DNA from: a virus
IMG/VR virus record: IMGVR_UViG_3300030419_003362
Coordinates: 1-46,994 of that record
Length of the DNA stretch: 46,994 nt
Reading direction: 5' to 3' (one strand)
Below are positions 1-46,994 of this stretch, piece by piece; the stretch's first letter is position 1, and every line of letters starts with the position of its first letter. The notes below the pieces were generated by a model. That model was not told where the DNA came from. It saw nothing but the letters and a program-made list of their open reading frames with translations, and made no database searches. Made by a program: the position numbers and the translations under genes.

Positions 1-1
1 T

Positions 2-586
2 GGTGCTGGTGGATTAGCAGCAGCAGCAGTAAGTGCTGGTCTGGACGCATGGAAGAAAAAGAGAGACTTCTGGAAAGCAAGAGCAGCAGGCGAAGCACCT
101 CCATTGAAATTGGCAACTTCATATCAACCAGACGGGGACGAATTGGTGGAAATGAATTATACCTTCGATTCACCAAGAACAGCCAAAAAATTCATGACTT
201 CTGCTACACAAGCAGGCCTGAATAAAAGAGATCTATCCACCAAAGGTAAAACTGTAACAGTCGGTAATATAAAAGATAAAGATATGAAAGAAATGATTCG
301 CTACCTTGCCAAAGAAATGAAAGCAAGCGTAAAAGAGTCATTGATTCCTGCACTTCAATTAGCAGTGTATACGGATGAAACTGTTATAGTAGAAGCCAAA
401 AATGGTATTGATATACATATTACACCAAAAGATGCATCAATTATCTCTCATGTCCATGATAGTCTAAACGAAGACAATCAAATCACCATGAGGGATATGA
501 TGCTAGAATCAGAAGAGGAATACACAAAAATTCTAAATTTCTGTAAAGAACAATCTATCGAAGAGGAATCCAACCATGTCAACTAA
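2..586 (+). CDS. Unknown protein of the head-gene cluster, 5' end cut by the window
   Basis: The reading frame is open from base 2, so the start lies outside the window; an internal TTG at 104 is not needed as a start. The visible 194 residues begin with an Ala/Gly-rich hydrophobic stretch (about residues 1-16), then a Lys/Arg/Trp-rich segment, then a mixed alpha/beta-looking region and an acidic C-terminus. I do not recognise the family. It overlaps the next gene by 11 bases and sits just upstream of the 67-21-22-23 block, where T4 has gene 20 and the small prohead-core genes, so a virion or prohead role is plausible from position only. Confidence 0.7.
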   Translation, partial: GAGGLAAAAVSAGLDAWKKKRDFWKARAAGEAPPLKLATSYQPDGDELVEMNYTFDSPRTAKKFMTSATQAGLNKRDLSTKGKTVTVGNIKDKDMKEMIRYLAKEMKASVKESLIPALQLAVYTDETVIVEAKNGIDIHITPKDASIISHVHDSLNEDNQITMRDMMLESEEEYTKILNFCKEQSIEEESNHVN

Positions 587-1094
587 ATCAGTCTTAAAGC
601 ACATTCTTGATGAAAACCTAATAGATGCCCAGAAAGAAATCCATTCCCTCTTGACTATCAAGGTAGGGGATGCATTACAACAGTTCAAAGAAAACTATAT
701 TCCTTATGTGTATTCTGAGTCTGTAGGTGTCGCTGGTATTGCAGAAGCCAAGAAGAAAGCAAAAGTAACCGACAAAGAAGATGACGGCGAAGGCATGGAT
801 CCTGTTGGACATGGCGATTCTGACGTAGACAACGATGGTGATTCTGATGATTCTGATGAATATATCAAGAACCGCAGAAAAGTGATTGGTAAAAACATCG
901 ACAAAGAAGATGATGATGACGATGATGAAGATGTCAAAGAAGAAGTCGAAATTTCTGAGCGTGGAGATGCCAGAGCGACCCACATCTATGGTATAGAACG
1001 AAGCAAATATGCTGCCATGACTGATCAGCAAAAAAGTCAAGTAAAAGACAAGTACTATAGAGAAGCAGAGACTGCTCAGAGGGAACGAAGATGA
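576..1094 (+). CDS. 67: Prohead core protein, gp67-like
   Basis: The N-terminus (residues about 5-45: a leucine-rich helix with ENLIDAQKEI, comparable to the T4 gp67 opening in which a short helix of similar pattern precedes the acid tract) is followed by a long acidic region with a run DDDDDDED near residues 113-120. T4 gp67 is about 80 aa, so at 172 aa this version is roughly twice as long; the extra C-terminal part is mixed-charge. gp67 is a component of the prohead core that is degraded by gp21 during maturation. The position immediately before gp21 supports the call. The start ATG overlaps the preceding gene and the stop overlaps the gp21 start by four bases, implying translational coupling. 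A separate gp68 gene is not seen. Confidence 0.7.
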   Translation: MSTKSVLKHILDENLIDAQKEIHSLLTIKVGDALQQFKENYIPYVYSESVGVAGIAEAKKKAKVTDKEDDGEGMDPVGHGDSDVDNDGDSDDSDEYIKNRRKVIGKNIDKEDDDDDDEDVKEEVEISERGDARATHIYGIERSKYAAMTDQQKSQVKDKYYREAETAQRERR

Positions 1095-1738
1095 AACTAA
1101 TCACAGAGATGACAGAAGACGTTCAGTTCATTGTAGAGGAAACCGATGAGGGTGGATCAAAGTCCCACTACATCGAAGGTATCTTCATGCAGGCAGAAAG
1201 AAAGAACAGAAATGGTAGAGTATACCCAAGAAAAGTTCTTTCAGACGAAGTAGATCGATACAACAAAGAATTTGTTGTTAAAAACCGAGCAATGGGTGAA
1301 CTCAATCATCCAGATGGTCCAACTGTCAATCTCGACAGAGTTTCACACATCATCAAAGAATTAAAAACTGATGGTAATGATATCGTGGGTAAAGCCAAAA
1401 TTTTGGATACTCCGATGGGCAAAATTGCAAAGAACCTTATCGATGAGGGTGCCAAATTAGGCGTATCTTCCCGTGGTATGGGTTCTCTTGAGGAAAGAAA
1501 AGGCGTAAATTATGTAAAGGATGACTTCCTACTTTCCGCAGTAGATCTAGTAGCAGATCCATCCGCTCCCGGTGCATTTGTAAATGGCATTATGGAAGGT
1601 AAGGAATGGGTTTGGGACAATGGAATAATTCGTGAAAAGCGAATTGAAGAATACAAGCACGTTATAGAAAAGGCATCTAGACACGAATTAGAAGAAAAGG
1701 CACTTAGTGTGTTCAAAGATTTCATGTCTAGCATTTAA
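1091..1738 (+). CDS. 21: Prohead core scaffold and maturation protease gp21
   Basis: T4 gp21 family serine protease that processes the scaffold, core and capsid proteins inside the prohead. Visible hallmarks are GELNHPDGP around His73 (predicted catalytic His), GVSSRG at residues 124-129 (predicted nucleophile Ser126 or Ser127) and SAVDLVADPSAPG at 149-161. Length 215 aa is typical. The ATG overlaps the stop of the gp67-like gene by ATGA, and the gene is followed by gp22 and gp23, its expected substrates, after a short gap that carries a late promoter. Confidence 0.96.
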   Translation: MKLITEMTEDVQFIVEETDEGGSKSHYIEGIFMQAERKNRNGRVYPRKVLSDEVDRYNKEFVVKNRAMGELNHPDGPTVNLDRVSHIIKELKTDGNDIVGKAKILDTPMGKIAKNLIDEGAKLGVSSRGMGSLEERKGVNYVKDDFLLSAVDLVADPSAPGAFVNGIMEGKEWVWDNGIIREKRIEEYKHVIEKASRHELEEKALSVFKDFMSSI

Positions 1739-1742
1739 TTAT

Positions 1743-1750
1743 TATAAATA
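1743..1750 (+). promoter_or_regulatory. T4-type late promoter box (TATAAATA) upstream of gene 22
   Basis: Exact match to the T4 late promoter -10 consensus TATAAATA in the gap between genes 21 and 22, about 50 bases before the gene 22 ATG at 1801. A gp55-type late sigma factor is encoded at 7732 in this same window, so the element has a matching factor. An AAGGAG ribosome site is seen before 1801. Confidence 0.75.
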
Positions 1751-1800
1751 ATTGAGATTTTACTTCACAAAGTATACAACTTCACGACAAGGAGACACCA

Positions 1801-2754
1801 ATGTCAGATTACGAAAACGAAGAAATTCTAGAGGGAGACGAAACAAAAACTCTAGATACCAAATCAGAGGAAGATGCAAATCTTTATCAGGATGCAGAAG
1901 GTAAGCACGCCAAGATCGATACCGATAAAGGCACCGAGGGTAAGGACAAGAAGAACAAGGCAACAATCGCTGCTAAAGCATCTGCTGCTTCCGCAAAGAT
2001 TGATACTCCCACTGCATCTGGCTCTTCGCAAGAAAGACTAGAGCAACACATGGGTACTCTCTTTGACGGTGAAGATCTTACTGAGGACTTCAAAGAAAAG
2101 GCAAGCACTGTATTTGAAGCAGTCATTAATGAAAGAATTACCGAGATCGAAGAAGATCTCACTAGTCAATACCAGAACCTTCTTGCAGAGCATATTGAAG
2201 AAACCACTGAAGAGTTGACCGAAAAACTCGACGACTACCTCAACTATGTTGTTGAGCAGTGGGTTGAAGAAAACCAAATTGCAATCGAGAAGGGTATTCG
2301 CACCGAAGTCGCCGAAAACTTTATCGGCGGACTCAAGACTCTATTCGAGAACTGCTACATCGATATGCCTGACGAGAAGTACGATCTTGTCGATGATGTC
2401 ATGGAATCAAACCATGATCTCGAAGAGAAGATGAATGATTTGTTCGAGGATAATATTGCTCTTCGTAAAGAAGTTCTTGCTCACCAGTGCGGTGAAATTT
2501 TTGCTGAAGAATCAGAAGGTCTAGTAGACACTGATGTTGAACGACTTTCTTCTCTCTCAGAAGGTCTTGAATTTGAAAACGTAGATCAGTATAGAGAAAA
2601 GATTAAAGTACTCAGAGAAAACTACTTCGCTGATAAAGTAACCATCAACGAAGAAGTTGCTGAGACTACTAATCAGCAGATCAACGAAGGTAGTGTAATG
2701 GATACGTATCTAAACACTATGAGTAGACACGCACAGGCTAATAAGGTTTCTTGA
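1801..2754 (+). CDS. 22: Prohead scaffold protein gp22
   Basis: Main scaffold of the T4-type prohead, assembled as a core around which gp23 polymerises and then cleaved by gp21. The protein is 317 aa, highly charged and mostly helical/coiled-coil in appearance. It has the family-typical central pattern LNYVVEQWVEEN (about residues 147-158), followed by a conserved GLKTLFE segment and long Glu/Lys-rich heptad-like stretches. A low-complexity Ala/Lys region lies near residues 50-70. It sits between gp21 and gp23 as in T4, and a perfect late promoter box lies 50 bases upstream. Confidence 0.95.
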   Translation: MSDYENEEILEGDETKTLDTKSEEDANLYQDAEGKHAKIDTDKGTEGKDKKNKATIAAKASAASAKIDTPTASGSSQERLEQHMGTLFDGEDLTEDFKEKASTVFEAVINERITEIEEDLTSQYQNLLAEHIEETTEELTEKLDDYLNYVVEQWVEENQIAIEKGIRTEVAENFIGGLKTLFENCYIDMPDEKYDLVDDVMESNHDLEEKMNDLFEDNIALRKEVLAHQCGEIFAEESEGLVDTDVERLSSLSEGLEFENVDQYREKIKVLRENYFADKVTINEEVAETTNQQINEGSVMDTYLNTMSRHAQANKVS

Positions 2755-2770
2755 AAACCAAAAAGGTATA

Positions 2771-2778
2771 TATAAAAA
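2771..2778 (+). promoter_or_regulatory. Late promoter-like box (TATAAAAA) upstream of gene 23
   Basis: Seven of eight bases match TATAAATA in the 66-base gap before gene 23, with the ATG about 43 bases downstream, the same layout as at gene 22. A strong AAAAGGAG ribosome site precedes the start. Inference from motif and position only. Confidence 0.5.
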
Positions 2779-2820
2779 GTATTAAAACTTACTCACATAG
2801 AGTCAAAAGGAGAATCCAAG

Positions 2821-4212
2821 ATGGAAGACTTTAATAGATCAACAACCCCGTATGATGCCCTCAACGAAAAATGGGCACCCGTACTTGACCACGCTGAAAT
2901 GGGAGAAATTGATGATCCCTATAAGCGTAAAGTAACTGCCGCTCTACTTGAAAACCAAGAGAGAGCATTACGAGAACAGCACATTCACGAATCCTCACCC
3001 GCTAACGCAATGGGTGCTGGTGGTTTCTCTGTTAGTGCTGCTGCTGATAACGCTAGTAACAACAACATCGCTGGTTACGATCCCATTCTAATCAGTCTTG
3101 TTCGCCGTTCAATGCCTAACCTTCTTGCATACGATCTTGCTGGTGTTCAGCCTATGTCTGCACCCACTGGTCTCATCTTTGCGATGCGTGCAAGATACGA
3201 TGGACAGAACGGAAACGAAGCACTCTATCAGGAAGCATTCGCTAAGTTCTCTGGTGATGGTAACACTTCGGGTGGTCCTCACGGTGGTGTCACTGGTTCA
3301 CACACCAGTATCGATCCTACCAGTTCTGTTTCGCTCGACGGTTTCCGTGCAATGCTAACCGCTACTGCTGAAGGTCTCGGATCTTCGGACGGTACTCCCT
3401 TCAAGGAAATGGCATTCACCATCGAGAGAGTCGCTGTTGAAGCCAAGACTCGCGCCCTCAAGGCAGAGTACACCACTGAACTCGCCCAAGACCTCAAGGC
3501 GGTTCACGGACTTGATGCTGAGACTGAACTTGCTAACATCCTTAGCACTGAGATTCTCACTGAAATTAACCGCGAACTCGTTCGTACCATCTATGCATCC
3601 GCATCTTCCGGTGCCCAGAACAAGGATCTAACTACTGCTGGTACTTACGATCTTAACACTGACTCAGACGGACGATGGAGTGCTGAAAGATTCCGTGGAC
3701 TCATGTTCCAGTTAGAGCGTGAAGCCAACGTAATCTCCAAGAAGACTCGCCGCGGTAAGGGTAACTTCGTTATCTGCTCCTCGGACGTTGCTTCTGCACT
3801 CGCAATGGGTGGTTGGTTAAACCTCTCACCAGCACTCAACACCAGCCTTGATGTTGATGATACTGGTAACACTTTCGTTGGTACACTCAACGGTAAGATG
3901 AAGGTTTACATCGATCCCTACTCTGCTACTACCGATCCCGGTGGTTCCGCAGACGTTAACTTCGCCTGTGTCGGTTATAGAGGTACTAACCCCTATGATG
4001 CTGGACTCTTCTACTGCCCATACGTTCCTCTCCAGATGGTTCGTGCGGTTGGTGAAAGCACCTTCCAGCCCAAGATCGGGTTCAAGACTCGCTACGGAAT
4101 GGTTGCAAACCCATTCGCTAACGAGACTAGCGAAAGCCCAACTCTTGGAAATGCTGATAACGTCTACTACAGACTATTCACCATCAGCAACCTTCACGGT
4201 AACACTGCCTGA
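2821..4212 (+). CDS. 23: Major capsid protein gp23
   Basis: Major head subunit of T4-like phages, 463 aa here against 521 in T4, a usual length for marine relatives. The sequence has the family's opening (residues 1-25 with WAPVLDH), the segment YDPILISLVRRSMPNLLAYD near residues 88-107 and the C-terminal NPYDAGLFYCPYVPLQM region. A gp21-type maturation site (consensus Leu/Ile-X-Glu) is visible as Ile55-His56-Glu57, so the mature protein probably starts at Ser58. Codon use is more GC-rich and uniform than in later genes, as expected for the most highly expressed phage protein. A strong terminator follows. Confidence 0.98.
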   Translation: MEDFNRSTTPYDALNEKWAPVLDHAEMGEIDDPYKRKVTAALLENQERALREQHIHESSPANAMGAGGFSVSAAADNASNNNIAGYDPILISLVRRSMPNLLAYDLAGVQPMSAPTGLIFAMRARYDGQNGNEALYQEAFAKFSGDGNTSGGPHGGVTGSHTSIDPTSSVSLDGFRAMLTATAEGLGSSDGTPFKEMAFTIERVAVEAKTRALKAEYTTELAQDLKAVHGLDAETELANILSTEILTEINRELVRTIYASASSGAQNKDLTTAGTYDLNTDSDGRWSAERFRGLMFQLEREANVISKKTRRGKGNFVICSSDVASALAMGGWLNLSPALNTSLDVDDTGNTFVGTLNGKMKVYIDPYSATTDPGGSADVNFACVGYRGTNPYDAGLFYCPYVPLQMVRAVGESTFQPKIGFKTRYGMVANPFANETSESPTLGNADNVYYRLFTISNLHGNTA

Positions 4213-4239
4213 TGCAGCGTAATCTAAGACACTGAAACA

Positions 4240-4270
4240 GGGGAGTCCTTCGGGACTCCCCTTTTCTTTT
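4240..4270 (+). terminator. Rho-independent terminator after gene 23
   Basis: A perfect 9-bp GC-rich stem (GGGGAGTCC at 4240-4248 pairing with GGACTCCCC at 4253-4261) with a TTCG tetraloop at 4249-4252 and a TTTTCTTTT tract at 4262-4270. The stem closes on C(UUCG)G, a very stable loop. It should end the abundant capsid message before gene 19. Confidence 0.95.
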
Positions 4271-4277
4271 ATACATA
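4270..4277 (+). promoter_or_regulatory. Late promoter-like box (TATACATA) upstream of gene 19
   Basis: Seven of eight bases match TATAAATA. It starts at the end of the gene 23 terminator U-tract and lies about 19 bases before the gene 19 start, close for a -10 box but leaving roughly ten bases of leader, which includes the ribosome site. Speculative; a transcript reading through the terminator is the alternative. Confidence 0.4.
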
Positions 4278-4295
4278 CTATTGAAGGAGTTTCTT

Positions 4296-4901
4296 ATGTC
4301 TTACACTGTAGCGGGCGGATATACTGGAGATTGGACGGGAATGACAGGAGATTCTCCTGCTGGTATTCCTGATGTTACTCGGGTAACAAATCCAAGACAA
4401 CCCGACACGAACAACTATCTGGCTAATAACTATTTCAAGATGGAGTTTACACGACTCCCGACTGTTACTTACTTCTGCCAGAGAGTGAACCTACCTTCAT
4501 TATCGTTTACTCCAGTAGAAAAGGCAAATCCAACTGGGATACTTGAAAAATGGATGGGTGGTAGATATCTGTTTGAAGATCTTACAGTATCGTTTCAGGT
4601 AGACGAATCCATGAAAAACTGGTTGGAAGTTTATAATTGGATGGGTTCTATCAGTCCGTCTTGGAACGAGAACAATGTAATAAGTGGCAAATATGATGCA
4701 GATTTCTTCTCAAACGCAACACTGAATATCACTAACAGTACATATAAACCAAAACTGAAAGTGACTTTCCATGATCTATTCCCAACCTCAATTAGTGGTA
4801 TTGATTTTGATTCTACTAGTACGGAAAATGAACCCGTGATTGCAACTGCTACATTTGCATATACCTATTACACGGTAGAAGAATACACAAATTCTGCTTG
4901 A
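4296..4901 (+). CDS. 19: Tail tube protein gp19
   Basis: Inner tail tube subunit of contractile-tailed T4-like phages, 201 aa (T4 gp19 is 163 aa). The family pattern is visible: an N-terminal segment with NNYFKMEFTRLPTV (about residues 45-58), VNLPSLSF, and DLTVSFQVDESMKNW (about 94-108), and the EEYTN-type C-terminus. I place the start at ATG 4296 because an AAGGAG ribosome site at 4284-4289 lies six bases upstream; the in-frame TTG at 4281 would bury that site. It is isolated from other tail genes in this window and lies between the capsid terminator and the uvsY promoter. Confidence 0.9.
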   Translation: MSYTVAGGYTGDWTGMTGDSPAGIPDVTRVTNPRQPDTNNYLANNYFKMEFTRLPTVTYFCQRVNLPSLSFTPVEKANPTGILEKWMGGRYLFEDLTVSFQVDESMKNWLEVYNWMGSISPSWNENNVISGKYDADFFSNATLNITNSTYKPKLKVTFHDLFPTSISGIDFDSTSTENEPVIATATFAYTYYTVEEYTNSA

Positions 4902-4926
4902 CTTTTTGCCTTTATTGATTTATAAT
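4898..4926 (+). promoter_or_regulatory. Sigma70-type promoter for uvsY-uvsW
   Basis: TTGACT at 4898-4903, a 17-bp spacer, and a perfect TATAAT at 4921-4926; the -35 box overlaps the stop codon of gene 19. Predicted start of transcription is near 4933, about 14 bases before the uvsY ATG. This separates the recombination genes from the late gene 19 transcript and allows expression by host RNA polymerase. Confidence 0.75.
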
Positions 4927-4946
4927 TTCATAGAAGGAGTTATATT

Positions 4947-5381
4947 ATGACTATAGATGAGTTGAGAAATATGGCTACTGCTGATCTCAAGATGGATAAG
5001 ACAGAACTAGACATCGAGTCTATGAAAACGCCACAACTACACAACAAATATTTAATCCTGCATGGTGACGAGAAGTTAATTCTCGGTAAGTATACATCAG
5101 ATCTACATGTACTGAAAAGGAACAAATGGCTCTACTATACAGGCAAACTCAGCAGGGAGCAACTTGAGGAATTTGGATGGGAACCATTCGATCTCAATAT
5201 ACTAAAGACAGATATAGATCGATTCATGGATTCAGATGAAGACATAATTCTTCTTAGTAATAAGATTCTATTACAGAAAGAAAAAGTAAGTTACTTGGAG
5301 GGTGTAGTAAAAATCATAAACAATAGGCAATGGTCTATTCGATCATCTATTGATTGGTTGAAGTTTACACAGGGTGTATGA
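4947..5381 (+). CDS. uvsY: Recombination mediator UvsY
   Basis: UvsY loads the UvsX recombinase onto gp32-covered single-stranded DNA. At 144 aa it matches T4 UvsY (137 aa). The layout agrees: an N-terminal ELRNMATADLKMD segment, a central NKWLYYTGK basic/aromatic segment like the T4 LDYYSG region, and a C-terminal helix ending DWLKFTQGV, comparable to the T4 C-terminus. The stop overlaps the uvsW ATG (ATGA at 5378-5381). uvsX itself begins at 46575, 41 kb away. Confidence 0.88.
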   Translation: MTIDELRNMATADLKMDKTELDIESMKTPQLHNKYLILHGDEKLILGKYTSDLHVLKRNKWLYYTGKLSREQLEEFGWEPFDLNILKTDIDRFMDSDEDIILLSNKILLQKEKVSYLEGVVKIINNRQWSIRSSIDWLKFTQGV

Positions 5382-6868
5382 GTGATATAGAGATACATCA
5401 TATCGATTCGGTATCGTTGAAAGTTCTTTGTGATAGATCGATTGCAAAGGAACTCAGCGGGTTCTTTACATTCTCTGTACCCAACTACCAATACACTCCT
5501 GCATACAAAAATAAACTATGGGACGGACAGATTCGTCTATACAACATTCATAGTGCCACCATATATGCAGGTCTTCTAGATTATGTTTTGAAATTTGCAC
5601 AGGATAGAAACTATACTGTTGACTATACTGCACCCACCAAACTACATACCACCACTAAAGAAAACACAGAGAAATTCATGACGGAGTTTCTAGAACCAAC
5701 AGTGAGTGGTGAAAGAATAACCCCACACGAACACCAGATCAATTCGGTCACTCATGCAATAAACAATGATAGGTGTTTGCTTCTTTCACCAACAGGTAGT
5801 GGCAAGTCTCTCATCATCTATTCTCTACTTCGGTATTATGAATCAATTATACCAAAGAACAAGCAGATTCTGGTGATCGTCCCTACCACGGGTCTTGTCA
5901 CTCAGATGTATAACGACTTCAAGGATTACTCCTCCAAGACAAACTGGTCAGCAGAAGATAACTGTCATATGATATTTTCTGGAAGGGATAAGAAAACCAA
6001 AAAGAAAGTTATCATCACTACATGGCAAAGCATTTACAAAATGCCTGAGAAATATTTCAGCAACTTCAGCGTTGTATTTGGAGATGAGTGTCATTTGTTT
6101 AAAGCCAAATCATTGACATCTCTTATGACGAAGTTGAAAGAGTGTCCGTATAGAATCGGAACTACCGGAACACTAGATGGTACTGCCACTCACAAATTAG
6201 TCATTGAAGGGCTTTTCGGTAGAGTGTATAATGTAACCACAACAAAAACTCTGATAGAAAAAGATTTACTATCCAACATAAACATTGACTGTTTGATTAT
6301 GCAATACACTCCCGAAGAAATTCAAGAAACAAAAAGAGTCACTTATCAAGAAGAAATAAAATGGCTCGTAACCAAAGAAAAAAGAAACCAATTCATTAAG
6401 AAACTTTCCTGTGGTATCAGTGGAAACACTCTTTTACTTTTCAACTATGTTGAGTTACACGGAAAGCCTTTATATGAACTCATAACAGAAGCATGTCCGG
6501 AGAAGAAGGTATTTTTCATCTACGGAGAAACTAACGCGGCAGAACGAGAAGACATCAGAAAAATAGTAGACAAAGAAAAGAACGCCATTCTTATAGCATC
6601 TTATGGTACATGCTCCACAGGAATAAACATAAAGAACATAAACAATATAATCTTTGCTTCACCGTCAAAGTCGGTGATTAGAATTCTACAGTCAATAGGC
6701 AGGGGATTGCGTAGGACAAAGGAAAAAAATAAAGTGAAATTGTATGATATCAGTGATAACCTATGCTATAAGAAGTATAGAAACCATACCATGAAACACC
6801 TAGATGAAAGAATAAAGATATATAATAAAGAGAACTTCGAGTTTAAGTTACTTAATATCCAAATATGA
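5378..6868 (+). CDS. uvsW: DNA helicase UvsW (SF2)
   Basis: Recombination-dependent branch-migrating and ATP-dependent helicase of T4, which unwinds R-loops and regresses forks. Length 496 aa (T4 503). The N-terminal UvsW-specific domain has the KLWDGQIRLY pattern (residues 46-55). Helicase motifs are complete: Walker A SPTGSGKS at 137-144, DECH at 236-239, GTTGTLDG at 261-268, and motif VI QSIGRGLRR at 438-446. I start at ATG 5378, which overlaps the uvsY stop, rather than at the in-frame TTG 24 bases earlier. The DExH box reads DECH here. Confidence 0.97.
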   Translation: MSDIEIHHIDSVSLKVLCDRSIAKELSGFFTFSVPNYQYTPAYKNKLWDGQIRLYNIHSATIYAGLLDYVLKFAQDRNYTVDYTAPTKLHTTTKENTEKFMTEFLEPTVSGERITPHEHQINSVTHAINNDRCLLLSPTGSGKSLIIYSLLRYYESIIPKNKQILVIVPTTGLVTQMYNDFKDYSSKTNWSAEDNCHMIFSGRDKKTKKKVIITTWQSIYKMPEKYFSNFSVVFGDECHLFKAKSLTSLMTKLKECPYRIGTTGTLDGTATHKLVIEGLFGRVYNVTTTKTLIEKDLLSNINIDCLIMQYTPEEIQETKRVTYQEEIKWLVTKEKRNQFIKKLSCGISGNTLLLFNYVELHGKPLYELITEACPEKKVFFIYGETNAAEREDIRKIVDKEKNAILIASYGTCSTGINIKNINNIIFASPSKSVIRILQSIGRGLRRTKEKNKVKLYDISDNLCYKKYRNHTMKHLDERIKIYNKENFEFKLLNIQI

Positions 6869-6881
6869 GAGGACCAAAACA

Positions 6882-7598
6882 ATGAATTCATCATATCGGA
6901 TCTTAAAATTAAAAAGCGGTGAGCAGTTAATTGCATCAATTAAAGGTAGCAACAAAGACAAACTCATAGTATTCCGTCCTATGGTATTCAAGAACACAAT
7001 GATAACGGACATGACTGGTAGACAGAGAGAAATCACAGTCCTTAGAAATTGGTTGGCATATACTAATCAAATCGAAACCAAAATTCCAAAGGACTTTATT
7101 GTTTCCTATCTAGATCCGGATCAAGATGTTCGAGAACTGTATGAACTTGAAAAGGAAAAGGAAGACGTACAAGTCAGTAAACCAAAGATCATTGACAAGC
7201 AAAAATTCACAGAAGAACAAATGGAAGATCAGCAAAAATCCTTTATGGATTTTATGTCTCAAATTCAAGATAAGTTTGAATCCCGAGAAGATTTGGAAGA
7301 CATGATAGATGAAATGGAAGATCAATTAGAAGAAGAACTTGAAAATATGAAACTTCCGGAAAGCGGACACCCGCTTCAACATCTAATCACCATGACAATG
7401 TTTCTTCCGCCTGAAGCATTAATGACCTTGGTTGATGCAGGCCTCATCGATGTTTCTGATATAAAAAATCTCATCGATACCATGAACAACAATATGCCGT
7501 ACAAAGAACCAGATGAAAAAAGAAAGTCCGAAGAGGACTTTGGTAACGAGTGGACAGATTGGAGTCCGGATATTTCAGATTACTTTAAGGATGATTAA
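6882..7598 (+). CDS. Acidic protein with a possible Sm-like N-terminal domain
   Basis: 238 aa. Residues 1-40 (YRILKLKSGEQLIASI, then KDKLIVFRPM) look like a small Sm/LSm-type beta-barrel opening; this is a pattern impression, not a family assignment. From about residue 80 on the protein is strongly acidic and helical, with a Glu/Asp/Met-rich coiled-coil-like stretch (about 105-160), and the C-terminus is again acidic and ends in Asp-Asp. A GAGAGGA ribosome site precedes the ATG. It lies between uvsW and the gp55 promoter, a place where marine T4-like phages usually carry a conserved unknown gene. Function unknown. Confidence 0.8.
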   Translation: MNSSYRILKLKSGEQLIASIKGSNKDKLIVFRPMVFKNTMITDMTGRQREITVLRNWLAYTNQIETKIPKDFIVSYLDPDQDVRELYELEKEKEDVQVSKPKIIDKQKFTEEQMEDQQKSFMDFMSQIQDKFESREDLEDMIDEMEDQLEEELENMKLPESGHPLQHLITMTMFLPPEALMTLVDAGLIDVSDIKNLIDTMNNNMPYKEPDEKRKSEEDFGNEWTDWSPDISDYFKDD

Positions 7599-7673
7599 TA
7601 TACCCCCTTTTCCCGGGCACACAGAAAGTGTAAGAGATATTTTTGTTTTTGTCAAGGAAAATCCAATTTAAAT

Positions 7674-7702
7674 TTGAAATTTGTTTGGTTTTGTGGTATA
7701 TT
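7674..7702 (+). promoter_or_regulatory. Sigma70-type extended -10 promoter for gene 55
   Basis: TTGAAA at 7674-7679, a 17-bp spacer and TATATT at 7697-7702, preceded by TGG at 7694-7696, which gives an extended -10. Predicted start near 7709, 23 bases before the ATG at 7732. The 133-base gap holding it is AT-rich and shows no hairpin terminator. Early or middle expression of the late sigma factor by host polymerase fits. Confidence 0.75.
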
Positions 7703-7731
7703 ACTCTTAAATCAAACACGGAAAGGGTGCG

Positions 7732-8298
7732 ATGACTAAGAAAGCGAATCATTACATTGATAATAAAGAATTCTATGCTGCTATGATCGAATGGAAAAAG
7801 GATATCACAGAAGCAGAGGAATGCGACGAACCTCGACCTCCAGTTACAGATTATATCGGAGAATGCTTTCTTAAGATAGCAGAACACTTGTCATATAAGC
7901 CAAATTTTATCAACTATCCATATAGAGAAGAGATGGTAGGTGATGGTATCGAGAACTGTTTAATGTACGCACACAACTTTGATCCTGAAAAATCAAAGAA
8001 CCCCTTTTCGTATTTTACTCAAATTATATACTATGCGTTTTTAAGAAGAATTGAAAAGGAAAAGAAACAGTCTTATGTGAAATATAAAGCAATGGAATTG
8101 TCTGATGATGGCTCTTTGAGTAACTGGTATAAGAGCAATTACTTTGACAAGGACAACGTATACCAGGCACTTTCACATCATTTTGATTTAACGGAGAATG
8201 ACATAAAGAAATTTGAACCCAAGAAGAAAAAGAAGAAAAAGAAAAAGGGTTTGGATTCGGTTATGGATAAGCCAGATGAAGATAGCACTACTGAATGA
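7732..8298 (+). CDS. 55: Late transcription sigma factor gp55
   Basis: T4 gp55 family sigma factor that directs host RNA polymerase to TATAAATA promoters together with gp33 and the gp45 clamp. 188 aa (T4 185). The core sigma region 2-like segment is visible: YREEMVGDGIENCL (about residues 64-77), then a segment with FDPEKSKNPFSYFTQIIYYAF at about 83-103, the conserved part of the family. Odd point: a run of nine lysines (about residues 164-172) precedes the C-terminal tail, where T4 carries its clamp-binding motif; the tail here is acidic and Ser/Thr-rich. Its 3' end overlaps gene 47 by 23 bases. Confidence 0.93.
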   Translation: MTKKANHYIDNKEFYAAMIEWKKDITEAEECDEPRPPVTDYIGECFLKIAEHLSYKPNFINYPYREEMVGDGIENCLMYAHNFDPEKSKNPFSYFTQIIYYAFLRRIEKEKKQSYVKYKAMELSDDGSLSNWYKSNYFDKDNVYQALSHHFDLTENDIKKFEPKKKKKKKKKGLDSVMDKPDEDSTTE

Positions 8299-9316
8299 TA
8301 CGCACTTCGGTGCAAGGGGAGATAGTCAATTATTTTTTGACTACTTCATGAAGTTTTTTGATGAAGTATTCTTTCCATACTTAAAAGAAAATAATATTGA
8401 TACGGTTATACATGCAGGTGATCTTATGGATCGTCGTAAGTTTGTTAATTTTAGTATACTGAACCAAGTCAGAACCAGATTTATTCAGAGACTCAAAGAT
8501 GAGAACATACGTTTCTGTTGTATTCTTGGTAATCATGATGTCTATTATAGAAATACAAATGAAATAAATTCTGTAAGGGAGTTGTTCGGAAATGATATTG
8601 AATTATATGAAACCCCACAGGTTGTATCATTCGATGGTCTTGATATAGCATTACTTCCTTGGGTAAATAAAACAAACCATGATGAGTCTGTTGAATTTAT
8701 TAAAGGTGCTTCTGCACCTATCCTAATAGGACACCTTGAGTTAGATGGATATCAGGTGATGCGGGGTGTGGGACATAGAGGAGGAATGGATCCAAAGTTG
8801 TTTGATCGATATGAACGTGTGATTAGTGGCCACTTTCATTGCAGGCATACTCAAGACAATGTTGATTATCTAGGCACACAATATCAAATTACTTTTGCTG
8901 ATCTAAACGAGGCAAAAGGATTTCATGTATTAGATACAGATACCCGTGATCTTGCATTTATAGAAAATCCATATAAGATGTTTCATCGCCTTATATATGA
9001 TGATAGTTCAGGCTCATGTGAGTTTGAAGATCTTTCGTACCTTGAGGGGTGCTATGTTCGCATCGAGGTCAACTCAAAGAAACATCCATACAGTTTTGAT
9101 AGATTATTGGATCAAATGTATGATGTTGGTGTCGCCAAGATTACTACTGTAGAAGATTATATTGAAGTTGATGAAAACGACAAAGAAATGGTTGACTTGG
9201 CACAAGATACTGTTACACTTATTAACAATGAAATAGATCTTGTTGAAGAGATTGTGGATAAAGACAAGATGAAGCGTCTTGTTAAGGAATTGTACATGGA
9301 GAGTCTTTCGATATGA
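8276..9316 (+). CDS. 47: Recombination endonuclease subunit gp47 (Mre11-like)
   Basis: Nuclease subunit of the gp46/gp47 complex that resects DNA ends for recombination-dependent replication. 346 aa (T4 339). Metallophosphoesterase motifs are intact: NDTHFG with Asp8/His10, HAGDLMDRR (GD at 48-49), LGNHD at 84-88, GHLE and SGHFHCR. The start at 8276 (inside the end of gene 55) gives the expected N-terminus MKIALLNDTHFG; a longer in-frame start at 8213 would add a poly-basic stretch that is only the gp55 lysine run read in another frame. Confidence 0.97.
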   Translation: MKIALLNDTHFGARGDSQLFFDYFMKFFDEVFFPYLKENNIDTVIHAGDLMDRRKFVNFSILNQVRTRFIQRLKDENIRFCCILGNHDVYYRNTNEINSVRELFGNDIELYETPQVVSFDGLDIALLPWVNKTNHDESVEFIKGASAPILIGHLELDGYQVMRGVGHRGGMDPKLFDRYERVISGHFHCRHTQDNVDYLGTQYQITFADLNEAKGFHVLDTDTRDLAFIENPYKMFHRLIYDDSSGSCEFEDLSYLEGCYVRIEVNSKKHPYSFDRLLDQMYDVGVAKITTVEDYIEVDENDKEMVDLAQDTVTLINNEIDLVEEIVDKDKMKRLVKELYMESLSI

Positions 9317-9786
9317 ATATTTTTGTTCTTGACGAAAATCCAGTTATTGCTGCCAGGTATGCCTGTGATAAGCATGTAGTAAAGATGATTCTAGAGTCTG
9401 CACAGATGTTGTGTGCCGTACAACCAGAGGGAACTGCACCATACAAGCGATCGTTTTATAATCACCCATGTACCAAATGGGTTCGGGCATCTACTGAGAA
9501 TTATGATTGGCTGGTAGAACACGCTATGGAATTGTGTGCGGAGTACACTCGACGATATGACAAAATTCACAAGTCACAGAAAGTGATCGAGTGGTGTGAT
9601 AGAAATAGACCAGAACTACCGTTCGGTATGCTAAGTGAGCATCCTAAGTGTATGCCTGATTATTGCAAGACTGAAAGTGTTGTTGAGTCATATCGTAATT
9701 ACTACAATAATGAAAAGGCTAGATTTGCAAAGTGGAAAGACGGCAACATTCCATTTTGGTTCTCTGGGGCGGAGGTACTAGTTTGA
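9313..9786 (+). CDS. Conserved T4-like protein between genes 47 and 46, function unknown
   Basis: 157 aa, overlapping gene 47 by ATGA. The N-terminus NIFVLDENPVIAARYACDKH followed by VVKMILESAQML is a pattern I associate with small conserved proteins of T4-like marine phages and of some bacteria, with His- and Cys-containing motifs (CDKHVVKM, HPCTKWVR, KCMPDYC) that could form a metal or catalytic site. I cannot name an activity with confidence. Its placement inside the 47-46 operon suggests a DNA-metabolism role. Confidence 0.75.
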   Translation: MNIFVLDENPVIAARYACDKHVVKMILESAQMLCAVQPEGTAPYKRSFYNHPCTKWVRASTENYDWLVEHAMELCAEYTRRYDKIHKSQKVIEWCDRNRPELPFGMLSEHPKCMPDYCKTESVVESYRNYYNNEKARFAKWKDGNIPFWFSGAEVLV

Positions 9787-11495
9787 TAATATTTCAAACT
9801 CTTAGTTGGAAGAATTTCCTTTCAACCGGGAACACAAAAACAATTCTAGATCTTAGGCGACACGACAACACACTGGTGTCCGGTGAAAATGGTGCAGGTA
9901 AGTCCACCATGCTTGATGCATTGACATTTGCTTTGTTTGGAAAATCTTTTCGGGGAATAAATATTCCTCAACTTGTTAATAGTATCAACGATAAAGACTG
10001 CGAAGTTGAGATTGTGTTTACTGTAGGTAAAGACGAGTACCGAGTATCTCGTAGTCTAAAGCCCAAGAAGTTTGAAATATTTAAGAACGACACTCTATTA
10101 CCACAAGATGCAAAGTCAAAAGACTATCAGAAGATTCTAGAAGAACAGATTTTAAAAATGACCTACAAGTCTTTTTGTCAGGTAGTTATTCTAGGTTCTT
10201 CTAATTATGTTCCTTTCATGCAACTCAGTGCATCGGACCGAAGATCTGTTGTAGAGAATCTATTAGACATCGATGTGTTTTCCATAATGAATACTCTTGT
10301 TCGTGCCAGACTTCAGATGACTAAAGAGTATATAAAGGATATCGATACTAAACTGGAAATTGTAAAGAGTAAGGTAGACGAAAAGCAGAAACTGATTGAT
10401 ACCTTAGAAAAGAAGTCAAGTGATTCTGTTGGTAAGTATGAGAAGGACATAGAAGATTCTCAAAAACAAATTGAAGAGATCTCACAGGAAATAGAACAAG
10501 ATCAACTTCGCATTAATGGGTTATTGTCTGACATTGAAGATAAGGATGAAGTACCGTCAAAACTTATGGAACTTGAGTCCGAAGAAAAGTCACTCAAAGG
10601 AAAGATAAAAACGATCAATAAAAATTTGAAGTTCTATACCGAAAATGATACTTGCCCTTCATGCAAACAGGACATACAGGAACACCACAAGGAATGTATG
10701 TTTGACGAGAAGAATAGAGAAAAGGAACAAATTGAATCGTCTTTGTCGGAGTTGTCTGATCTGGTGGAAATCACCGAAACCAGACTGGGGAAGATAAACG
10801 CTATTCTTTCTGACATCAAAGTCGTAGAAAAGTCAATCTCCGAAAAGCAAAGTAAGATCAGTGCTTCCTCTCAGTACATCGACAAACTACAAAGAAACAT
10901 AACTTCTGTTCTTTCTGAAGGCACAGAGGTGCAAGAGACTAGGGATGAAATGAACCAATTGATTGGTGAGGGAACCCAGCATGTTCAACGAAGAAAAGAA
11001 CTTATCGAAGATAAACATTATTATAGCATTGCTTCTACTCTTCTGAAAGACAGTGGAATTAAATCCAAGATCATCAAGCACTATCTTCCAATCATGAATA
11101 AATTGATTAACAAGTATCTTGCAGATATGGATTTCTTTTGCCAGTTTAACCTAGACGAAAACTTCGATGAGACAATCAAAAGTCGCCACCGTGATGAATT
11201 TACATACCACAGTTTCAGTGAAGGGGAACGCCTTCGGATTGATCTGTCTCTTTTGCTTGCGTGGCGAGAGATTGCACGACTAAAGAACAGTGTGAACTGT
11301 AATCTTCTGATTCTTGATGAGGTATTTGATTCGAGCCTAGATAGTGTAGGTACTGAGGAGTTTCTTAAACTCTTGACAAGATTCGGAGATCGTGCTAATA
11401 TATTCGTAATCAGTCATAAGTCAGATTCTATGACCGATAAATTCAGTAACCATCTAGTCTTCGAGAAGAAGAACAATTTTAGTAGGATAAAGTAA
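9783..11495 (+). CDS. 46: Recombination endonuclease subunit gp46 (Rad50-like ATPase)
   Basis: SMC-like ATPase partner of gp47. 570 aa (T4 560). Walker A GENGAGKST at residues 34-42, a long central coiled coil (about 190-430), a zinc hook CPSC at 291-294 in the coil's middle, a signature region with SFSEGERLRIDLSL near the C-terminus, and Walker B LLILDEVFD near 508-516. The start is most likely TTG at 9783: GGAGG at 9771-9775 lies seven bases upstream, and the TTG overlaps the preceding stop. This gives MIIFQTLSWKNF, the expected first beta strand. Confidence 0.96.
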   Translation: MIIFQTLSWKNFLSTGNTKTILDLRRHDNTLVSGENGAGKSTMLDALTFALFGKSFRGINIPQLVNSINDKDCEVEIVFTVGKDEYRVSRSLKPKKFEIFKNDTLLPQDAKSKDYQKILEEQILKMTYKSFCQVVILGSSNYVPFMQLSASDRRSVVENLLDIDVFSIMNTLVRARLQMTKEYIKDIDTKLEIVKSKVDEKQKLIDTLEKKSSDSVGKYEKDIEDSQKQIEEISQEIEQDQLRINGLLSDIEDKDEVPSKLMELESEEKSLKGKIKTINKNLKFYTENDTCPSCKQDIQEHHKECMFDEKNREKEQIESSLSELSDLVEITETRLGKINAILSDIKVVEKSISEKQSKISASSQYIDKLQRNITSVLSEGTEVQETRDEMNQLIGEGTQHVQRRKELIEDKHYYSIASTLLKDSGIKSKIIKHYLPIMNKLINKYLADMDFFCQFNLDENFDETIKSRHRDEFTYHSFSEGERLRIDLSLLLAWREIARLKNSVNCNLLILDEVFDSSLDSVGTEEFLKLLTRFGDRANIFVISHKSDSMTDKFSNHLVFEKKNNFSRIK

Positions 11496-11836
11496 TGAAA
11501 GAAATGAAACCACAATACACATATCGCGCCATTGTAAATAGAGTAGTTGATGGGGACACGGTTGATCTTCTGATTGACTGTGGATTTAATATCCTGAGAA
11601 CAGAACGTATTCGATTCTATGGCGTTGATGCATGGGAAACCAGAGGCGAAGAACGTGAGAGGGGATTAGTGGCAAAGAAGTTTGTGCAAGATCTGTTACC
11701 TGTTGGTTCTGAAGTTGTTGTACGCACGGGCAAGGAACAAGGTAAGTTCGGTAGATATCTTGGTGAGATCTACGTCAACAACAAGAGTCTTAATGAAATG
11801 CTCCTCGAAGAAGGACATGCAGAAGTTTATAAATGA
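11495..11836 (+). CDS. Staphylococcal-nuclease-fold (thermonuclease-like) protein
   Basis: 113 aa SNase-family domain: VVDGDTVDLLID (about residues 17-28), an ERIRFYGVDAWETR segment (about 37-50) that supplies the catalytic Arg and Asp, GKFGRYLGEI with a second Arg (about 84-93) and the GHAEVYK ending. These are the family's usual active-site regions, so it may cleave DNA or RNA. Short length and no signal peptide suggest an intracellular enzyme. The ATG overlaps the gp46 stop codon by one base (TAATG), so it is part of the recombination operon and may assist in host DNA degradation. Confidence 0.88.
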   Translation: MKEMKPQYTYRAIVNRVVDGDTVDLLIDCGFNILRTERIRFYGVDAWETRGEERERGLVAKKFVQDLLPVGSEVVVRTGKEQGKFGRYLGEIYVNNKSLNEMLLEEGHAEVYK

Positions 11837-12510
11837 TGAGGTATTTGATCATAAGAACATGTTTAAGGGACGACTATCTTGCTCGATTGTGTTATGAGTC
11901 TTTTTTGTTAGTAGAAAAAAGCACAACGAGTATAATATTTTCGTGTGACGAGGGAGAACGCAAAGATCATAAAGATTTGTATAAATGGATAATGGAACCT
12001 ACTAGACCTGTAATACAGTTTAGACCTTTTTGTGATAATTATTTAGGGGGTTCTGGAGTCAAAAATCTTGTGAATAATTTTAGAGAGTTGAATCAGATTA
12101 AAGACGATGATCAAGTTATATTTATGGATTCTGATGTTGTGTTGTACGAGGATCCTTTTGTTTTATTTTCTGGTAAAGACATTGCACATGCAGGACTGGA
12201 TGGTAATAGTTACTTCACGAAGAACGATGAATTTTCGTTAAGACATATCAGCGGACAACTTCAATATTTTAGCGGTAAATTTATGAGAAAGGTTGCTAAT
12301 CTTCCTCCCGATAGAGTAGAAAGACATATACAAGACCTTAACGCCAAGGCAAATGTTGCTGATGATACCTTTATGTCTTATTTAAGTAGTATTTGGAATG
12401 AAAATACCGCAGGTGTTCCACTAGATCACAAATACTGGAAACATCATAAGTTTTATGAATATGAACCAAGAACAGATTGGAAAGATATAGTCAATGAAAC
12501 TTTATTATGA
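11833..12510 (+). CDS. GT-A-like glycosyltransferase in the replication operon
   Basis: 225 aa. The segment VIFMDSDVVLYEDPF places a DxD metal/nucleotide-sugar motif at Asp99-Ser100-Asp101, followed by a region with HAGLDGN and a C-terminal basic/aromatic part. This is the arrangement of small GT-A fold nucleotide-diphospho-sugar transferases; acceptor and donor cannot be read. It lies 8 kb away from the main glycan locus, coupled by ATGA to the SNase gene and overlapping the DNA methyltransferase by 17 bases. Because its neighbours act on DNA, glucosylation of modified DNA is a possibility, but no family similarity to T4 alpha/beta-glucosyltransferase is visible. Confidence 0.72.
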   Translation: MMRYLIIRTCLRDDYLARLCYESFLLVEKSTTSIIFSCDEGERKDHKDLYKWIMEPTRPVIQFRPFCDNYLGGSGVKNLVNNFRELNQIKDDDQVIFMDSDVVLYEDPFVLFSGKDIAHAGLDGNSYFTKNDEFSLRHISGQLQYFSGKFMRKVANLPPDRVERHIQDLNAKANVADDTFMSYLSSIWNENTAGVPLDHKYWKHHKFYEYEPRTDWKDIVNETLL

Positions 12511-14074
12511 ACGCAATGATTATGTAATTGATTCTGATGTCAATTGCAATTTTGAAGATCTATTAGAAATGACACCCGACGAATTCCGTGAGTGGGTAAT
12601 TGATATGCGTAAGGTAGTCAAGAACGCATGGGACACATATGGGTGTCCTCCACGGACTGGTAAGGATGAGCAGGACATTGTAGATTCATTCAACAAGATT
12701 GCAGAGTATCCTGTACATCAGTTCACCCACACAGACGAACTGTCTGATATTGATGATGATGTGATTATCAATAAATCTAGAATGGGTGTCGAGGTTGATC
12801 AGTGGTTCTCAAACATGTTCAAGACAAGAATCAACTATACCGAAAAGGATAATGGATATTCCATATATGATCTGGTTGCTGATGACAATAGGTTAGATCA
12901 GGTAGTCAAGGGTGCAATGCGCCATCTTAGGCGAGATTCTTTTTATACACATGCACTGTCTGCAATAAAGCACAGCACAAAGTATGCTGTGGTAGATGTT
13001 GCTAGTGGTGATGAATGGATGAAAACCTTCTTTTCCAATCCTGCGATTTTCGCAGGACATGATTTTCTTCTCGAACAAATCAAGATCCGCGAGGGTGCTA
13101 ATTCTGGATACTTCCAACTCGAACAGGATGATGTTCTTCAACTTACCAGAGAACAAGTAGAGAAGTGGAAAGACAAGATGTCATATAGACATCATTCAAC
13201 TTTCGATATTAATGATATGCCAGACGATAAAGTATATGCAATTCGTATATATAAGACGGGAAGAAAAGTCTTCCCTGCTGGATTCAAATCATTTAGGATC
13301 GGGTATATTCAACCTGCTGTGAATTTCCCCCCAATGACTGCGAAATATTTGTATGAACGATTTACCGAAGACATCAAAGATCAAGAACGAATTGTTATCT
13401 ATGATCCATCAAGTGGGTGGGGTGGTCGTATACTTGGTGCTATGGGTTGTCGGGATGATCGCAGCATTCATTATGTTGGGACTGATCCAAATCCTGATAA
13501 TTTTTATGGCGATACTCCTGGCAGTAAGTATGAGTCTCTCGCTACTTTCTACAATACCAAAACTTATAGGGGAAATCCATTCTTTTCCAGAACGAATACT
13601 TTCCACCAATTTATGGAAGGATCTGAAGAAGTCGGTAAACATCCCGAGTTCCAACAGTATAAAGGAAATGTAGATCTTGTATTTACCTCACCCCCATATT
13701 TCAACAGAGAGGCTTATAGTGAAGACGAAAACCAATCGTATAAGAAGTATGGATCATCATATGAATCATGGCGAGATGGATTCTTGCTACCAACATTGGA
13801 GACATGCTATGAGTGGTTAAAGCCAAATAGATATCTGCTGTGGAATGTTGCAGATGTATTAGTTAGTGGAAAATATCTACCAATTGAGCAAGACAGTATT
13901 GACATTTTGGAATCATTGGGTATGATATACAAATACACATTGAAGATGGGACTAGAAGGAATGCCTGGTCAGAATCGAGTTGATGAAGATGGCATTCCTA
14001 AATGTAAAAACTTTTGTAAAGTAAATGAAAAATATTTGAAGTATGAACCAGTGTTCGTATTTTTCAAGCCTTGA
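12494..14074 (+). CDS. DNA methyltransferase (amino-methyltransferase, N6A or N4C)
   Basis: 526 aa. S-adenosylmethionine motif I-like DPSSGWGGRILG starts at Asp304, and the catalytic motif IV TSPPYF is at residues 398-403, the order seen in beta/gamma-type modification methylases; the TSPPY form is common in N4-cytosine and some N6-adenine enzymes. The first 290 residues are a large N-terminal region without motifs I recognise, possibly target recognition. No restriction endonuclease is adjacent, so it is a solitary phage methylase, likely used for protection from host restriction or for regulation. Confidence 0.85.
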   Translation: MKLYYERNDYVIDSDVNCNFEDLLEMTPDEFREWVIDMRKVVKNAWDTYGCPPRTGKDEQDIVDSFNKIAEYPVHQFTHTDELSDIDDDVIINKSRMGVEVDQWFSNMFKTRINYTEKDNGYSIYDLVADDNRLDQVVKGAMRHLRRDSFYTHALSAIKHSTKYAVVDVASGDEWMKTFFSNPAIFAGHDFLLEQIKIREGANSGYFQLEQDDVLQLTREQVEKWKDKMSYRHHSTFDINDMPDDKVYAIRIYKTGRKVFPAGFKSFRIGYIQPAVNFPPMTAKYLYERFTEDIKDQERIVIYDPSSGWGGRILGAMGCRDDRSIHYVGTDPNPDNFYGDTPGSKYESLATFYNTKTYRGNPFFSRTNTFHQFMEGSEEVGKHPEFQQYKGNVDLVFTSPPYFNREAYSEDENQSYKKYGSSYESWRDGFLLPTLETCYEWLKPNRYLLWNVADVLVSGKYLPIEQDSIDILESLGMIYKYTLKMGLEGMPGQNRVDEDGIPKCKNFCKVNEKYLKYEPVFVFFKP

Positions 14075-14085
14075 AAGGAAATAGT

Positions 14086-15528
14086 ATGGCTAAAAAGAAG
14101 AAGACAAGTGAATTGACTTACATTATGAACCCCCGGTGTGGGTGGTGTAAAAAGGCAGATCCCGTAGTAGAAGAACTTCGTGCTGCCGGACACGACATTA
14201 CGACACTGGACGTTACGGATCCAGATAACGCCAAGAAGTCTCAGGAACTTCAGGCAAAGTTTAACATCCGTTGCGGTACTCCCCTGTTCCTTGACGCTAA
14301 GACTGGCAATAATGTTTGCGGTATGCGTGGTAAGGAGATTTTGGAGAAGTGGGCAAACGGAGAAGAGATTCCTGCTCCTCCTCCTCGACCGAAGCCACAG
14401 AATGCTCCACAGCAACCGCAACAGCCAGGTCAACCACCAGCGGAACAGTGGCCTAAAACACAGTTCATTAAGTTGGAGTATGTTTGGGTGGATGGAAAGA
14501 AGAACAAGCAACTTCGATCCAAGACTCAGTTTTCTACTCTCACTCTAGAACAGCCTCCTACTCCGGACTATCTCTTGGGTATTCTTCCCGAATCCGGATT
14601 TGATGGTTCGAGTACAAATCAAGCAAGCACAGAAGACAGCGATTGTATCCTCCGACCTGTTAGGGTGTATCCTAACATGCAAGATCGGGGTAGGGATCCT
14701 TCGTTCGTTGTTATGTGTGAAGTATTCGATTCTAACGGGAAACCACACAAGTCTAACACTCGCGCCCAACTTCGACGTACTCTAGAACGAGTTGGTGGTG
14801 CTGATGATATTTGGTTTGCTGTTGAACAGGAATACACCATTACAGAAGCAAGCAGTGATAAACCAATTGGTTGGCCTGACGGCGAACCAAAACCACAGGG
14901 AGATTATTACTGTGGACTTGGTAGCAATAATGTGAAGGGTAGGCGTCTTGCAGAACAACACGCATTCCTTTGTAACAACAGTGGAGTTCTTCTAGATGGA
15001 TTCCATCCTGAAGTCATGCTCTCCCAGTGGGAGTATCAGACTCGTCCTAAGATTGCTCTCCGTGCTGCTGATGATCTTTGGTTCACCCGGTATCTTCTTC
15101 ATAAGACAGCAGAAATGATGGACATGTCTATCAGTTTTGATCCCAAGCCTGTCGAAGGTGATTGGAACGGATCCGGCGCACACATTAACTTCTCTACCAA
15201 GGTGATGAGAGAGAAGTCCAGTATGGATTATCTCAATCTTATGTGTGCAACTCTCAAGGACACACACGAAGAAGCGATTTCAGTATATGGTCCCGGTAAT
15301 GATCGTAGACTGAGTGGTAAGCACGAAACCTCTGCAATTGATATTTTCAGTTGGGGAGAATCTGACAGGACAGCATCGATCCGCATTCCTTTGAAGACTG
15401 CCAATAATAATGGTATGGGTCATATCGAAGATAGACGACCTGCTGCTAATGTTGATCCATATGAGGCATTTAATTACCTCACTTCTCAAATCGTTTCGAT
15501 CTCTCAAGAAGTTCTCGCCGCTACATAA
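14086..15528 (+). CDS. Thioredoxin/glutaredoxin-like domain fused to type II glutamine synthetase
   Basis: 480 aa fusion. Residues about 10-92 form a thioredoxin-fold domain with the redox motif Cys18-Gly-Trp-Cys21 and a cis-proline at Thr65-Pro66. Residues about 94-122 are a Pro/Gln-rich linker. Residues about 125-480 are a GSII-type (eukaryote-like) glutamine synthetase: GFDGSSTNQ at 171-179, WFAVEQEY with metal ligands Glu247/Glu249, PEVMLSQWEYQ with Glu309/Glu316, GSGAHINFST with His366, RRLSGKHET at 407-415, DRTASIRIP with Arg428, and IEDRRPAANVDPY with Glu448. All expected active-site residues seem present, so it should make glutamine from glutamate, ammonia and ATP. I start at ATG 14086 (AAAGGA upstream) rather than TTG 14071. 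Confidence 0.93.
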   Translation: MAKKKKTSELTYIMNPRCGWCKKADPVVEELRAAGHDITTLDVTDPDNAKKSQELQAKFNIRCGTPLFLDAKTGNNVCGMRGKEILEKWANGEEIPAPPPRPKPQNAPQQPQQPGQPPAEQWPKTQFIKLEYVWVDGKKNKQLRSKTQFSTLTLEQPPTPDYLLGILPESGFDGSSTNQASTEDSDCILRPVRVYPNMQDRGRDPSFVVMCEVFDSNGKPHKSNTRAQLRRTLERVGGADDIWFAVEQEYTITEASSDKPIGWPDGEPKPQGDYYCGLGSNNVKGRRLAEQHAFLCNNSGVLLDGFHPEVMLSQWEYQTRPKIALRAADDLWFTRYLLHKTAEMMDMSISFDPKPVEGDWNGSGAHINFSTKVMREKSSMDYLNLMCATLKDTHEEAISVYGPGNDRRLSGKHETSAIDIFSWGESDRTASIRIPLKTANNNGMGHIEDRRPAANVDPYEAFNYLTSQIVSISQEVLAAT

Positions 15529-15553
15529 TAGGAAACTCTAGTAAAGGATAATT

Positions 15554-16303
15554 GTGCCTAAAAGAAATTCAAAAAAACTACTTGAACGTGCATACGGAAA
15601 AGAACCCGAATTCACTGCACTTGATATTAGTTCGGATGAATATGATTGGAATCTAGCAAAGGCTTACTCTTGGTATAGAACCAATTCTAATACAAGGGAA
15701 GAAAAGACCTGGACACTGGATTATATGAAAGAAAAGGGATTCTCGAAAGATGATATGTCTTATGTAAAATCCCTACCAGTGAAATCTTTCTCGCACAGAG
15801 GAAGATACTTCCGGCTTATTAGCAGAGGTGCTGAACTTCCAGCACAAAAATCCGAAGAGTTGGATGCATTTCTTTCTTCTTCTATCAAGGAGGGTAAGAA
15901 GAAGAAAGAAACTGCTCCACCTAGAAAGAATGTTCAGGATTATATCCGTGAACAGGTTGAGGAGTATCTCGGCGATCTTGAAAGCAAGATGGATGATATT
16001 ACAGCAAAACTTACAAAGAAAGAGAAGGTTGAATTTTCTATTCTTTCTTGGCTTAAAGCAAATGAAGTAAAATCAATACAGGCTAAACGTATTGCAGAAT
16101 ACTGGAAACCACTTGCTACTGAAATCTCAAAGGCAATAAATAAAGAGGATCCTCAATTGATTGAAGGATATTCTTTCATGGGTAGGGTTGCTTTGAAGCG
16201 TCTTCACAAAACACTCTTGGAATGGATCGCGGTCTGTGATCAATATGCTGTAGACGTTAAGCCTATTAGAAAAAAGAGAAGAAAGAAGAATGCCTCTAGA
16301 TAA
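15554..16303 (+). CDS. Hypothetical lysine-rich protein
   Basis: 249 aa, starting at GTG 15554 with AAAGGA at 15543-15548. The N-terminal half has Trp/Tyr-rich helices (WNLAKAYSWYRT), followed by a Lys/Pro-rich linker (about 113-128), a coiled-coil-like stretch (about 130-160) and a very basic C-terminus (KPIRKKRRKK). The last 14 bases overlap the next gene. I do not recognise the family. The basic tail and placement between the glutamine synthetase and rnh suggest nucleic-acid contact, but that is inference. Confidence 0.7.
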   Translation: MPKRNSKKLLERAYGKEPEFTALDISSDEYDWNLAKAYSWYRTNSNTREEKTWTLDYMKEKGFSKDDMSYVKSLPVKSFSHRGRYFRLISRGAELPAQKSEELDAFLSSSIKEGKKKKETAPPRKNVQDYIREQVEEYLGDLESKMDDITAKLTKKEKVEFSILSWLKANEVKSIQAKRIAEYWKPLATEISKAINKEDPQLIEGYSFMGRVALKRLHKTLLEWIAVCDQYAVDVKPIRKKRRKKNASR

Positions 16304-16604
16304 CATAATTGATTTTAATGTTCGAGACCCTCAGGGCAATATGGTAACATATAACCGAGGGGACTATGTTAGACAAAATGGTAATATTTATGTTGCAACT
16401 AGAGCGACTAGCGGGTATGATCCTAGACATGGTGAACGTGGTGGGTGGAAACTTATCAATTCCAATAGGATAGAAGATTTTGATTATAATACCAATGCAC
16501 CTAAAAACCCAAGTGAAGGTGATAAGTGGCTAGATGTTTCTTCTGGAAAACTATTCCATAGGATACGAAACACCGATGGATCTGGATCTTGGGTAGAATT
16601 TTGA
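16290..16604 (+). CDS. Small virion-type protein with a carbohydrate-binding-like N-terminus and a WVEF C-terminal module
   Basis: 104 aa. Residues about 22-55 (a YNRGDYVRQNGNIYVA pattern then GGWKLI) resemble the short chitin/cellulose-binding CBM5/12-type module often seen in fibre proteins. Residues about 70-104 (NPSEGDKWLDVSSGKLF then SWVEF) match the C-terminus of the collagen-like fibre protein ending at 40546 and of the 82-aa protein ending at 42170. It is located far from those fibre genes, between unknown gene 15554 and rnh. A fibre accessory or adhesin role is inferred. Confidence 0.72.
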   Translation: MPLDNIIDFNVRDPQGNMVTYNRGDYVRQNGNIYVATRATSGYDPRHGERGGWKLINSNRIEDFDYNTNAPKNPSEGDKWLDVSSGKLFHRIRNTDGSGSWVEF

Positions 16605-16625
16605 TATGAACTAGGAGATTTTGAA

Positions 16626-17459
16626 ATTATTTTATTGGACAACAATCAGTTGATAATTGCCAGTTTGTTTCAATCAATGAAGCAAGAGGCAGAACTAAGT
16701 GAAGATTTGGTAAGACATCTTATACTAAACACATACAGGATGTACAGAACTAAATTTAAGTCCAAGTACGGAGAAATCGTTATCTGTAGTGATGGTGGTA
16801 GTACTTGGCGTAAGGAAATATTTCCCCTATACAAAGCAAACAGGAAAAAGAGTCAAGAGAAGTCCAGTGTAGATTGGACAAAGATGCATGATATTATGAA
16901 TGTAATTCGTGGCGAAATGCAAGAGAATTTTCCGTATAGAAATGTACAGATTCGTGGTATAGAAGCAGATGATATTATTGCTACTCTTGCGAAGCATTAC
17001 CACACACAAGAAAAGATTATGATTGTATCTAATGATAAGGATTTCCAGCAATTACAGAAATACCCCAACGTAGAACAATATAGTCCTCTTAAGAAGCGAC
17101 TATTATCCTGTTCAAACCCTGAACAGTTTATAGTTGAACACATCATCAAAGGTGATACATCCGATGGAATTCCAAATATTCTATCCGATGATGATTCGTT
17201 TGTTGACGAGAACAAGAGACAAAAGCCATGTGGGGAAAAGCGTATTGCTCAAATAAAGGAGGAGTTGGACGCATGGTGTGATACAGATAATTGGAAGAGA
17301 AATAAATCGTTAATTGACTTTTCTAGTATACCAGAAGATGTAGAATCTGTTATACTAGATGAATACAGAAAAGAACCCAAAGGTAATAGGGGAAAGATCC
17401 TTAATTACTTTATTGACAAAAAACTTAAACTACTAACAAACCATATAGAGGAATTTTGA
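16626..17459 (+). CDS. rnh: RNase H / 5'-3' exonuclease (FEN-1 family), likely ATT start
   Basis: T4 RNase H homologue that removes RNA primers and flap 5' ends on the lagging strand. With the start at ATT 16626 it is 277 aa and begins MILLDNNQLII, placing the first catalytic Asp at residue 5. Other FEN acids are visible: Asp56, EADD at 113-116, NDKDF with Asp137/Asp139, and GDTSD with Asp177/Asp180. RHLILNTYRMY and NYFIDKKLKLLTNHIEEF match T4 in layout. AGGAG at 16613-16617 lies eight bases before the ATT; the next in-frame TTG at 16635 is 17 bases from it and would cut off the first beta strand. No ATG or GTG is available in frame. Confidence 0.92.
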   Translation: MILLDNNQLIIASLFQSMKQEAELSEDLVRHLILNTYRMYRTKFKSKYGEIVICSDGGSTWRKEIFPLYKANRKKSQEKSSVDWTKMHDIMNVIRGEMQENFPYRNVQIRGIEADDIIATLAKHYHTQEKIMIVSNDKDFQQLQKYPNVEQYSPLKKRLLSCSNPEQFIVEHIIKGDTSDGIPNILSDDDSFVDENKRQKPCGEKRIAQIKEELDAWCDTDNWKRNKSLIDFSSIPEDVESVILDEYRKEPKGNRGKILNYFIDKKLKLLTNHIEEF

Positions 17460-17460
17460 A

Positions 17461-17661
17461 GTGAAAGGTAAAAGAAAAAACCGATCCAAGAATGGATCCT
17501 ATGACGAAGACATGAGGGACATCGAGCGTGGTGGTCTTCGGAAATCAAAAAGAAAAAGCAGAAGAAGAAACGAGAAGCAGGCGATTAAAGACATTTACTA
17601 TGGAACACGGGTTATTGTGGATGATATAGATCCAGACCCATTGTACGATTTTGAAGATTGA
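17461..17661 (+). CDS. Small basic hypothetical protein
   Basis: 66 aa from GTG 17461, one base after the rnh stop, with GAGG at 17448-17451. The first two thirds are Lys/Arg-rich (RKNRSKNGSY, KSKRKSRRRNEKQ), the last third acidic (DDIDPDPLYDFED). The bipolar charge pattern is typical of small nucleic-acid or polymerase-associated phage proteins, but no family is recognised. Tight spacing on both sides puts it in the rnh-45-44-62-regA operon. Confidence 0.6.
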   Translation: MKGKRKNRSKNGSYDEDMRDIERGGLRKSKRKSRRRNEKQAIKDIYYGTRVIVDDIDPDPLYDFED

Positions 17662-17679
17662 TATCAAGGAGATTATATT

Positions 17680-18372
17680 ATGACAACAGCAACAAAAATG
17701 ACACTTTCTAGAACTACGTTGGATGTTTTGAAGAACTATGCGTCGATCAATTCCAACATTCTTGTCCGACCTGGTAACAAGATTAGCACCATTGCTCCCG
17801 TCAAGAATGTTATGGCAGAAGCAGTAGTAGAGGAGACTTTCGACACAGAGTTTGGTATCTGGGATCTGAATAAGTTTCTTGGAACGATTTCTCTTTTCGA
17901 TAAACCCGAATTTGAATTCGAGGATAAGTTCGTTAGAATTACAAACGGCAACAGTAAGTCAGAAGTTGTGTATTATTACTCTGCTCCGAATCTTCTCACC
18001 ACGGTAAACAATAAGATTAATATGCCGGAAAGTGTCGTTAGTTTTGAACTGAAAGAAACAGATCTACAGGAACTACAAAAGGCAGCATCCGTTCTGCAAC
18101 TTCCTGATCTTGTGGTTCGATCAGGTGATGGTAAGATTGAACTTGCGGTACTTGACAAGGCAGACACTAGCACCAACGTGTATTCTATTGATGTTGGTGA
18201 TCTTACTGATGAGTCTGACTTCTCTTTCTACTTCAAGGTTGATAACATGAAGATGCTATCTGGTGACTATGATGTGGATATTAGTGAGAAGGTGGTGAGT
18301 CAATTCTCCCATAAGACAGAGGACATTATGTATTGGGTTGCGTTGGAGTCGGATTCTACCTTTACTCGATGA
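17680..18372 (+). CDS. 45: DNA polymerase sliding clamp gp45
   Basis: Trimeric processivity clamp for gp43 and co-activator of gp55-dependent late transcription. 230 aa (T4 228). Typical sequence elements are LKNYASINSNI near residues 15-25, IWDLNKFLGTISLF (about 61-74), NMKMLSGDYDV (about 189-199) and the ending WVALESDSTF near the C-terminus, which parallels VVALEADSTH in T4. A CAAGGAG ribosome site precedes the ATG. The clamp loader genes follow at once. Confidence 0.97.
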   Translation: MTTATKMTLSRTTLDVLKNYASINSNILVRPGNKISTIAPVKNVMAEAVVEETFDTEFGIWDLNKFLGTISLFDKPEFEFEDKFVRITNGNSKSEVVYYYSAPNLLTTVNNKINMPESVVSFELKETDLQELQKAASVLQLPDLVVRSGDGKIELAVLDKADTSTNVYSIDVGDLTDESDFSFYFKVDNMKMLSGDYDVDISEKVVSQFSHKTEDIMYWVALESDSTFTR

Positions 18373-18388
18373 GTGAAAGATTTATATT

Positions 18389-19327
18389 ATGACTGAAGAA
18401 TATCTTTGGGTTGAAAAATACAGACCCCAGAGAATCGAAGATTGTATTTTGCCCGAATCCATCACCGAGACGTTTGAGGATATGGTGAAGGCAGGAGAGT
18501 CCCAGAATCTCTTGTTGTCTGGTACTGCGGGGTGTGGTAAAACCACAATCGCTAAAGCGTTGTGTAATGAACTTGATACTGATTATTTGGTAATCAACTG
18601 TTCAGAGGATGGAAACATTGATACTCTTAGGACCAAGATAAGGAACTTTGCAAGTACGGTTTCTATCACCGGAAATAAGAAGGTGGTTATCCTTGACGAA
18701 TTTGATTATTCAAATGCTCAATCAACACAACCGGCTTTGCGTGGTTTTATTGAAGAGTTCTCTAAGAACTGTAGGTTTATTCTTACTTGTAACTTTAAGA
18801 ACCGGATCATTGAACCCCTACATTCTCGGTGTACTTGTATCAATTTTAGTATTCCAAAGAACGAGAAGCCTGCACTTGCAATCCGATTTATGGAACGGGT
18901 GAAGTTCATTCTTGATTCTGAGGCTGTCAAGTACGATGAGAAGGTTCTTGCGGAACTGATCACCAAACACTTTCCTGATTTCAGAAGGATAATCAATGAA
19001 CTTCAACGGTATTCCGTTTCGGGTGAAATTGATACAGGAATTTTAACTCAAATTGGTGAGATACATATCAAGGATCTCATGAAATGCATGAAGGAGAAAG
19101 ATTTTACTTCGTGTAGGAAATGGGTGGTTGAAAACCTAGACAATGCACCAACGGAGTTGTTTAGGAAAATTTATGATGGGTTGTATGTGTATATTAATCC
19201 ATCTTCAATTCCACAGGCAGTATTGGTGCTTGCGGAATATCAGTACAAGTCTGCGTTTGTGGCAGATCAAGAAATTAATTTGGTAGCATGTATTGTGGAA
19301 CTTATGATGGGATGTGAATTCAAATGA
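18389..19327 (+). CDS. 44: Clamp loader large subunit gp44 (AAA+ ATPase)
   Basis: ATPase subunit of the gp44/62 clamp loader. 312 aa (T4 319). VEKYRPQRIEDCILP opens the protein (residues 8-22); Walker A GTAGCGKT is at 45-52, Walker B ILDEFD at 101-106 and the arginine-finger SRC at 146-148, as in RFC-type loaders. The stop overlaps the start of the co-chaperonin gene by four bases. Confidence 0.97.
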   Translation: MTEEYLWVEKYRPQRIEDCILPESITETFEDMVKAGESQNLLLSGTAGCGKTTIAKALCNELDTDYLVINCSEDGNIDTLRTKIRNFASTVSITGNKKVVILDEFDYSNAQSTQPALRGFIEEFSKNCRFILTCNFKNRIIEPLHSRCTCINFSIPKNEKPALAIRFMERVKFILDSEAVKYDEKVLAELITKHFPDFRRIINELQRYSVSGEIDTGILTQIGEIHIKDLMKCMKEKDFTSCRKWVVENLDNAPTELFRKIYDGLYVYINPSSIPQAVLVLAEYQYKSAFVADQEINLVACIVELMMGCEFK

Positions 19328-19617
19328 GCAAATTTAAAGCAGAAGGCGATCACTTGATCTTGGAAAAGATTGATTATGATGAGGAACAGGTAACAGAGGG
19401 TGGAATCATTTATAAGCCTAAGGATGTGCTTGATTCTTCTTTCTCAGAAGCAAAAATTATTTCAATGGGTAGAGGTCTTCCTATCTCGAATGGTGATATT
19501 CCTGAAGTAGATTATGCAGAGGGGGATGTTGTTCTTTATGACGCCCGATCTCGCATTGGAATGCATAAGGAATTCGATGTCATTCGACGGGAACATGTAA
19601 TTGCTGTGGTGGGTTGA
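19324..19617 (+). CDS. GroES-type co-chaperonin (gp31-like function)
   Basis: 97 aa, the size of bacterial GroES (about 97) rather than T4 gp31 (111). It has the Cpn10 layout: GDHLILEKI (residues 8-16), TEGGIIYKP (about 24-32) at the mobile loop position, AKIISMGRG (about 43-51), YAEGDVVLYDA (about 64-74) and the C-terminal REHVIAVVG strand. Such proteins cap host GroEL to help fold gp23. It is wedged between genes 44 and 62 with four-base overlaps on each side, an uncommon position. The mobile loop is short here but keeps the GGI(I/V) contact pattern. Confidence 0.85.
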   Translation: MSKFKAEGDHLILEKIDYDEEQVTEGGIIYKPKDVLDSSFSEAKIISMGRGLPISNGDIPEVDYAEGDVVLYDARSRIGMHKEFDVIRREHVIAVVG

Positions 19618-20000
19618 TGAAATTAACTGATTATCTAACTGCGATTAATCATAGCAAGGATTCTCTCATGGACGGAGACGACCTTGCAGAGAAGCAATAT
19701 GCACCTTTTGTTGTCAATAGGTGTTTGTCCTATTTCCCGGACACGATACTTCATGCTAATCATATGAACTTTCATCATGTGATTGATAAGAAGTGTCAGT
19801 TTGATTATTTTGTCGGTGCAGTACGCAAGAGAAAACGATTCAGCAAATGGCTAAAGAATGAAACTGAAGAAGATCTTGAGATCGTGAAGAAGCACTATGG
19901 ATATTCAAACGCCAGGGCACGGGAAGTTATGGATATGTTGAGTCCTGAACAAATCACAGAGATAAAGAACAGGTATGGAGAATGCCCTGAAATGAAATAA
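19617..20000 (+). CDS. 62: Clamp loader small subunit gp62
   Basis: Non-ATPase partner of gp44, 127 aa, shorter than T4 gp62 (187) but like the marine T4-like version. Visible family features are FVVNRCLSYFPDT (about residues 29-41), HANHMN, QFDYFVGAVRKRKRFSKW (about 61-78) and a C-terminal helix with the REVMDML pattern. There are tandem ATG codons at 19614 and 19617; either could be used, and I take the second because it leaves the standard MKLTDYL opening. Confidence 0.92.
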   Translation: MKLTDYLTAINHSKDSLMDGDDLAEKQYAPFVVNRCLSYFPDTILHANHMNFHHVIDKKCQFDYFVGAVRKRKRFSKWLKNETEEDLEIVKKHYGYSNARAREVMDMLSPEQITEIKNRYGECPEMK

Positions 20001-20002
20001 AA

Positions 20003-20010
20003 TATAAATA
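20003..20010 (+). promoter_or_regulatory. T4-type late promoter box (TATAAATA) upstream of regA
   Basis: Exact TATAAATA right after the gene 62 stop codon, 36 bases before the regA ATG. Late-type transcription from here would feed into the glycan locus. The short AT-rich gap makes a chance match possible. Confidence 0.5.
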
Positions 20011-20023
20011 CTTATATCAGACA

Positions 20024-20032
20024 TGATATAAT
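20024..20032 (+). promoter_or_regulatory. Extended -10 (TGATATAAT) upstream of regA
   Basis: TG-A-TATAAT with a perfect -10 hexamer at 20027-20032. There is no good -35 hexamer at the usual distance. The ATG is at 20047, so the leader would be about 8 bases if used. Alternatively the same bases are only part of the AT-rich RegA leader. Confidence 0.35.
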
Positions 20033-20046
20033 GAAAGAGAAGTATT

Positions 20047-20451
20047 ATGACAAATGAGGACATTTTTAGAGGATTGGGTGTTGAAGTAACCTTGAAAGAA
20101 AAAGATGATTTTTTGAAGGTCCGTGAAACGCTTACCCGAATCGGGATCTCGTCTAGAAAAGAAAATAAACTATACCAGTCATGCCATATCTTGCATAAGC
20201 GAGGAAGGTATGCTATAATGCATTTCAAAGAGTTATTTTCTCTTGATGGATTGGATACAGATATTTCCCAGAATGATATTGCAAGAAGAAATACAATAGC
20301 AAGTCTTTTGGAAGAGTGGGGGTTACTCGAAATAATTGATGAAGAAACCGATGAGGATCAATACGCCAGTCTAGGACAAATAAAGATCATTCCTTTCAAG
20401 GAAAAAAATGATTGGGAGTTGATACCTAAATATCATATAGGAAACAGTTAA
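20047..20451 (+). CDS. regA: Translational repressor RegA
   Basis: RNA-binding repressor that blocks ribosome loading on many early phage messages. 134 aa (T4 122), with an 11-residue N-terminal extension before the conserved VEVTLKEKDDFLKV segment. Strong T4 matches follow: RETLTRIGIS, LYQSCHILHKRG, HFKELFSLDG, SLLEEWGLLEII and the ending LIPKYHIGN. It is the last conserved gene before the glycan locus; in T4 gene 43 comes next, but here 43 is about 23 kb downstream. Confidence 0.96.
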   Translation: MTNEDIFRGLGVEVTLKEKDDFLKVRETLTRIGISSRKENKLYQSCHILHKRGRYAIMHFKELFSLDGLDTDISQNDIARRNTIASLLEEWGLLEIIDEETDEDQYASLGQIKIIPFKEKNDWELIPKYHIGNS

Positions 20452-20464
20452 GAAAGATTATTTT

Positions 20465-21118
20465 ATGATGCAAACCCTAGTGATTAGTTTCTATAGTGAC
20501 ATAGAAGACAACACCTATTATAGCGATCATGGTAAAAGACTTCAGAGTGAGTGTGAGTCTTTTGGTATGCCATATATAATCGAACATAAAGAAAGTCTTG
20601 GTACTTATAGAGATAATTGTCTAAGTAAACCAAGGTATATCTTAGAAAAATTAGAAGAGTATAATAGGCCTTTGTTGTGGTTGGATGTAGATAGTAGAGT
20701 ACATAAACCACTTGATATATTTGATACATTTGGTGATGATGTCGATATAGCAGTAGCATCTTCTAATGGACAGTTGTCTGGTGTAAAAGCATCTCCTATC
20801 TTCTTTAGGAACAACGATAAGGCAAAATCCGTATTGTATACTTGGATGAGTGCTATTGATAAAATCAAAGAAGATAATCAACCTGTGTTTGATCATGAAC
20901 CGTTCTTTGGTGTGTTACATGCACTTGCTTCTTCGATGAATATTGGACTGGTAGGCCCTGAATTTTGTATATGGCCTGGTTACACCAACGAACACACATG
21001 TATTACTATGGGACTCACTGATTCCGAAACTAAGAAAGAAAATCTTAGAAAGATGGGACTCGGCGAAGACGCAATTGAATTTCAATCGGTTGGAAATAAA
21101 TATGACATGGATAGTTAA
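20465..21118 (+). CDS. GT-A-type glycosyltransferase with DxD motif
   Basis: 217 aa, first gene of the glycan locus. The segment PLLWLDVDSRVHKPLD places a DxD motif at Asp74-Val-Asp76 (counting from the first of two ATG codons), and the following VASSNGQLSG and PIFFRNN segments fit the nucleotide-diphospho-sugar transferase fold (PF03407-like layout). Donor and acceptor are unknown. The ribosome site is weak. Its 3' end overlaps the next gene by 17 bases if that one starts at 21102. Confidence 0.75.
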   Translation: MMQTLVISFYSDIEDNTYYSDHGKRLQSECESFGMPYIIEHKESLGTYRDNCLSKPRYILEKLEEYNRPLLWLDVDSRVHKPLDIFDTFGDDVDIAVASSNGQLSGVKASPIFFRNNDKAKSVLYTWMSAIDKIKEDNQPVFDHEPFFGVLHALASSMNIGLVGPEFCIWPGYTNEHTCITMGLTDSETKKENLRKMGLGEDAIEFQSVGNKYDMDS

Positions 21119-22046
21119 GGGAACCCCTTTTAGTAGTCATCAATCATCGTGTTCAAATCTTAAACCAAGAATGTTTTCTTGGGATGATGATATTGATCTT
21201 GATGTTGAGTTGTGGGTAGATTATGCACTGGAGGAAGGTATTCATGCTCCGCGAGAAAAGAAATATAAGTATGCATGGATATGTGAGTCTCGTTCTATTC
21301 TTCCTTTCCTCTCTCGGCTTTATGAAACAGATGAACACGGACATAAGGTTGTTCGGGGTATAACGCCTACACTACAGTCGATGATAGATTCGTATGATGC
21401 AATTTTTACTTGCGACAAAGAGTTAGTTGCACTCCACGACAAGATTCATTTTTCCTTTGCAGGTAGCACACTACCTTGGACTGTGACAGACGACTTATAC
21501 ACTTTGGATAAATCTAAGTCCTGTTCTTTTGTAGCATCAAATAAACTAATGTGCGTGGGTCATGCTTATAGAAAGTATGTCTATGATTATATTATTAGCA
21601 ACGGTTTGAGTAGTATTGATTCCTACGGCTCAATCACCGGAGAAGATTACTTCGGTAAGTGTGATAGATGCTGGGAGCGTGGTGGTGGAGATGGGTGGAT
21701 GGATAAGTCATCGGCCCTTGTAGATTATAAGTTCTCGATAGTAATGGAAAACGACTTCTATTCTACCTACTATACAGAGAAACTAACAGACTGCTTTTCC
21801 ACGGCAACTGTTCCCATATATCTTGGATGTCCAGATATTGCAGATCACTTTAATATTGATGGTATAATACAAGCAGAAAATCCAGATCACTTGAATCAAA
21901 TTATCAGTCACTTCCATCAGAATAATTCTTGGGATGTAGAATATGCAAGAAGAATAATGGCAGTTAGAGATAATTATAACCGAATTGGGTTTATTCGACA
22001 TCCGGATGATATGCTATATGCTAAAATCATGGAGATGACAAAATGA
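21102..22046 (+). CDS. GT10-type (alpha-1,3-fucosyltransferase-like) glycosyltransferase
   Basis: 314 aa. The GT10 donor-binding signature is clear: a KFSIVMEND strand with Glu216, then YYTEK (Glu226-Lys227) and TVPIYLGCPDI with the family's PxxxG turn, which bind GDP-fucose in known members. An N-terminal region of about 200 aa has the acceptor-side Rossmann half, here containing WICESRS. Start chosen at ATG 21102 (MTWIVKGTPF); an in-frame ATG at 21075 is deeper inside the previous gene. A second GT10 domain is at 22780. The donor could be another 6-deoxy sugar. Confidence 0.83.
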   Translation: MTWIVKGTPFSSHQSSCSNLKPRMFSWDDDIDLDVELWVDYALEEGIHAPREKKYKYAWICESRSILPFLSRLYETDEHGHKVVRGITPTLQSMIDSYDAIFTCDKELVALHDKIHFSFAGSTLPWTVTDDLYTLDKSKSCSFVASNKLMCVGHAYRKYVYDYIISNGLSSIDSYGSITGEDYFGKCDRCWERGGGDGWMDKSSALVDYKFSIVMENDFYSTYYTEKLTDCFSTATVPIYLGCPDIADHFNIDGIIQAENPDHLNQIISHFHQNNSWDVEYARRIMAVRDNYNRIGFIRHPDDMLYAKIMEMTK

Positions 22047-22783
22047 AATATGTTACATTCACTACAAATGGATCTGTTGAGTTGTGTAAAAACTTCATAC
22101 TGAGTGCGGGCAAAGTCGGTATACAGAAAGACCTAATTGTATATTGCTTGGATAAAGAATCCAAAGAACAATTAAGCAATGAGTTTGAGTGTGACGTTCG
22201 CTTGTATGAGTTGGAAGAAATTAAAGATATACACCATGCTTATGGTGAGAATCAATTTCGTCGAATAACAGAAGCAAAGATTGAAATTATAATACAGGCA
22301 TTAGATGAGTTTGATACGTTGGTATATTCTGATTGTGATATTGTCTTTAGAAAAGATCCTACCCCCGTGATAGAATACAATGACAAGGATGGTATTGATA
22401 TCACGTTTGCTTCAGATGAACCATTTATGCATATATGTACTGGGTTTATGCTGATAAAGAATACCGAAAGTGTCCGTAGGTTGTTTGCCAAATATTATGT
22501 GTTGAGTAATCAATATGAGGCACAGGGCAGCAAGGCAATGTATGATCAGGAAATCATAAATTATATTTTGGTTTCGGAATGGACGGAGGATCTAAAAGAT
22601 TTTGCGTATGGAGTGTATCCAACAGACTTCATTAAAAACGGTCATCTTTTCTGGAACGAACCGACAGGTCGGACTAACGAAGAATATGTGATCCATGTAA
22701 ACTATACTGTAGGTAAAGAAAGCAAGATAAATAGATTGAAAGAAGCAAATCTTTGGTATGTTGAAGAAGGTACTACACAATGA
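22043..22783 (+). CDS. Nucleotide-diphospho-sugar transferase family glycosyltransferase
   Basis: 246 aa of the PF03407/GT77-like layout. FDTLVYSDCDIVF gives a DxD motif at Asp97-Cys-Asp99, then CTGFMLIKNT (about residues 133-142), YDQEIINYIL, GVYPTDFIKNGHLFW and HVNYTVGKESKINRLKE (about 218-234), the usual closing His-Asn motif. Soluble, no signal peptide or membrane segment. Coupled on both sides by ATGA overlaps. Related acceptor enzymes extend surface glycans, but specificity cannot be read here. Confidence 0.83.
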   Translation: MKYVTFTTNGSVELCKNFILSAGKVGIQKDLIVYCLDKESKEQLSNEFECDVRLYELEEIKDIHHAYGENQFRRITEAKIEIIIQALDEFDTLVYSDCDIVFRKDPTPVIEYNDKDGIDITFASDEPFMHICTGFMLIKNTESVRRLFAKYYVLSNQYEAQGSKAMYDQEIINYILVSEWTEDLKDFAYGVYPTDFIKNGHLFWNEPTGRTNEEYVIHVNYTVGKESKINRLKEANLWYVEEGTTQ

Positions 22784-24333
22784 CAAAAAAACCAGCATTA
22801 ATTAAACACGGACACTATCTCTTTGAGGATGGTGTATTAGAATTTGATACGGATGTAGAAATTCACTCTTGTCGGTTCGGTCCCAATATGACCAAAATAA
22901 CTAATGAATGGGTTCCAAACTACCCCCACTATCAGGTGTTGTTTGAAAATCCAAATTCATTTAAAGTTTTTATTAATTCTACTGAATCAAAATTGTCACC
23001 AAACAGAGAAAATATTGAAGCAGTGATCGCAAATCATAAACAATATGATTTGATGCTCGTCACTGATCCGGAAATAATTGAACATTGTGACAATGCTATA
23101 ATGTTTCCATATGGAACAACCTGGCTAAATAAAGGACACATTGATCATCCAGATGGGTTGGGTAAATTTGACGAAGACTATTTAAAGCAATTCTGGGACA
23201 ATAAGAAATTTGAAGTGAGTTACCTATGCAGTTCTCACTTCCGACAATTAGACGGATATCAGTTACGAAAATTCTTATGGCTGGAGCGAGAGTGGATTAG
23301 CATTCCGAAGAAGTTTTTGAGTAGTGTCCGTTATCCTGTTCCAGATCTACCCCCTGGTCCAATTGGTGCGAGTATGCTTCTTCCTGAAGATGATAAGAAA
23401 CATCTATTCTACAGTCAGTTCTCGCTTGCTATAGAAAATGCCTCAGTAGATAATTACTTTACTGAAAAACTGATGGATTGCTTCTTGACAAAAACAGTTC
23501 CAATCTACTTTGGGTGTCCCAATATTGGTGATTATTTTAATCTAAAGGGAATGGTGCATCTGGATGGACCGGAACTATCTGCTGCTGTCCAAAAGATAAA
23601 TGCACTTACACCTGAAACATATGAAAAGATGCTTCCCTATATTGAGGAGAATTACCAGAAAGCACTGGAGTATTGTGAAAAAACTTTTGCTGAACGAGTG
23701 AAGGAACAGATTGATATCGCTATGTTTAATAAAAGCAAATATCAGAAACTATTAACTATTGGTGTGTTAACTCTTGAGGAAGAAGAAAGAAAAGCCTATC
23801 TAAATCGACTACTGACTTTTATTAGCCAGAACACTTCTGTAGAGGACAAGTCACGCATAGAAATAATTGTTAACAGCGATGACGGAACAAAATCAGTAGG
23901 ACAAAAAAGAAATGAAGTATTGGATGCTGCTTCCGGAGAGTTTGTTTGTTTTATTGACGATGATGATCTGGTAGATGGGTCCTATGTTAGAACGATCTTA
24001 GACACCATTGAAAACAATGAAGATTTGGATTGCATAGGCTTCAGTGGTATGTACTATGTTGATGGTAAAGAAGTAATGTTATTTAAACATGCAAACGAAT
24101 ATGGTGGTCATTACAAGGATGCGATGGGCGTCCAGCATCGACCTGTTAATCATTTAAATCCCGTGAGAACCGAGTATGCAAGACAGATCCGTTTCCCGGA
24201 GAAGGATTTCGGGGAAGATAGTGACTATTGCGACCGACTTCTGGAGTCAGGTCTGATAAAGAACGAAGTCATTATTAATAAAATTATGTATCATTACCTC
24301 TGGAGCGAAGAGGGTTCGAGGACACATGTATGA
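22780..24333 (+). CDS. Two-domain glycosyltransferase: GT10-like plus GT2
   Basis: 517 aa. Residues about 1-320 are a GT10-type unit: an LAIENAS strand around Glu219, FTEKLMDC, and VPIYFGCPNIGDYFN, closely parallel to the 21102 protein. From about residue 323 a GT2/GT-A unit follows, with the IGVLTLEEEERKAYLNRLL opening, VNSDDGTKSVGQKRN and FIDDDDLVDGSYV with acidic cluster Asp393-396, and a SDYCDRLLESG region. Two complete glycosyltransferase domains in one chain suggest consecutive addition of two sugars to the same acceptor. There is no frame break between the domains. Confidence 0.82.
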   Translation: MTKKPALIKHGHYLFEDGVLEFDTDVEIHSCRFGPNMTKITNEWVPNYPHYQVLFENPNSFKVFINSTESKLSPNRENIEAVIANHKQYDLMLVTDPEIIEHCDNAIMFPYGTTWLNKGHIDHPDGLGKFDEDYLKQFWDNKKFEVSYLCSSHFRQLDGYQLRKFLWLEREWISIPKKFLSSVRYPVPDLPPGPIGASMLLPEDDKKHLFYSQFSLAIENASVDNYFTEKLMDCFLTKTVPIYFGCPNIGDYFNLKGMVHLDGPELSAAVQKINALTPETYEKMLPYIEENYQKALEYCEKTFAERVKEQIDIAMFNKSKYQKLLTIGVLTLEEEERKAYLNRLLTFISQNTSVEDKSRIEIIVNSDDGTKSVGQKRNEVLDAASGEFVCFIDDDDLVDGSYVRTILDTIENNEDLDCIGFSGMYYVDGKEVMLFKHANEYGGHYKDAMGVQHRPVNHLNPVRTEYARQIRFPEKDFGEDSDYCDRLLESGLIKNEVIINKIMYHYLWSEEGSRTHV

Positions 24334-25211
24334 AAAAATTAATTAGTTTTAGTTTGTGGGGGGATGATCCCTTTTACACAGTAGGTGCTGTCAAGAATGC
24401 CAAACTAGCACTGGACATATATCCGGGGTGGGTGTGTCGTTACTATATTGGTCCTTCTGTTCCTGAGAGTGTCGTTCAAGAACTGGATAGTTTCCCTAAC
24501 ACCGAATTAGTTATGATGAATGAGGATGACGGATGGAATGGTATGTTTTGGAGATTCTATCCTATCGTTGATTCTGAAGTTGATGTAATGATTTCTAGGG
24601 ATGTTGATTGCCGACTATCAAAAAGAGAAAAAGAAGCAGTAGATCAGTGGCTATCTACCGGAAAGACGATTCATGTTATGCGAGATCACCCACTTCATTC
24701 CGAACCAATTATGGGTGGAATGTGGGGATGTAGAACTGCGGAGTTATATAACCTTATATGTTCTACGGTTTATAGAGATTCTGATAACTATCCCGATTCT
24801 GTGGAAAAAATTGTGTCTGATTGGCTTAGTCACGAAAAACAAAAAACTAGGGTTGGTGAATACCGTTGTTTGTCAGAATCACAGTATGATTCTCATGGAA
24901 TCGATCAAAAGTTTTTAAGAAATTGTGTGTATTATGCAGCAGTATCTACATCTTCAGATCGACATTTGTTCGTTCATGATTCATTTCCTCTCTACAATCC
25001 ATGGTCCCACAGACTGGACTTTGGAACCCATCCATTTGGAAAAGACTTCTGGGAGAGTAATACAGGATTTCCTACACCGAGAGAAAATTCAGATGATTTT
25101 ATAGGTCAAATTTACTATGCAGATGGAACTTCCAATAAAGAATCTTCAGATTATCTGGAGATGAGACAGGAATTTATATATCAGGATGATAAAAATGAAA
25201 AAAGTGATTAG
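24330..25211 (+). CDS. Glycosyltransferase-like protein, paralogue A
   Basis: 293 aa. N-terminal KKLISFSLWGDDPFYTVGA, WVCRYYIG, GWNGMFWRFYPI and a DxD-type SRDVDCRLSKRE with Asp91 and Asp93; then MRDHPLHSEPIMGGMWGCR and HGIDQKFL. This family recurs in bacterial capsule loci and looks like a GT-A type transferase, but its reaction is not known to me. The following gene is a diverged copy with the same motif positions, so they came from a tandem duplication. Confidence 0.72.
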   Translation: MKKLISFSLWGDDPFYTVGAVKNAKLALDIYPGWVCRYYIGPSVPESVVQELDSFPNTELVMMNEDDGWNGMFWRFYPIVDSEVDVMISRDVDCRLSKREKEAVDQWLSTGKTIHVMRDHPLHSEPIMGGMWGCRTAELYNLICSTVYRDSDNYPDSVEKIVSDWLSHEKQKTRVGEYRCLSESQYDSHGIDQKFLRNCVYYAAVSTSSDRHLFVHDSFPLYNPWSHRLDFGTHPFGKDFWESNTGFPTPRENSDDFIGQIYYADGTSNKESSDYLEMRQEFIYQDDKNEKSD

Positions 25212-26025
25212 TTTTAGTTTATGGGGAAATACCTGTCATTATATTGGTGGCGGAATTGAGAATGCAGATATAGCAAAGATCCTCTGGCCTGATTGGGTGT
25301 GTCGGTATTATGTTTCTCCGAATGTTCCAATAGAAGCAGTGAAGGAATTGAACAAGCGTGATAATGTAGAAGTTATTATGATGGAACAGGACGAGTCGTG
25401 GAATGGAATGTTTTGGAGGTTTTTTGCTGCTGCTGATCCCGATGTGGATGTTGCAATCTTTAGAGACTCAGATTCAAGATTGGACATTAGAGATAAGATA
25501 GCAGTAGAAGAATGGTTGACAAGTGATAAAGATGTTCATATAATACGAGATAATTGTCAACATGGATGGGAAATCTGTGGTGGTGCGTGGGGTGTAAGAA
25601 ATGGCAGACTTAATTACATCAAAGATGACATCGAAAGATTTGATATGAAAGAGAGAATGAACAAACACGGCATAGATCAAATATGGCTTTCTCTTGAGAT
25701 ATATCCAGAGGTAGTGCATGATGCATATGTTCATGATGACTGGTTTCCTAATCAATACACAGAAGAAGTTAAGCACCCACATCCAGTTCCAAGGTTAAGA
25801 GGAGATGGGTGGTGGAAAACAGAGTTTCCAGAATATCATAATGGATTACAATTAGAGAATAACAAGCACTGGTTTAGAAGTGAAACCTGTAAACACCCAG
25901 AATGTTGTCTCCCGTGTCCTGCTTGTGGTGTGTATCATGACAATTACTATACTGGTCAGGTAATGTTGTTAGCACCAGATCATTATTGGAATAAATATCC
26001 AAACTTAAAAGGAGTTTTAGTATGA
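25195..26025 (+). CDS. Glycosyltransferase-like protein, paralogue B, with Cys-rich tail
   Basis: 276 aa from ATG 25195 (AGGA at 25183-25186). It shares with its upstream neighbour the KKVISFSLWG opening, WVCRYYV, SWNGMFWRF, a DxD at Asp91/Asp93 (FRDSDSRL) at exactly the same positions, GGAWGVR and HGIDQIWL. The C-terminus differs: CKHPECCLPCPACGVYH near residues 235-251 offers a possible zinc-binding cluster absent from paralogue A. Probably a transferase of different specificity. The first ATG at 25186 would add only three residues. Confidence 0.72.
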   Translation: MKKVISFSLWGNTCHYIGGGIENADIAKILWPDWVCRYYVSPNVPIEAVKELNKRDNVEVIMMEQDESWNGMFWRFFAAADPDVDVAIFRDSDSRLDIRDKIAVEEWLTSDKDVHIIRDNCQHGWEICGGAWGVRNGRLNYIKDDIERFDMKERMNKHGIDQIWLSLEIYPEVVHDAYVHDDWFPNQYTEEVKHPHPVPRLRGDGWWKTEFPEYHNGLQLENNKHWFRSETCKHPECCLPCPACGVYHDNYYTGQVMLLAPDHYWNKYPNLKGVLV

Positions 26026-26852
26026 ACATTTTAATTACAGGCGGTACTGGGTTTTTAGGAAGACACATAATTGAGCGGTGTATTTCTAAAGGACACAATG
26101 TCGTTAGTCTATCACACTCTGAAATACGAGAGAAAGAAGCACAGTTGAGGTATCCTGATGTTTCTTTTTACTCAGTAGACATTTCTCATAACAAAGCAGT
26201 GCTTGATCGTATTGTAAAGAATCATAACATTGATTATATAATTCACGCGGCAGCAATGAAGTATATTGGTATATGTGAAGACAACCCCACAAGAACAGTA
26301 GAAGTAAATGTGGATGGTAGTAGAAACATTATTGATGTTGCTGTCGATAATGAAGTCAAGAATGTAATTGCGGTTAGCACGGATAAAGCGATCAACCCCA
26401 CAAGTGTTTATGGATCTTCCAAGTTTTTGATGGAAAAGATGATGCTTGAGAACGACTTTTCAGTTATTCAGGGTGTAAACTTTTTCTTCTCGACAGGCAG
26501 TGTTTTGGATCTGTGGGAGGGATTTAGAAGAAAAGAAAAACCAATAGGAATCAATCCTAGCGATACCATTAGATATTTTGTTGGTGCTTCTGATGTTGCC
26601 GATAAGATCTTAGAGAGACTTGACACTCACGGAGAGTATCTGTCATTGGATGAATGTTACAGGGTAAGCCTTCATAATCTAGCAACAGCGTTCTGTGAAT
26701 ATCATGAGTATCATAATACCAAAGAGTATATTCCTGTATCGGCAGAAAAGGACATCGAAGAGGTTCCGGAAAATGTTACCATAATGGAAGCGGATATAGA
26801 TAAATTAAAAGAGATGATTTCTGATTACTATGAGTCTGGAGCATTAGTATGA
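26022..26852 (+). CDS. SDR nucleotide-sugar dehydratase, PseB/CapD-like
   Basis: 276 aa short-chain dehydrogenase/reductase. NAD(P)-binding GGTGFLGRH at residues 7-15, HAAAMKYIG (Lys80), and VSTDKAINPTSVYGSSK with Ser119-Thr-Asp-Lys122 and catalytic Tyr130-xxx-Lys134; this segment is the signature of UDP-GlcNAc 4,6-dehydratases of the PseB/FlaA1/CapD group. It would produce a 4-keto-6-deoxy sugar precursor for the glycosyltransferases. It is somewhat shorter than bacterial PseB (about 330 aa). The C-terminal substrate part keeps TIRYFV, comparable to the TRFW region of that group. Confidence 0.83.
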   Translation: MNILITGGTGFLGRHIIERCISKGHNVVSLSHSEIREKEAQLRYPDVSFYSVDISHNKAVLDRIVKNHNIDYIIHAAAMKYIGICEDNPTRTVEVNVDGSRNIIDVAVDNEVKNVIAVSTDKAINPTSVYGSSKFLMEKMMLENDFSVIQGVNFFFSTGSVLDLWEGFRRKEKPIGINPSDTIRYFVGASDVADKILERLDTHGEYLSLDECYRVSLHNLATAFCEYHEYHNTKEYIPVSAEKDIEEVPENVTIMEADIDKLKEMISDYYESGALV

Positions 26853-27682
26853 AAATTGATAAAGTGATAATGTCGTGTAATGATAACCCATTTTACTCGG
26901 ACTACTGGCCAGCGGTTTCTCGGGTATGGAAAGAGAAATTTGATATTGAACCTGTTTTGGTTTATGTGGGTTCTGATGCTTCTAGGATGTCCACTGAGTA
27001 TGGGACTGTAGTACAACAGGAAAAACTAGAAGACGTTCCAGAACACACACAAGCACAGTGGGCAAGGTACTGGTATACTCAATTTGAACCCGATACTATG
27101 TGGTTACTTTCGGATATTGATATGTTGCCTCTCTCTACTGATTACTTTGTCAGATCTCTAGAGCATATTCCCAGAGAGATAGATCCAGTGATACACTTTA
27201 ATACTAATGCGACATTTGATGTTGCATCAAATAAATGGAATCTTGAAGGCGATTGCATTCAAGGTGGTGTCTGTATGCCTACTTGCTATAGTGCAGCAAC
27301 AGGGAGAATGAGAAAGAAGATTTTAGATCTTGTTCCTTCTTTTGCTGAATCCATTGAAAAGTTAAAATGGCAAGAAAACGATTATCACCACGCACCCGAT
27401 GGTGAGAACGGGGTGCAGCATTGGTACGCAGAGGAAGCATATCAGTCTGTTAAAATGAAAGACTTCATACGAGAGAACCCACATAGATTTTTTAGCATAG
27501 GTAGACTCGGTGGTTTTTGTGGTAATAGATTGGACAGAGGACACTCTGGGATGCCTGAATGGAATCCGGAGTGGTTGAAGGCAGGAGTTTATATGGATTT
27601 CCATATGCCTCGACCTTGGTCTGATTTTGGTGACAGAATTCAAGAAGTTGTTGATTGTTATTTAGAGGGAGTAGCAGTATGA
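26849..27682 (+). CDS. GT-A-like glycosyltransferase, paralogue C
   Basis: 277 aa with MWLLSDIDMLPL giving a DxD at Asp89-Ile-Asp91. A related protein with the same MKIDKV opening is encoded at 28404 (DxD at Asp88/Asp90), one gene away, separated by the FkbM methyltransferase. C-terminal part has histidine/aromatic motifs (YHHAPDGENG, HWYAEE). Specificity is unknown. Stop overlaps the next start by four bases. Confidence 0.72.
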   Translation: MKIDKVIMSCNDNPFYSDYWPAVSRVWKEKFDIEPVLVYVGSDASRMSTEYGTVVQQEKLEDVPEHTQAQWARYWYTQFEPDTMWLLSDIDMLPLSTDYFVRSLEHIPREIDPVIHFNTNATFDVASNKWNLEGDCIQGGVCMPTCYSAATGRMRKKILDLVPSFAESIEKLKWQENDYHHAPDGENGVQHWYAEEAYQSVKMKDFIRENPHRFFSIGRLGGFCGNRLDRGHSGMPEWNPEWLKAGVYMDFHMPRPWSDFGDRIQEVVDCYLEGVAV

Positions 27683-28401
27683 TTGATTCAGATAGTAAAA
27701 ACTTATATAGCGTATCCCCTGATTGGGAGCATTATGAAGAATTCATAAATCATGATAATAGATACGGTTCTTATATAAATGAAAAATATTTTAAGTATAT
27801 CAAAAAACCAATAGAGAACGTAGTTATTCTTGGTTGCAACTTTAACACTTATACTGAACCGATTTTAGAAGTCTATAAACCGGAAAAAATTTATGCATTT
27901 GAAGCAGATCCAGATCTAGCAGAAAGATGTATTAATAATCCAGTCGAAAAAACAGTATATACTCATGCTGCTGTCTATGATAAAGACGAACCTGTAGAAT
28001 TTTATCCTAGTGACGATAAAGGACAAGGATCTCTCTATGAACGATATAATGGAAAGGACAACCCCCATAATCCTTCTGGAAACGAAATTCAAAACGAAAA
28101 GATTGTAGTACCCGGAATTCGACTAGATACTTTCTTTTCAAGCACACCGGATATAGAAATAGATTTATTATGTATGGACATACAGGGAGCAGAGTTGCCT
28201 GCACTTAAAGGCCTGGGTTCCATGCTAGAGAATGTATCTTATATCATCGCAGAAATTCCAAAGAGAGATGAATTTAATTATCATTATAATGATTACACGG
28301 TCAGTGATATCTACTCTTTCCTAGAACTTGCTGGATTTTCTGCTGTGGAAAAAGATGAAGAGAATGATATTGAAGACAATGTATTTTTTGTTAGGAACTA
28401 A
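27679..28401 (+). CDS. FkbM-family methyltransferase
   Basis: 240 aa from ATG 27679, which overlaps the preceding stop (ATGA); the in-frame ATG at 27655 lies inside the upstream gene. SAM-binding features are VVILGCNFNTYTEP (about residues 50-63) and IYAFEADPDL (about 70-79), and the family-specific LLCMDIQGAELPALKG (about 168-183). FkbM proteins O-methylate sugars or hydroxyls in capsule and LPS loci, so this probably caps or decorates the glycan built by its neighbours. Confidence 0.88.
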   Translation: MIDSDSKNLYSVSPDWEHYEEFINHDNRYGSYINEKYFKYIKKPIENVVILGCNFNTYTEPILEVYKPEKIYAFEADPDLAERCINNPVEKTVYTHAAVYDKDEPVEFYPSDDKGQGSLYERYNGKDNPHNPSGNEIQNEKIVVPGIRLDTFFSSTPDIEIDLLCMDIQGAELPALKGLGSMLENVSYIIAEIPKRDEFNYHYNDYTVSDIYSFLELAGFSAVEKDEENDIEDNVFFVRN

Positions 28402-28403
28402 TT

Positions 28404-29426
28404 ATGAAAATTGATAAGGTAGTATTTTCAACAACAGAAGAATACAGCCCTTGGTGGAATGTTCAATCGTATATATGGAAAGAAAAACTAGGAATAGATC
28501 CTGTTTGTATTCTTTGGGGGAGTGTAGACAATACAGACATGAAAGATACATACGGGACGATAATAGAAAAAGAATACAACCCGAATCTATTAAAATCCCT
28601 TCAGATGACCTGGAGTAAATTTTACCATACAAGCACAGAACCAGAATCGACTTGGATTATAGGCGATATAGACATGGTTCCTCTTAGTAGACATTTTTAT
28701 GTTGACAATATCGCCCACTTTCCAGAGGAGTCATATCTTCATCTTGCATATGATGTGTTGACAGGAAAGGAACAGAGTTGGCTGGAATACGAAGGATTGC
28801 CCGCCCCCGGACATGTTGCGAAGGGTAAAATATTTTCAAGGGCCTTAGGACTAGATGAATGTTCATTTGAAGATCAGGTTGATAGGATACAAAATGATCC
28901 TCTGTGTAGGTTTGGACAAAAAACACAACCGGAACATATTGAAAAGTATACTTGGTTTGCTGAAAGTAATGGTTATAAATCTTTTGACCCCGTGGAAAGT
29001 GATATGTCAGAAATCTCTTTTTGGCAAGCAGATGAACGATATAGCACATGGAGATTGAGAAGGTGTCTGGGGGAATATGATAGTTACAACCTCCCCGGAC
29101 CGTATTGGATAAAGTCCACAACAGGATATGTTTGTGGTGATATGAGTGTCCCTCTAGTGAATCAGAATGACAAATCGATTGATTTTATAGGAGTTCCTGG
29201 CTTTGATTTGAGAGAAGATACACAATATGGTGGACTAGTTACTAGAGTGGACAGATCTAGGTTTTCTGGTTTTAAATATAATTATTGGAAAAATGAAAAG
29301 GCAGATCAGGGTAAATTTATTGATTTGCACGGTGCTAGACCGTATTCTTTACAAGAATCATCTTTATATGATGTCCTTTCATATTTTTGGGGCGAGGATG
29401 TTAGGACTGTTCGCACCACACAATGA
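28404..29426 (+). CDS. GT-A-like glycosyltransferase, paralogue D
   Basis: 340 aa. It begins MKIDKVVFSTTEE, like the 26849 protein, and carries WIIGDIDMVPLS with DxD at Asp88-Ile-Asp90 and a matching HFPEE segment after it. The C-terminal 200 residues have their own motifs (SWLEYEGLPAPGHV, QADERYSTWRL) and end with a segment not in paralogue C. Function inferred from the DxD-bearing core and from the locus only. Confidence 0.7.
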   Translation: MKIDKVVFSTTEEYSPWWNVQSYIWKEKLGIDPVCILWGSVDNTDMKDTYGTIIEKEYNPNLLKSLQMTWSKFYHTSTEPESTWIIGDIDMVPLSRHFYVDNIAHFPEESYLHLAYDVLTGKEQSWLEYEGLPAPGHVAKGKIFSRALGLDECSFEDQVDRIQNDPLCRFGQKTQPEHIEKYTWFAESNGYKSFDPVESDMSEISFWQADERYSTWRLRRCLGEYDSYNLPGPYWIKSTTGYVCGDMSVPLVNQNDKSIDFIGVPGFDLREDTQYGGLVTRVDRSRFSGFKYNYWKNEKADQGKFIDLHGARPYSLQESSLYDVLSYFWGEDVRTVRTTQ

Positions 29427-30784
29427 ATACTATTATTTCTATATCAGGAAGTTCGGGTGTTGGTAAAACAACACTCTCTCGTATGATTTCTCTTGTTGTG
29501 GGACTGGACAATGTTGTTCATTTGTGTGGGGATGACTTGCACTTGTGGGAAAGAGGTGATGTTAATTGGGAAAAACACACACATTTAAATCCAGAGGCGA
29601 ATGATCTTAAACGGGGGGTTGATGATTTAACTTCTTTGCGAAACGGTAAAAAGATACAAAGACAAAAATACAACCACGATACGGGAAAGTTCGATCCACC
29701 CGCCGAGGTAGATCCAAAATCAATTATCATTTATGAAGGACTGCATACTTTATGTGCAGATTCTGCTGAACTTTCCGACATTAAGATTTTCGTAGAAACT
29801 GACAAGAAACTCAAGCGACAGTGGAAGATAAATCGTGACACGCAAAAGAGAGGCTACACGGTCGAGCAAGTAGAAGATGTCTTACGACGAAGAGAACAAG
29901 ATGAACTGTTGTACATTCAACCACAAAAAGAAAATGCAGATGCGGTGATCAGGTTTGAGGAAAAACGAGACAGGACAGTTCACTTAGAGTATACTGCAAA
30001 TACGAAAGAGTCATTGGCGTTACTCGAACGAGTGAAAAAAATGTATGACATGCATCGAGAGTTTTTGTTGCTATGTAAGAAAACTTCTTTTGAATATGAT
30101 CTTGTTCAGCACGGAGGAGGTAATGTATCTTATAAATTTGAAGACAAGATGATCATAACTTCTTCTGGTAGAGATATGAGTGAAGTTTTCATGCTCTCTG
30201 GATTTAGTGTTTGTGATTTGTCAGGCGTCTCTATTGATAATCAAAGAGAACGACCATCTATGGAAGTTGGATTCCATTCCAAAATAAATCATCCAGTTGT
30301 TTTTCACACACACCCCATCTATCTCAACACAATTCTTTGTTCCAATGAGTCCGAAGAAATCATGTCAGAGATTCTTTATGAGTATGATTATGATTACGTT
30401 TCATACGTTACTCCGGGAGAAGATCTATCTGCTACTTTAAATCAAGAGAATGTTATTATCTTGCTCGAAAACCACGGACTCATTTGCAGCGGTTCTTCTT
30501 TTATAGAAGTGTTTGATACATCAATGCGAATAAATCAATTGTGTAAAGAATGGTTGATTAGAAACTCCACAACATTCAAGACATTTTCGTGTGACACAAC
30601 AAATCGAGATGATGGATATCTTTTCCCAGACGCAATAGTATTGAAGGATAAGATGCAAAACATCAATCAATATATGCTATACATACAAAGTGGAGTCGGG
30701 TTAACACCAAGACTATTACCCACCAGCGAAGTTGAAAAACTTTTAAACATGGAATCGGAAAAGTATAGGATGTCTTTAGTATGA
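29423..30784 (+). CDS. P-loop (phosphoribulokinase/uridine-kinase-like) kinase fused to class II aldolase/adducin domain
   Basis: 453 aa. Residues 1-190: P-loop GSSGVGKT at 9-16, CGDDLH (Asp37-Asp38), and IIIYEGLHTL at 101-110, the PRK/uridine kinase arrangement for phosphorylating a sugar or nucleoside hydroxyl. Residues about 205-453: class II aldolase/adducin domain with HGGGNVSYK (230-238), TSSGRDMSEV, Glu281 in the SMEVGFH catalytic position, metal ligands His295 and His297 in HTHP, and His351 in LLENHG. Metal ligands and catalytic acid are all there. The combination suggests a pathway making and phosphorylating a short sugar; the following nucleotidyltransferase could then activate it. 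Both substrate identities are unknown. Confidence 0.85.
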   Translation: MNTIISISGSSGVGKTTLSRMISLVVGLDNVVHLCGDDLHLWERGDVNWEKHTHLNPEANDLKRGVDDLTSLRNGKKIQRQKYNHDTGKFDPPAEVDPKSIIIYEGLHTLCADSAELSDIKIFVETDKKLKRQWKINRDTQKRGYTVEQVEDVLRRREQDELLYIQPQKENADAVIRFEEKRDRTVHLEYTANTKESLALLERVKKMYDMHREFLLLCKKTSFEYDLVQHGGGNVSYKFEDKMIITSSGRDMSEVFMLSGFSVCDLSGVSIDNQRERPSMEVGFHSKINHPVVFHTHPIYLNTILCSNESEEIMSEILYEYDYDYVSYVTPGEDLSATLNQENVIILLENHGLICSGSSFIEVFDTSMRINQLCKEWLIRNSTTFKTFSCDTTNRDDGYLFPDAIVLKDKMQNINQYMLYIQSGVGLTPRLLPTSEVEKLLNMESEKYRMSLV

Positions 30785-31608
30785 AAATCATAGCACCGAT
30801 GGCAGGCACCGGACAAAGGTTTGTGGATAAAGGATATCAGGATCCTAAACCTCTTATTCGTGTAAATGGAAAACGAATAATAGAATACATCATTGGCATG
30901 TTCTCTCCTGACGATGAGTTTGTATTCATATGCAATGAGAAGCATTTGAAAGAAACAAACATGGAACAAGTGTTGAAGGAACTATGTCCTAATTCACAAG
31001 TAGTTTCTATGCCCATGCACAAGTATGGACCGGTCTATACAGTACAGCAAGTCTATGACTACATCGAAGACGACGAGGAAGTTATTGTGACATATTGCGA
31101 CAATCCTTATGTCTGGAACAGGGAAGATTTCAATAGACATGTTGAGGAAAATAAACTAGATGGATGTGTATTGTCTCACTCCGGGTTTCACCCCCACACT
31201 TTAAATAACACAAAAATGGCTTTTATGAAAACAATAGGTGACTCTGTTGTAGAGATAAAGGAAAAGGAATGTTACACCGACGATCCAATGAGCGAACATG
31301 CTTCTACCGGAACCTATTACTTTAGAAAAGGCTCCTATGTTAAGAAGTACTTCGATGAGACGGTAGAAAAGAACATTCAATACAATGGTGAATACTACGT
31401 TACCTTAGTGTATAATCTTCTAATAAATGATGGGTTGTCTGTTGGTTATTATGACACGCCTTTTGCTACTGTGATGGGAACTCCGGAAGAAGTAGAAAAC
31501 ATTGAAGCATGGAACTCCATCATCAATAAGGGACAGGTTAAGAATGAGGATGATTTACTAAAGTGTTATAGTTATTGGAAGGACTACCATGTCAGTGATT
31601 TACGTTGA
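30781..31608 (+). CDS. Sugar-phosphate nucleotidyltransferase family protein
   Basis: 275 aa. The N-terminal APMAGTGQRF loop (about residues 4-13), PKPLIRVNGK and a VTYCDNPY metal motif (about 102-109) are those of NTP_transferase enzymes (LicC/RmlA-like fold) that couple CTP, GTP, TTP or UTP to sugar phosphate. The C-terminal part keeps NGEYYVT and YNLLINDG. Its position straight after the kinase/aldolase fusion (four-base overlap) and before the HAD phosphatase suggests the activation step of the same pathway. Confidence 0.86.
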   Translation: MKIIAPMAGTGQRFVDKGYQDPKPLIRVNGKRIIEYIIGMFSPDDEFVFICNEKHLKETNMEQVLKELCPNSQVVSMPMHKYGPVYTVQQVYDYIEDDEEVIVTYCDNPYVWNREDFNRHVEENKLDGCVLSHSGFHPHTLNNTKMAFMKTIGDSVVEIKEKECYTDDPMSEHASTGTYYFRKGSYVKKYFDETVEKNIQYNGEYYVTLVYNLLINDGLSVGYYDTPFATVMGTPEEVENIEAWNSIINKGQVKNEDDLLKCYSYWKDYHVSDLR

Positions 31609-31885
31609 TATAGATGAAACAATTGCAAATACCCCAGACAATCCTAGAGACTATCATGCTTCGTCTCCACGAAAGGAAATGATAGAGAAGATTAATAAAT
31701 TATATGACGAGGGAAACCACATAGTATACTGGACAGCGAGAGGCAGTCGCTCCGGGATTGATTGGTTTGATCTAACGAAAGAACAACTGTTACAGTGGGG
31801 TGCAAAGCATCATGAGTTGCGATGCGATAAGCCTTACTATGATGTGTTTTATGATGACAAGACAATGAGAATAGAAGAACTATGA
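31589..31885 (+). CDS. Small HAD-superfamily phosphatase of capsule type
   Basis: 98 aa. HAD motif I VDIDETIANT with Asp7 and Asp9, motif II-like IVYWTARGSRSG (about residues 45-56), the TKEQLLQWG segment (about 62-70) and YDVFYDDKTMRIE with the acidic motif IV (about 84-96). This short capless form is the one found in capsule and LPS loci next to nucleotidyltransferases, where it dephosphorylates a sugar phosphate before activation. It overlaps the upstream gene by 20 bases and the downstream one by four. Confidence 0.82.
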   Translation: MSVIYVDIDETIANTPDNPRDYHASSPRKEMIEKINKLYDEGNHIVYWTARGSRSGIDWFDLTKEQLLQWGAKHHELRCDKPYYDVFYDDKTMRIEEL

Positions 31886-32358
31886 TTTTTATTTCACACC
31901 GAGGAAATCTAAACGGACTTAATCCCTCTAGGGAAAATTCCCCATCATATATTCGAGAGGCAATATCTGCCGGTTTTGATGTCGAGATCGATGTTCATTG
32001 GTGGAGAGATGGTCCTTGGTTGGGACATGATGAGCCGGAGTGGGGAGTTTCGATGTCTTTCTTGGAAGAAGTAAAAGATCATATATGGATTCACTGTAAA
32101 AACTTCGCAGCACTGACGAACCTCATCGACAAGGGGTTTAGAGTTTTTTATCACGAGAAGGAACAATATACAATAATAAATAATGGATTAATATGGGCCC
32201 ATAATATTGATTTTGTTGATGATAAGTGTATAATACCTTTGTTGTCCCGTGAATCTGTTTTAGAGTATAATCAGAAAACTGTTTATGGTATCTGTTCTGA
32301 TTTTGTATATGAGTGTAAAGGGAAATTTGATGATCAAAAAAATAGCACAGTGGATTAA
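31882..32358 (+). CDS. GDPD-like (glycerophosphodiester phosphodiesterase fold) protein
   Basis: 158 aa. ISHRGNLNG (His6-Arg7) and ENSPSYI (about residues 18-24), then DVEIDVHW with Glu36 and Asp38 and a LGHDEP segment (about 49-54), which are the metal and catalytic-acid positions of GDPD enzymes. Shorter than classical GDPDs (about 240 aa), it is like the capsule-locus subfamily whose reaction is undefined. It could hydrolyse a phosphodiester in a glycerol-phosphate-like substituent, but this is inference. Confidence 0.75.
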   Translation: MIFISHRGNLNGLNPSRENSPSYIREAISAGFDVEIDVHWWRDGPWLGHDEPEWGVSMSFLEEVKDHIWIHCKNFAALTNLIDKGFRVFYHEKEQYTIINNGLIWAHNIDFVDDKCIIPLLSRESVLEYNQKTVYGICSDFVYECKGKFDDQKNSTVD

Positions 32359-33097
32359 AGAATACGCAGAGCATAATAATATAGAAACTTTGGTTGTGGG
32401 TGTTTCTGGTGGTATCGATTCCGCAGTTGTATCCACACTTTGTTCTATGACTGGGTTACGAGTTATAGTTCTAAATATGCCAATTCATCAGGATAAGATT
32501 CTAGATTCTCGTTCAGATAAACACATAGAATGGTTGAAAGAAAGTTTCAATAATGTCGAATCTAAAAAGATAGATTTAACAAAGACGTTTGAAATGTTTT
32601 CGGATTGTTTTGATGGAACAGATATAGATAGTCTTTCATTAGCAAATTCTCGGGCAAGATTGCGAATGACTACATTGTATCAAATCGCTGCAACAAACGG
32701 AGGAATCGTCGTTGGCACCGGAAACAAGGTAGAAGATTTCGGTGTTGGGTTTTTTACAAAGTATGGAGACGGTGGAGTAGATATTAGTCCGATTGCAGAC
32801 TTAATGAAAACAGAAGTATGGGAAATGTCCAAAGAACTAGGAATCACACAGGAAATTATTGATGCACCTCCTACCGATGGATTGTGGGATGACGGAAGAA
32901 CAGATGAAGAACAATTAGGTGCTTCGTATTCTGAAATTGAAAAGGCTATGATTTATGCAGAAGAAAACAATTTAGAGGATTTTTATCCCACAGGTGACGA
33001 AAAGTTCGATTCTATTTTGAATACATATTTCTATCACAGGAATAAAAACCTGCATAAGATGAATGAGATACCAGTGTTTAAAAGAGGAGATATTTAA
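32330..33097 (+). CDS. nadE: Ammonia-dependent NAD synthetase (NadE)
   Basis: 255 aa from ATG 32330, with AAAGGGA six bases upstream. ATP-pyrophosphatase loop VSGGIDSAVV (about residues 26-35), then LANSRARLRMTTLY (about 104-117), VGTGNKVEDFGVGFFTKYGDG (the segment around 130-150, where the family binds deamido-NAD and ATP) and DISPIADLMKTEVW. This is the NadE signature and is unlike argininosuccinate synthase or GMP synthetase. It joins deamido-NAD with ammonia to give NAD+. In a sugar locus with two NAD-dependent enzymes it may simply supply cofactor; other roles are possible. Confidence 0.9.
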   Translation: MIKKIAQWIKEYAEHNNIETLVVGVSGGIDSAVVSTLCSMTGLRVIVLNMPIHQDKILDSRSDKHIEWLKESFNNVESKKIDLTKTFEMFSDCFDGTDIDSLSLANSRARLRMTTLYQIAATNGGIVVGTGNKVEDFGVGFFTKYGDGGVDISPIADLMKTEVWEMSKELGITQEIIDAPPTDGLWDDGRTDEEQLGASYSEIEKAMIYAEENNLEDFYPTGDEKFDSILNTYFYHRNKNLHKMNEIPVFKRGDI

Positions 33098-33099
33098 TT

Positions 33100-33873
33100 A
33101 TGCTTTGTACAGTAATGGTTCCCACCAGAGGAAGAGTGAAATATTTAAGTAAGATGCTAGAAACAGTTTTCACTTCAGTTTTTGATCCTAGTTGTATTGA
33201 AATTATTTTTAGATGTGATGAAGATGATGTAGATACTCAAAATTTTCTAAAAGATAAATTGACAGATAATGTCCGGATGATTGTTGGACCAAGATATGGT
33301 GGATATGGTGAACTTCATAGATTCTATAATGAAATAGCAGAAGAGGCTACAGGAACATGGTTGTTGTTGGCAAATGATGATATGGTTTTCAACAAAACAG
33401 ATTGGGACATAGAATTAAAAAAGATTGATGAAGTTTGTTTCTTGGCTCCAAAAGTTATTCTTGGTGGAAATGTGCTACCGGCCGAGACAGGAAATACATT
33501 TCCTATGATGCACAAAAAAATACAAGAAACATTAGGACACTTTTCTAAATGTTTTTTAAATGATTGTTATGTTTGTCACTTAGGAAAAGCAGTAAACGGA
33601 GAGAGATATGCTCCGTTCATAGAAATAGATCATTTTAGATATGAACTAGAAGATCAAATTACTGCCGAAGCCGCAGTATATACACAAGCCTCTTATGATG
33701 TATGCGAACAAGAATATATTCATAAAGATGTAGAAACTTTACTAAACAACCTTCCAGAAATATTTCCTATTAAATATACAGAAGAAGATGGGTATTGGAT
33801 TTCTGAAAAAGGAGATAAGTTTAAAAGACTAGTTGATCCTTCGGGTGATTTTATTTATGTTCCAGAAAATTGA
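33100..33873 (+). CDS. GT2-like glycosyltransferase
   Basis: 257 aa. TVMVPTRGRVKYLSKML (residues 4-20) is the GT2/GT-A opening strand and turn, then IIFRCDEDD, and WLLLANDDMVF with Asp93-Asp94 at the metal position. The C-terminal half carries a CFLNDCYVCHLGKA stretch. This gene starts a more AT-rich sub-block of the locus (many AAA, AGA, TTA codons) compared with the genes before it. Donor and acceptor unknown. Confidence 0.78.
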   Translation: MLCTVMVPTRGRVKYLSKMLETVFTSVFDPSCIEIIFRCDEDDVDTQNFLKDKLTDNVRMIVGPRYGGYGELHRFYNEIAEEATGTWLLLANDDMVFNKTDWDIELKKIDEVCFLAPKVILGGNVLPAETGNTFPMMHKKIQETLGHFSKCFLNDCYVCHLGKAVNGERYAPFIEIDHFRYELEDQITAEAAVYTQASYDVCEQEYIHKDVETLLNNLPEIFPIKYTEEDGYWISEKGDKFKRLVDPSGDFIYVPEN

Positions 33874-33884
33874 AAGGAAATAAA

Positions 33885-35150
33885 ATGAAAATAGGATTTA
33901 TGGGATTAGGAAAATTAGGTTTACCGTGTGCCTTATCAATTGATGAAAAGGGACATGATGTATATGGTTATGACATCGACCCTAGTGTAGAAACAATTTT
34001 AGAAACAAAGGAACTTCCTTATAGAGAAGAAGGCGCGCCAGAACTTCTACAAAATCACAACATTAACTTTTGTGATGTAGAGAATATGGTGAAGAACTCG
34101 GACATTATTTTTGTTCCAATTCAAACACCACACGACCCTTACTTTGAAGGAACTACTAGACTTCCTGACGAGAGAGTAGATTTTGATTACACTTATCTTA
34201 AATCTGGTCTAAAGACTCTATCTGAAGAGATTGATAGACAAGGAAATGAAAAGATTGTAATCATCATTTCCACTGTTCTTCCAGGCACTGTACGCAGAGA
34301 AATTAAACCAATTCTTAGTAGTTTGATTAAGTTGTGTTATAACCCATTTTTCATTGCGATGGGAACAACGATTAATGATTTTGTAAATCCTGAATTTGTT
34401 CTCTTCGGTGTTGATGATAAGGATGCATATGAGGCAGCAAAAGAATTTTATGCTACTATTCACGATAGACCAGTATATGAATGCACCATCGAAGAGGCAG
34501 AAATGATTAAGGTTTCATACAACACTTATATTACTATGAAAATTAATCTCGCAAATGTTATCATGGAAGCATCACACAAACTTGATAATGTTAACTGTGA
34601 CAATGTTATGAAGGGTATGTTCCTTGCCAAAGAGAGACTCATTAGCACCAAATATCTGTTGGGTGGAATGGGAGACGGCGGCGGTTGTCACCCCAGAGAC
34701 AACATCGCTTTATCATGGATGGCACAGGAATTGAATCTTAGTTACGACTGGTATGAGGGTATGATGATTTGTAGAGAACACCAAACAGAATGGCTAGCAG
34801 ATTTAATTTTACAAAAGACAGAAGAGAGTGGTCTAAATCCTATTATTCTAGGAAAGTGTTTCAAGAAAGAAACAAATCTTACTGTGGGAAGTCCCTCTAT
34901 TCTTCTTAAAAATATTCTATTAGAAACTATTAATTCAGTTGAAATGTTTGATCCTTGGATTGATGAAGGTGAACCACCATTAGAAAATTCAGCAGTATTT
35001 TTCATAGGAACGAATCATGATAAGTTCTTGGATTATAAATTCCCAGAAGGTTCTATTGTAATTGATCCTTGGAGAATGATGTCAGAACAAGATGGTGTGG
35101 AGTATATTTATGTTGGAGATAGCACAAGAAAAAAACATGCTAAGACCTGA
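33885..35150 (+). CDS. Nucleotide-sugar dehydrogenase (UDP-glucose/GDP-mannose family)
   Basis: 421 aa. N-terminal NAD-binding FMGLGKLGLPCA (5-16) and YGYDIDP (27-33), TPHDPYFEG, the central SYNTYITMKINLANVI, and the catalytic region GGMGDGGGCHPRDN with predicted nucleophile Cys268. The usual family text is GGSCFPKD; here it is GGCHPRD, so the Cys is kept but the flanking residues differ. Oxidises the C6 alcohol of a UDP- or GDP-sugar to the uronic acid in two NAD+-dependent steps. Start at ATG 33885, not the TTG 15 bases earlier. Overlaps the next gene by 14 bases. Confidence 0.9.
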   Translation: MKIGFMGLGKLGLPCALSIDEKGHDVYGYDIDPSVETILETKELPYREEGAPELLQNHNINFCDVENMVKNSDIIFVPIQTPHDPYFEGTTRLPDERVDFDYTYLKSGLKTLSEEIDRQGNEKIVIIISTVLPGTVRREIKPILSSLIKLCYNPFFIAMGTTINDFVNPEFVLFGVDDKDAYEAAKEFYATIHDRPVYECTIEEAEMIKVSYNTYITMKINLANVIMEASHKLDNVNCDNVMKGMFLAKERLISTKYLLGGMGDGGGCHPRDNIALSWMAQELNLSYDWYEGMMICREHQTEWLADLILQKTEESGLNPIILGKCFKKETNLTVGSPSILLKNILLETINSVEMFDPWIDEGEPPLENSAVFFIGTNHDKFLDYKFPEGSIVIDPWRMMSEQDGVEYIYVGDSTRKKHAKT

Positions 35151-35994
35151 ACCGTCTTATCCTGTATATCCACCATACCATACTGGAAAGTATTTGGAAG
35201 AATACTTCTTTGATTTTTATCAAAGGAACATTGATCGTTTTGGAAAGCGTGAATATATTCCTGTTTACTGGACGAACTGCTATGTCAATGGTGTACAGGA
35301 AGGATGGGGGAATAGAGTTGATTTCATTGAAATGCAGAAAGAGTTGAATACACTCGATCCCGATGGATCTTATTTTACAGTGTGTCAGCATGATGATGCA
35401 CCAATGCACCAACTTCCAAGCGATACTGTTGTATTTTCTGCTGGAGGAAATGTAGTAGGATCAAACACAATTCCAATTCCATTGATTTGTGGAAAATTAG
35501 CACCACAAGAGAAACAAGAAAGGAAATACTTGGCATCATTTGTTGGATCTACTACACATGATATTAGAAATCAAATGGTAGATTCCCTTAGTGGTTATTC
35601 TGATATTTACATCTCCACTAAAGGATGGGATCCGAAGGTTAAATATAATCAACTAGAAGATTTTGTTTCTGCATCCACTCAAAGTAAATTTGTGTTATGT
35701 CCAAGAGGTTATGGTGCTTCTAGTTTCAGATTATATGAGGCTATGCAATTAGACGCCGTTCCTGTGTATATTAGTGATAGATTTTGGTTGCCTTGGACCC
35801 ACGAATTAAACTGGGATGAATTTAGTGTATTGATAAAACAAGAACAAATTCCCAATCTACATTCCATATTAGAATCAATTGATGATGAAAAGTACGAAAA
35901 AATGAAAATGAAGATAAAAGAAATATATGAAAATTACTTTACATTGGAAGGCACATGTAATAAAATATTACAAATGTTGGAGATGGAAAAATGA
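35137..35994 (+). CDS. Exostosin-type (GT47-like) glycosyltransferase
   Basis: 285 aa. FVGSTTHDIRNQM (about residues 137-149), FVLCPRGYGASSFRLYEAMQ (about 186-205) with the exostosin signature PRG(Y)GxxxxRLxEA and VPVYISDRFWLPW (about 209-221) are clear. Exostosin-like enzymes transfer a glucuronic or other sugar residue to a growing glycan, and a nucleotide-sugar dehydrogenase that could make its uronic acid donor lies just upstream. Start taken as ATG 35137; an in-frame ATG at 35092 lies well inside the preceding gene. The ribosome site is weak. Confidence 0.86.
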   Translation: MLRPEPSYPVYPPYHTGKYLEEYFFDFYQRNIDRFGKREYIPVYWTNCYVNGVQEGWGNRVDFIEMQKELNTLDPDGSYFTVCQHDDAPMHQLPSDTVVFSAGGNVVGSNTIPIPLICGKLAPQEKQERKYLASFVGSTTHDIRNQMVDSLSGYSDIYISTKGWDPKVKYNQLEDFVSASTQSKFVLCPRGYGASSFRLYEAMQLDAVPVYISDRFWLPWTHELNWDEFSVLIKQEQIPNLHSILESIDDEKYEKMKMKIKEIYENYFTLEGTCNKILQMLEMEK

Positions 35995-36875
35995 AAGCAC
36001 TTGTAACTGGTGGAGCAGGATTTATTGGAAGTAATTTGGTGGATGAATTAATCAACCAAGACTACGAAGTGGTTTGTTTGGATAAAAATAAAAATGGCTA
36101 CTGGAACAAACATGCGGATAATCATATTGGTGATGTTTGTGATATTTCTTTAGTTTCCAAATTGATGTCCGGTGTTGATTATGTTTTTCATTTAGCCGCT
36201 GATGTGAAGATAGGAGAATGTATCGATAATCCTATTCATTGCTATCAGAATAATGTAGTGGGAACCGCTACAGTATTACAAGCAGCCAGATTAAGTAGAG
36301 TTAAGAAGTTTATATTCTCGTCTACCTCTGCAATCTACAAGTCTGGTTGGAGAATTTTTACGGAAGGTTCTCCAGAAGAACCCGTAAATCCATATTCTTC
36401 TTCTAAAAAATGTGGAGAAGAAATGTGCAAAATATATTCTGACTTATATGATTTAAACACAGTGTGTTTGAGATATTTTAATGTTTATGGTCCAAGACAG
36501 CACACAAAGGGTCAGTATGCTCCTGTTATCGGTGTGTTTACCAGGCAGAGGGATGAAAATAAACCACTGACTATCGTAGGGGATGGGGAACAAACTAGAG
36601 ATTTTGTTCATGTTGGAGATGTTGCCAAAGCAAACATATCTGTCGCAGAAAAATGTGATACCACAGCAGAAGTATATAATGTTGGAACAGGTGAAGAATA
36701 TTCTGTTCAGCAAATAGCAGATATGATATGTCCAGTGCAAACATACATAGATCAAAGACCTGGTGAATTAAAATATTCAAGAGCGAACATATTTAAAATA
36801 AAAAAGGATGTTGGGTGGGAATCATCCATAAATTTGAAAGATTGGTTAGGACAATCAAAGGAGATTATAGTATGA
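35991..36875 (+). CDS. NAD-dependent sugar-nucleotide epimerase/dehydratase
   Basis: 294 aa extended SDR. Nucleotide-binding VTGGAGFIGSNLV at 5-17, FHLAADVKIGECIDNP (about 66-81), SSTSAIY around Ser113, and YSSSK with catalytic Tyr135 and Lys139; RYFNVYGPRQ (about 161-170) and QTRDFVHVGDVA (about 205-216) are standard for GalE/WcaG/UDP-glucuronate epimerases. With the adjacent dehydrogenase it could interconvert a UDP-hexose or hexuronic acid. ATGA-coupled to both neighbours. Confidence 0.9.
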   Translation: MKALVTGGAGFIGSNLVDELINQDYEVVCLDKNKNGYWNKHADNHIGDVCDISLVSKLMSGVDYVFHLAADVKIGECIDNPIHCYQNNVVGTATVLQAARLSRVKKFIFSSTSAIYKSGWRIFTEGSPEEPVNPYSSSKKCGEEMCKIYSDLYDLNTVCLRYFNVYGPRQHTKGQYAPVIGVFTRQRDENKPLTIVGDGEQTRDFVHVGDVAKANISVAEKCDTTAEVYNVGTGEEYSVQQIADMICPVQTYIDQRPGELKYSRANIFKIKKDVGWESSINLKDWLGQSKEIIV

Positions 36876-37594
36876 ATTCATTGATCATTCATCACCATGC
36901 AGGACTTGGAGATCACTTCATGTGCAATGGTGTGGTAAATTACATAGTTGATTCCACCGACTTTGATTATTATTATGTTTTAACAAAAGAAAGAAATTAT
37001 AAAACTGTTTCTGAAATGTATTCATACAGTGACAAAATAAGAACTCTTCCTTTTAGTGATGAAATTGAAGGCACAATACAACAGAGATTACCGGTGAATG
37101 GAAGATACATTCAAATTGGATTTGGTTATCTGGAAAATTATATGAGAGAAAATCCTGATAAAGATTTTTCATATGCATTTTATGATCAATTTGATTTGCC
37201 TTCTTCGGACAAATGGGACAGATTCAAAATACAAAGAAATGAAATTGAAGAAAATAAGATATATGAACAATTAGTTGGTGATAATGAAGAATATATTTTT
37301 GTGCATGATGAATCTTCTGTTGGAAAATATGATTTTAATATAGACAACGAATTGAAAATAATTAAACCAAAACCAGGCATAACAAACAACATAACACATT
37401 TTCTAAAGGTAATAGAAAATGCAAAGGAAGTTCATTGTTTGGATAGTAGTTTTATTAGTATGATTGACTTGGAACTTACTAGAGAAAATTTATTTGCACA
37501 CAATGTAAAAACAATTGAAGAGGGTGGTTCTGGTTCATTCCCCTACTTCAAAAATTCATGGAGAGTGATTAATTATGAAAAAGAAAACGCCTAA
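36872..37594 (+). CDS. GT9-like glycosyltransferase-type protein
   Basis: 240 aa from ATG 36872, which overlaps the preceding stop. IIHHHAGLGDHFMCNGVV (about residues 4-21) is the GLGD type of opening seen in heptosyltransferase-like (GT9/GT-B) proteins, and a VHCLDSSFISMIDL segment (about 189-202) resembles the C-terminal donor side of that fold. The protein is shorter than GT9 enzymes (about 330 aa), so it may be a reduced form. Specificity unknown. Confidence 0.68.
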   Translation: MNSLIIHHHAGLGDHFMCNGVVNYIVDSTDFDYYYVLTKERNYKTVSEMYSYSDKIRTLPFSDEIEGTIQQRLPVNGRYIQIGFGYLENYMRENPDKDFSYAFYDQFDLPSSDKWDRFKIQRNEIEENKIYEQLVGDNEEYIFVHDESSVGKYDFNIDNELKIIKPKPGITNNITHFLKVIENAKEVHCLDSSFISMIDLELTRENLFAHNVKTIEEGGSGSFPYFKNSWRVINYEKENA

Positions 37595-38870
37595 AGATAA
37601 AACAATTACACTCTGCATGATCGTAAAAGACGAGACTCATATCATTAAAGAATGTCTTGAGTCTATGTTGCCTTATATTGATCGGTATGATATTACTGAT
37701 ACAGGATCAACAGACGGAACACCAGAATTAATTAAAGAGTTCATGGATGAACATGGAGTGCCTGGAGAAGTATATCTTTCTGATTGGAAGGGTTTCGGAG
37801 ATTCCGGTGGGAAGATGGGTTCCAGAACAGAGTCTTTGAGGAATTGTGACGGTAAAGCAGATTATGCATGGGTAATTGATGCAGATGATTATGTGAGTGG
37901 AGATTTCAAATTTCCTGAAGTCATGGACGCAGATTCTTATAGTTTAAGAATTGGAAGAGAGGATTTTGTTTGGTGGAGAAATCAAATATTCAGAACCGGA
38001 ATTGGTTGGTCTTATGTTGGAGTTCTTCACGAATATGCAGAGTGTAAGGGCATAAGTAATCCACCAAACGTAGTAAGGATTATAGGAAATTACAATATTT
38101 CTGCAAGAACCTTGGGTGCAAGAAACGTAGGTATCACCACAGAGGAAAAATATTCAAGAGACGCAGAAAATTTAGAAGAAGCATTAAAAGAAGAACCCAA
38201 CAACTCTCGTTATCAATTCTATCTTGCTCAATCATATTTTGATTCTCAACAATATGAAAAGTCTTTAGAAGCATATCTTAAGAGAGCAGAAATGGGTGGT
38301 TGGGAAGAAGAGATATTTTATTCTCTTTACAGAGCAGCGATGATTAAAGCATTGCTTGATAAATCATGGCCAGAAATTCAACAACAGTTTCTGGATGCAT
38401 ATAACTTTAGACCGATTCGTGCAGAACCATTATATCAAATTGCAAGAATATACAGACAGGTTCATGATCAACCAAGACTTGGATATATTTTCGCAAAAAT
38501 GGCACTAGAGATACCATATCCGAAGGATGATATTCTATTCATTAGTGACGAGGTATATAAATATCAAATTTTAGATGAGATCGGAGCCACCGCTTTTTAT
38601 GCAGGAAAACCACATGTTGGTTATCATGCTTGCAAGAGGTTGGTTGAGGAGAATCTTGTTCCCGAAGATCATAAACAAAGAGTGGTTGAAAATCTACAAC
38701 AATATGAAAAGGTAGTACAGCAGATTCATGTTCAAAATGCTCAGGAAGAAATTCAAATGAAAATTCAGGAAGAGGAAAGAAAGAGACAAGAGAAGATAGA
38801 AAAGAGAAACACTCCAAAGAAAAGCACAAAGCACAATCAAGCAAATAAGAAAAAGAAGAAGAAGAGATAA
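37575..38870 (+). CDS. GT2 glycosyltransferase with TPR-like region and lysine-rich tail
   Basis: 431 aa. GT2 opening ITLCMIVKDETHIIKECLES (about residues 10-29), TDTGSTDGT and WVIDADDYV with Asp102, Asp104 and Asp105. Residues about 195-380 are helical repeats of the tetratricopeptide kind (AQSYFDSQQYEKSLEAYLKR), and the last 45 residues are highly charged and end KKKKKKR. This is the layout of TPR-glycosyltransferases that glycosylate proteins or wall polymers. It ends the glycan locus; the fibre genes start 40 bases later, which makes fibre glycosylation worth considering. Confidence 0.83.
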   Translation: MKKKTPKDKTITLCMIVKDETHIIKECLESMLPYIDRYDITDTGSTDGTPELIKEFMDEHGVPGEVYLSDWKGFGDSGGKMGSRTESLRNCDGKADYAWVIDADDYVSGDFKFPEVMDADSYSLRIGREDFVWWRNQIFRTGIGWSYVGVLHEYAECKGISNPPNVVRIIGNYNISARTLGARNVGITTEEKYSRDAENLEEALKEEPNNSRYQFYLAQSYFDSQQYEKSLEAYLKRAEMGGWEEEIFYSLYRAAMIKALLDKSWPEIQQQFLDAYNFRPIRAEPLYQIARIYRQVHDQPRLGYIFAKMALEIPYPKDDILFISDEVYKYQILDEIGATAFYAGKPHVGYHACKRLVEENLVPEDHKQRVVENLQQYEKVVQQIHVQNAQEEIQMKIQEEERKRQEKIEKRNTPKKSTKHNQANKKKKKKR

Positions 38871-38909
38871 TTTTACATACATATAGTAGGTAATTTTGGA
38901 GTTTTTCTT

Positions 38910-39329
38910 ATGTCAGCAAACCATGATATTGTCTCAAATCAGGGAGAGACCTTAAATCTTCACATTCTATACACAGATTCAGATGATTCTGGTGTGGACT
39001 TATCTTCGTATGAAGCAGAAATGAATGTTAGAAGATCATCGTTGAGTGGTGAAAAACTATTACATTTGTATAGTGGAACGACTGTTGGAATTACTGCGGG
39101 TATAACTGGATCTACAGGTGGTTTAACGGGTGGTATATTCTTAAACCGAAATGTTGGAAATTCTGGAAGTCAAACGGGAGGAATACTTATCATTGCAGGA
39201 TCTACTGCTTCCTCTTTGGTTCCCGGTGGTATTCATTTTTATGATCTGGAGATAAAGTATACTCCCACTGGGACAACTACTAGATTGCTAGATGGTAGAT
39301 TTGAACATTCTAAAGAGGTAACCAGATGA
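38910..39329 (+). CDS. Small virion/fibre-associated protein, Gly-Thr-rich
   Basis: 139 aa with an N-terminal beta-rich segment (ETLNLHILYTDSDDSGVDLS) and a Gly/Thr/Ser-rich middle (GITAGITGSTGGLTGGIFL, about residues 60-78), then IKYTPTGTTTRLLDGRFEHS. This is the pattern of T4-like marine phage baseplate or fibre-hinge proteins; no exact family is claimed. GGAG lies in the leader before the ATG. It is followed by an ATGA-coupled small gene and the collagen-like fibre gene. Confidence 0.68.
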   Translation: MSANHDIVSNQGETLNLHILYTDSDDSGVDLSSYEAEMNVRRSSLSGEKLLHLYSGTTVGITAGITGSTGGLTGGIFLNRNVGNSGSQTGGILIIAGSTASSLVPGGIHFYDLEIKYTPTGTTTRLLDGRFEHSKEVTR

Positions 39330-39466
39330 AACTGAAAATAACCAAAACTGATATTACAAAAAAATCATCTAGAATTTTAAGTGTGAAACATTCCAGTGCT
39401 AATAGTTACAGTGTTTTATCTTTGACTCTTAAGAAGAAAGATATAACTAAAACTGTTTTTATATGA
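39326..39466 (+). CDS. Small 46-residue hypothetical protein
   Basis: Begins at ATG 39326, overlapping the previous stop (ATGA), and ends at TGA 39464-39466. Sequence is Lys/Ser/Thr-rich ([16 protein letters not shown] then [14 protein letters not shown]). It is the only open frame of the 149-base gap before the collagen-like gene. Coupling to the previous stop supports translation; no homologue is recognised, so it may be spurious. Confidence 0.5.
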
Positions 39467-39478
39467 TAGGGTTTATTT

Positions 39479-40546
39479 ATGTCAAAGTTGAAGAGATTCA
39501 ACCAATTTAAAAATAAACCAGAAGAAGTTTTAGAGGATGACTCATCTGCTAGTCTTCTTTCTGAAGAAGTAAAACAAGAAATATTTTCTAGAATCCGAGA
39601 TAGAAAATTTTCTGAAGATGTCGTACAAGAAAATTTATCAAATAGCCCTACAATAATCCCAGGTCCAAAAGGAGAGAGGGGAGATAATGGAATCCCCGGA
39701 ATTCGTGGAGAGAGGGGAGAAAGAGGATTACAAGGAATCCAAGGAGAACAAGGTCCACAAGGTGAACCCGGAGAACAAGGAATCCAAGGAGAACAAGGTC
39801 CACAAGGTGAAGTTGGACCACAAGGTGAAGTTGGACCGCAGGGATCACAAGGTGAACAAGGATTTAAGGGCGAGCAAGGAGAACAAGGTCCACAAGGTGA
39901 AGTTGGACCACAAGGACCACAAGGTCTACAAGGCGAACAAGGTCCGCAAGGTATACAAGGAATTCCCGGCGAACAAGGTCTTCAGGGCGAACAGGGATTA
40001 CAGGGTAAAATTGGTCCAAAGGGCGAAAAAGGATTAAAGGGAAACAAGGGAGATAAAGGCTCACCGGGTAAAGCAGGAGTTAAGGGTCCGAAAGGCGACA
40101 AAGGCGAAAAGGGAGACAAGGGTGATCAAGGAGAAGAGGGTGATAGTGGAATTGCAATTGCACAGTTTCCACTCAAGTATGATGAAACCACAAAAAGAAT
40201 TAGTGTAGATACGAAGGTTCTACAGAAGATGCTTAGTGTTCCTCCCGCACAAGCACAACAAATAGACTGGGTTGCACTTGCAGGTGGCGGTGCTGTTGGA
40301 ATTCGTGATGAAAATGCAATGGTTATAAAATCAGTGAGTGATTTAAATTTCAAAGGAAATGGTGTGACAGTGACTCGTCAAGGAAAAGATGTTGATTTGA
40401 CATTTACTGATACAGGTACGTTTACCGAATCAGATGATCCACCCTCAAATCCGTCAAATGGTGATAGATGGCATGAAACAGACACCGCAAAATTATTCAC
40501 TTATGTTACTACTGAGAGTGGTGTATCTGCTTGGGTGGAATTTTGA
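39479..40546 (+). CDS. Collagen-like fibre protein with C-terminal WVEF module
   Basis: 355 aa. Residues 1-61 are a charged, helical N-terminus; residues 62-223 are 54 uninterrupted Gly-X-Y triplets; residues 224-355 are a globular end. The triplet part changes character along its length: GEQ/GPQ/GIQ in the first two thirds, then GDK/GEK/GPK. The final segment [17 protein letters not shown] then AWVEF matches other window proteins ending at 16604 and 42170. Collagen-like triple helices are used as stiff rods in phage fibres; a long flexible tail fibre is the likely role. Confidence 0.85.
39662..40147 (+). repeat. Degenerate collagen-type Gly-X-Y coding repeat
   Basis: 486 bases coding 54 consecutive Gly-X-Y triplets, with a 9-base period visible in the nucleotide sequence. 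Sub-units such as GGAGAACAAGGTCCACAAGG recur several times with small changes. It is inside the fibre gene, so it is a protein repeat and not an independent element, but it could vary in length by recombination. Confidence 0.9.
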
Positions 40547-40552
40547 TAAATA
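40545..40552 (+). promoter_or_regulatory. Late promoter-like box (GATAAATA) upstream of the 40571 fibre gene
   Basis: Seven of eight bases match TATAAATA, overlapping the stop codon of the collagen-like gene and lying 18 bases before the next ATG. Speculative; similar in placement to the box before gene 19. Confidence 0.35.
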
Positions 40553-40570
40553 GTGTAAAGGAAGATATGA

Positions 40571-41911
40571 ATGGCTAAATTTAACCCACCAACACCATCA
40601 TCCACAGGTGAAACATACACCTTCAACGGAATTGTATGGGAAGCAAAAAGCACAGATCCTCCAGTTTGGGAAAAGAGTTCTGCTACAGAGACAGGCAACA
40701 CCGAAGGAACAACTGGCGGTATTGCTTATTATGACGGCAAGAGCAGTATTATCAAAGGTGCGTTGAATGCATTCTATGATGAAACCAACGAAAGAGTCGG
40801 AATCGGAACATCTGGTCCTACTGAGTTATTAGATGTTCGTGGTGGTATCACTGCGAGTGGTAGATTATATGCTTTTCAAGGAATAACCAGTGGTGGTGAT
40901 ATGCATCTTGATGGTGATATCATCATGACAAATCAAGGTTCCATTAAAGTTGAGGGCAACAGTCAATCAATTTATATGCACGCTCATGGTGTTTCATTTG
41001 CTAATAACATAGCGTTTGCTGATGGAAGCACTCAAGGCTCTGCTTCTATTGAGTATTTTTCTAGACAAGAAGATGGAAACCCACTCCGTAACGGAAATCC
41101 AGAAGGTGCAATTTATAAAGGAATTGATATGTCTGCGTCAGACGCTGACGACATTTCAATATCACAACAATCTGCCGACACTGCTGGAGTTCCACAGAAA
41201 ACGGCAAAATATGTTTTTTCTATTGGTAATAATATTCCAAAGAAGGATGCTACAAATACATTTTCTCATGCACAAGGTAACATTTTCATTACAGAGATTG
41301 GAGCATCCAAATATGCGCCAGGAAATTCCACTGAAGTTTTCAAGGCCACGTTAGATCTTTCCACTTCAACTTATATTGGTGTGACAGGTGGTGTGATTAA
41401 TTATAAAATCCTAGGCAATGAAGTTCTAAAAGCAACCGACAACCTTATTCAATTTGGTAGTGGAATCTCTGCTGATATGGGAGTTACTTTTGGTGGAACG
41501 ATTAACTGTCAAGACCAAGAAGCAACAAGACCAAAACTGAAAGACTATTCTGAAACTTTCTATGATGTTGGTGATATAAATGCAAGCACAGCATTTGATT
41601 TTGAAAATGGAAATGTTCAAAAATGTAAAGTGACTGGTACTGATACAGGAAGTCAAATTGTTTTCAGTTTCACAAATCCACCTGCTGATGGTATCGCAGG
41701 AACCATGACAGTAATATTTGAAAATGGTCTTGCACACGGTGACATTGCATTTGCATCGGGGAATGGAACAAGTTTAGCACAACAGTTGGTTAAATGGCCA
41801 GGAGATAATGCACCAACTTTATCATCATCTGGATTTGATATCATAACATTCATGACTCATGATGCCGGGTTCAATGTTTACGGATTCGTCGGTGGATTAA
41901 ACTTCTCATAG
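40571..41911 (+). CDS. Tail fibre/baseplate-appended protein
   Basis: 446 aa. The N-terminus has the GETYTFNGIVWEAK motif (about residues 13-26), which resembles other fibre proteins in the window. The segment VGIGTSGPTELLDVRGGITASG (about 77-98) is a stereotyped beta-solenoid fibre repeat found in many phage fibres and other secreted proteins. The remainder is a beta-rich, Gly/Ser/Thr-rich region ending VYGFVGGLNFS. No peptidase S74 catalytic motif is seen. It shares the operon with the collagen-like and glycine-rich genes. Confidence 0.8.
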   Translation: MAKFNPPTPSSTGETYTFNGIVWEAKSTDPPVWEKSSATETGNTEGTTGGIAYYDGKSSIIKGALNAFYDETNERVGIGTSGPTELLDVRGGITASGRLYAFQGITSGGDMHLDGDIIMTNQGSIKVEGNSQSIYMHAHGVSFANNIAFADGSTQGSASIEYFSRQEDGNPLRNGNPEGAIYKGIDMSASDADDISISQQSADTAGVPQKTAKYVFSIGNNIPKKDATNTFSHAQGNIFITEIGASKYAPGNSTEVFKATLDLSTSTYIGVTGGVINYKILGNEVLKATDNLIQFGSGISADMGVTFGGTINCQDQEATRPKLKDYSETFYDVGDINASTAFDFENGNVQKCKVTGTDTGSQIVFSFTNPPADGIAGTMTVIFENGLAHGDIAFASGNGTSLAQQLVKWPGDNAPTLSSSGFDIITFMTHDAGFNVYGFVGGLNFS

Positions 41912-41921
41912 GAGGAATAAA

Positions 41922-42170
41922 ATGTCAAAACCAATTAATTTTCCAACCATAGTAAATGTCGGAATGCAGCATAGTTTGGGTGGTAGAACATGGGAATGGG
42001 ATGGAGGTGGATGGAAAAGAGTTGATCCTGATCCACCCACTCCCAGATCAACTTTTACAAAATCAAAGTCTGCACCATCCTCACCAGTAGATAATGATAA
42101 ATGGAAAAACACAGAAACCGATATAACTTATACTTATTTAGCAATAGAGGATGTGTGGGTAGAATTATAA
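41922..42170 (+). CDS. Small fibre-associated protein with WVE(F/L) C-terminal module
   Basis: 82 aa. Residues about 20-40 contain RTWEWDGGGWKRVD, like the short carbohydrate-binding-type openings; the end, SPVDNDKWKNTETDITYTYL followed by WVEL, is a third copy of the C-terminal module in the 16290 and 39479 proteins. GGAGGA ribosome site just before the ATG. Followed by one base, then the adhesin-like gene. Confidence 0.75.
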   Translation: MSKPINFPTIVNVGMQHSLGGRTWEWDGGGWKRVDPDPPTPRSTFTKSKSAPSSPVDNDKWKNTETDITYTYLAIEDVWVEL

Positions 42171-42171
42171 C

Positions 42172-42897
42172 ATGTTAGGCGCAAGTAGAGCATCAAGCAC
42201 AAGAGATTATCAATTACTAAACACCGGAACCATCACAAGCACTGGTGCCCAAAGTTATACCATTCCCGCAGGAACTTTATATCTTGAAATTGAGATGTGG
42301 GGTGGAGGTGGAGGTGGTGGTAACAAAACAACCGTTGCTGGTAGAGGTGGCGGCCGCCACGCCGGCGGAGGCGGCGGTGGTGGTGCTTATGTAAAGAAAA
42401 CATATTATGGCGCACAGAACATGCAAGCATCAGATACTTTAAACTTCACAGTTGGTGCTGGTGGTGCTGCTCAAAATGCTGGAGGAAATACTACTCTAGA
42501 TACACACAAAAGAAGTTCTACAACCATCACAACATTTTCTTCCGTTTCCGCAGGAGGAGGCGGAGCAGGAGAATCTTCAACGGCAGGAAACGGGGGTGCT
42601 GCTGGCACTGCATCAAATGGAGATGTTAATACAAACGGAGACGCTGGTGGAAACCAGTCTGGTTCGGATTTGGGTGGTAGTGAACTAGGAGGGCCCGGTG
42701 GAGATGCAGCAACATTCAGCGGTGCTGATTCGGGAGAAGAGGGCGGTGGTGGTGCAGGGGGAACCTCCGTTGCAACTCCAGCCGACGGAACTGCTCCCGG
42801 TGGAGGCGGTGGTGGTGGTTATGCTTCTGTTGGAAGCACCAACATTACCGGCGGAGCAGGTGGAAATGGAAAAGTTATTGTAAAAGCATATGGATAA
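42172..42897 (+). CDS. Glycine-rich adhesin-like protein
   Basis: 241 aa. N-terminal SYTIPAGTLYLEIEMWGGGG (about residues 26-45) is the usual glycine-rich-domain beginning; the rest is stacked Gly runs (GGGGGGG, GGPGG, GGGGGGG) separated by Ala/Ser/Thr loops and ending GGNGKVIVKAYG. Similar polyglycine sandwich layouts form receptor-binding adhesins such as gp38 of T2/T6-type phages. Being the last gene of the fibre operon, it is the best candidate for the receptor-binding tip. Confidence 0.75.
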   Translation: MLGASRASSTRDYQLLNTGTITSTGAQSYTIPAGTLYLEIEMWGGGGGGGNKTTVAGRGGGRHAGGGGGGGAYVKKTYYGAQNMQASDTLNFTVGAGGAAQNAGGNTTLDTHKRSSTTITTFSSVSAGGGGAGESSTAGNGGAAGTASNGDVNTNGDAGGNQSGSDLGGSELGGPGGDAATFSGADSGEEGGGGAGGTSVATPADGTAPGGGGGGGYASVGSTNITGGAGGNGKVIVKAYG

Positions 42898-42918
42898 ATC
42901 TTTATTGTATGCTATAAT
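42891..42918 (+). promoter_or_regulatory. Sigma70-type promoter with extended -10, firing into a terminator
   Basis: TGGATA at 42891-42896 (overlapping the adhesin stop), 16-bp spacer, TATAAT at 42913-42918 preceded by TGC at 42910-42912. Predicted start about 42925, only a few bases before the strong hairpin at 42929-42985. A second TATAAT at 42988-42993 lies past the hairpin, before the dUTPase gene. Confidence 0.5.
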
Positions 42919-42928
42919 GAATGAAACG

Positions 42929-42988
42929 AAATAGGTATGGGGGTTGCTAGGGGGTCGCATCGTGCGCCCCCGCCCCCACCTATTTTTT
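42929..42988 (+). terminator. Large GC-rich hairpin terminator after the fibre operon
   Basis: Nested pairing: AAATAGGT (42929-42936) with ACCTATTT (42978-42985), GGGGG (42939-42943) with CCCCC (42973-42977), GGGGG (42950-42954) with CCCCC (42967-42971), CGCA (42956-42959) with TGCG (42963-42966), loop TCG; T-run at 42983-42988. Two small bulges and one six-base bulge (42944-42949) interrupt it. It closes the fibre operon and isolates the nucleotide/replication genes. Confidence 0.9.
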
Positions 42989-43004
42989 ATAATGGAGATT
43001 TATA

Positions 43005-43574
43005 ATGCCAGTTAACATGAAACTTAATTATTACAAGATGTATCCAGATGTTATTGATCCTGTTTTTTCAACAGAAGAATCTGCATGTTTTGATATACAT
43101 TGTTTCTTGAATGAAGAAGGTAGGATATGGAAGGGACTTCCAGAACCCGCAGTTACTGTATATACTATGGACAACAAGAAGCAAGAAAGAAAGTGTTACA
43201 TGAGAGAGAACGAAGATGGTGATTCTGTCTTGTGTTTTGACTTTGATCCGGGTGAAAGGGCTCTCATACCTACGGGGTTGATATTTAATATACCAAGCAA
43301 TCATTCAGTTCGTATTCATGCACGATCAAGTGTTTCTCTGAAAAAGGGTTTGATTATTCCCAACGGTGAAGGTATAATTGACTCTGATTATTATCATCAA
43401 ACTTATGTGATGCTCTACAACGGAAGTGCAGATAAAGTCATAGTCAATCACGGTGATAGATTGTGTCAAGGAGAGATGATAGAAACTTACAACTATATTT
43501 TAGAGGAAACGAACAAACTACCAGAAAAGAGAACAAACAGATCTGGTGGATTTGGATCAACAGGAGTTAACTAA
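43005..43574 (+). CDS. dut: dUTP diphosphatase (dUTPase)
   Basis: 189 aa. All five trimeric dUTPase motifs appear: ESACFDIH (about residues 25-32), HARSSVSLKKG (about 105-115), GIIDSDYYHQ, HGDRLCQGEM and a final RTNRSGGFGSTG (Phe of the C-terminal P-loop-like arm). It converts dUTP to dUMP and pyrophosphate, keeping uracil out of phage DNA and feeding dTMP synthesis. A spacer of about 45 residues between motifs 1 and 2 is longer than usual. GGAG ribosome site at 42994-42997 seven bases before the ATG supports this start. Confidence 0.93.
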   Translation: MPVNMKLNYYKMYPDVIDPVFSTEESACFDIHCFLNEEGRIWKGLPEPAVTVYTMDNKKQERKCYMRENEDGDSVLCFDFDPGERALIPTGLIFNIPSNHSVRIHARSSVSLKKGLIIPNGEGIIDSDYYHQTYVMLYNGSADKVIVNHGDRLCQGEMIETYNYILEETNKLPEKRTNRSGGFGSTGVN

Positions 43575-43886
43575 ATGAATCGTGAAGAACTACTTAAACA
43601 TCATGATGAATTGTGTGGTATTGCAAAAGAATTAATGAAGAAGAAAAACCACGACTACGCTGGTAGCGAAGGAAATGAACCGTTCGCAAATTTTACAAGA
43701 TCAGAGGCTATGGGAATTTGTACAACAGAGCAAGGATTTCTTGTTCGGGTTTGTGATAAACTTTCAAGACTCAGTACTTTTGTAAATGCAGGAGAGTTGA
43801 AGGTTGATAATGAATCCTATGAAGATGCTATTGTTGATATTATCAATTATATGGTTTTGCTTAGTGGTTATTTGAAAGATAAATGA
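43575..43886 (+). CDS. Nmad1/DUF1599-like (nucleotide modification associated) protein
   Basis: 103 aa, starting immediately after the dUTPase stop. KKKNHDYAGSEGNEPFANF (about residues 22-40), GICTTEQGFLVRVCDKLSRLS (about 47-67) and DAIVDIINYMVLL (about 83-95) match the layout of the all-helical DUF1599/Nmad1 family found in phages, which is related to MazG-type folds. Its exact reaction is unclear; a nucleotide-pool or modified-base role fits its place between dUTPase and DNA polymerase. ATGA overlap with gene 43. Confidence 0.8.
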   Translation: MNREELLKHHDELCGIAKELMKKKNHDYAGSEGNEPFANFTRSEAMGICTTEQGFLVRVCDKLSRLSTFVNAGELKVDNESYEDAIVDIINYMVLLSGYLKDK

Positions 43887-46384
43887 AACAATACACAAAC
43901 ATAACTCAAAGAGGTAAGTTCATACTTACGAGAGGTGTGGAGAATGGAACTCGCTTTCAAAGACGAGAAGAATTCAATCCCACTATGTTTGTTCCTTCGC
44001 AAAATGAAACTAAGTATCGCACTCTTGATGGTTTATATGTTGAACCGATTCAACCCGGTAACATTCACGACACCCGTGAATTTATAAGCAAGTATCAGGA
44101 TGTCAAAGGATTTGACATTTACGGTAACAGCGATTTCATTTATCAATTTATCGGCGAAAACTACGAGGGTGAGATTGATTATGACTTCTCACAAATCAAA
44201 GTTGCAACGATTGATATTGAATGTGAATCAGAGTATGGATTCCCCAAACCAGAGAATGCAAACGAAAGAATCAATGCAATCACGGTTGACTTTAATGGTT
44301 GGATTTATGTTTATGGTTTGGGTGATTTCAATCTTGCAGAGTCTCCATACGACGGTAAACTAAGACAGTTTCAATTTGAAACAGAGGAGGAACTTCTAGA
44401 TTCCTTCTTGTCTACATGGGAACTTGAATCACCTGATATCATTACTGGTTGGAATGTTCGCTTCTTTGATATTCCATATCTCATTAATCGAATTACAAAT
44501 GTTCTTGGTGAGTCTGATGCAAAGCGATTATCACCTTGGAAGTTTCTTAAGGAACGTAGTATTCGTAAAATGAATCGTGAGAATCAGACTTATGAGGTTG
44601 CTGGTATTGCGACTCTTGACTATTATGAATTGTATCAGACATTCACCTATGTGAATCAGGAATCATATCGTCTTGATCACATTGCATTCGTGGAACTTGG
44701 TGAGAAGAAATTATCGTATGATGAGTACGACAGTATGGCAACATTCTATAAAAATGACTTTCAGAAGTTTATAGAATACAATGTCAAGGATGTTGAACTC
44801 ATCAGTAAACTTGAAGACAAGATGAAATTACTTGAACTTGCAGTGTCTCTTGCATACGCCGCAAAAGTTAACTTCATGGATGTGTTCGGACAGGTACGAA
44901 TGTGGGACTGTATCATCTACCATTATCTTATGGAACACAACATTGTAATTCCACCGAAGACATCAGGAAAGAAAGATGCTCAGTATGCTGGTGCGTATGT
45001 GAAAGATCCGATTGTTGGTATGCATGACTGGGTTGTTTCGTTTGACTTGAACAGTCTATACCCCCACTTGATTATGCAATACAATATCAGTCCAGAGACA
45101 ATGATTGATCAAGACAAGGACATCTCTGTTTCTCCCGACACAATTCTATCCGGTAAACTTCCATCCACGAACGGTTACTCTGTCGCCGCAAACGGAACCC
45201 GATACACAAAAGAGCATCAAGGTTTTCTTCCTGCACTCATGGAGAAGTTGTACAAAGAGCGTAAGATGTATAAGAAGAAGATGATTGGGTGTGAGAAAGA
45301 GCGACAGAAGATTATGAAGTCCAACACGGTAGCGATGGGTAAGGGTGCTGCATGTAAGAGACTCGATAAAGAGATTGCAAAATACAACAACTTTCAGTTG
45401 GTTCGTAAGATTCAATTGAACTCCGCTTATGGTGCGATTGGTAATGAATGGTTTCGTTACTTCAATGTTGACATGGCGGAAGCAATTACTTTGTCGGGAC
45501 AATTGAGCATTCGTTGGATTGCAGACAAACTGAATGAATTTCTAAACAAAACAGTAGGTACGGAGGATTATGATTATGTTGTTGCAAGTGATACAGATTC
45601 TGTTTATTTGCGTTGTGGGAATCTGGTGGATAAAGTATGCGGGGGCAAAACCAAGTCGGAGGTGGTTGAATTCCTCAACAAAGCGTCGGAAGAAATAATT
45701 CTTCCCTTCATCAAGAAGCAGTACGATGAACTTGCATCTATGATGAACGCATACAAAGCAGTGTGGACCGCAAAGAAACGATACATGATGCGTGTGCATG
45801 ATTCCGAGGGTGTTCGTTACGACGAACCAAAGTTGAAGATCATGGGCATTGAAACGACTCGTAGTTCCACACCACAGGTTGTTCGTGATTCATTGAAAGA
45901 AGCGATTCAGTTGATTCTCACGACAGACGAGAACACAGTGATCGAGTTCATTGAAGACTTTCGTAGTAAGTTTAATTCGTTTGATCCAGAGGAGATTGCC
46001 TTTCCTCGCGGTGTGAATGGTATGAACAAGTATAGTGACATGACGAGCATTTATACAAAGTCAACACCGATTGCAGTAAAAGGTTCTTTGATTTATAATC
46101 ATTACTTGGACAAACTGGATCTAAATAAGAAGTATAGAAAGATTATTGATGGAGACAAGATCAAGTTCCTGCATTTGAGAAAACCAAATCCATTGGGTGG
46201 AGTTGCAGGACAGGATCAGGTTGTTGCTTTTCCAAACAGCCTTCCAAAAGAATTTGGATTGAGTGAGTTTATAGATTATGATACTCAATTTGAAAAATCA
46301 TTCCTTGAACCCATCAAGAACATATTAGAAAAGATAGGGTGGAATCACGAAAAGGTTTCCACACTGGAGGAGTTTTTTGCATGA
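43883..46384 (+). CDS. 43: DNA polymerase gp43 (family B)
   Basis: Replicative polymerase with proofreading exonuclease, 833 aa (T4 898). Exo I IDIECE with Asp111/Glu113, Exo II NVRFFDIPYLI, Exo III YNVKDVELI, Pol A DLNSLYPHLI with Asp388, Pol B KIQLNSAYGAIGN, Pol C SDTDSVYL with Asp570 and Asp572, and KKRYMMRV. The C-terminus ends FFA, a short clamp-binding-type tail. It is separated from regA by the 23-kb accessory block. Its stop overlaps the next ATG. Confidence 0.98.
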   Translation: MKQYTNITQRGKFILTRGVENGTRFQRREEFNPTMFVPSQNETKYRTLDGLYVEPIQPGNIHDTREFISKYQDVKGFDIYGNSDFIYQFIGENYEGEIDYDFSQIKVATIDIECESEYGFPKPENANERINAITVDFNGWIYVYGLGDFNLAESPYDGKLRQFQFETEEELLDSFLSTWELESPDIITGWNVRFFDIPYLINRITNVLGESDAKRLSPWKFLKERSIRKMNRENQTYEVAGIATLDYYELYQTFTYVNQESYRLDHIAFVELGEKKLSYDEYDSMATFYKNDFQKFIEYNVKDVELISKLEDKMKLLELAVSLAYAAKVNFMDVFGQVRMWDCIIYHYLMEHNIVIPPKTSGKKDAQYAGAYVKDPIVGMHDWVVSFDLNSLYPHLIMQYNISPETMIDQDKDISVSPDTILSGKLPSTNGYSVAANGTRYTKEHQGFLPALMEKLYKERKMYKKKMIGCEKERQKIMKSNTVAMGKGAACKRLDKEIAKYNNFQLVRKIQLNSAYGAIGNEWFRYFNVDMAEAITLSGQLSIRWIADKLNEFLNKTVGTEDYDYVVASDTDSVYLRCGNLVDKVCGGKTKSEVVEFLNKASEEIILPFIKKQYDELASMMNAYKAVWTAKKRYMMRVHDSEGVRYDEPKLKIMGIETTRSSTPQVVRDSLKEAIQLILTTDENTVIEFIEDFRSKFNSFDPEEIAFPRGVNGMNKYSDMTSIYTKSTPIAVKGSLIYNHYLDKLDLNKKYRKIIDGDKIKFLHLRKPNPLGGVAGQDQVVAFPNSLPKEFGLSEFIDYDTQFEKSFLEPIKNILEKIGWNHEKVSTLEEFFA

Positions 46385-46578
46385 ACAAAGGATTCATAGA
46401 ATATAAGACAGCAGTTTTTATTCAGAGTGTATTGGAAAGACAGTTATCAACTTATAGAGATAAATTACAAAGACAGCAAAAAGATAAGAATTGCACAAGT
46501 GAAATATACGAAGAGACTCTGGACTATTGTAGTAGTCTAGAGAATTCTATAAAAGAAATGGAGAAGTTTAAGGTATGA
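46381..46578 (+). CDS. Small hypothetical protein between genes 43 and uvsX
   Basis: 65 aa from ATG 46381 (overlapping the gp43 stop), helical and charged (RQLSTYRDKLQRQQKDK then SLENSIKEMEKFKV). It looks like a coiled-coil helical hairpin. Also coupled by ATGA to uvsX. No known family is recognised; a 43-uvsX linking gene is common in marine T4-like phages. Confidence 0.7.
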   Translation: MNKGFIEYKTAVFIQSVLERQLSTYRDKLQRQQKDKNCTSEIYEETLDYCSSLENSIKEMEKFKV

Positions 46579-46994
46579 GTGATTTCCTAAAAGATATTAT
46601 CAAAAGTTCAGGTAACGAGTATGCAGGAATTGCTGCCGAAGGAATCGATGGAAGTGATGTAACTGGTTTTATTGATACTGGTTCATATGCGTTCAATGCT
46701 CTACTGTCCGGTTCACTTTACGGTGGTATTCCAAACAATAAGATTATGGCACTCGCAGGTGAGTCTGCTACAGGTAAGACTTACTTCGCACTGAGTATGT
46801 GTAAGAAGTTTCTTGATGATAATCCAGATGGTGTCATTCTATACTTTGATACGGAGCAAGCGATTACTTCGGACATGGTACGAGAGCGAGGTATGGATCC
46901 GTCAAGAGTTGCAATCTTTCCTGTTGCTACAGTTGAGAACTTCCGACACCAAGCAATCAGTATTGTTGACAAATATATTGAAACAAAGGACACC
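46575..46994 (+). CDS. uvsX: Recombinase UvsX (RecA-like), 3' end cut by the window
   Basis: 140 visible residues of the T4 RecA-type strand-exchange protein. MSDFLKDIIKSSGNEYAG opens the protein, FIDTGSYAFNALLSGSLYGG (about residues 32-51) is the typical pre-ATP segment, and Walker A GESATGKT is at 62-69. ILYFDTEQAIT follows (about 88-98). The start overlaps the stop of the preceding small gene. Works with UvsY (4947) in recombination-dependent replication. Confidence 0.97.
   Translation, partial: MSDFLKDIIKSSGNEYAGIAAEGIDGSDVTGFIDTGSYAFNALLSGSLYGGIPNNKIMALAGESATGKTYFALSMCKKFLDDNPDGVILYFDTEQAITSDMVRERGMDPSRVAIFPVATVENFRHQAISIVDKYIETKDT

Follow-up and report, generated by a model that had tools for sequence, protein, structure and literature searches.

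A predicted thioredoxin-fold module tethered to a type II glutamine synthetase domain in a T4-like phage

Results

Gene layout and genomic setting

The window, by which we mean the whole 46,994-nt stretch of IMG/VR record IMGVR_UViG_3300030419_003362 analysed here, is a fragment of a T4-like phage carrying head and tail genes, UvsY, UvsW, a late sigma factor, gp47, gp46, RNase H, the clamp and clamp loader, RegA and DNA polymerase. Within it, one unbroken reading frame runs from an ATG at 14086 to a stop codon at 15528 and joins a small redox-type domain to a glutamine synthetase (GS) domain of type II (GSII) (Table 1). The ATG, which the stop codon of the upstream DNA methyltransferase (MTase) gene directly precedes, is kept in the nearest relatives (L002-L004), and translation is less likely to begin at the in-frame TTG at 14071. 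The linker measures about 32-34 residues, 59% of them Pro or Gln. An AlphaFold2 model of the fusion (23 viral homologs; mean pLDDT 81.7) assigns residues 10-90 to a small alpha/beta domain and puts the start of the GSII domain at about residue 124, after a disordered linker (pLDDT 37 at 101-120). The preliminary description had read the gene as a CGWC redox domain, a Pro/Gln linker and a GSII domain in a single frame. Reading frame, PDB search and structure models agree on this, as does Pfam for the GS part, and the domain assignment is right because the models match GSII and thioredoxins structurally; neither a stop codon nor a frameshift separates the domains, and the layout recurs elsewhere, as described below. 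The GC content of the gene is 46%, against 38% for the entire window.

Table 1. Coordinates of the fusion gene, its parts and its neighbours in the window
Feature	Position	Strand	Remarks
DNA (N4/N6 amino-) methyltransferase, TSPPYF motif, upstream	12494..14074	+	N6_N4_Mtase, E 1.5e-6
Shine-Dalgarno-like AAAGGA	14074..14079	+	about 6 nt upstream of ATG 14086
Fusion gene: thioredoxin-like module, Pro/Gln linker, type II glutamine synthetase	14086..15528	+	480 aa
Predicted thioredoxin-fold module, residues about 9-92	14110..14361	+	Foldseek, VIA, model
CGWC active-site motif, residues 18-21	14137..14148	+	in all 22 fusions (alignment A1) and all 19 rows (alignment A2)
C63-G-T-P66, extra invariant Cys and presumed cis-Pro loop	14272..14283	+	invariant in alignment A2 (19 rows)
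Cys78, fourth invariant Cys of the module	14317..14319	+	invariant in alignment A2 (19 rows)
Pro/Gln-rich linker, residues about 94-125	14365..14460	+	predicted disordered, pLDDT 37 at 101-120
Type II glutamine synthetase domain, residues about 126-480	14461..15525	+	Pfam, PDB, Foldseek, residue alignment
Cys211, aligned to maize Cys92	14716..14718	+	invariant in viral GSII
Cys276, aligned to plant GSII Cys159 (thiol-sensitive in Phaseolus GS)	14911..14913	+	invariant in viral GSII
Downstream gene, phrog_11903	15554..16303	+	
T4-type RNase H / 5'-3' exonuclease	16635..17459	+	
gp45 sliding clamp, gp44 and gp62 clamp loader, GroES-like, RegA: conserved replication block	17680..20451	+	gp45 named from position and conservation across relatives

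The fusion can be classed as an auxiliary metabolic gene, a cellular-type enzyme lying between T4-like gp46 and RNase H with gp45/44/62, and the neighbouring genes in the window and its relatives bear out the original placement in a T4-like replication operon beside a DNA methyltransferase. In most relatives the fusion or GSII gene occupies the same site, in the order gp46-(MTase)-GS-...-RNase H-gp45-gp44; in some it lies near the DNA polymerase gene or elsewhere. Six loci (L078, L081, L082, L087, L088, L091) have the GSII/MTase order swapped with adjacency retained, hinting that the two genes may be preserved as neighbours. This adjacency nevertheless says little about a functional tie, because the MTase is near-core in these phages: it was found in 21 of 24 related records, in several of them distant from GS, and the site of three fusions (L005, L015, L020) is without such a gene. 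No Rfam element, glutamine riboswitch included, was found in the window.

Elsewhere in the window, a GroES-like co-chaperonin gene (19324-19617) lies between gp44 and gp62, a place conserved in relatives. RegA and the tail fibre region are separated by some 18 kb of inserted genes for glycosyltransferases and sugar-nucleotide enzymes (20465-38870; GT10-like, UDP-glucose dehydrogenase, epimerases), and within this cluster sits a NAD synthase gene (32285-33097; PF02540, 2.4e-51) without a glutaminase domain.

The glutamine synthetase domain

The C-terminal part is a type II rather than a type I GS. Profile searches of it gave Gln-synt_C (PF00120) at E 2.4e-21 (76.6 bits, above the Pfam cut-off of 24) and Gln-synt_N (PF03951) at E 2.2e-7 (30.8 bits, just under the cut-off of 33.4), and a PDB search returned type II chains at 1e-75 to 5e-84, among them Streptomyces coelicolor GSII (4bax, 5e-84) and maize GS (2d3a, 2e-83), against 4e-12 for the best other GS chain. 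Foldseek matched the same part to 4bax (E 1e-38, TM by target length 0.91) and to maize GS1a (2d3a, TMt 0.89), and identity to the S. coelicolor enzyme is 43% over 353 columns.

The seven metal, ammonia and nucleotide residues that had been listed as intact, Glu247, Glu249, Glu309, Glu316, His366, Arg428 and Glu448, are identical to maize Glu129, Glu131, Glu192, Glu199, His249, Arg311 and Glu330, with no catalytic acid missing on alignment to maize GS1a; Asp173, Ser176, Asn361, Arg408, Glu414 and Arg433, further residues of these sites, are likewise identical to the maize enzyme. All of them are invariant across the 75-76 viral GSII sequences compared. The phage protein thus has in common with GlnII and the eukaryotic GS1/GS2 enzymes the full catalytic domain, the fold and the examined site residues, and differs from them in its added N-terminal module and linker and in that the viral sequences form a separate branch of the GS tree. 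From the conserved residues we infer that the gene encodes a working type II glutamine synthetase.

The thioredoxin-like module

The N-terminal module is, as judged from its predicted structure, a divergent thioredoxin-fold domain and not a canonical thioredoxin. Modelled alone (pLDDT 92.7), it has its strands and helices in the order E-H-E-H-E-E-H and resembles thioredoxins in Foldseek (E 8e-5) and Bacillus subtilis thioredoxin in VIA (Z 10.3, rmsd 2.2 over 80 residues), the best structural match being the thioredoxin in the B. subtilis ribonucleotide reductase complex. The assignment to thioredoxins therefore stands at the level of fold but not of profile, the Pfam Thioredoxin match (PF00085; E 0.0043, 17.5 bits) falling below the gathering threshold of 23.5 and the active site being other than WCGPC. 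Compared with thioredoxins (PF00085; PHROG 22 'thioredoxin domain'), the module shares the fold and a CxxC motif, but it has CGWC where WCGPC is usual, carries two extra invariant cysteines, and forms a viral family of its own whose only cellular relatives found are from Patescibacteria (29-36% identity). Its four cysteines (the CxxC pair, C63 and C78) are invariant in fused and unfused modules alike; C18-G-W-C21, T65-P66 (with the proline in the presumed cis-Pro position) and a W-A-x-G-E-E module end are conserved, and a few unfused relatives have CGFC or CGYC.

Recurrence and distribution

A search for other proteins of the same architecture found the complete fusion in 29 further IMG/VR contigs (L002-L024, L030, L063-L067; 47-91% identity), 27 of them distinct in the GS domain. 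In every case it lies in the gp46-(MTase)-X-gp45 region of a T4-like phage. Because the full-length layout recurs over this range of divergence, it is neither a chance nor an assembly join. About 45 related distinct viral sequences are stand-alone GSII without the module, and three huge phages of 635-735 kb (LR756501, LR745206, LR756502) also encode a GSII that is 42-46% identical to that of the window and has no redox module. Copy counts are strict: in each fused record the single module is the one joined to GS, GS-only records have no module, and no GS was detected in module-only records. Where GS and module are both present they are therefore covalently joined.

None of the phage isolates has the fusion, the nearest DNA polymerase relatives among isolates being those of Synechococcus T4-like phages (about 52%), and no viral model in BFVD matched the full fusion. 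A cellular origin of the fusion was also considered and rejected: searching 84,980 bacterial and archaeal species with patterns of the module, which would miss a cellular fusion to a different thioredoxin because the patterns were the module's own, yielded no fusion, only nine single-domain proteins of Patescibacteria (29-36% identity) with the module's CxxC ... CGG(V)P ... CG layout.

Evolution and mobility of the module

Both domains are under strong purifying selection: across all fused pairs tested, dN/dS was 0.05-0.14 for the module and 0.07-0.21 for GS. In 98% of fused pairs, conservation is higher in the module than in GS (identities average 69% and 54%). The linker, by contrast, averages 39% identity and varies from 18 to 39 residues among fused proteins, so that the module is best described as a constrained unit on a free tether.

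A quick tree of the GS domain (LG+G4) does not support a single origin of the fusion: the fused state changes six times on it, at least four of these changes being forced by well-supported branches, and unfused genes (L072, L073, L074/L076, L075, L102) are nested among fused ones. The same sister phages keep a module-less GSII at the same locus. Conversely, in a module tree built on few columns the module of the window groups with modules that are not joined to GS (L026, L028, L148; support 100/90). Modules on at least two unrelated tails are 52-69% identical to that of the window. One type of tail is short and helical, in genes beside GMP-reductase-like dehydrogenase and nucleoside deoxyribosyltransferase-like genes; the other is a long Pro-rich part with a coiled-coil-like end, beside gp32 and uvsX; neither matched a named family in the examples scanned. 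Since sister phages have GSII without the module and the module occurs on unrelated tails, it is dispensable for GSII and not specific to GS. We suggest from these sequence relationships that it is a portable redox unit shuffled between phage proteins, and it looks like a viral redoxin family, below the Pfam cut-off in the window protein, that Pro-rich linkers attach to several phage proteins.

Discussion

The fusion described here is a new domain architecture made of known parts. No published description of a thioredoxin-GS fusion was found in the open-access literature, which agrees with the statement in the preliminary description that no such phage protein was known. Viral GS itself has precedents. 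Marine viral type II GS was noted in 2007 in the Global Ocean Sampling survey (Yooseph et al., PMC1821046, Fig. 7C), the part of which that concerns this family reports it as abundant in seawater and does not describe a thioredoxin fusion; its sequences are probably of the same broad group as the phage GSII studied here. A GS gene was reported in putative SAR86 viruses in 2023 (PMC10721903), and GS is also found in giant viruses (PMC9270025).

We suggest that the fusion would act as a working GSII, forming glutamine from glutamate, ammonium and ATP, to which a flexible Pro/Gln linker tethers an N-terminal module, most likely a disulfide reductase of a portable kind. The host thioredoxin system would charge this module, which in turn would hold GS oligomer thiols, above all those of the conserved Cys211 and Cys276, in the reduced state. 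The phage GS might thereby keep its assembly and activity when the infected cell is under redox stress, its glutamine presumably being spent by host amidotransferases on nucleotide and protein synthesis. We prefer, tentatively and at close to an even chance, the reading in which the GSII is functional and the portable redoxin tethered to it probably maintains GS or a nearby client in reduced form; enzymatic activity, a redox effect in cis and the use of the glutamine are the predicted parts of this reading. The earlier proposal that the phage enzyme keeps glutamine flowing for nucleotide synthesis drew no support from gene content: among the related records searched, no phage glutamine user, whether asparagine synthase (Asn_synthase) or class I glutamine amidotransferase (class I GATase), was found.

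Soybean GS1 reportedly has a regulatory disulfide between Cys92 and Cys159, positions that align with Cys211 and Cys276 of the phage protein. In Phaseolus GS, Cys159 is needed for quaternary structure and activity, and thiol reagents inhibit the enzyme (PMC3430217); maize GS1a tolerates replacement of this residue as regards quaternary structure (personal communication in PMC3430217). In tobacco, thioredoxin m acting in trans makes GS more active and more stable (PMC8219043), and older works cited there describe thioredoxin activation of algal and cyanobacterial GS. A redox effect on GS is favoured by the correspondence of Cys276 to the thiol-sensitive plant Cys159 and by the reported activation of GS by thioredoxin elsewhere. 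Common to the phage protein and the thioredoxin-activated enzymes of algae, cyanobacteria and chloroplasts is the idea that thioredoxin sets GS activity; there the thioredoxin acts in trans, whereas here it is part of the same polypeptide and regulation is putative.

The strongest competitor, which we consider rather unlikely, is that the module is a general phage redoxin travelling as a passenger, whose clients are other proteins such as host ribonucleotide reductase or replication enzymes, and that GS is just one among several carriers serving to oligomerise or localise the module. The occurrence of the module on unrelated tails, beside gp32 and uvsX or beside nucleotide-metabolism-like genes, fits this idea, as do the grouping of the window's module with non-GS modules rather than only with GS-fused ones, its greater conservation relative to the GS partner, and its structural match to the thioredoxin of a ribonucleotide reductase complex. 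However, no ribonucleotide reductase was found beside the fusions, and its large subunit went undetected in the fused phage records, which are fragments (one of them of 123 kb), although the enzyme is present in some other records; and the fact that fusion to GS has recurred or been kept across widely diverged proteins suggests that the two partners gain from being joined.

A stronger form of redox coupling, in which the module makes and breaks a disulfide involving conserved GSII cysteines as a cis-encoded switch so that phage nitrogen assimilation follows the redox state of the host, we regard as rather doubtful. Such regulation of GS is known elsewhere only in trans. No target cysteine specific to the fusion was found in the GS domain: unfused viral GSII keeps Cys211, Cys276 and Cys296 just as invariably, and Ser416 (27/28 fused versus 13/48 unfused) is the sole residue separating the two groups. 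A dedicated switch is disfavoured because these cysteines are not fusion-specific, the quaternary structure of maize GS1a tolerates the loss of Cys159 and the module is not GS-specific. Of the 'self-contained redox-gated glutamine synthetase' proposed at the outset, what holds is the fusion of a redox-type domain with a GSII whose catalytic residues are intact; the gating does not follow, given cysteines shared with unfused enzymes and a module that is dispensable and found on other proteins. Redox-gating of the phage GS is a plausible hypothesis.

T7 DNA polymerase uses host thioredoxin as a docking-type partner, and the module could by analogy be a non-redox domain that tethers GS to another phage or host protein. 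The position of the gene within the replication block, the low-complexity linker and the conserved W-A-x-G-E-E module end are in keeping with docking, but modules both fused and unfused keep all four cysteines without exception, which pure docking would not require, and we hold this explanation to be improbable. Still less credible is that the GS domain is an amidoligase acting on another substrate (a polyamine, a peptide or a DNA precursor) in connection with the neighbouring MTase. Phage amidoligases of this superfamily exist (names in BFVD), and the MTase is adjacent in most loci, an adjacency that survives the six order swaps; against this, all examined GS active-site residues are conserved, identity to S. 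coelicolor GSII is 43% over 353 columns, three fusions have no MTase beside them and elsewhere GS lies far from it. An assembly or annotation artefact such as a frameshift join, conceivable for a contig from an uncultured virus, is ruled out for practical purposes by 29 further contigs of the same architecture and by purifying selection on both domains.

The presence of the fusion in about 30 independent viral contigs and in no cellular genome among those searched leads us to posit that nitrogen assimilation may be coupled to redox state by ocean phages. If the preferred reading of a GSII with a tethered redoxin is correct, widespread marine T4-like phages would go beyond borrowing host GS and carry their own enzyme with a built-in redox module, linking nitrogen with reducing power, both of them limiting currencies in infected ocean cells. 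The fusion would then also make thioredoxin regulation of GS, an old question, approachable in a simple recombinant system.

Some further features of the module family deserve mention. Modules on other C-terminal parts were seen at many loci (L026-L029, L031-L040, L139-L200; for example L040:5959-6918, L184:5992-6555 and L027:5774-6301). The Patescibacteria relatives (mostly Nomurabacteria; L124-L132) are 90-aa single-domain proteins with CPHC, CGG(V)P and CG at the same places. Many modules (L006-L010, L012, L014, L016, L017, L167) bear a Cys-rich N-terminal extension such as MACKCGKNKDCKCGK, which possibly binds metal, and the window protein has a lysine-rich start in its place.
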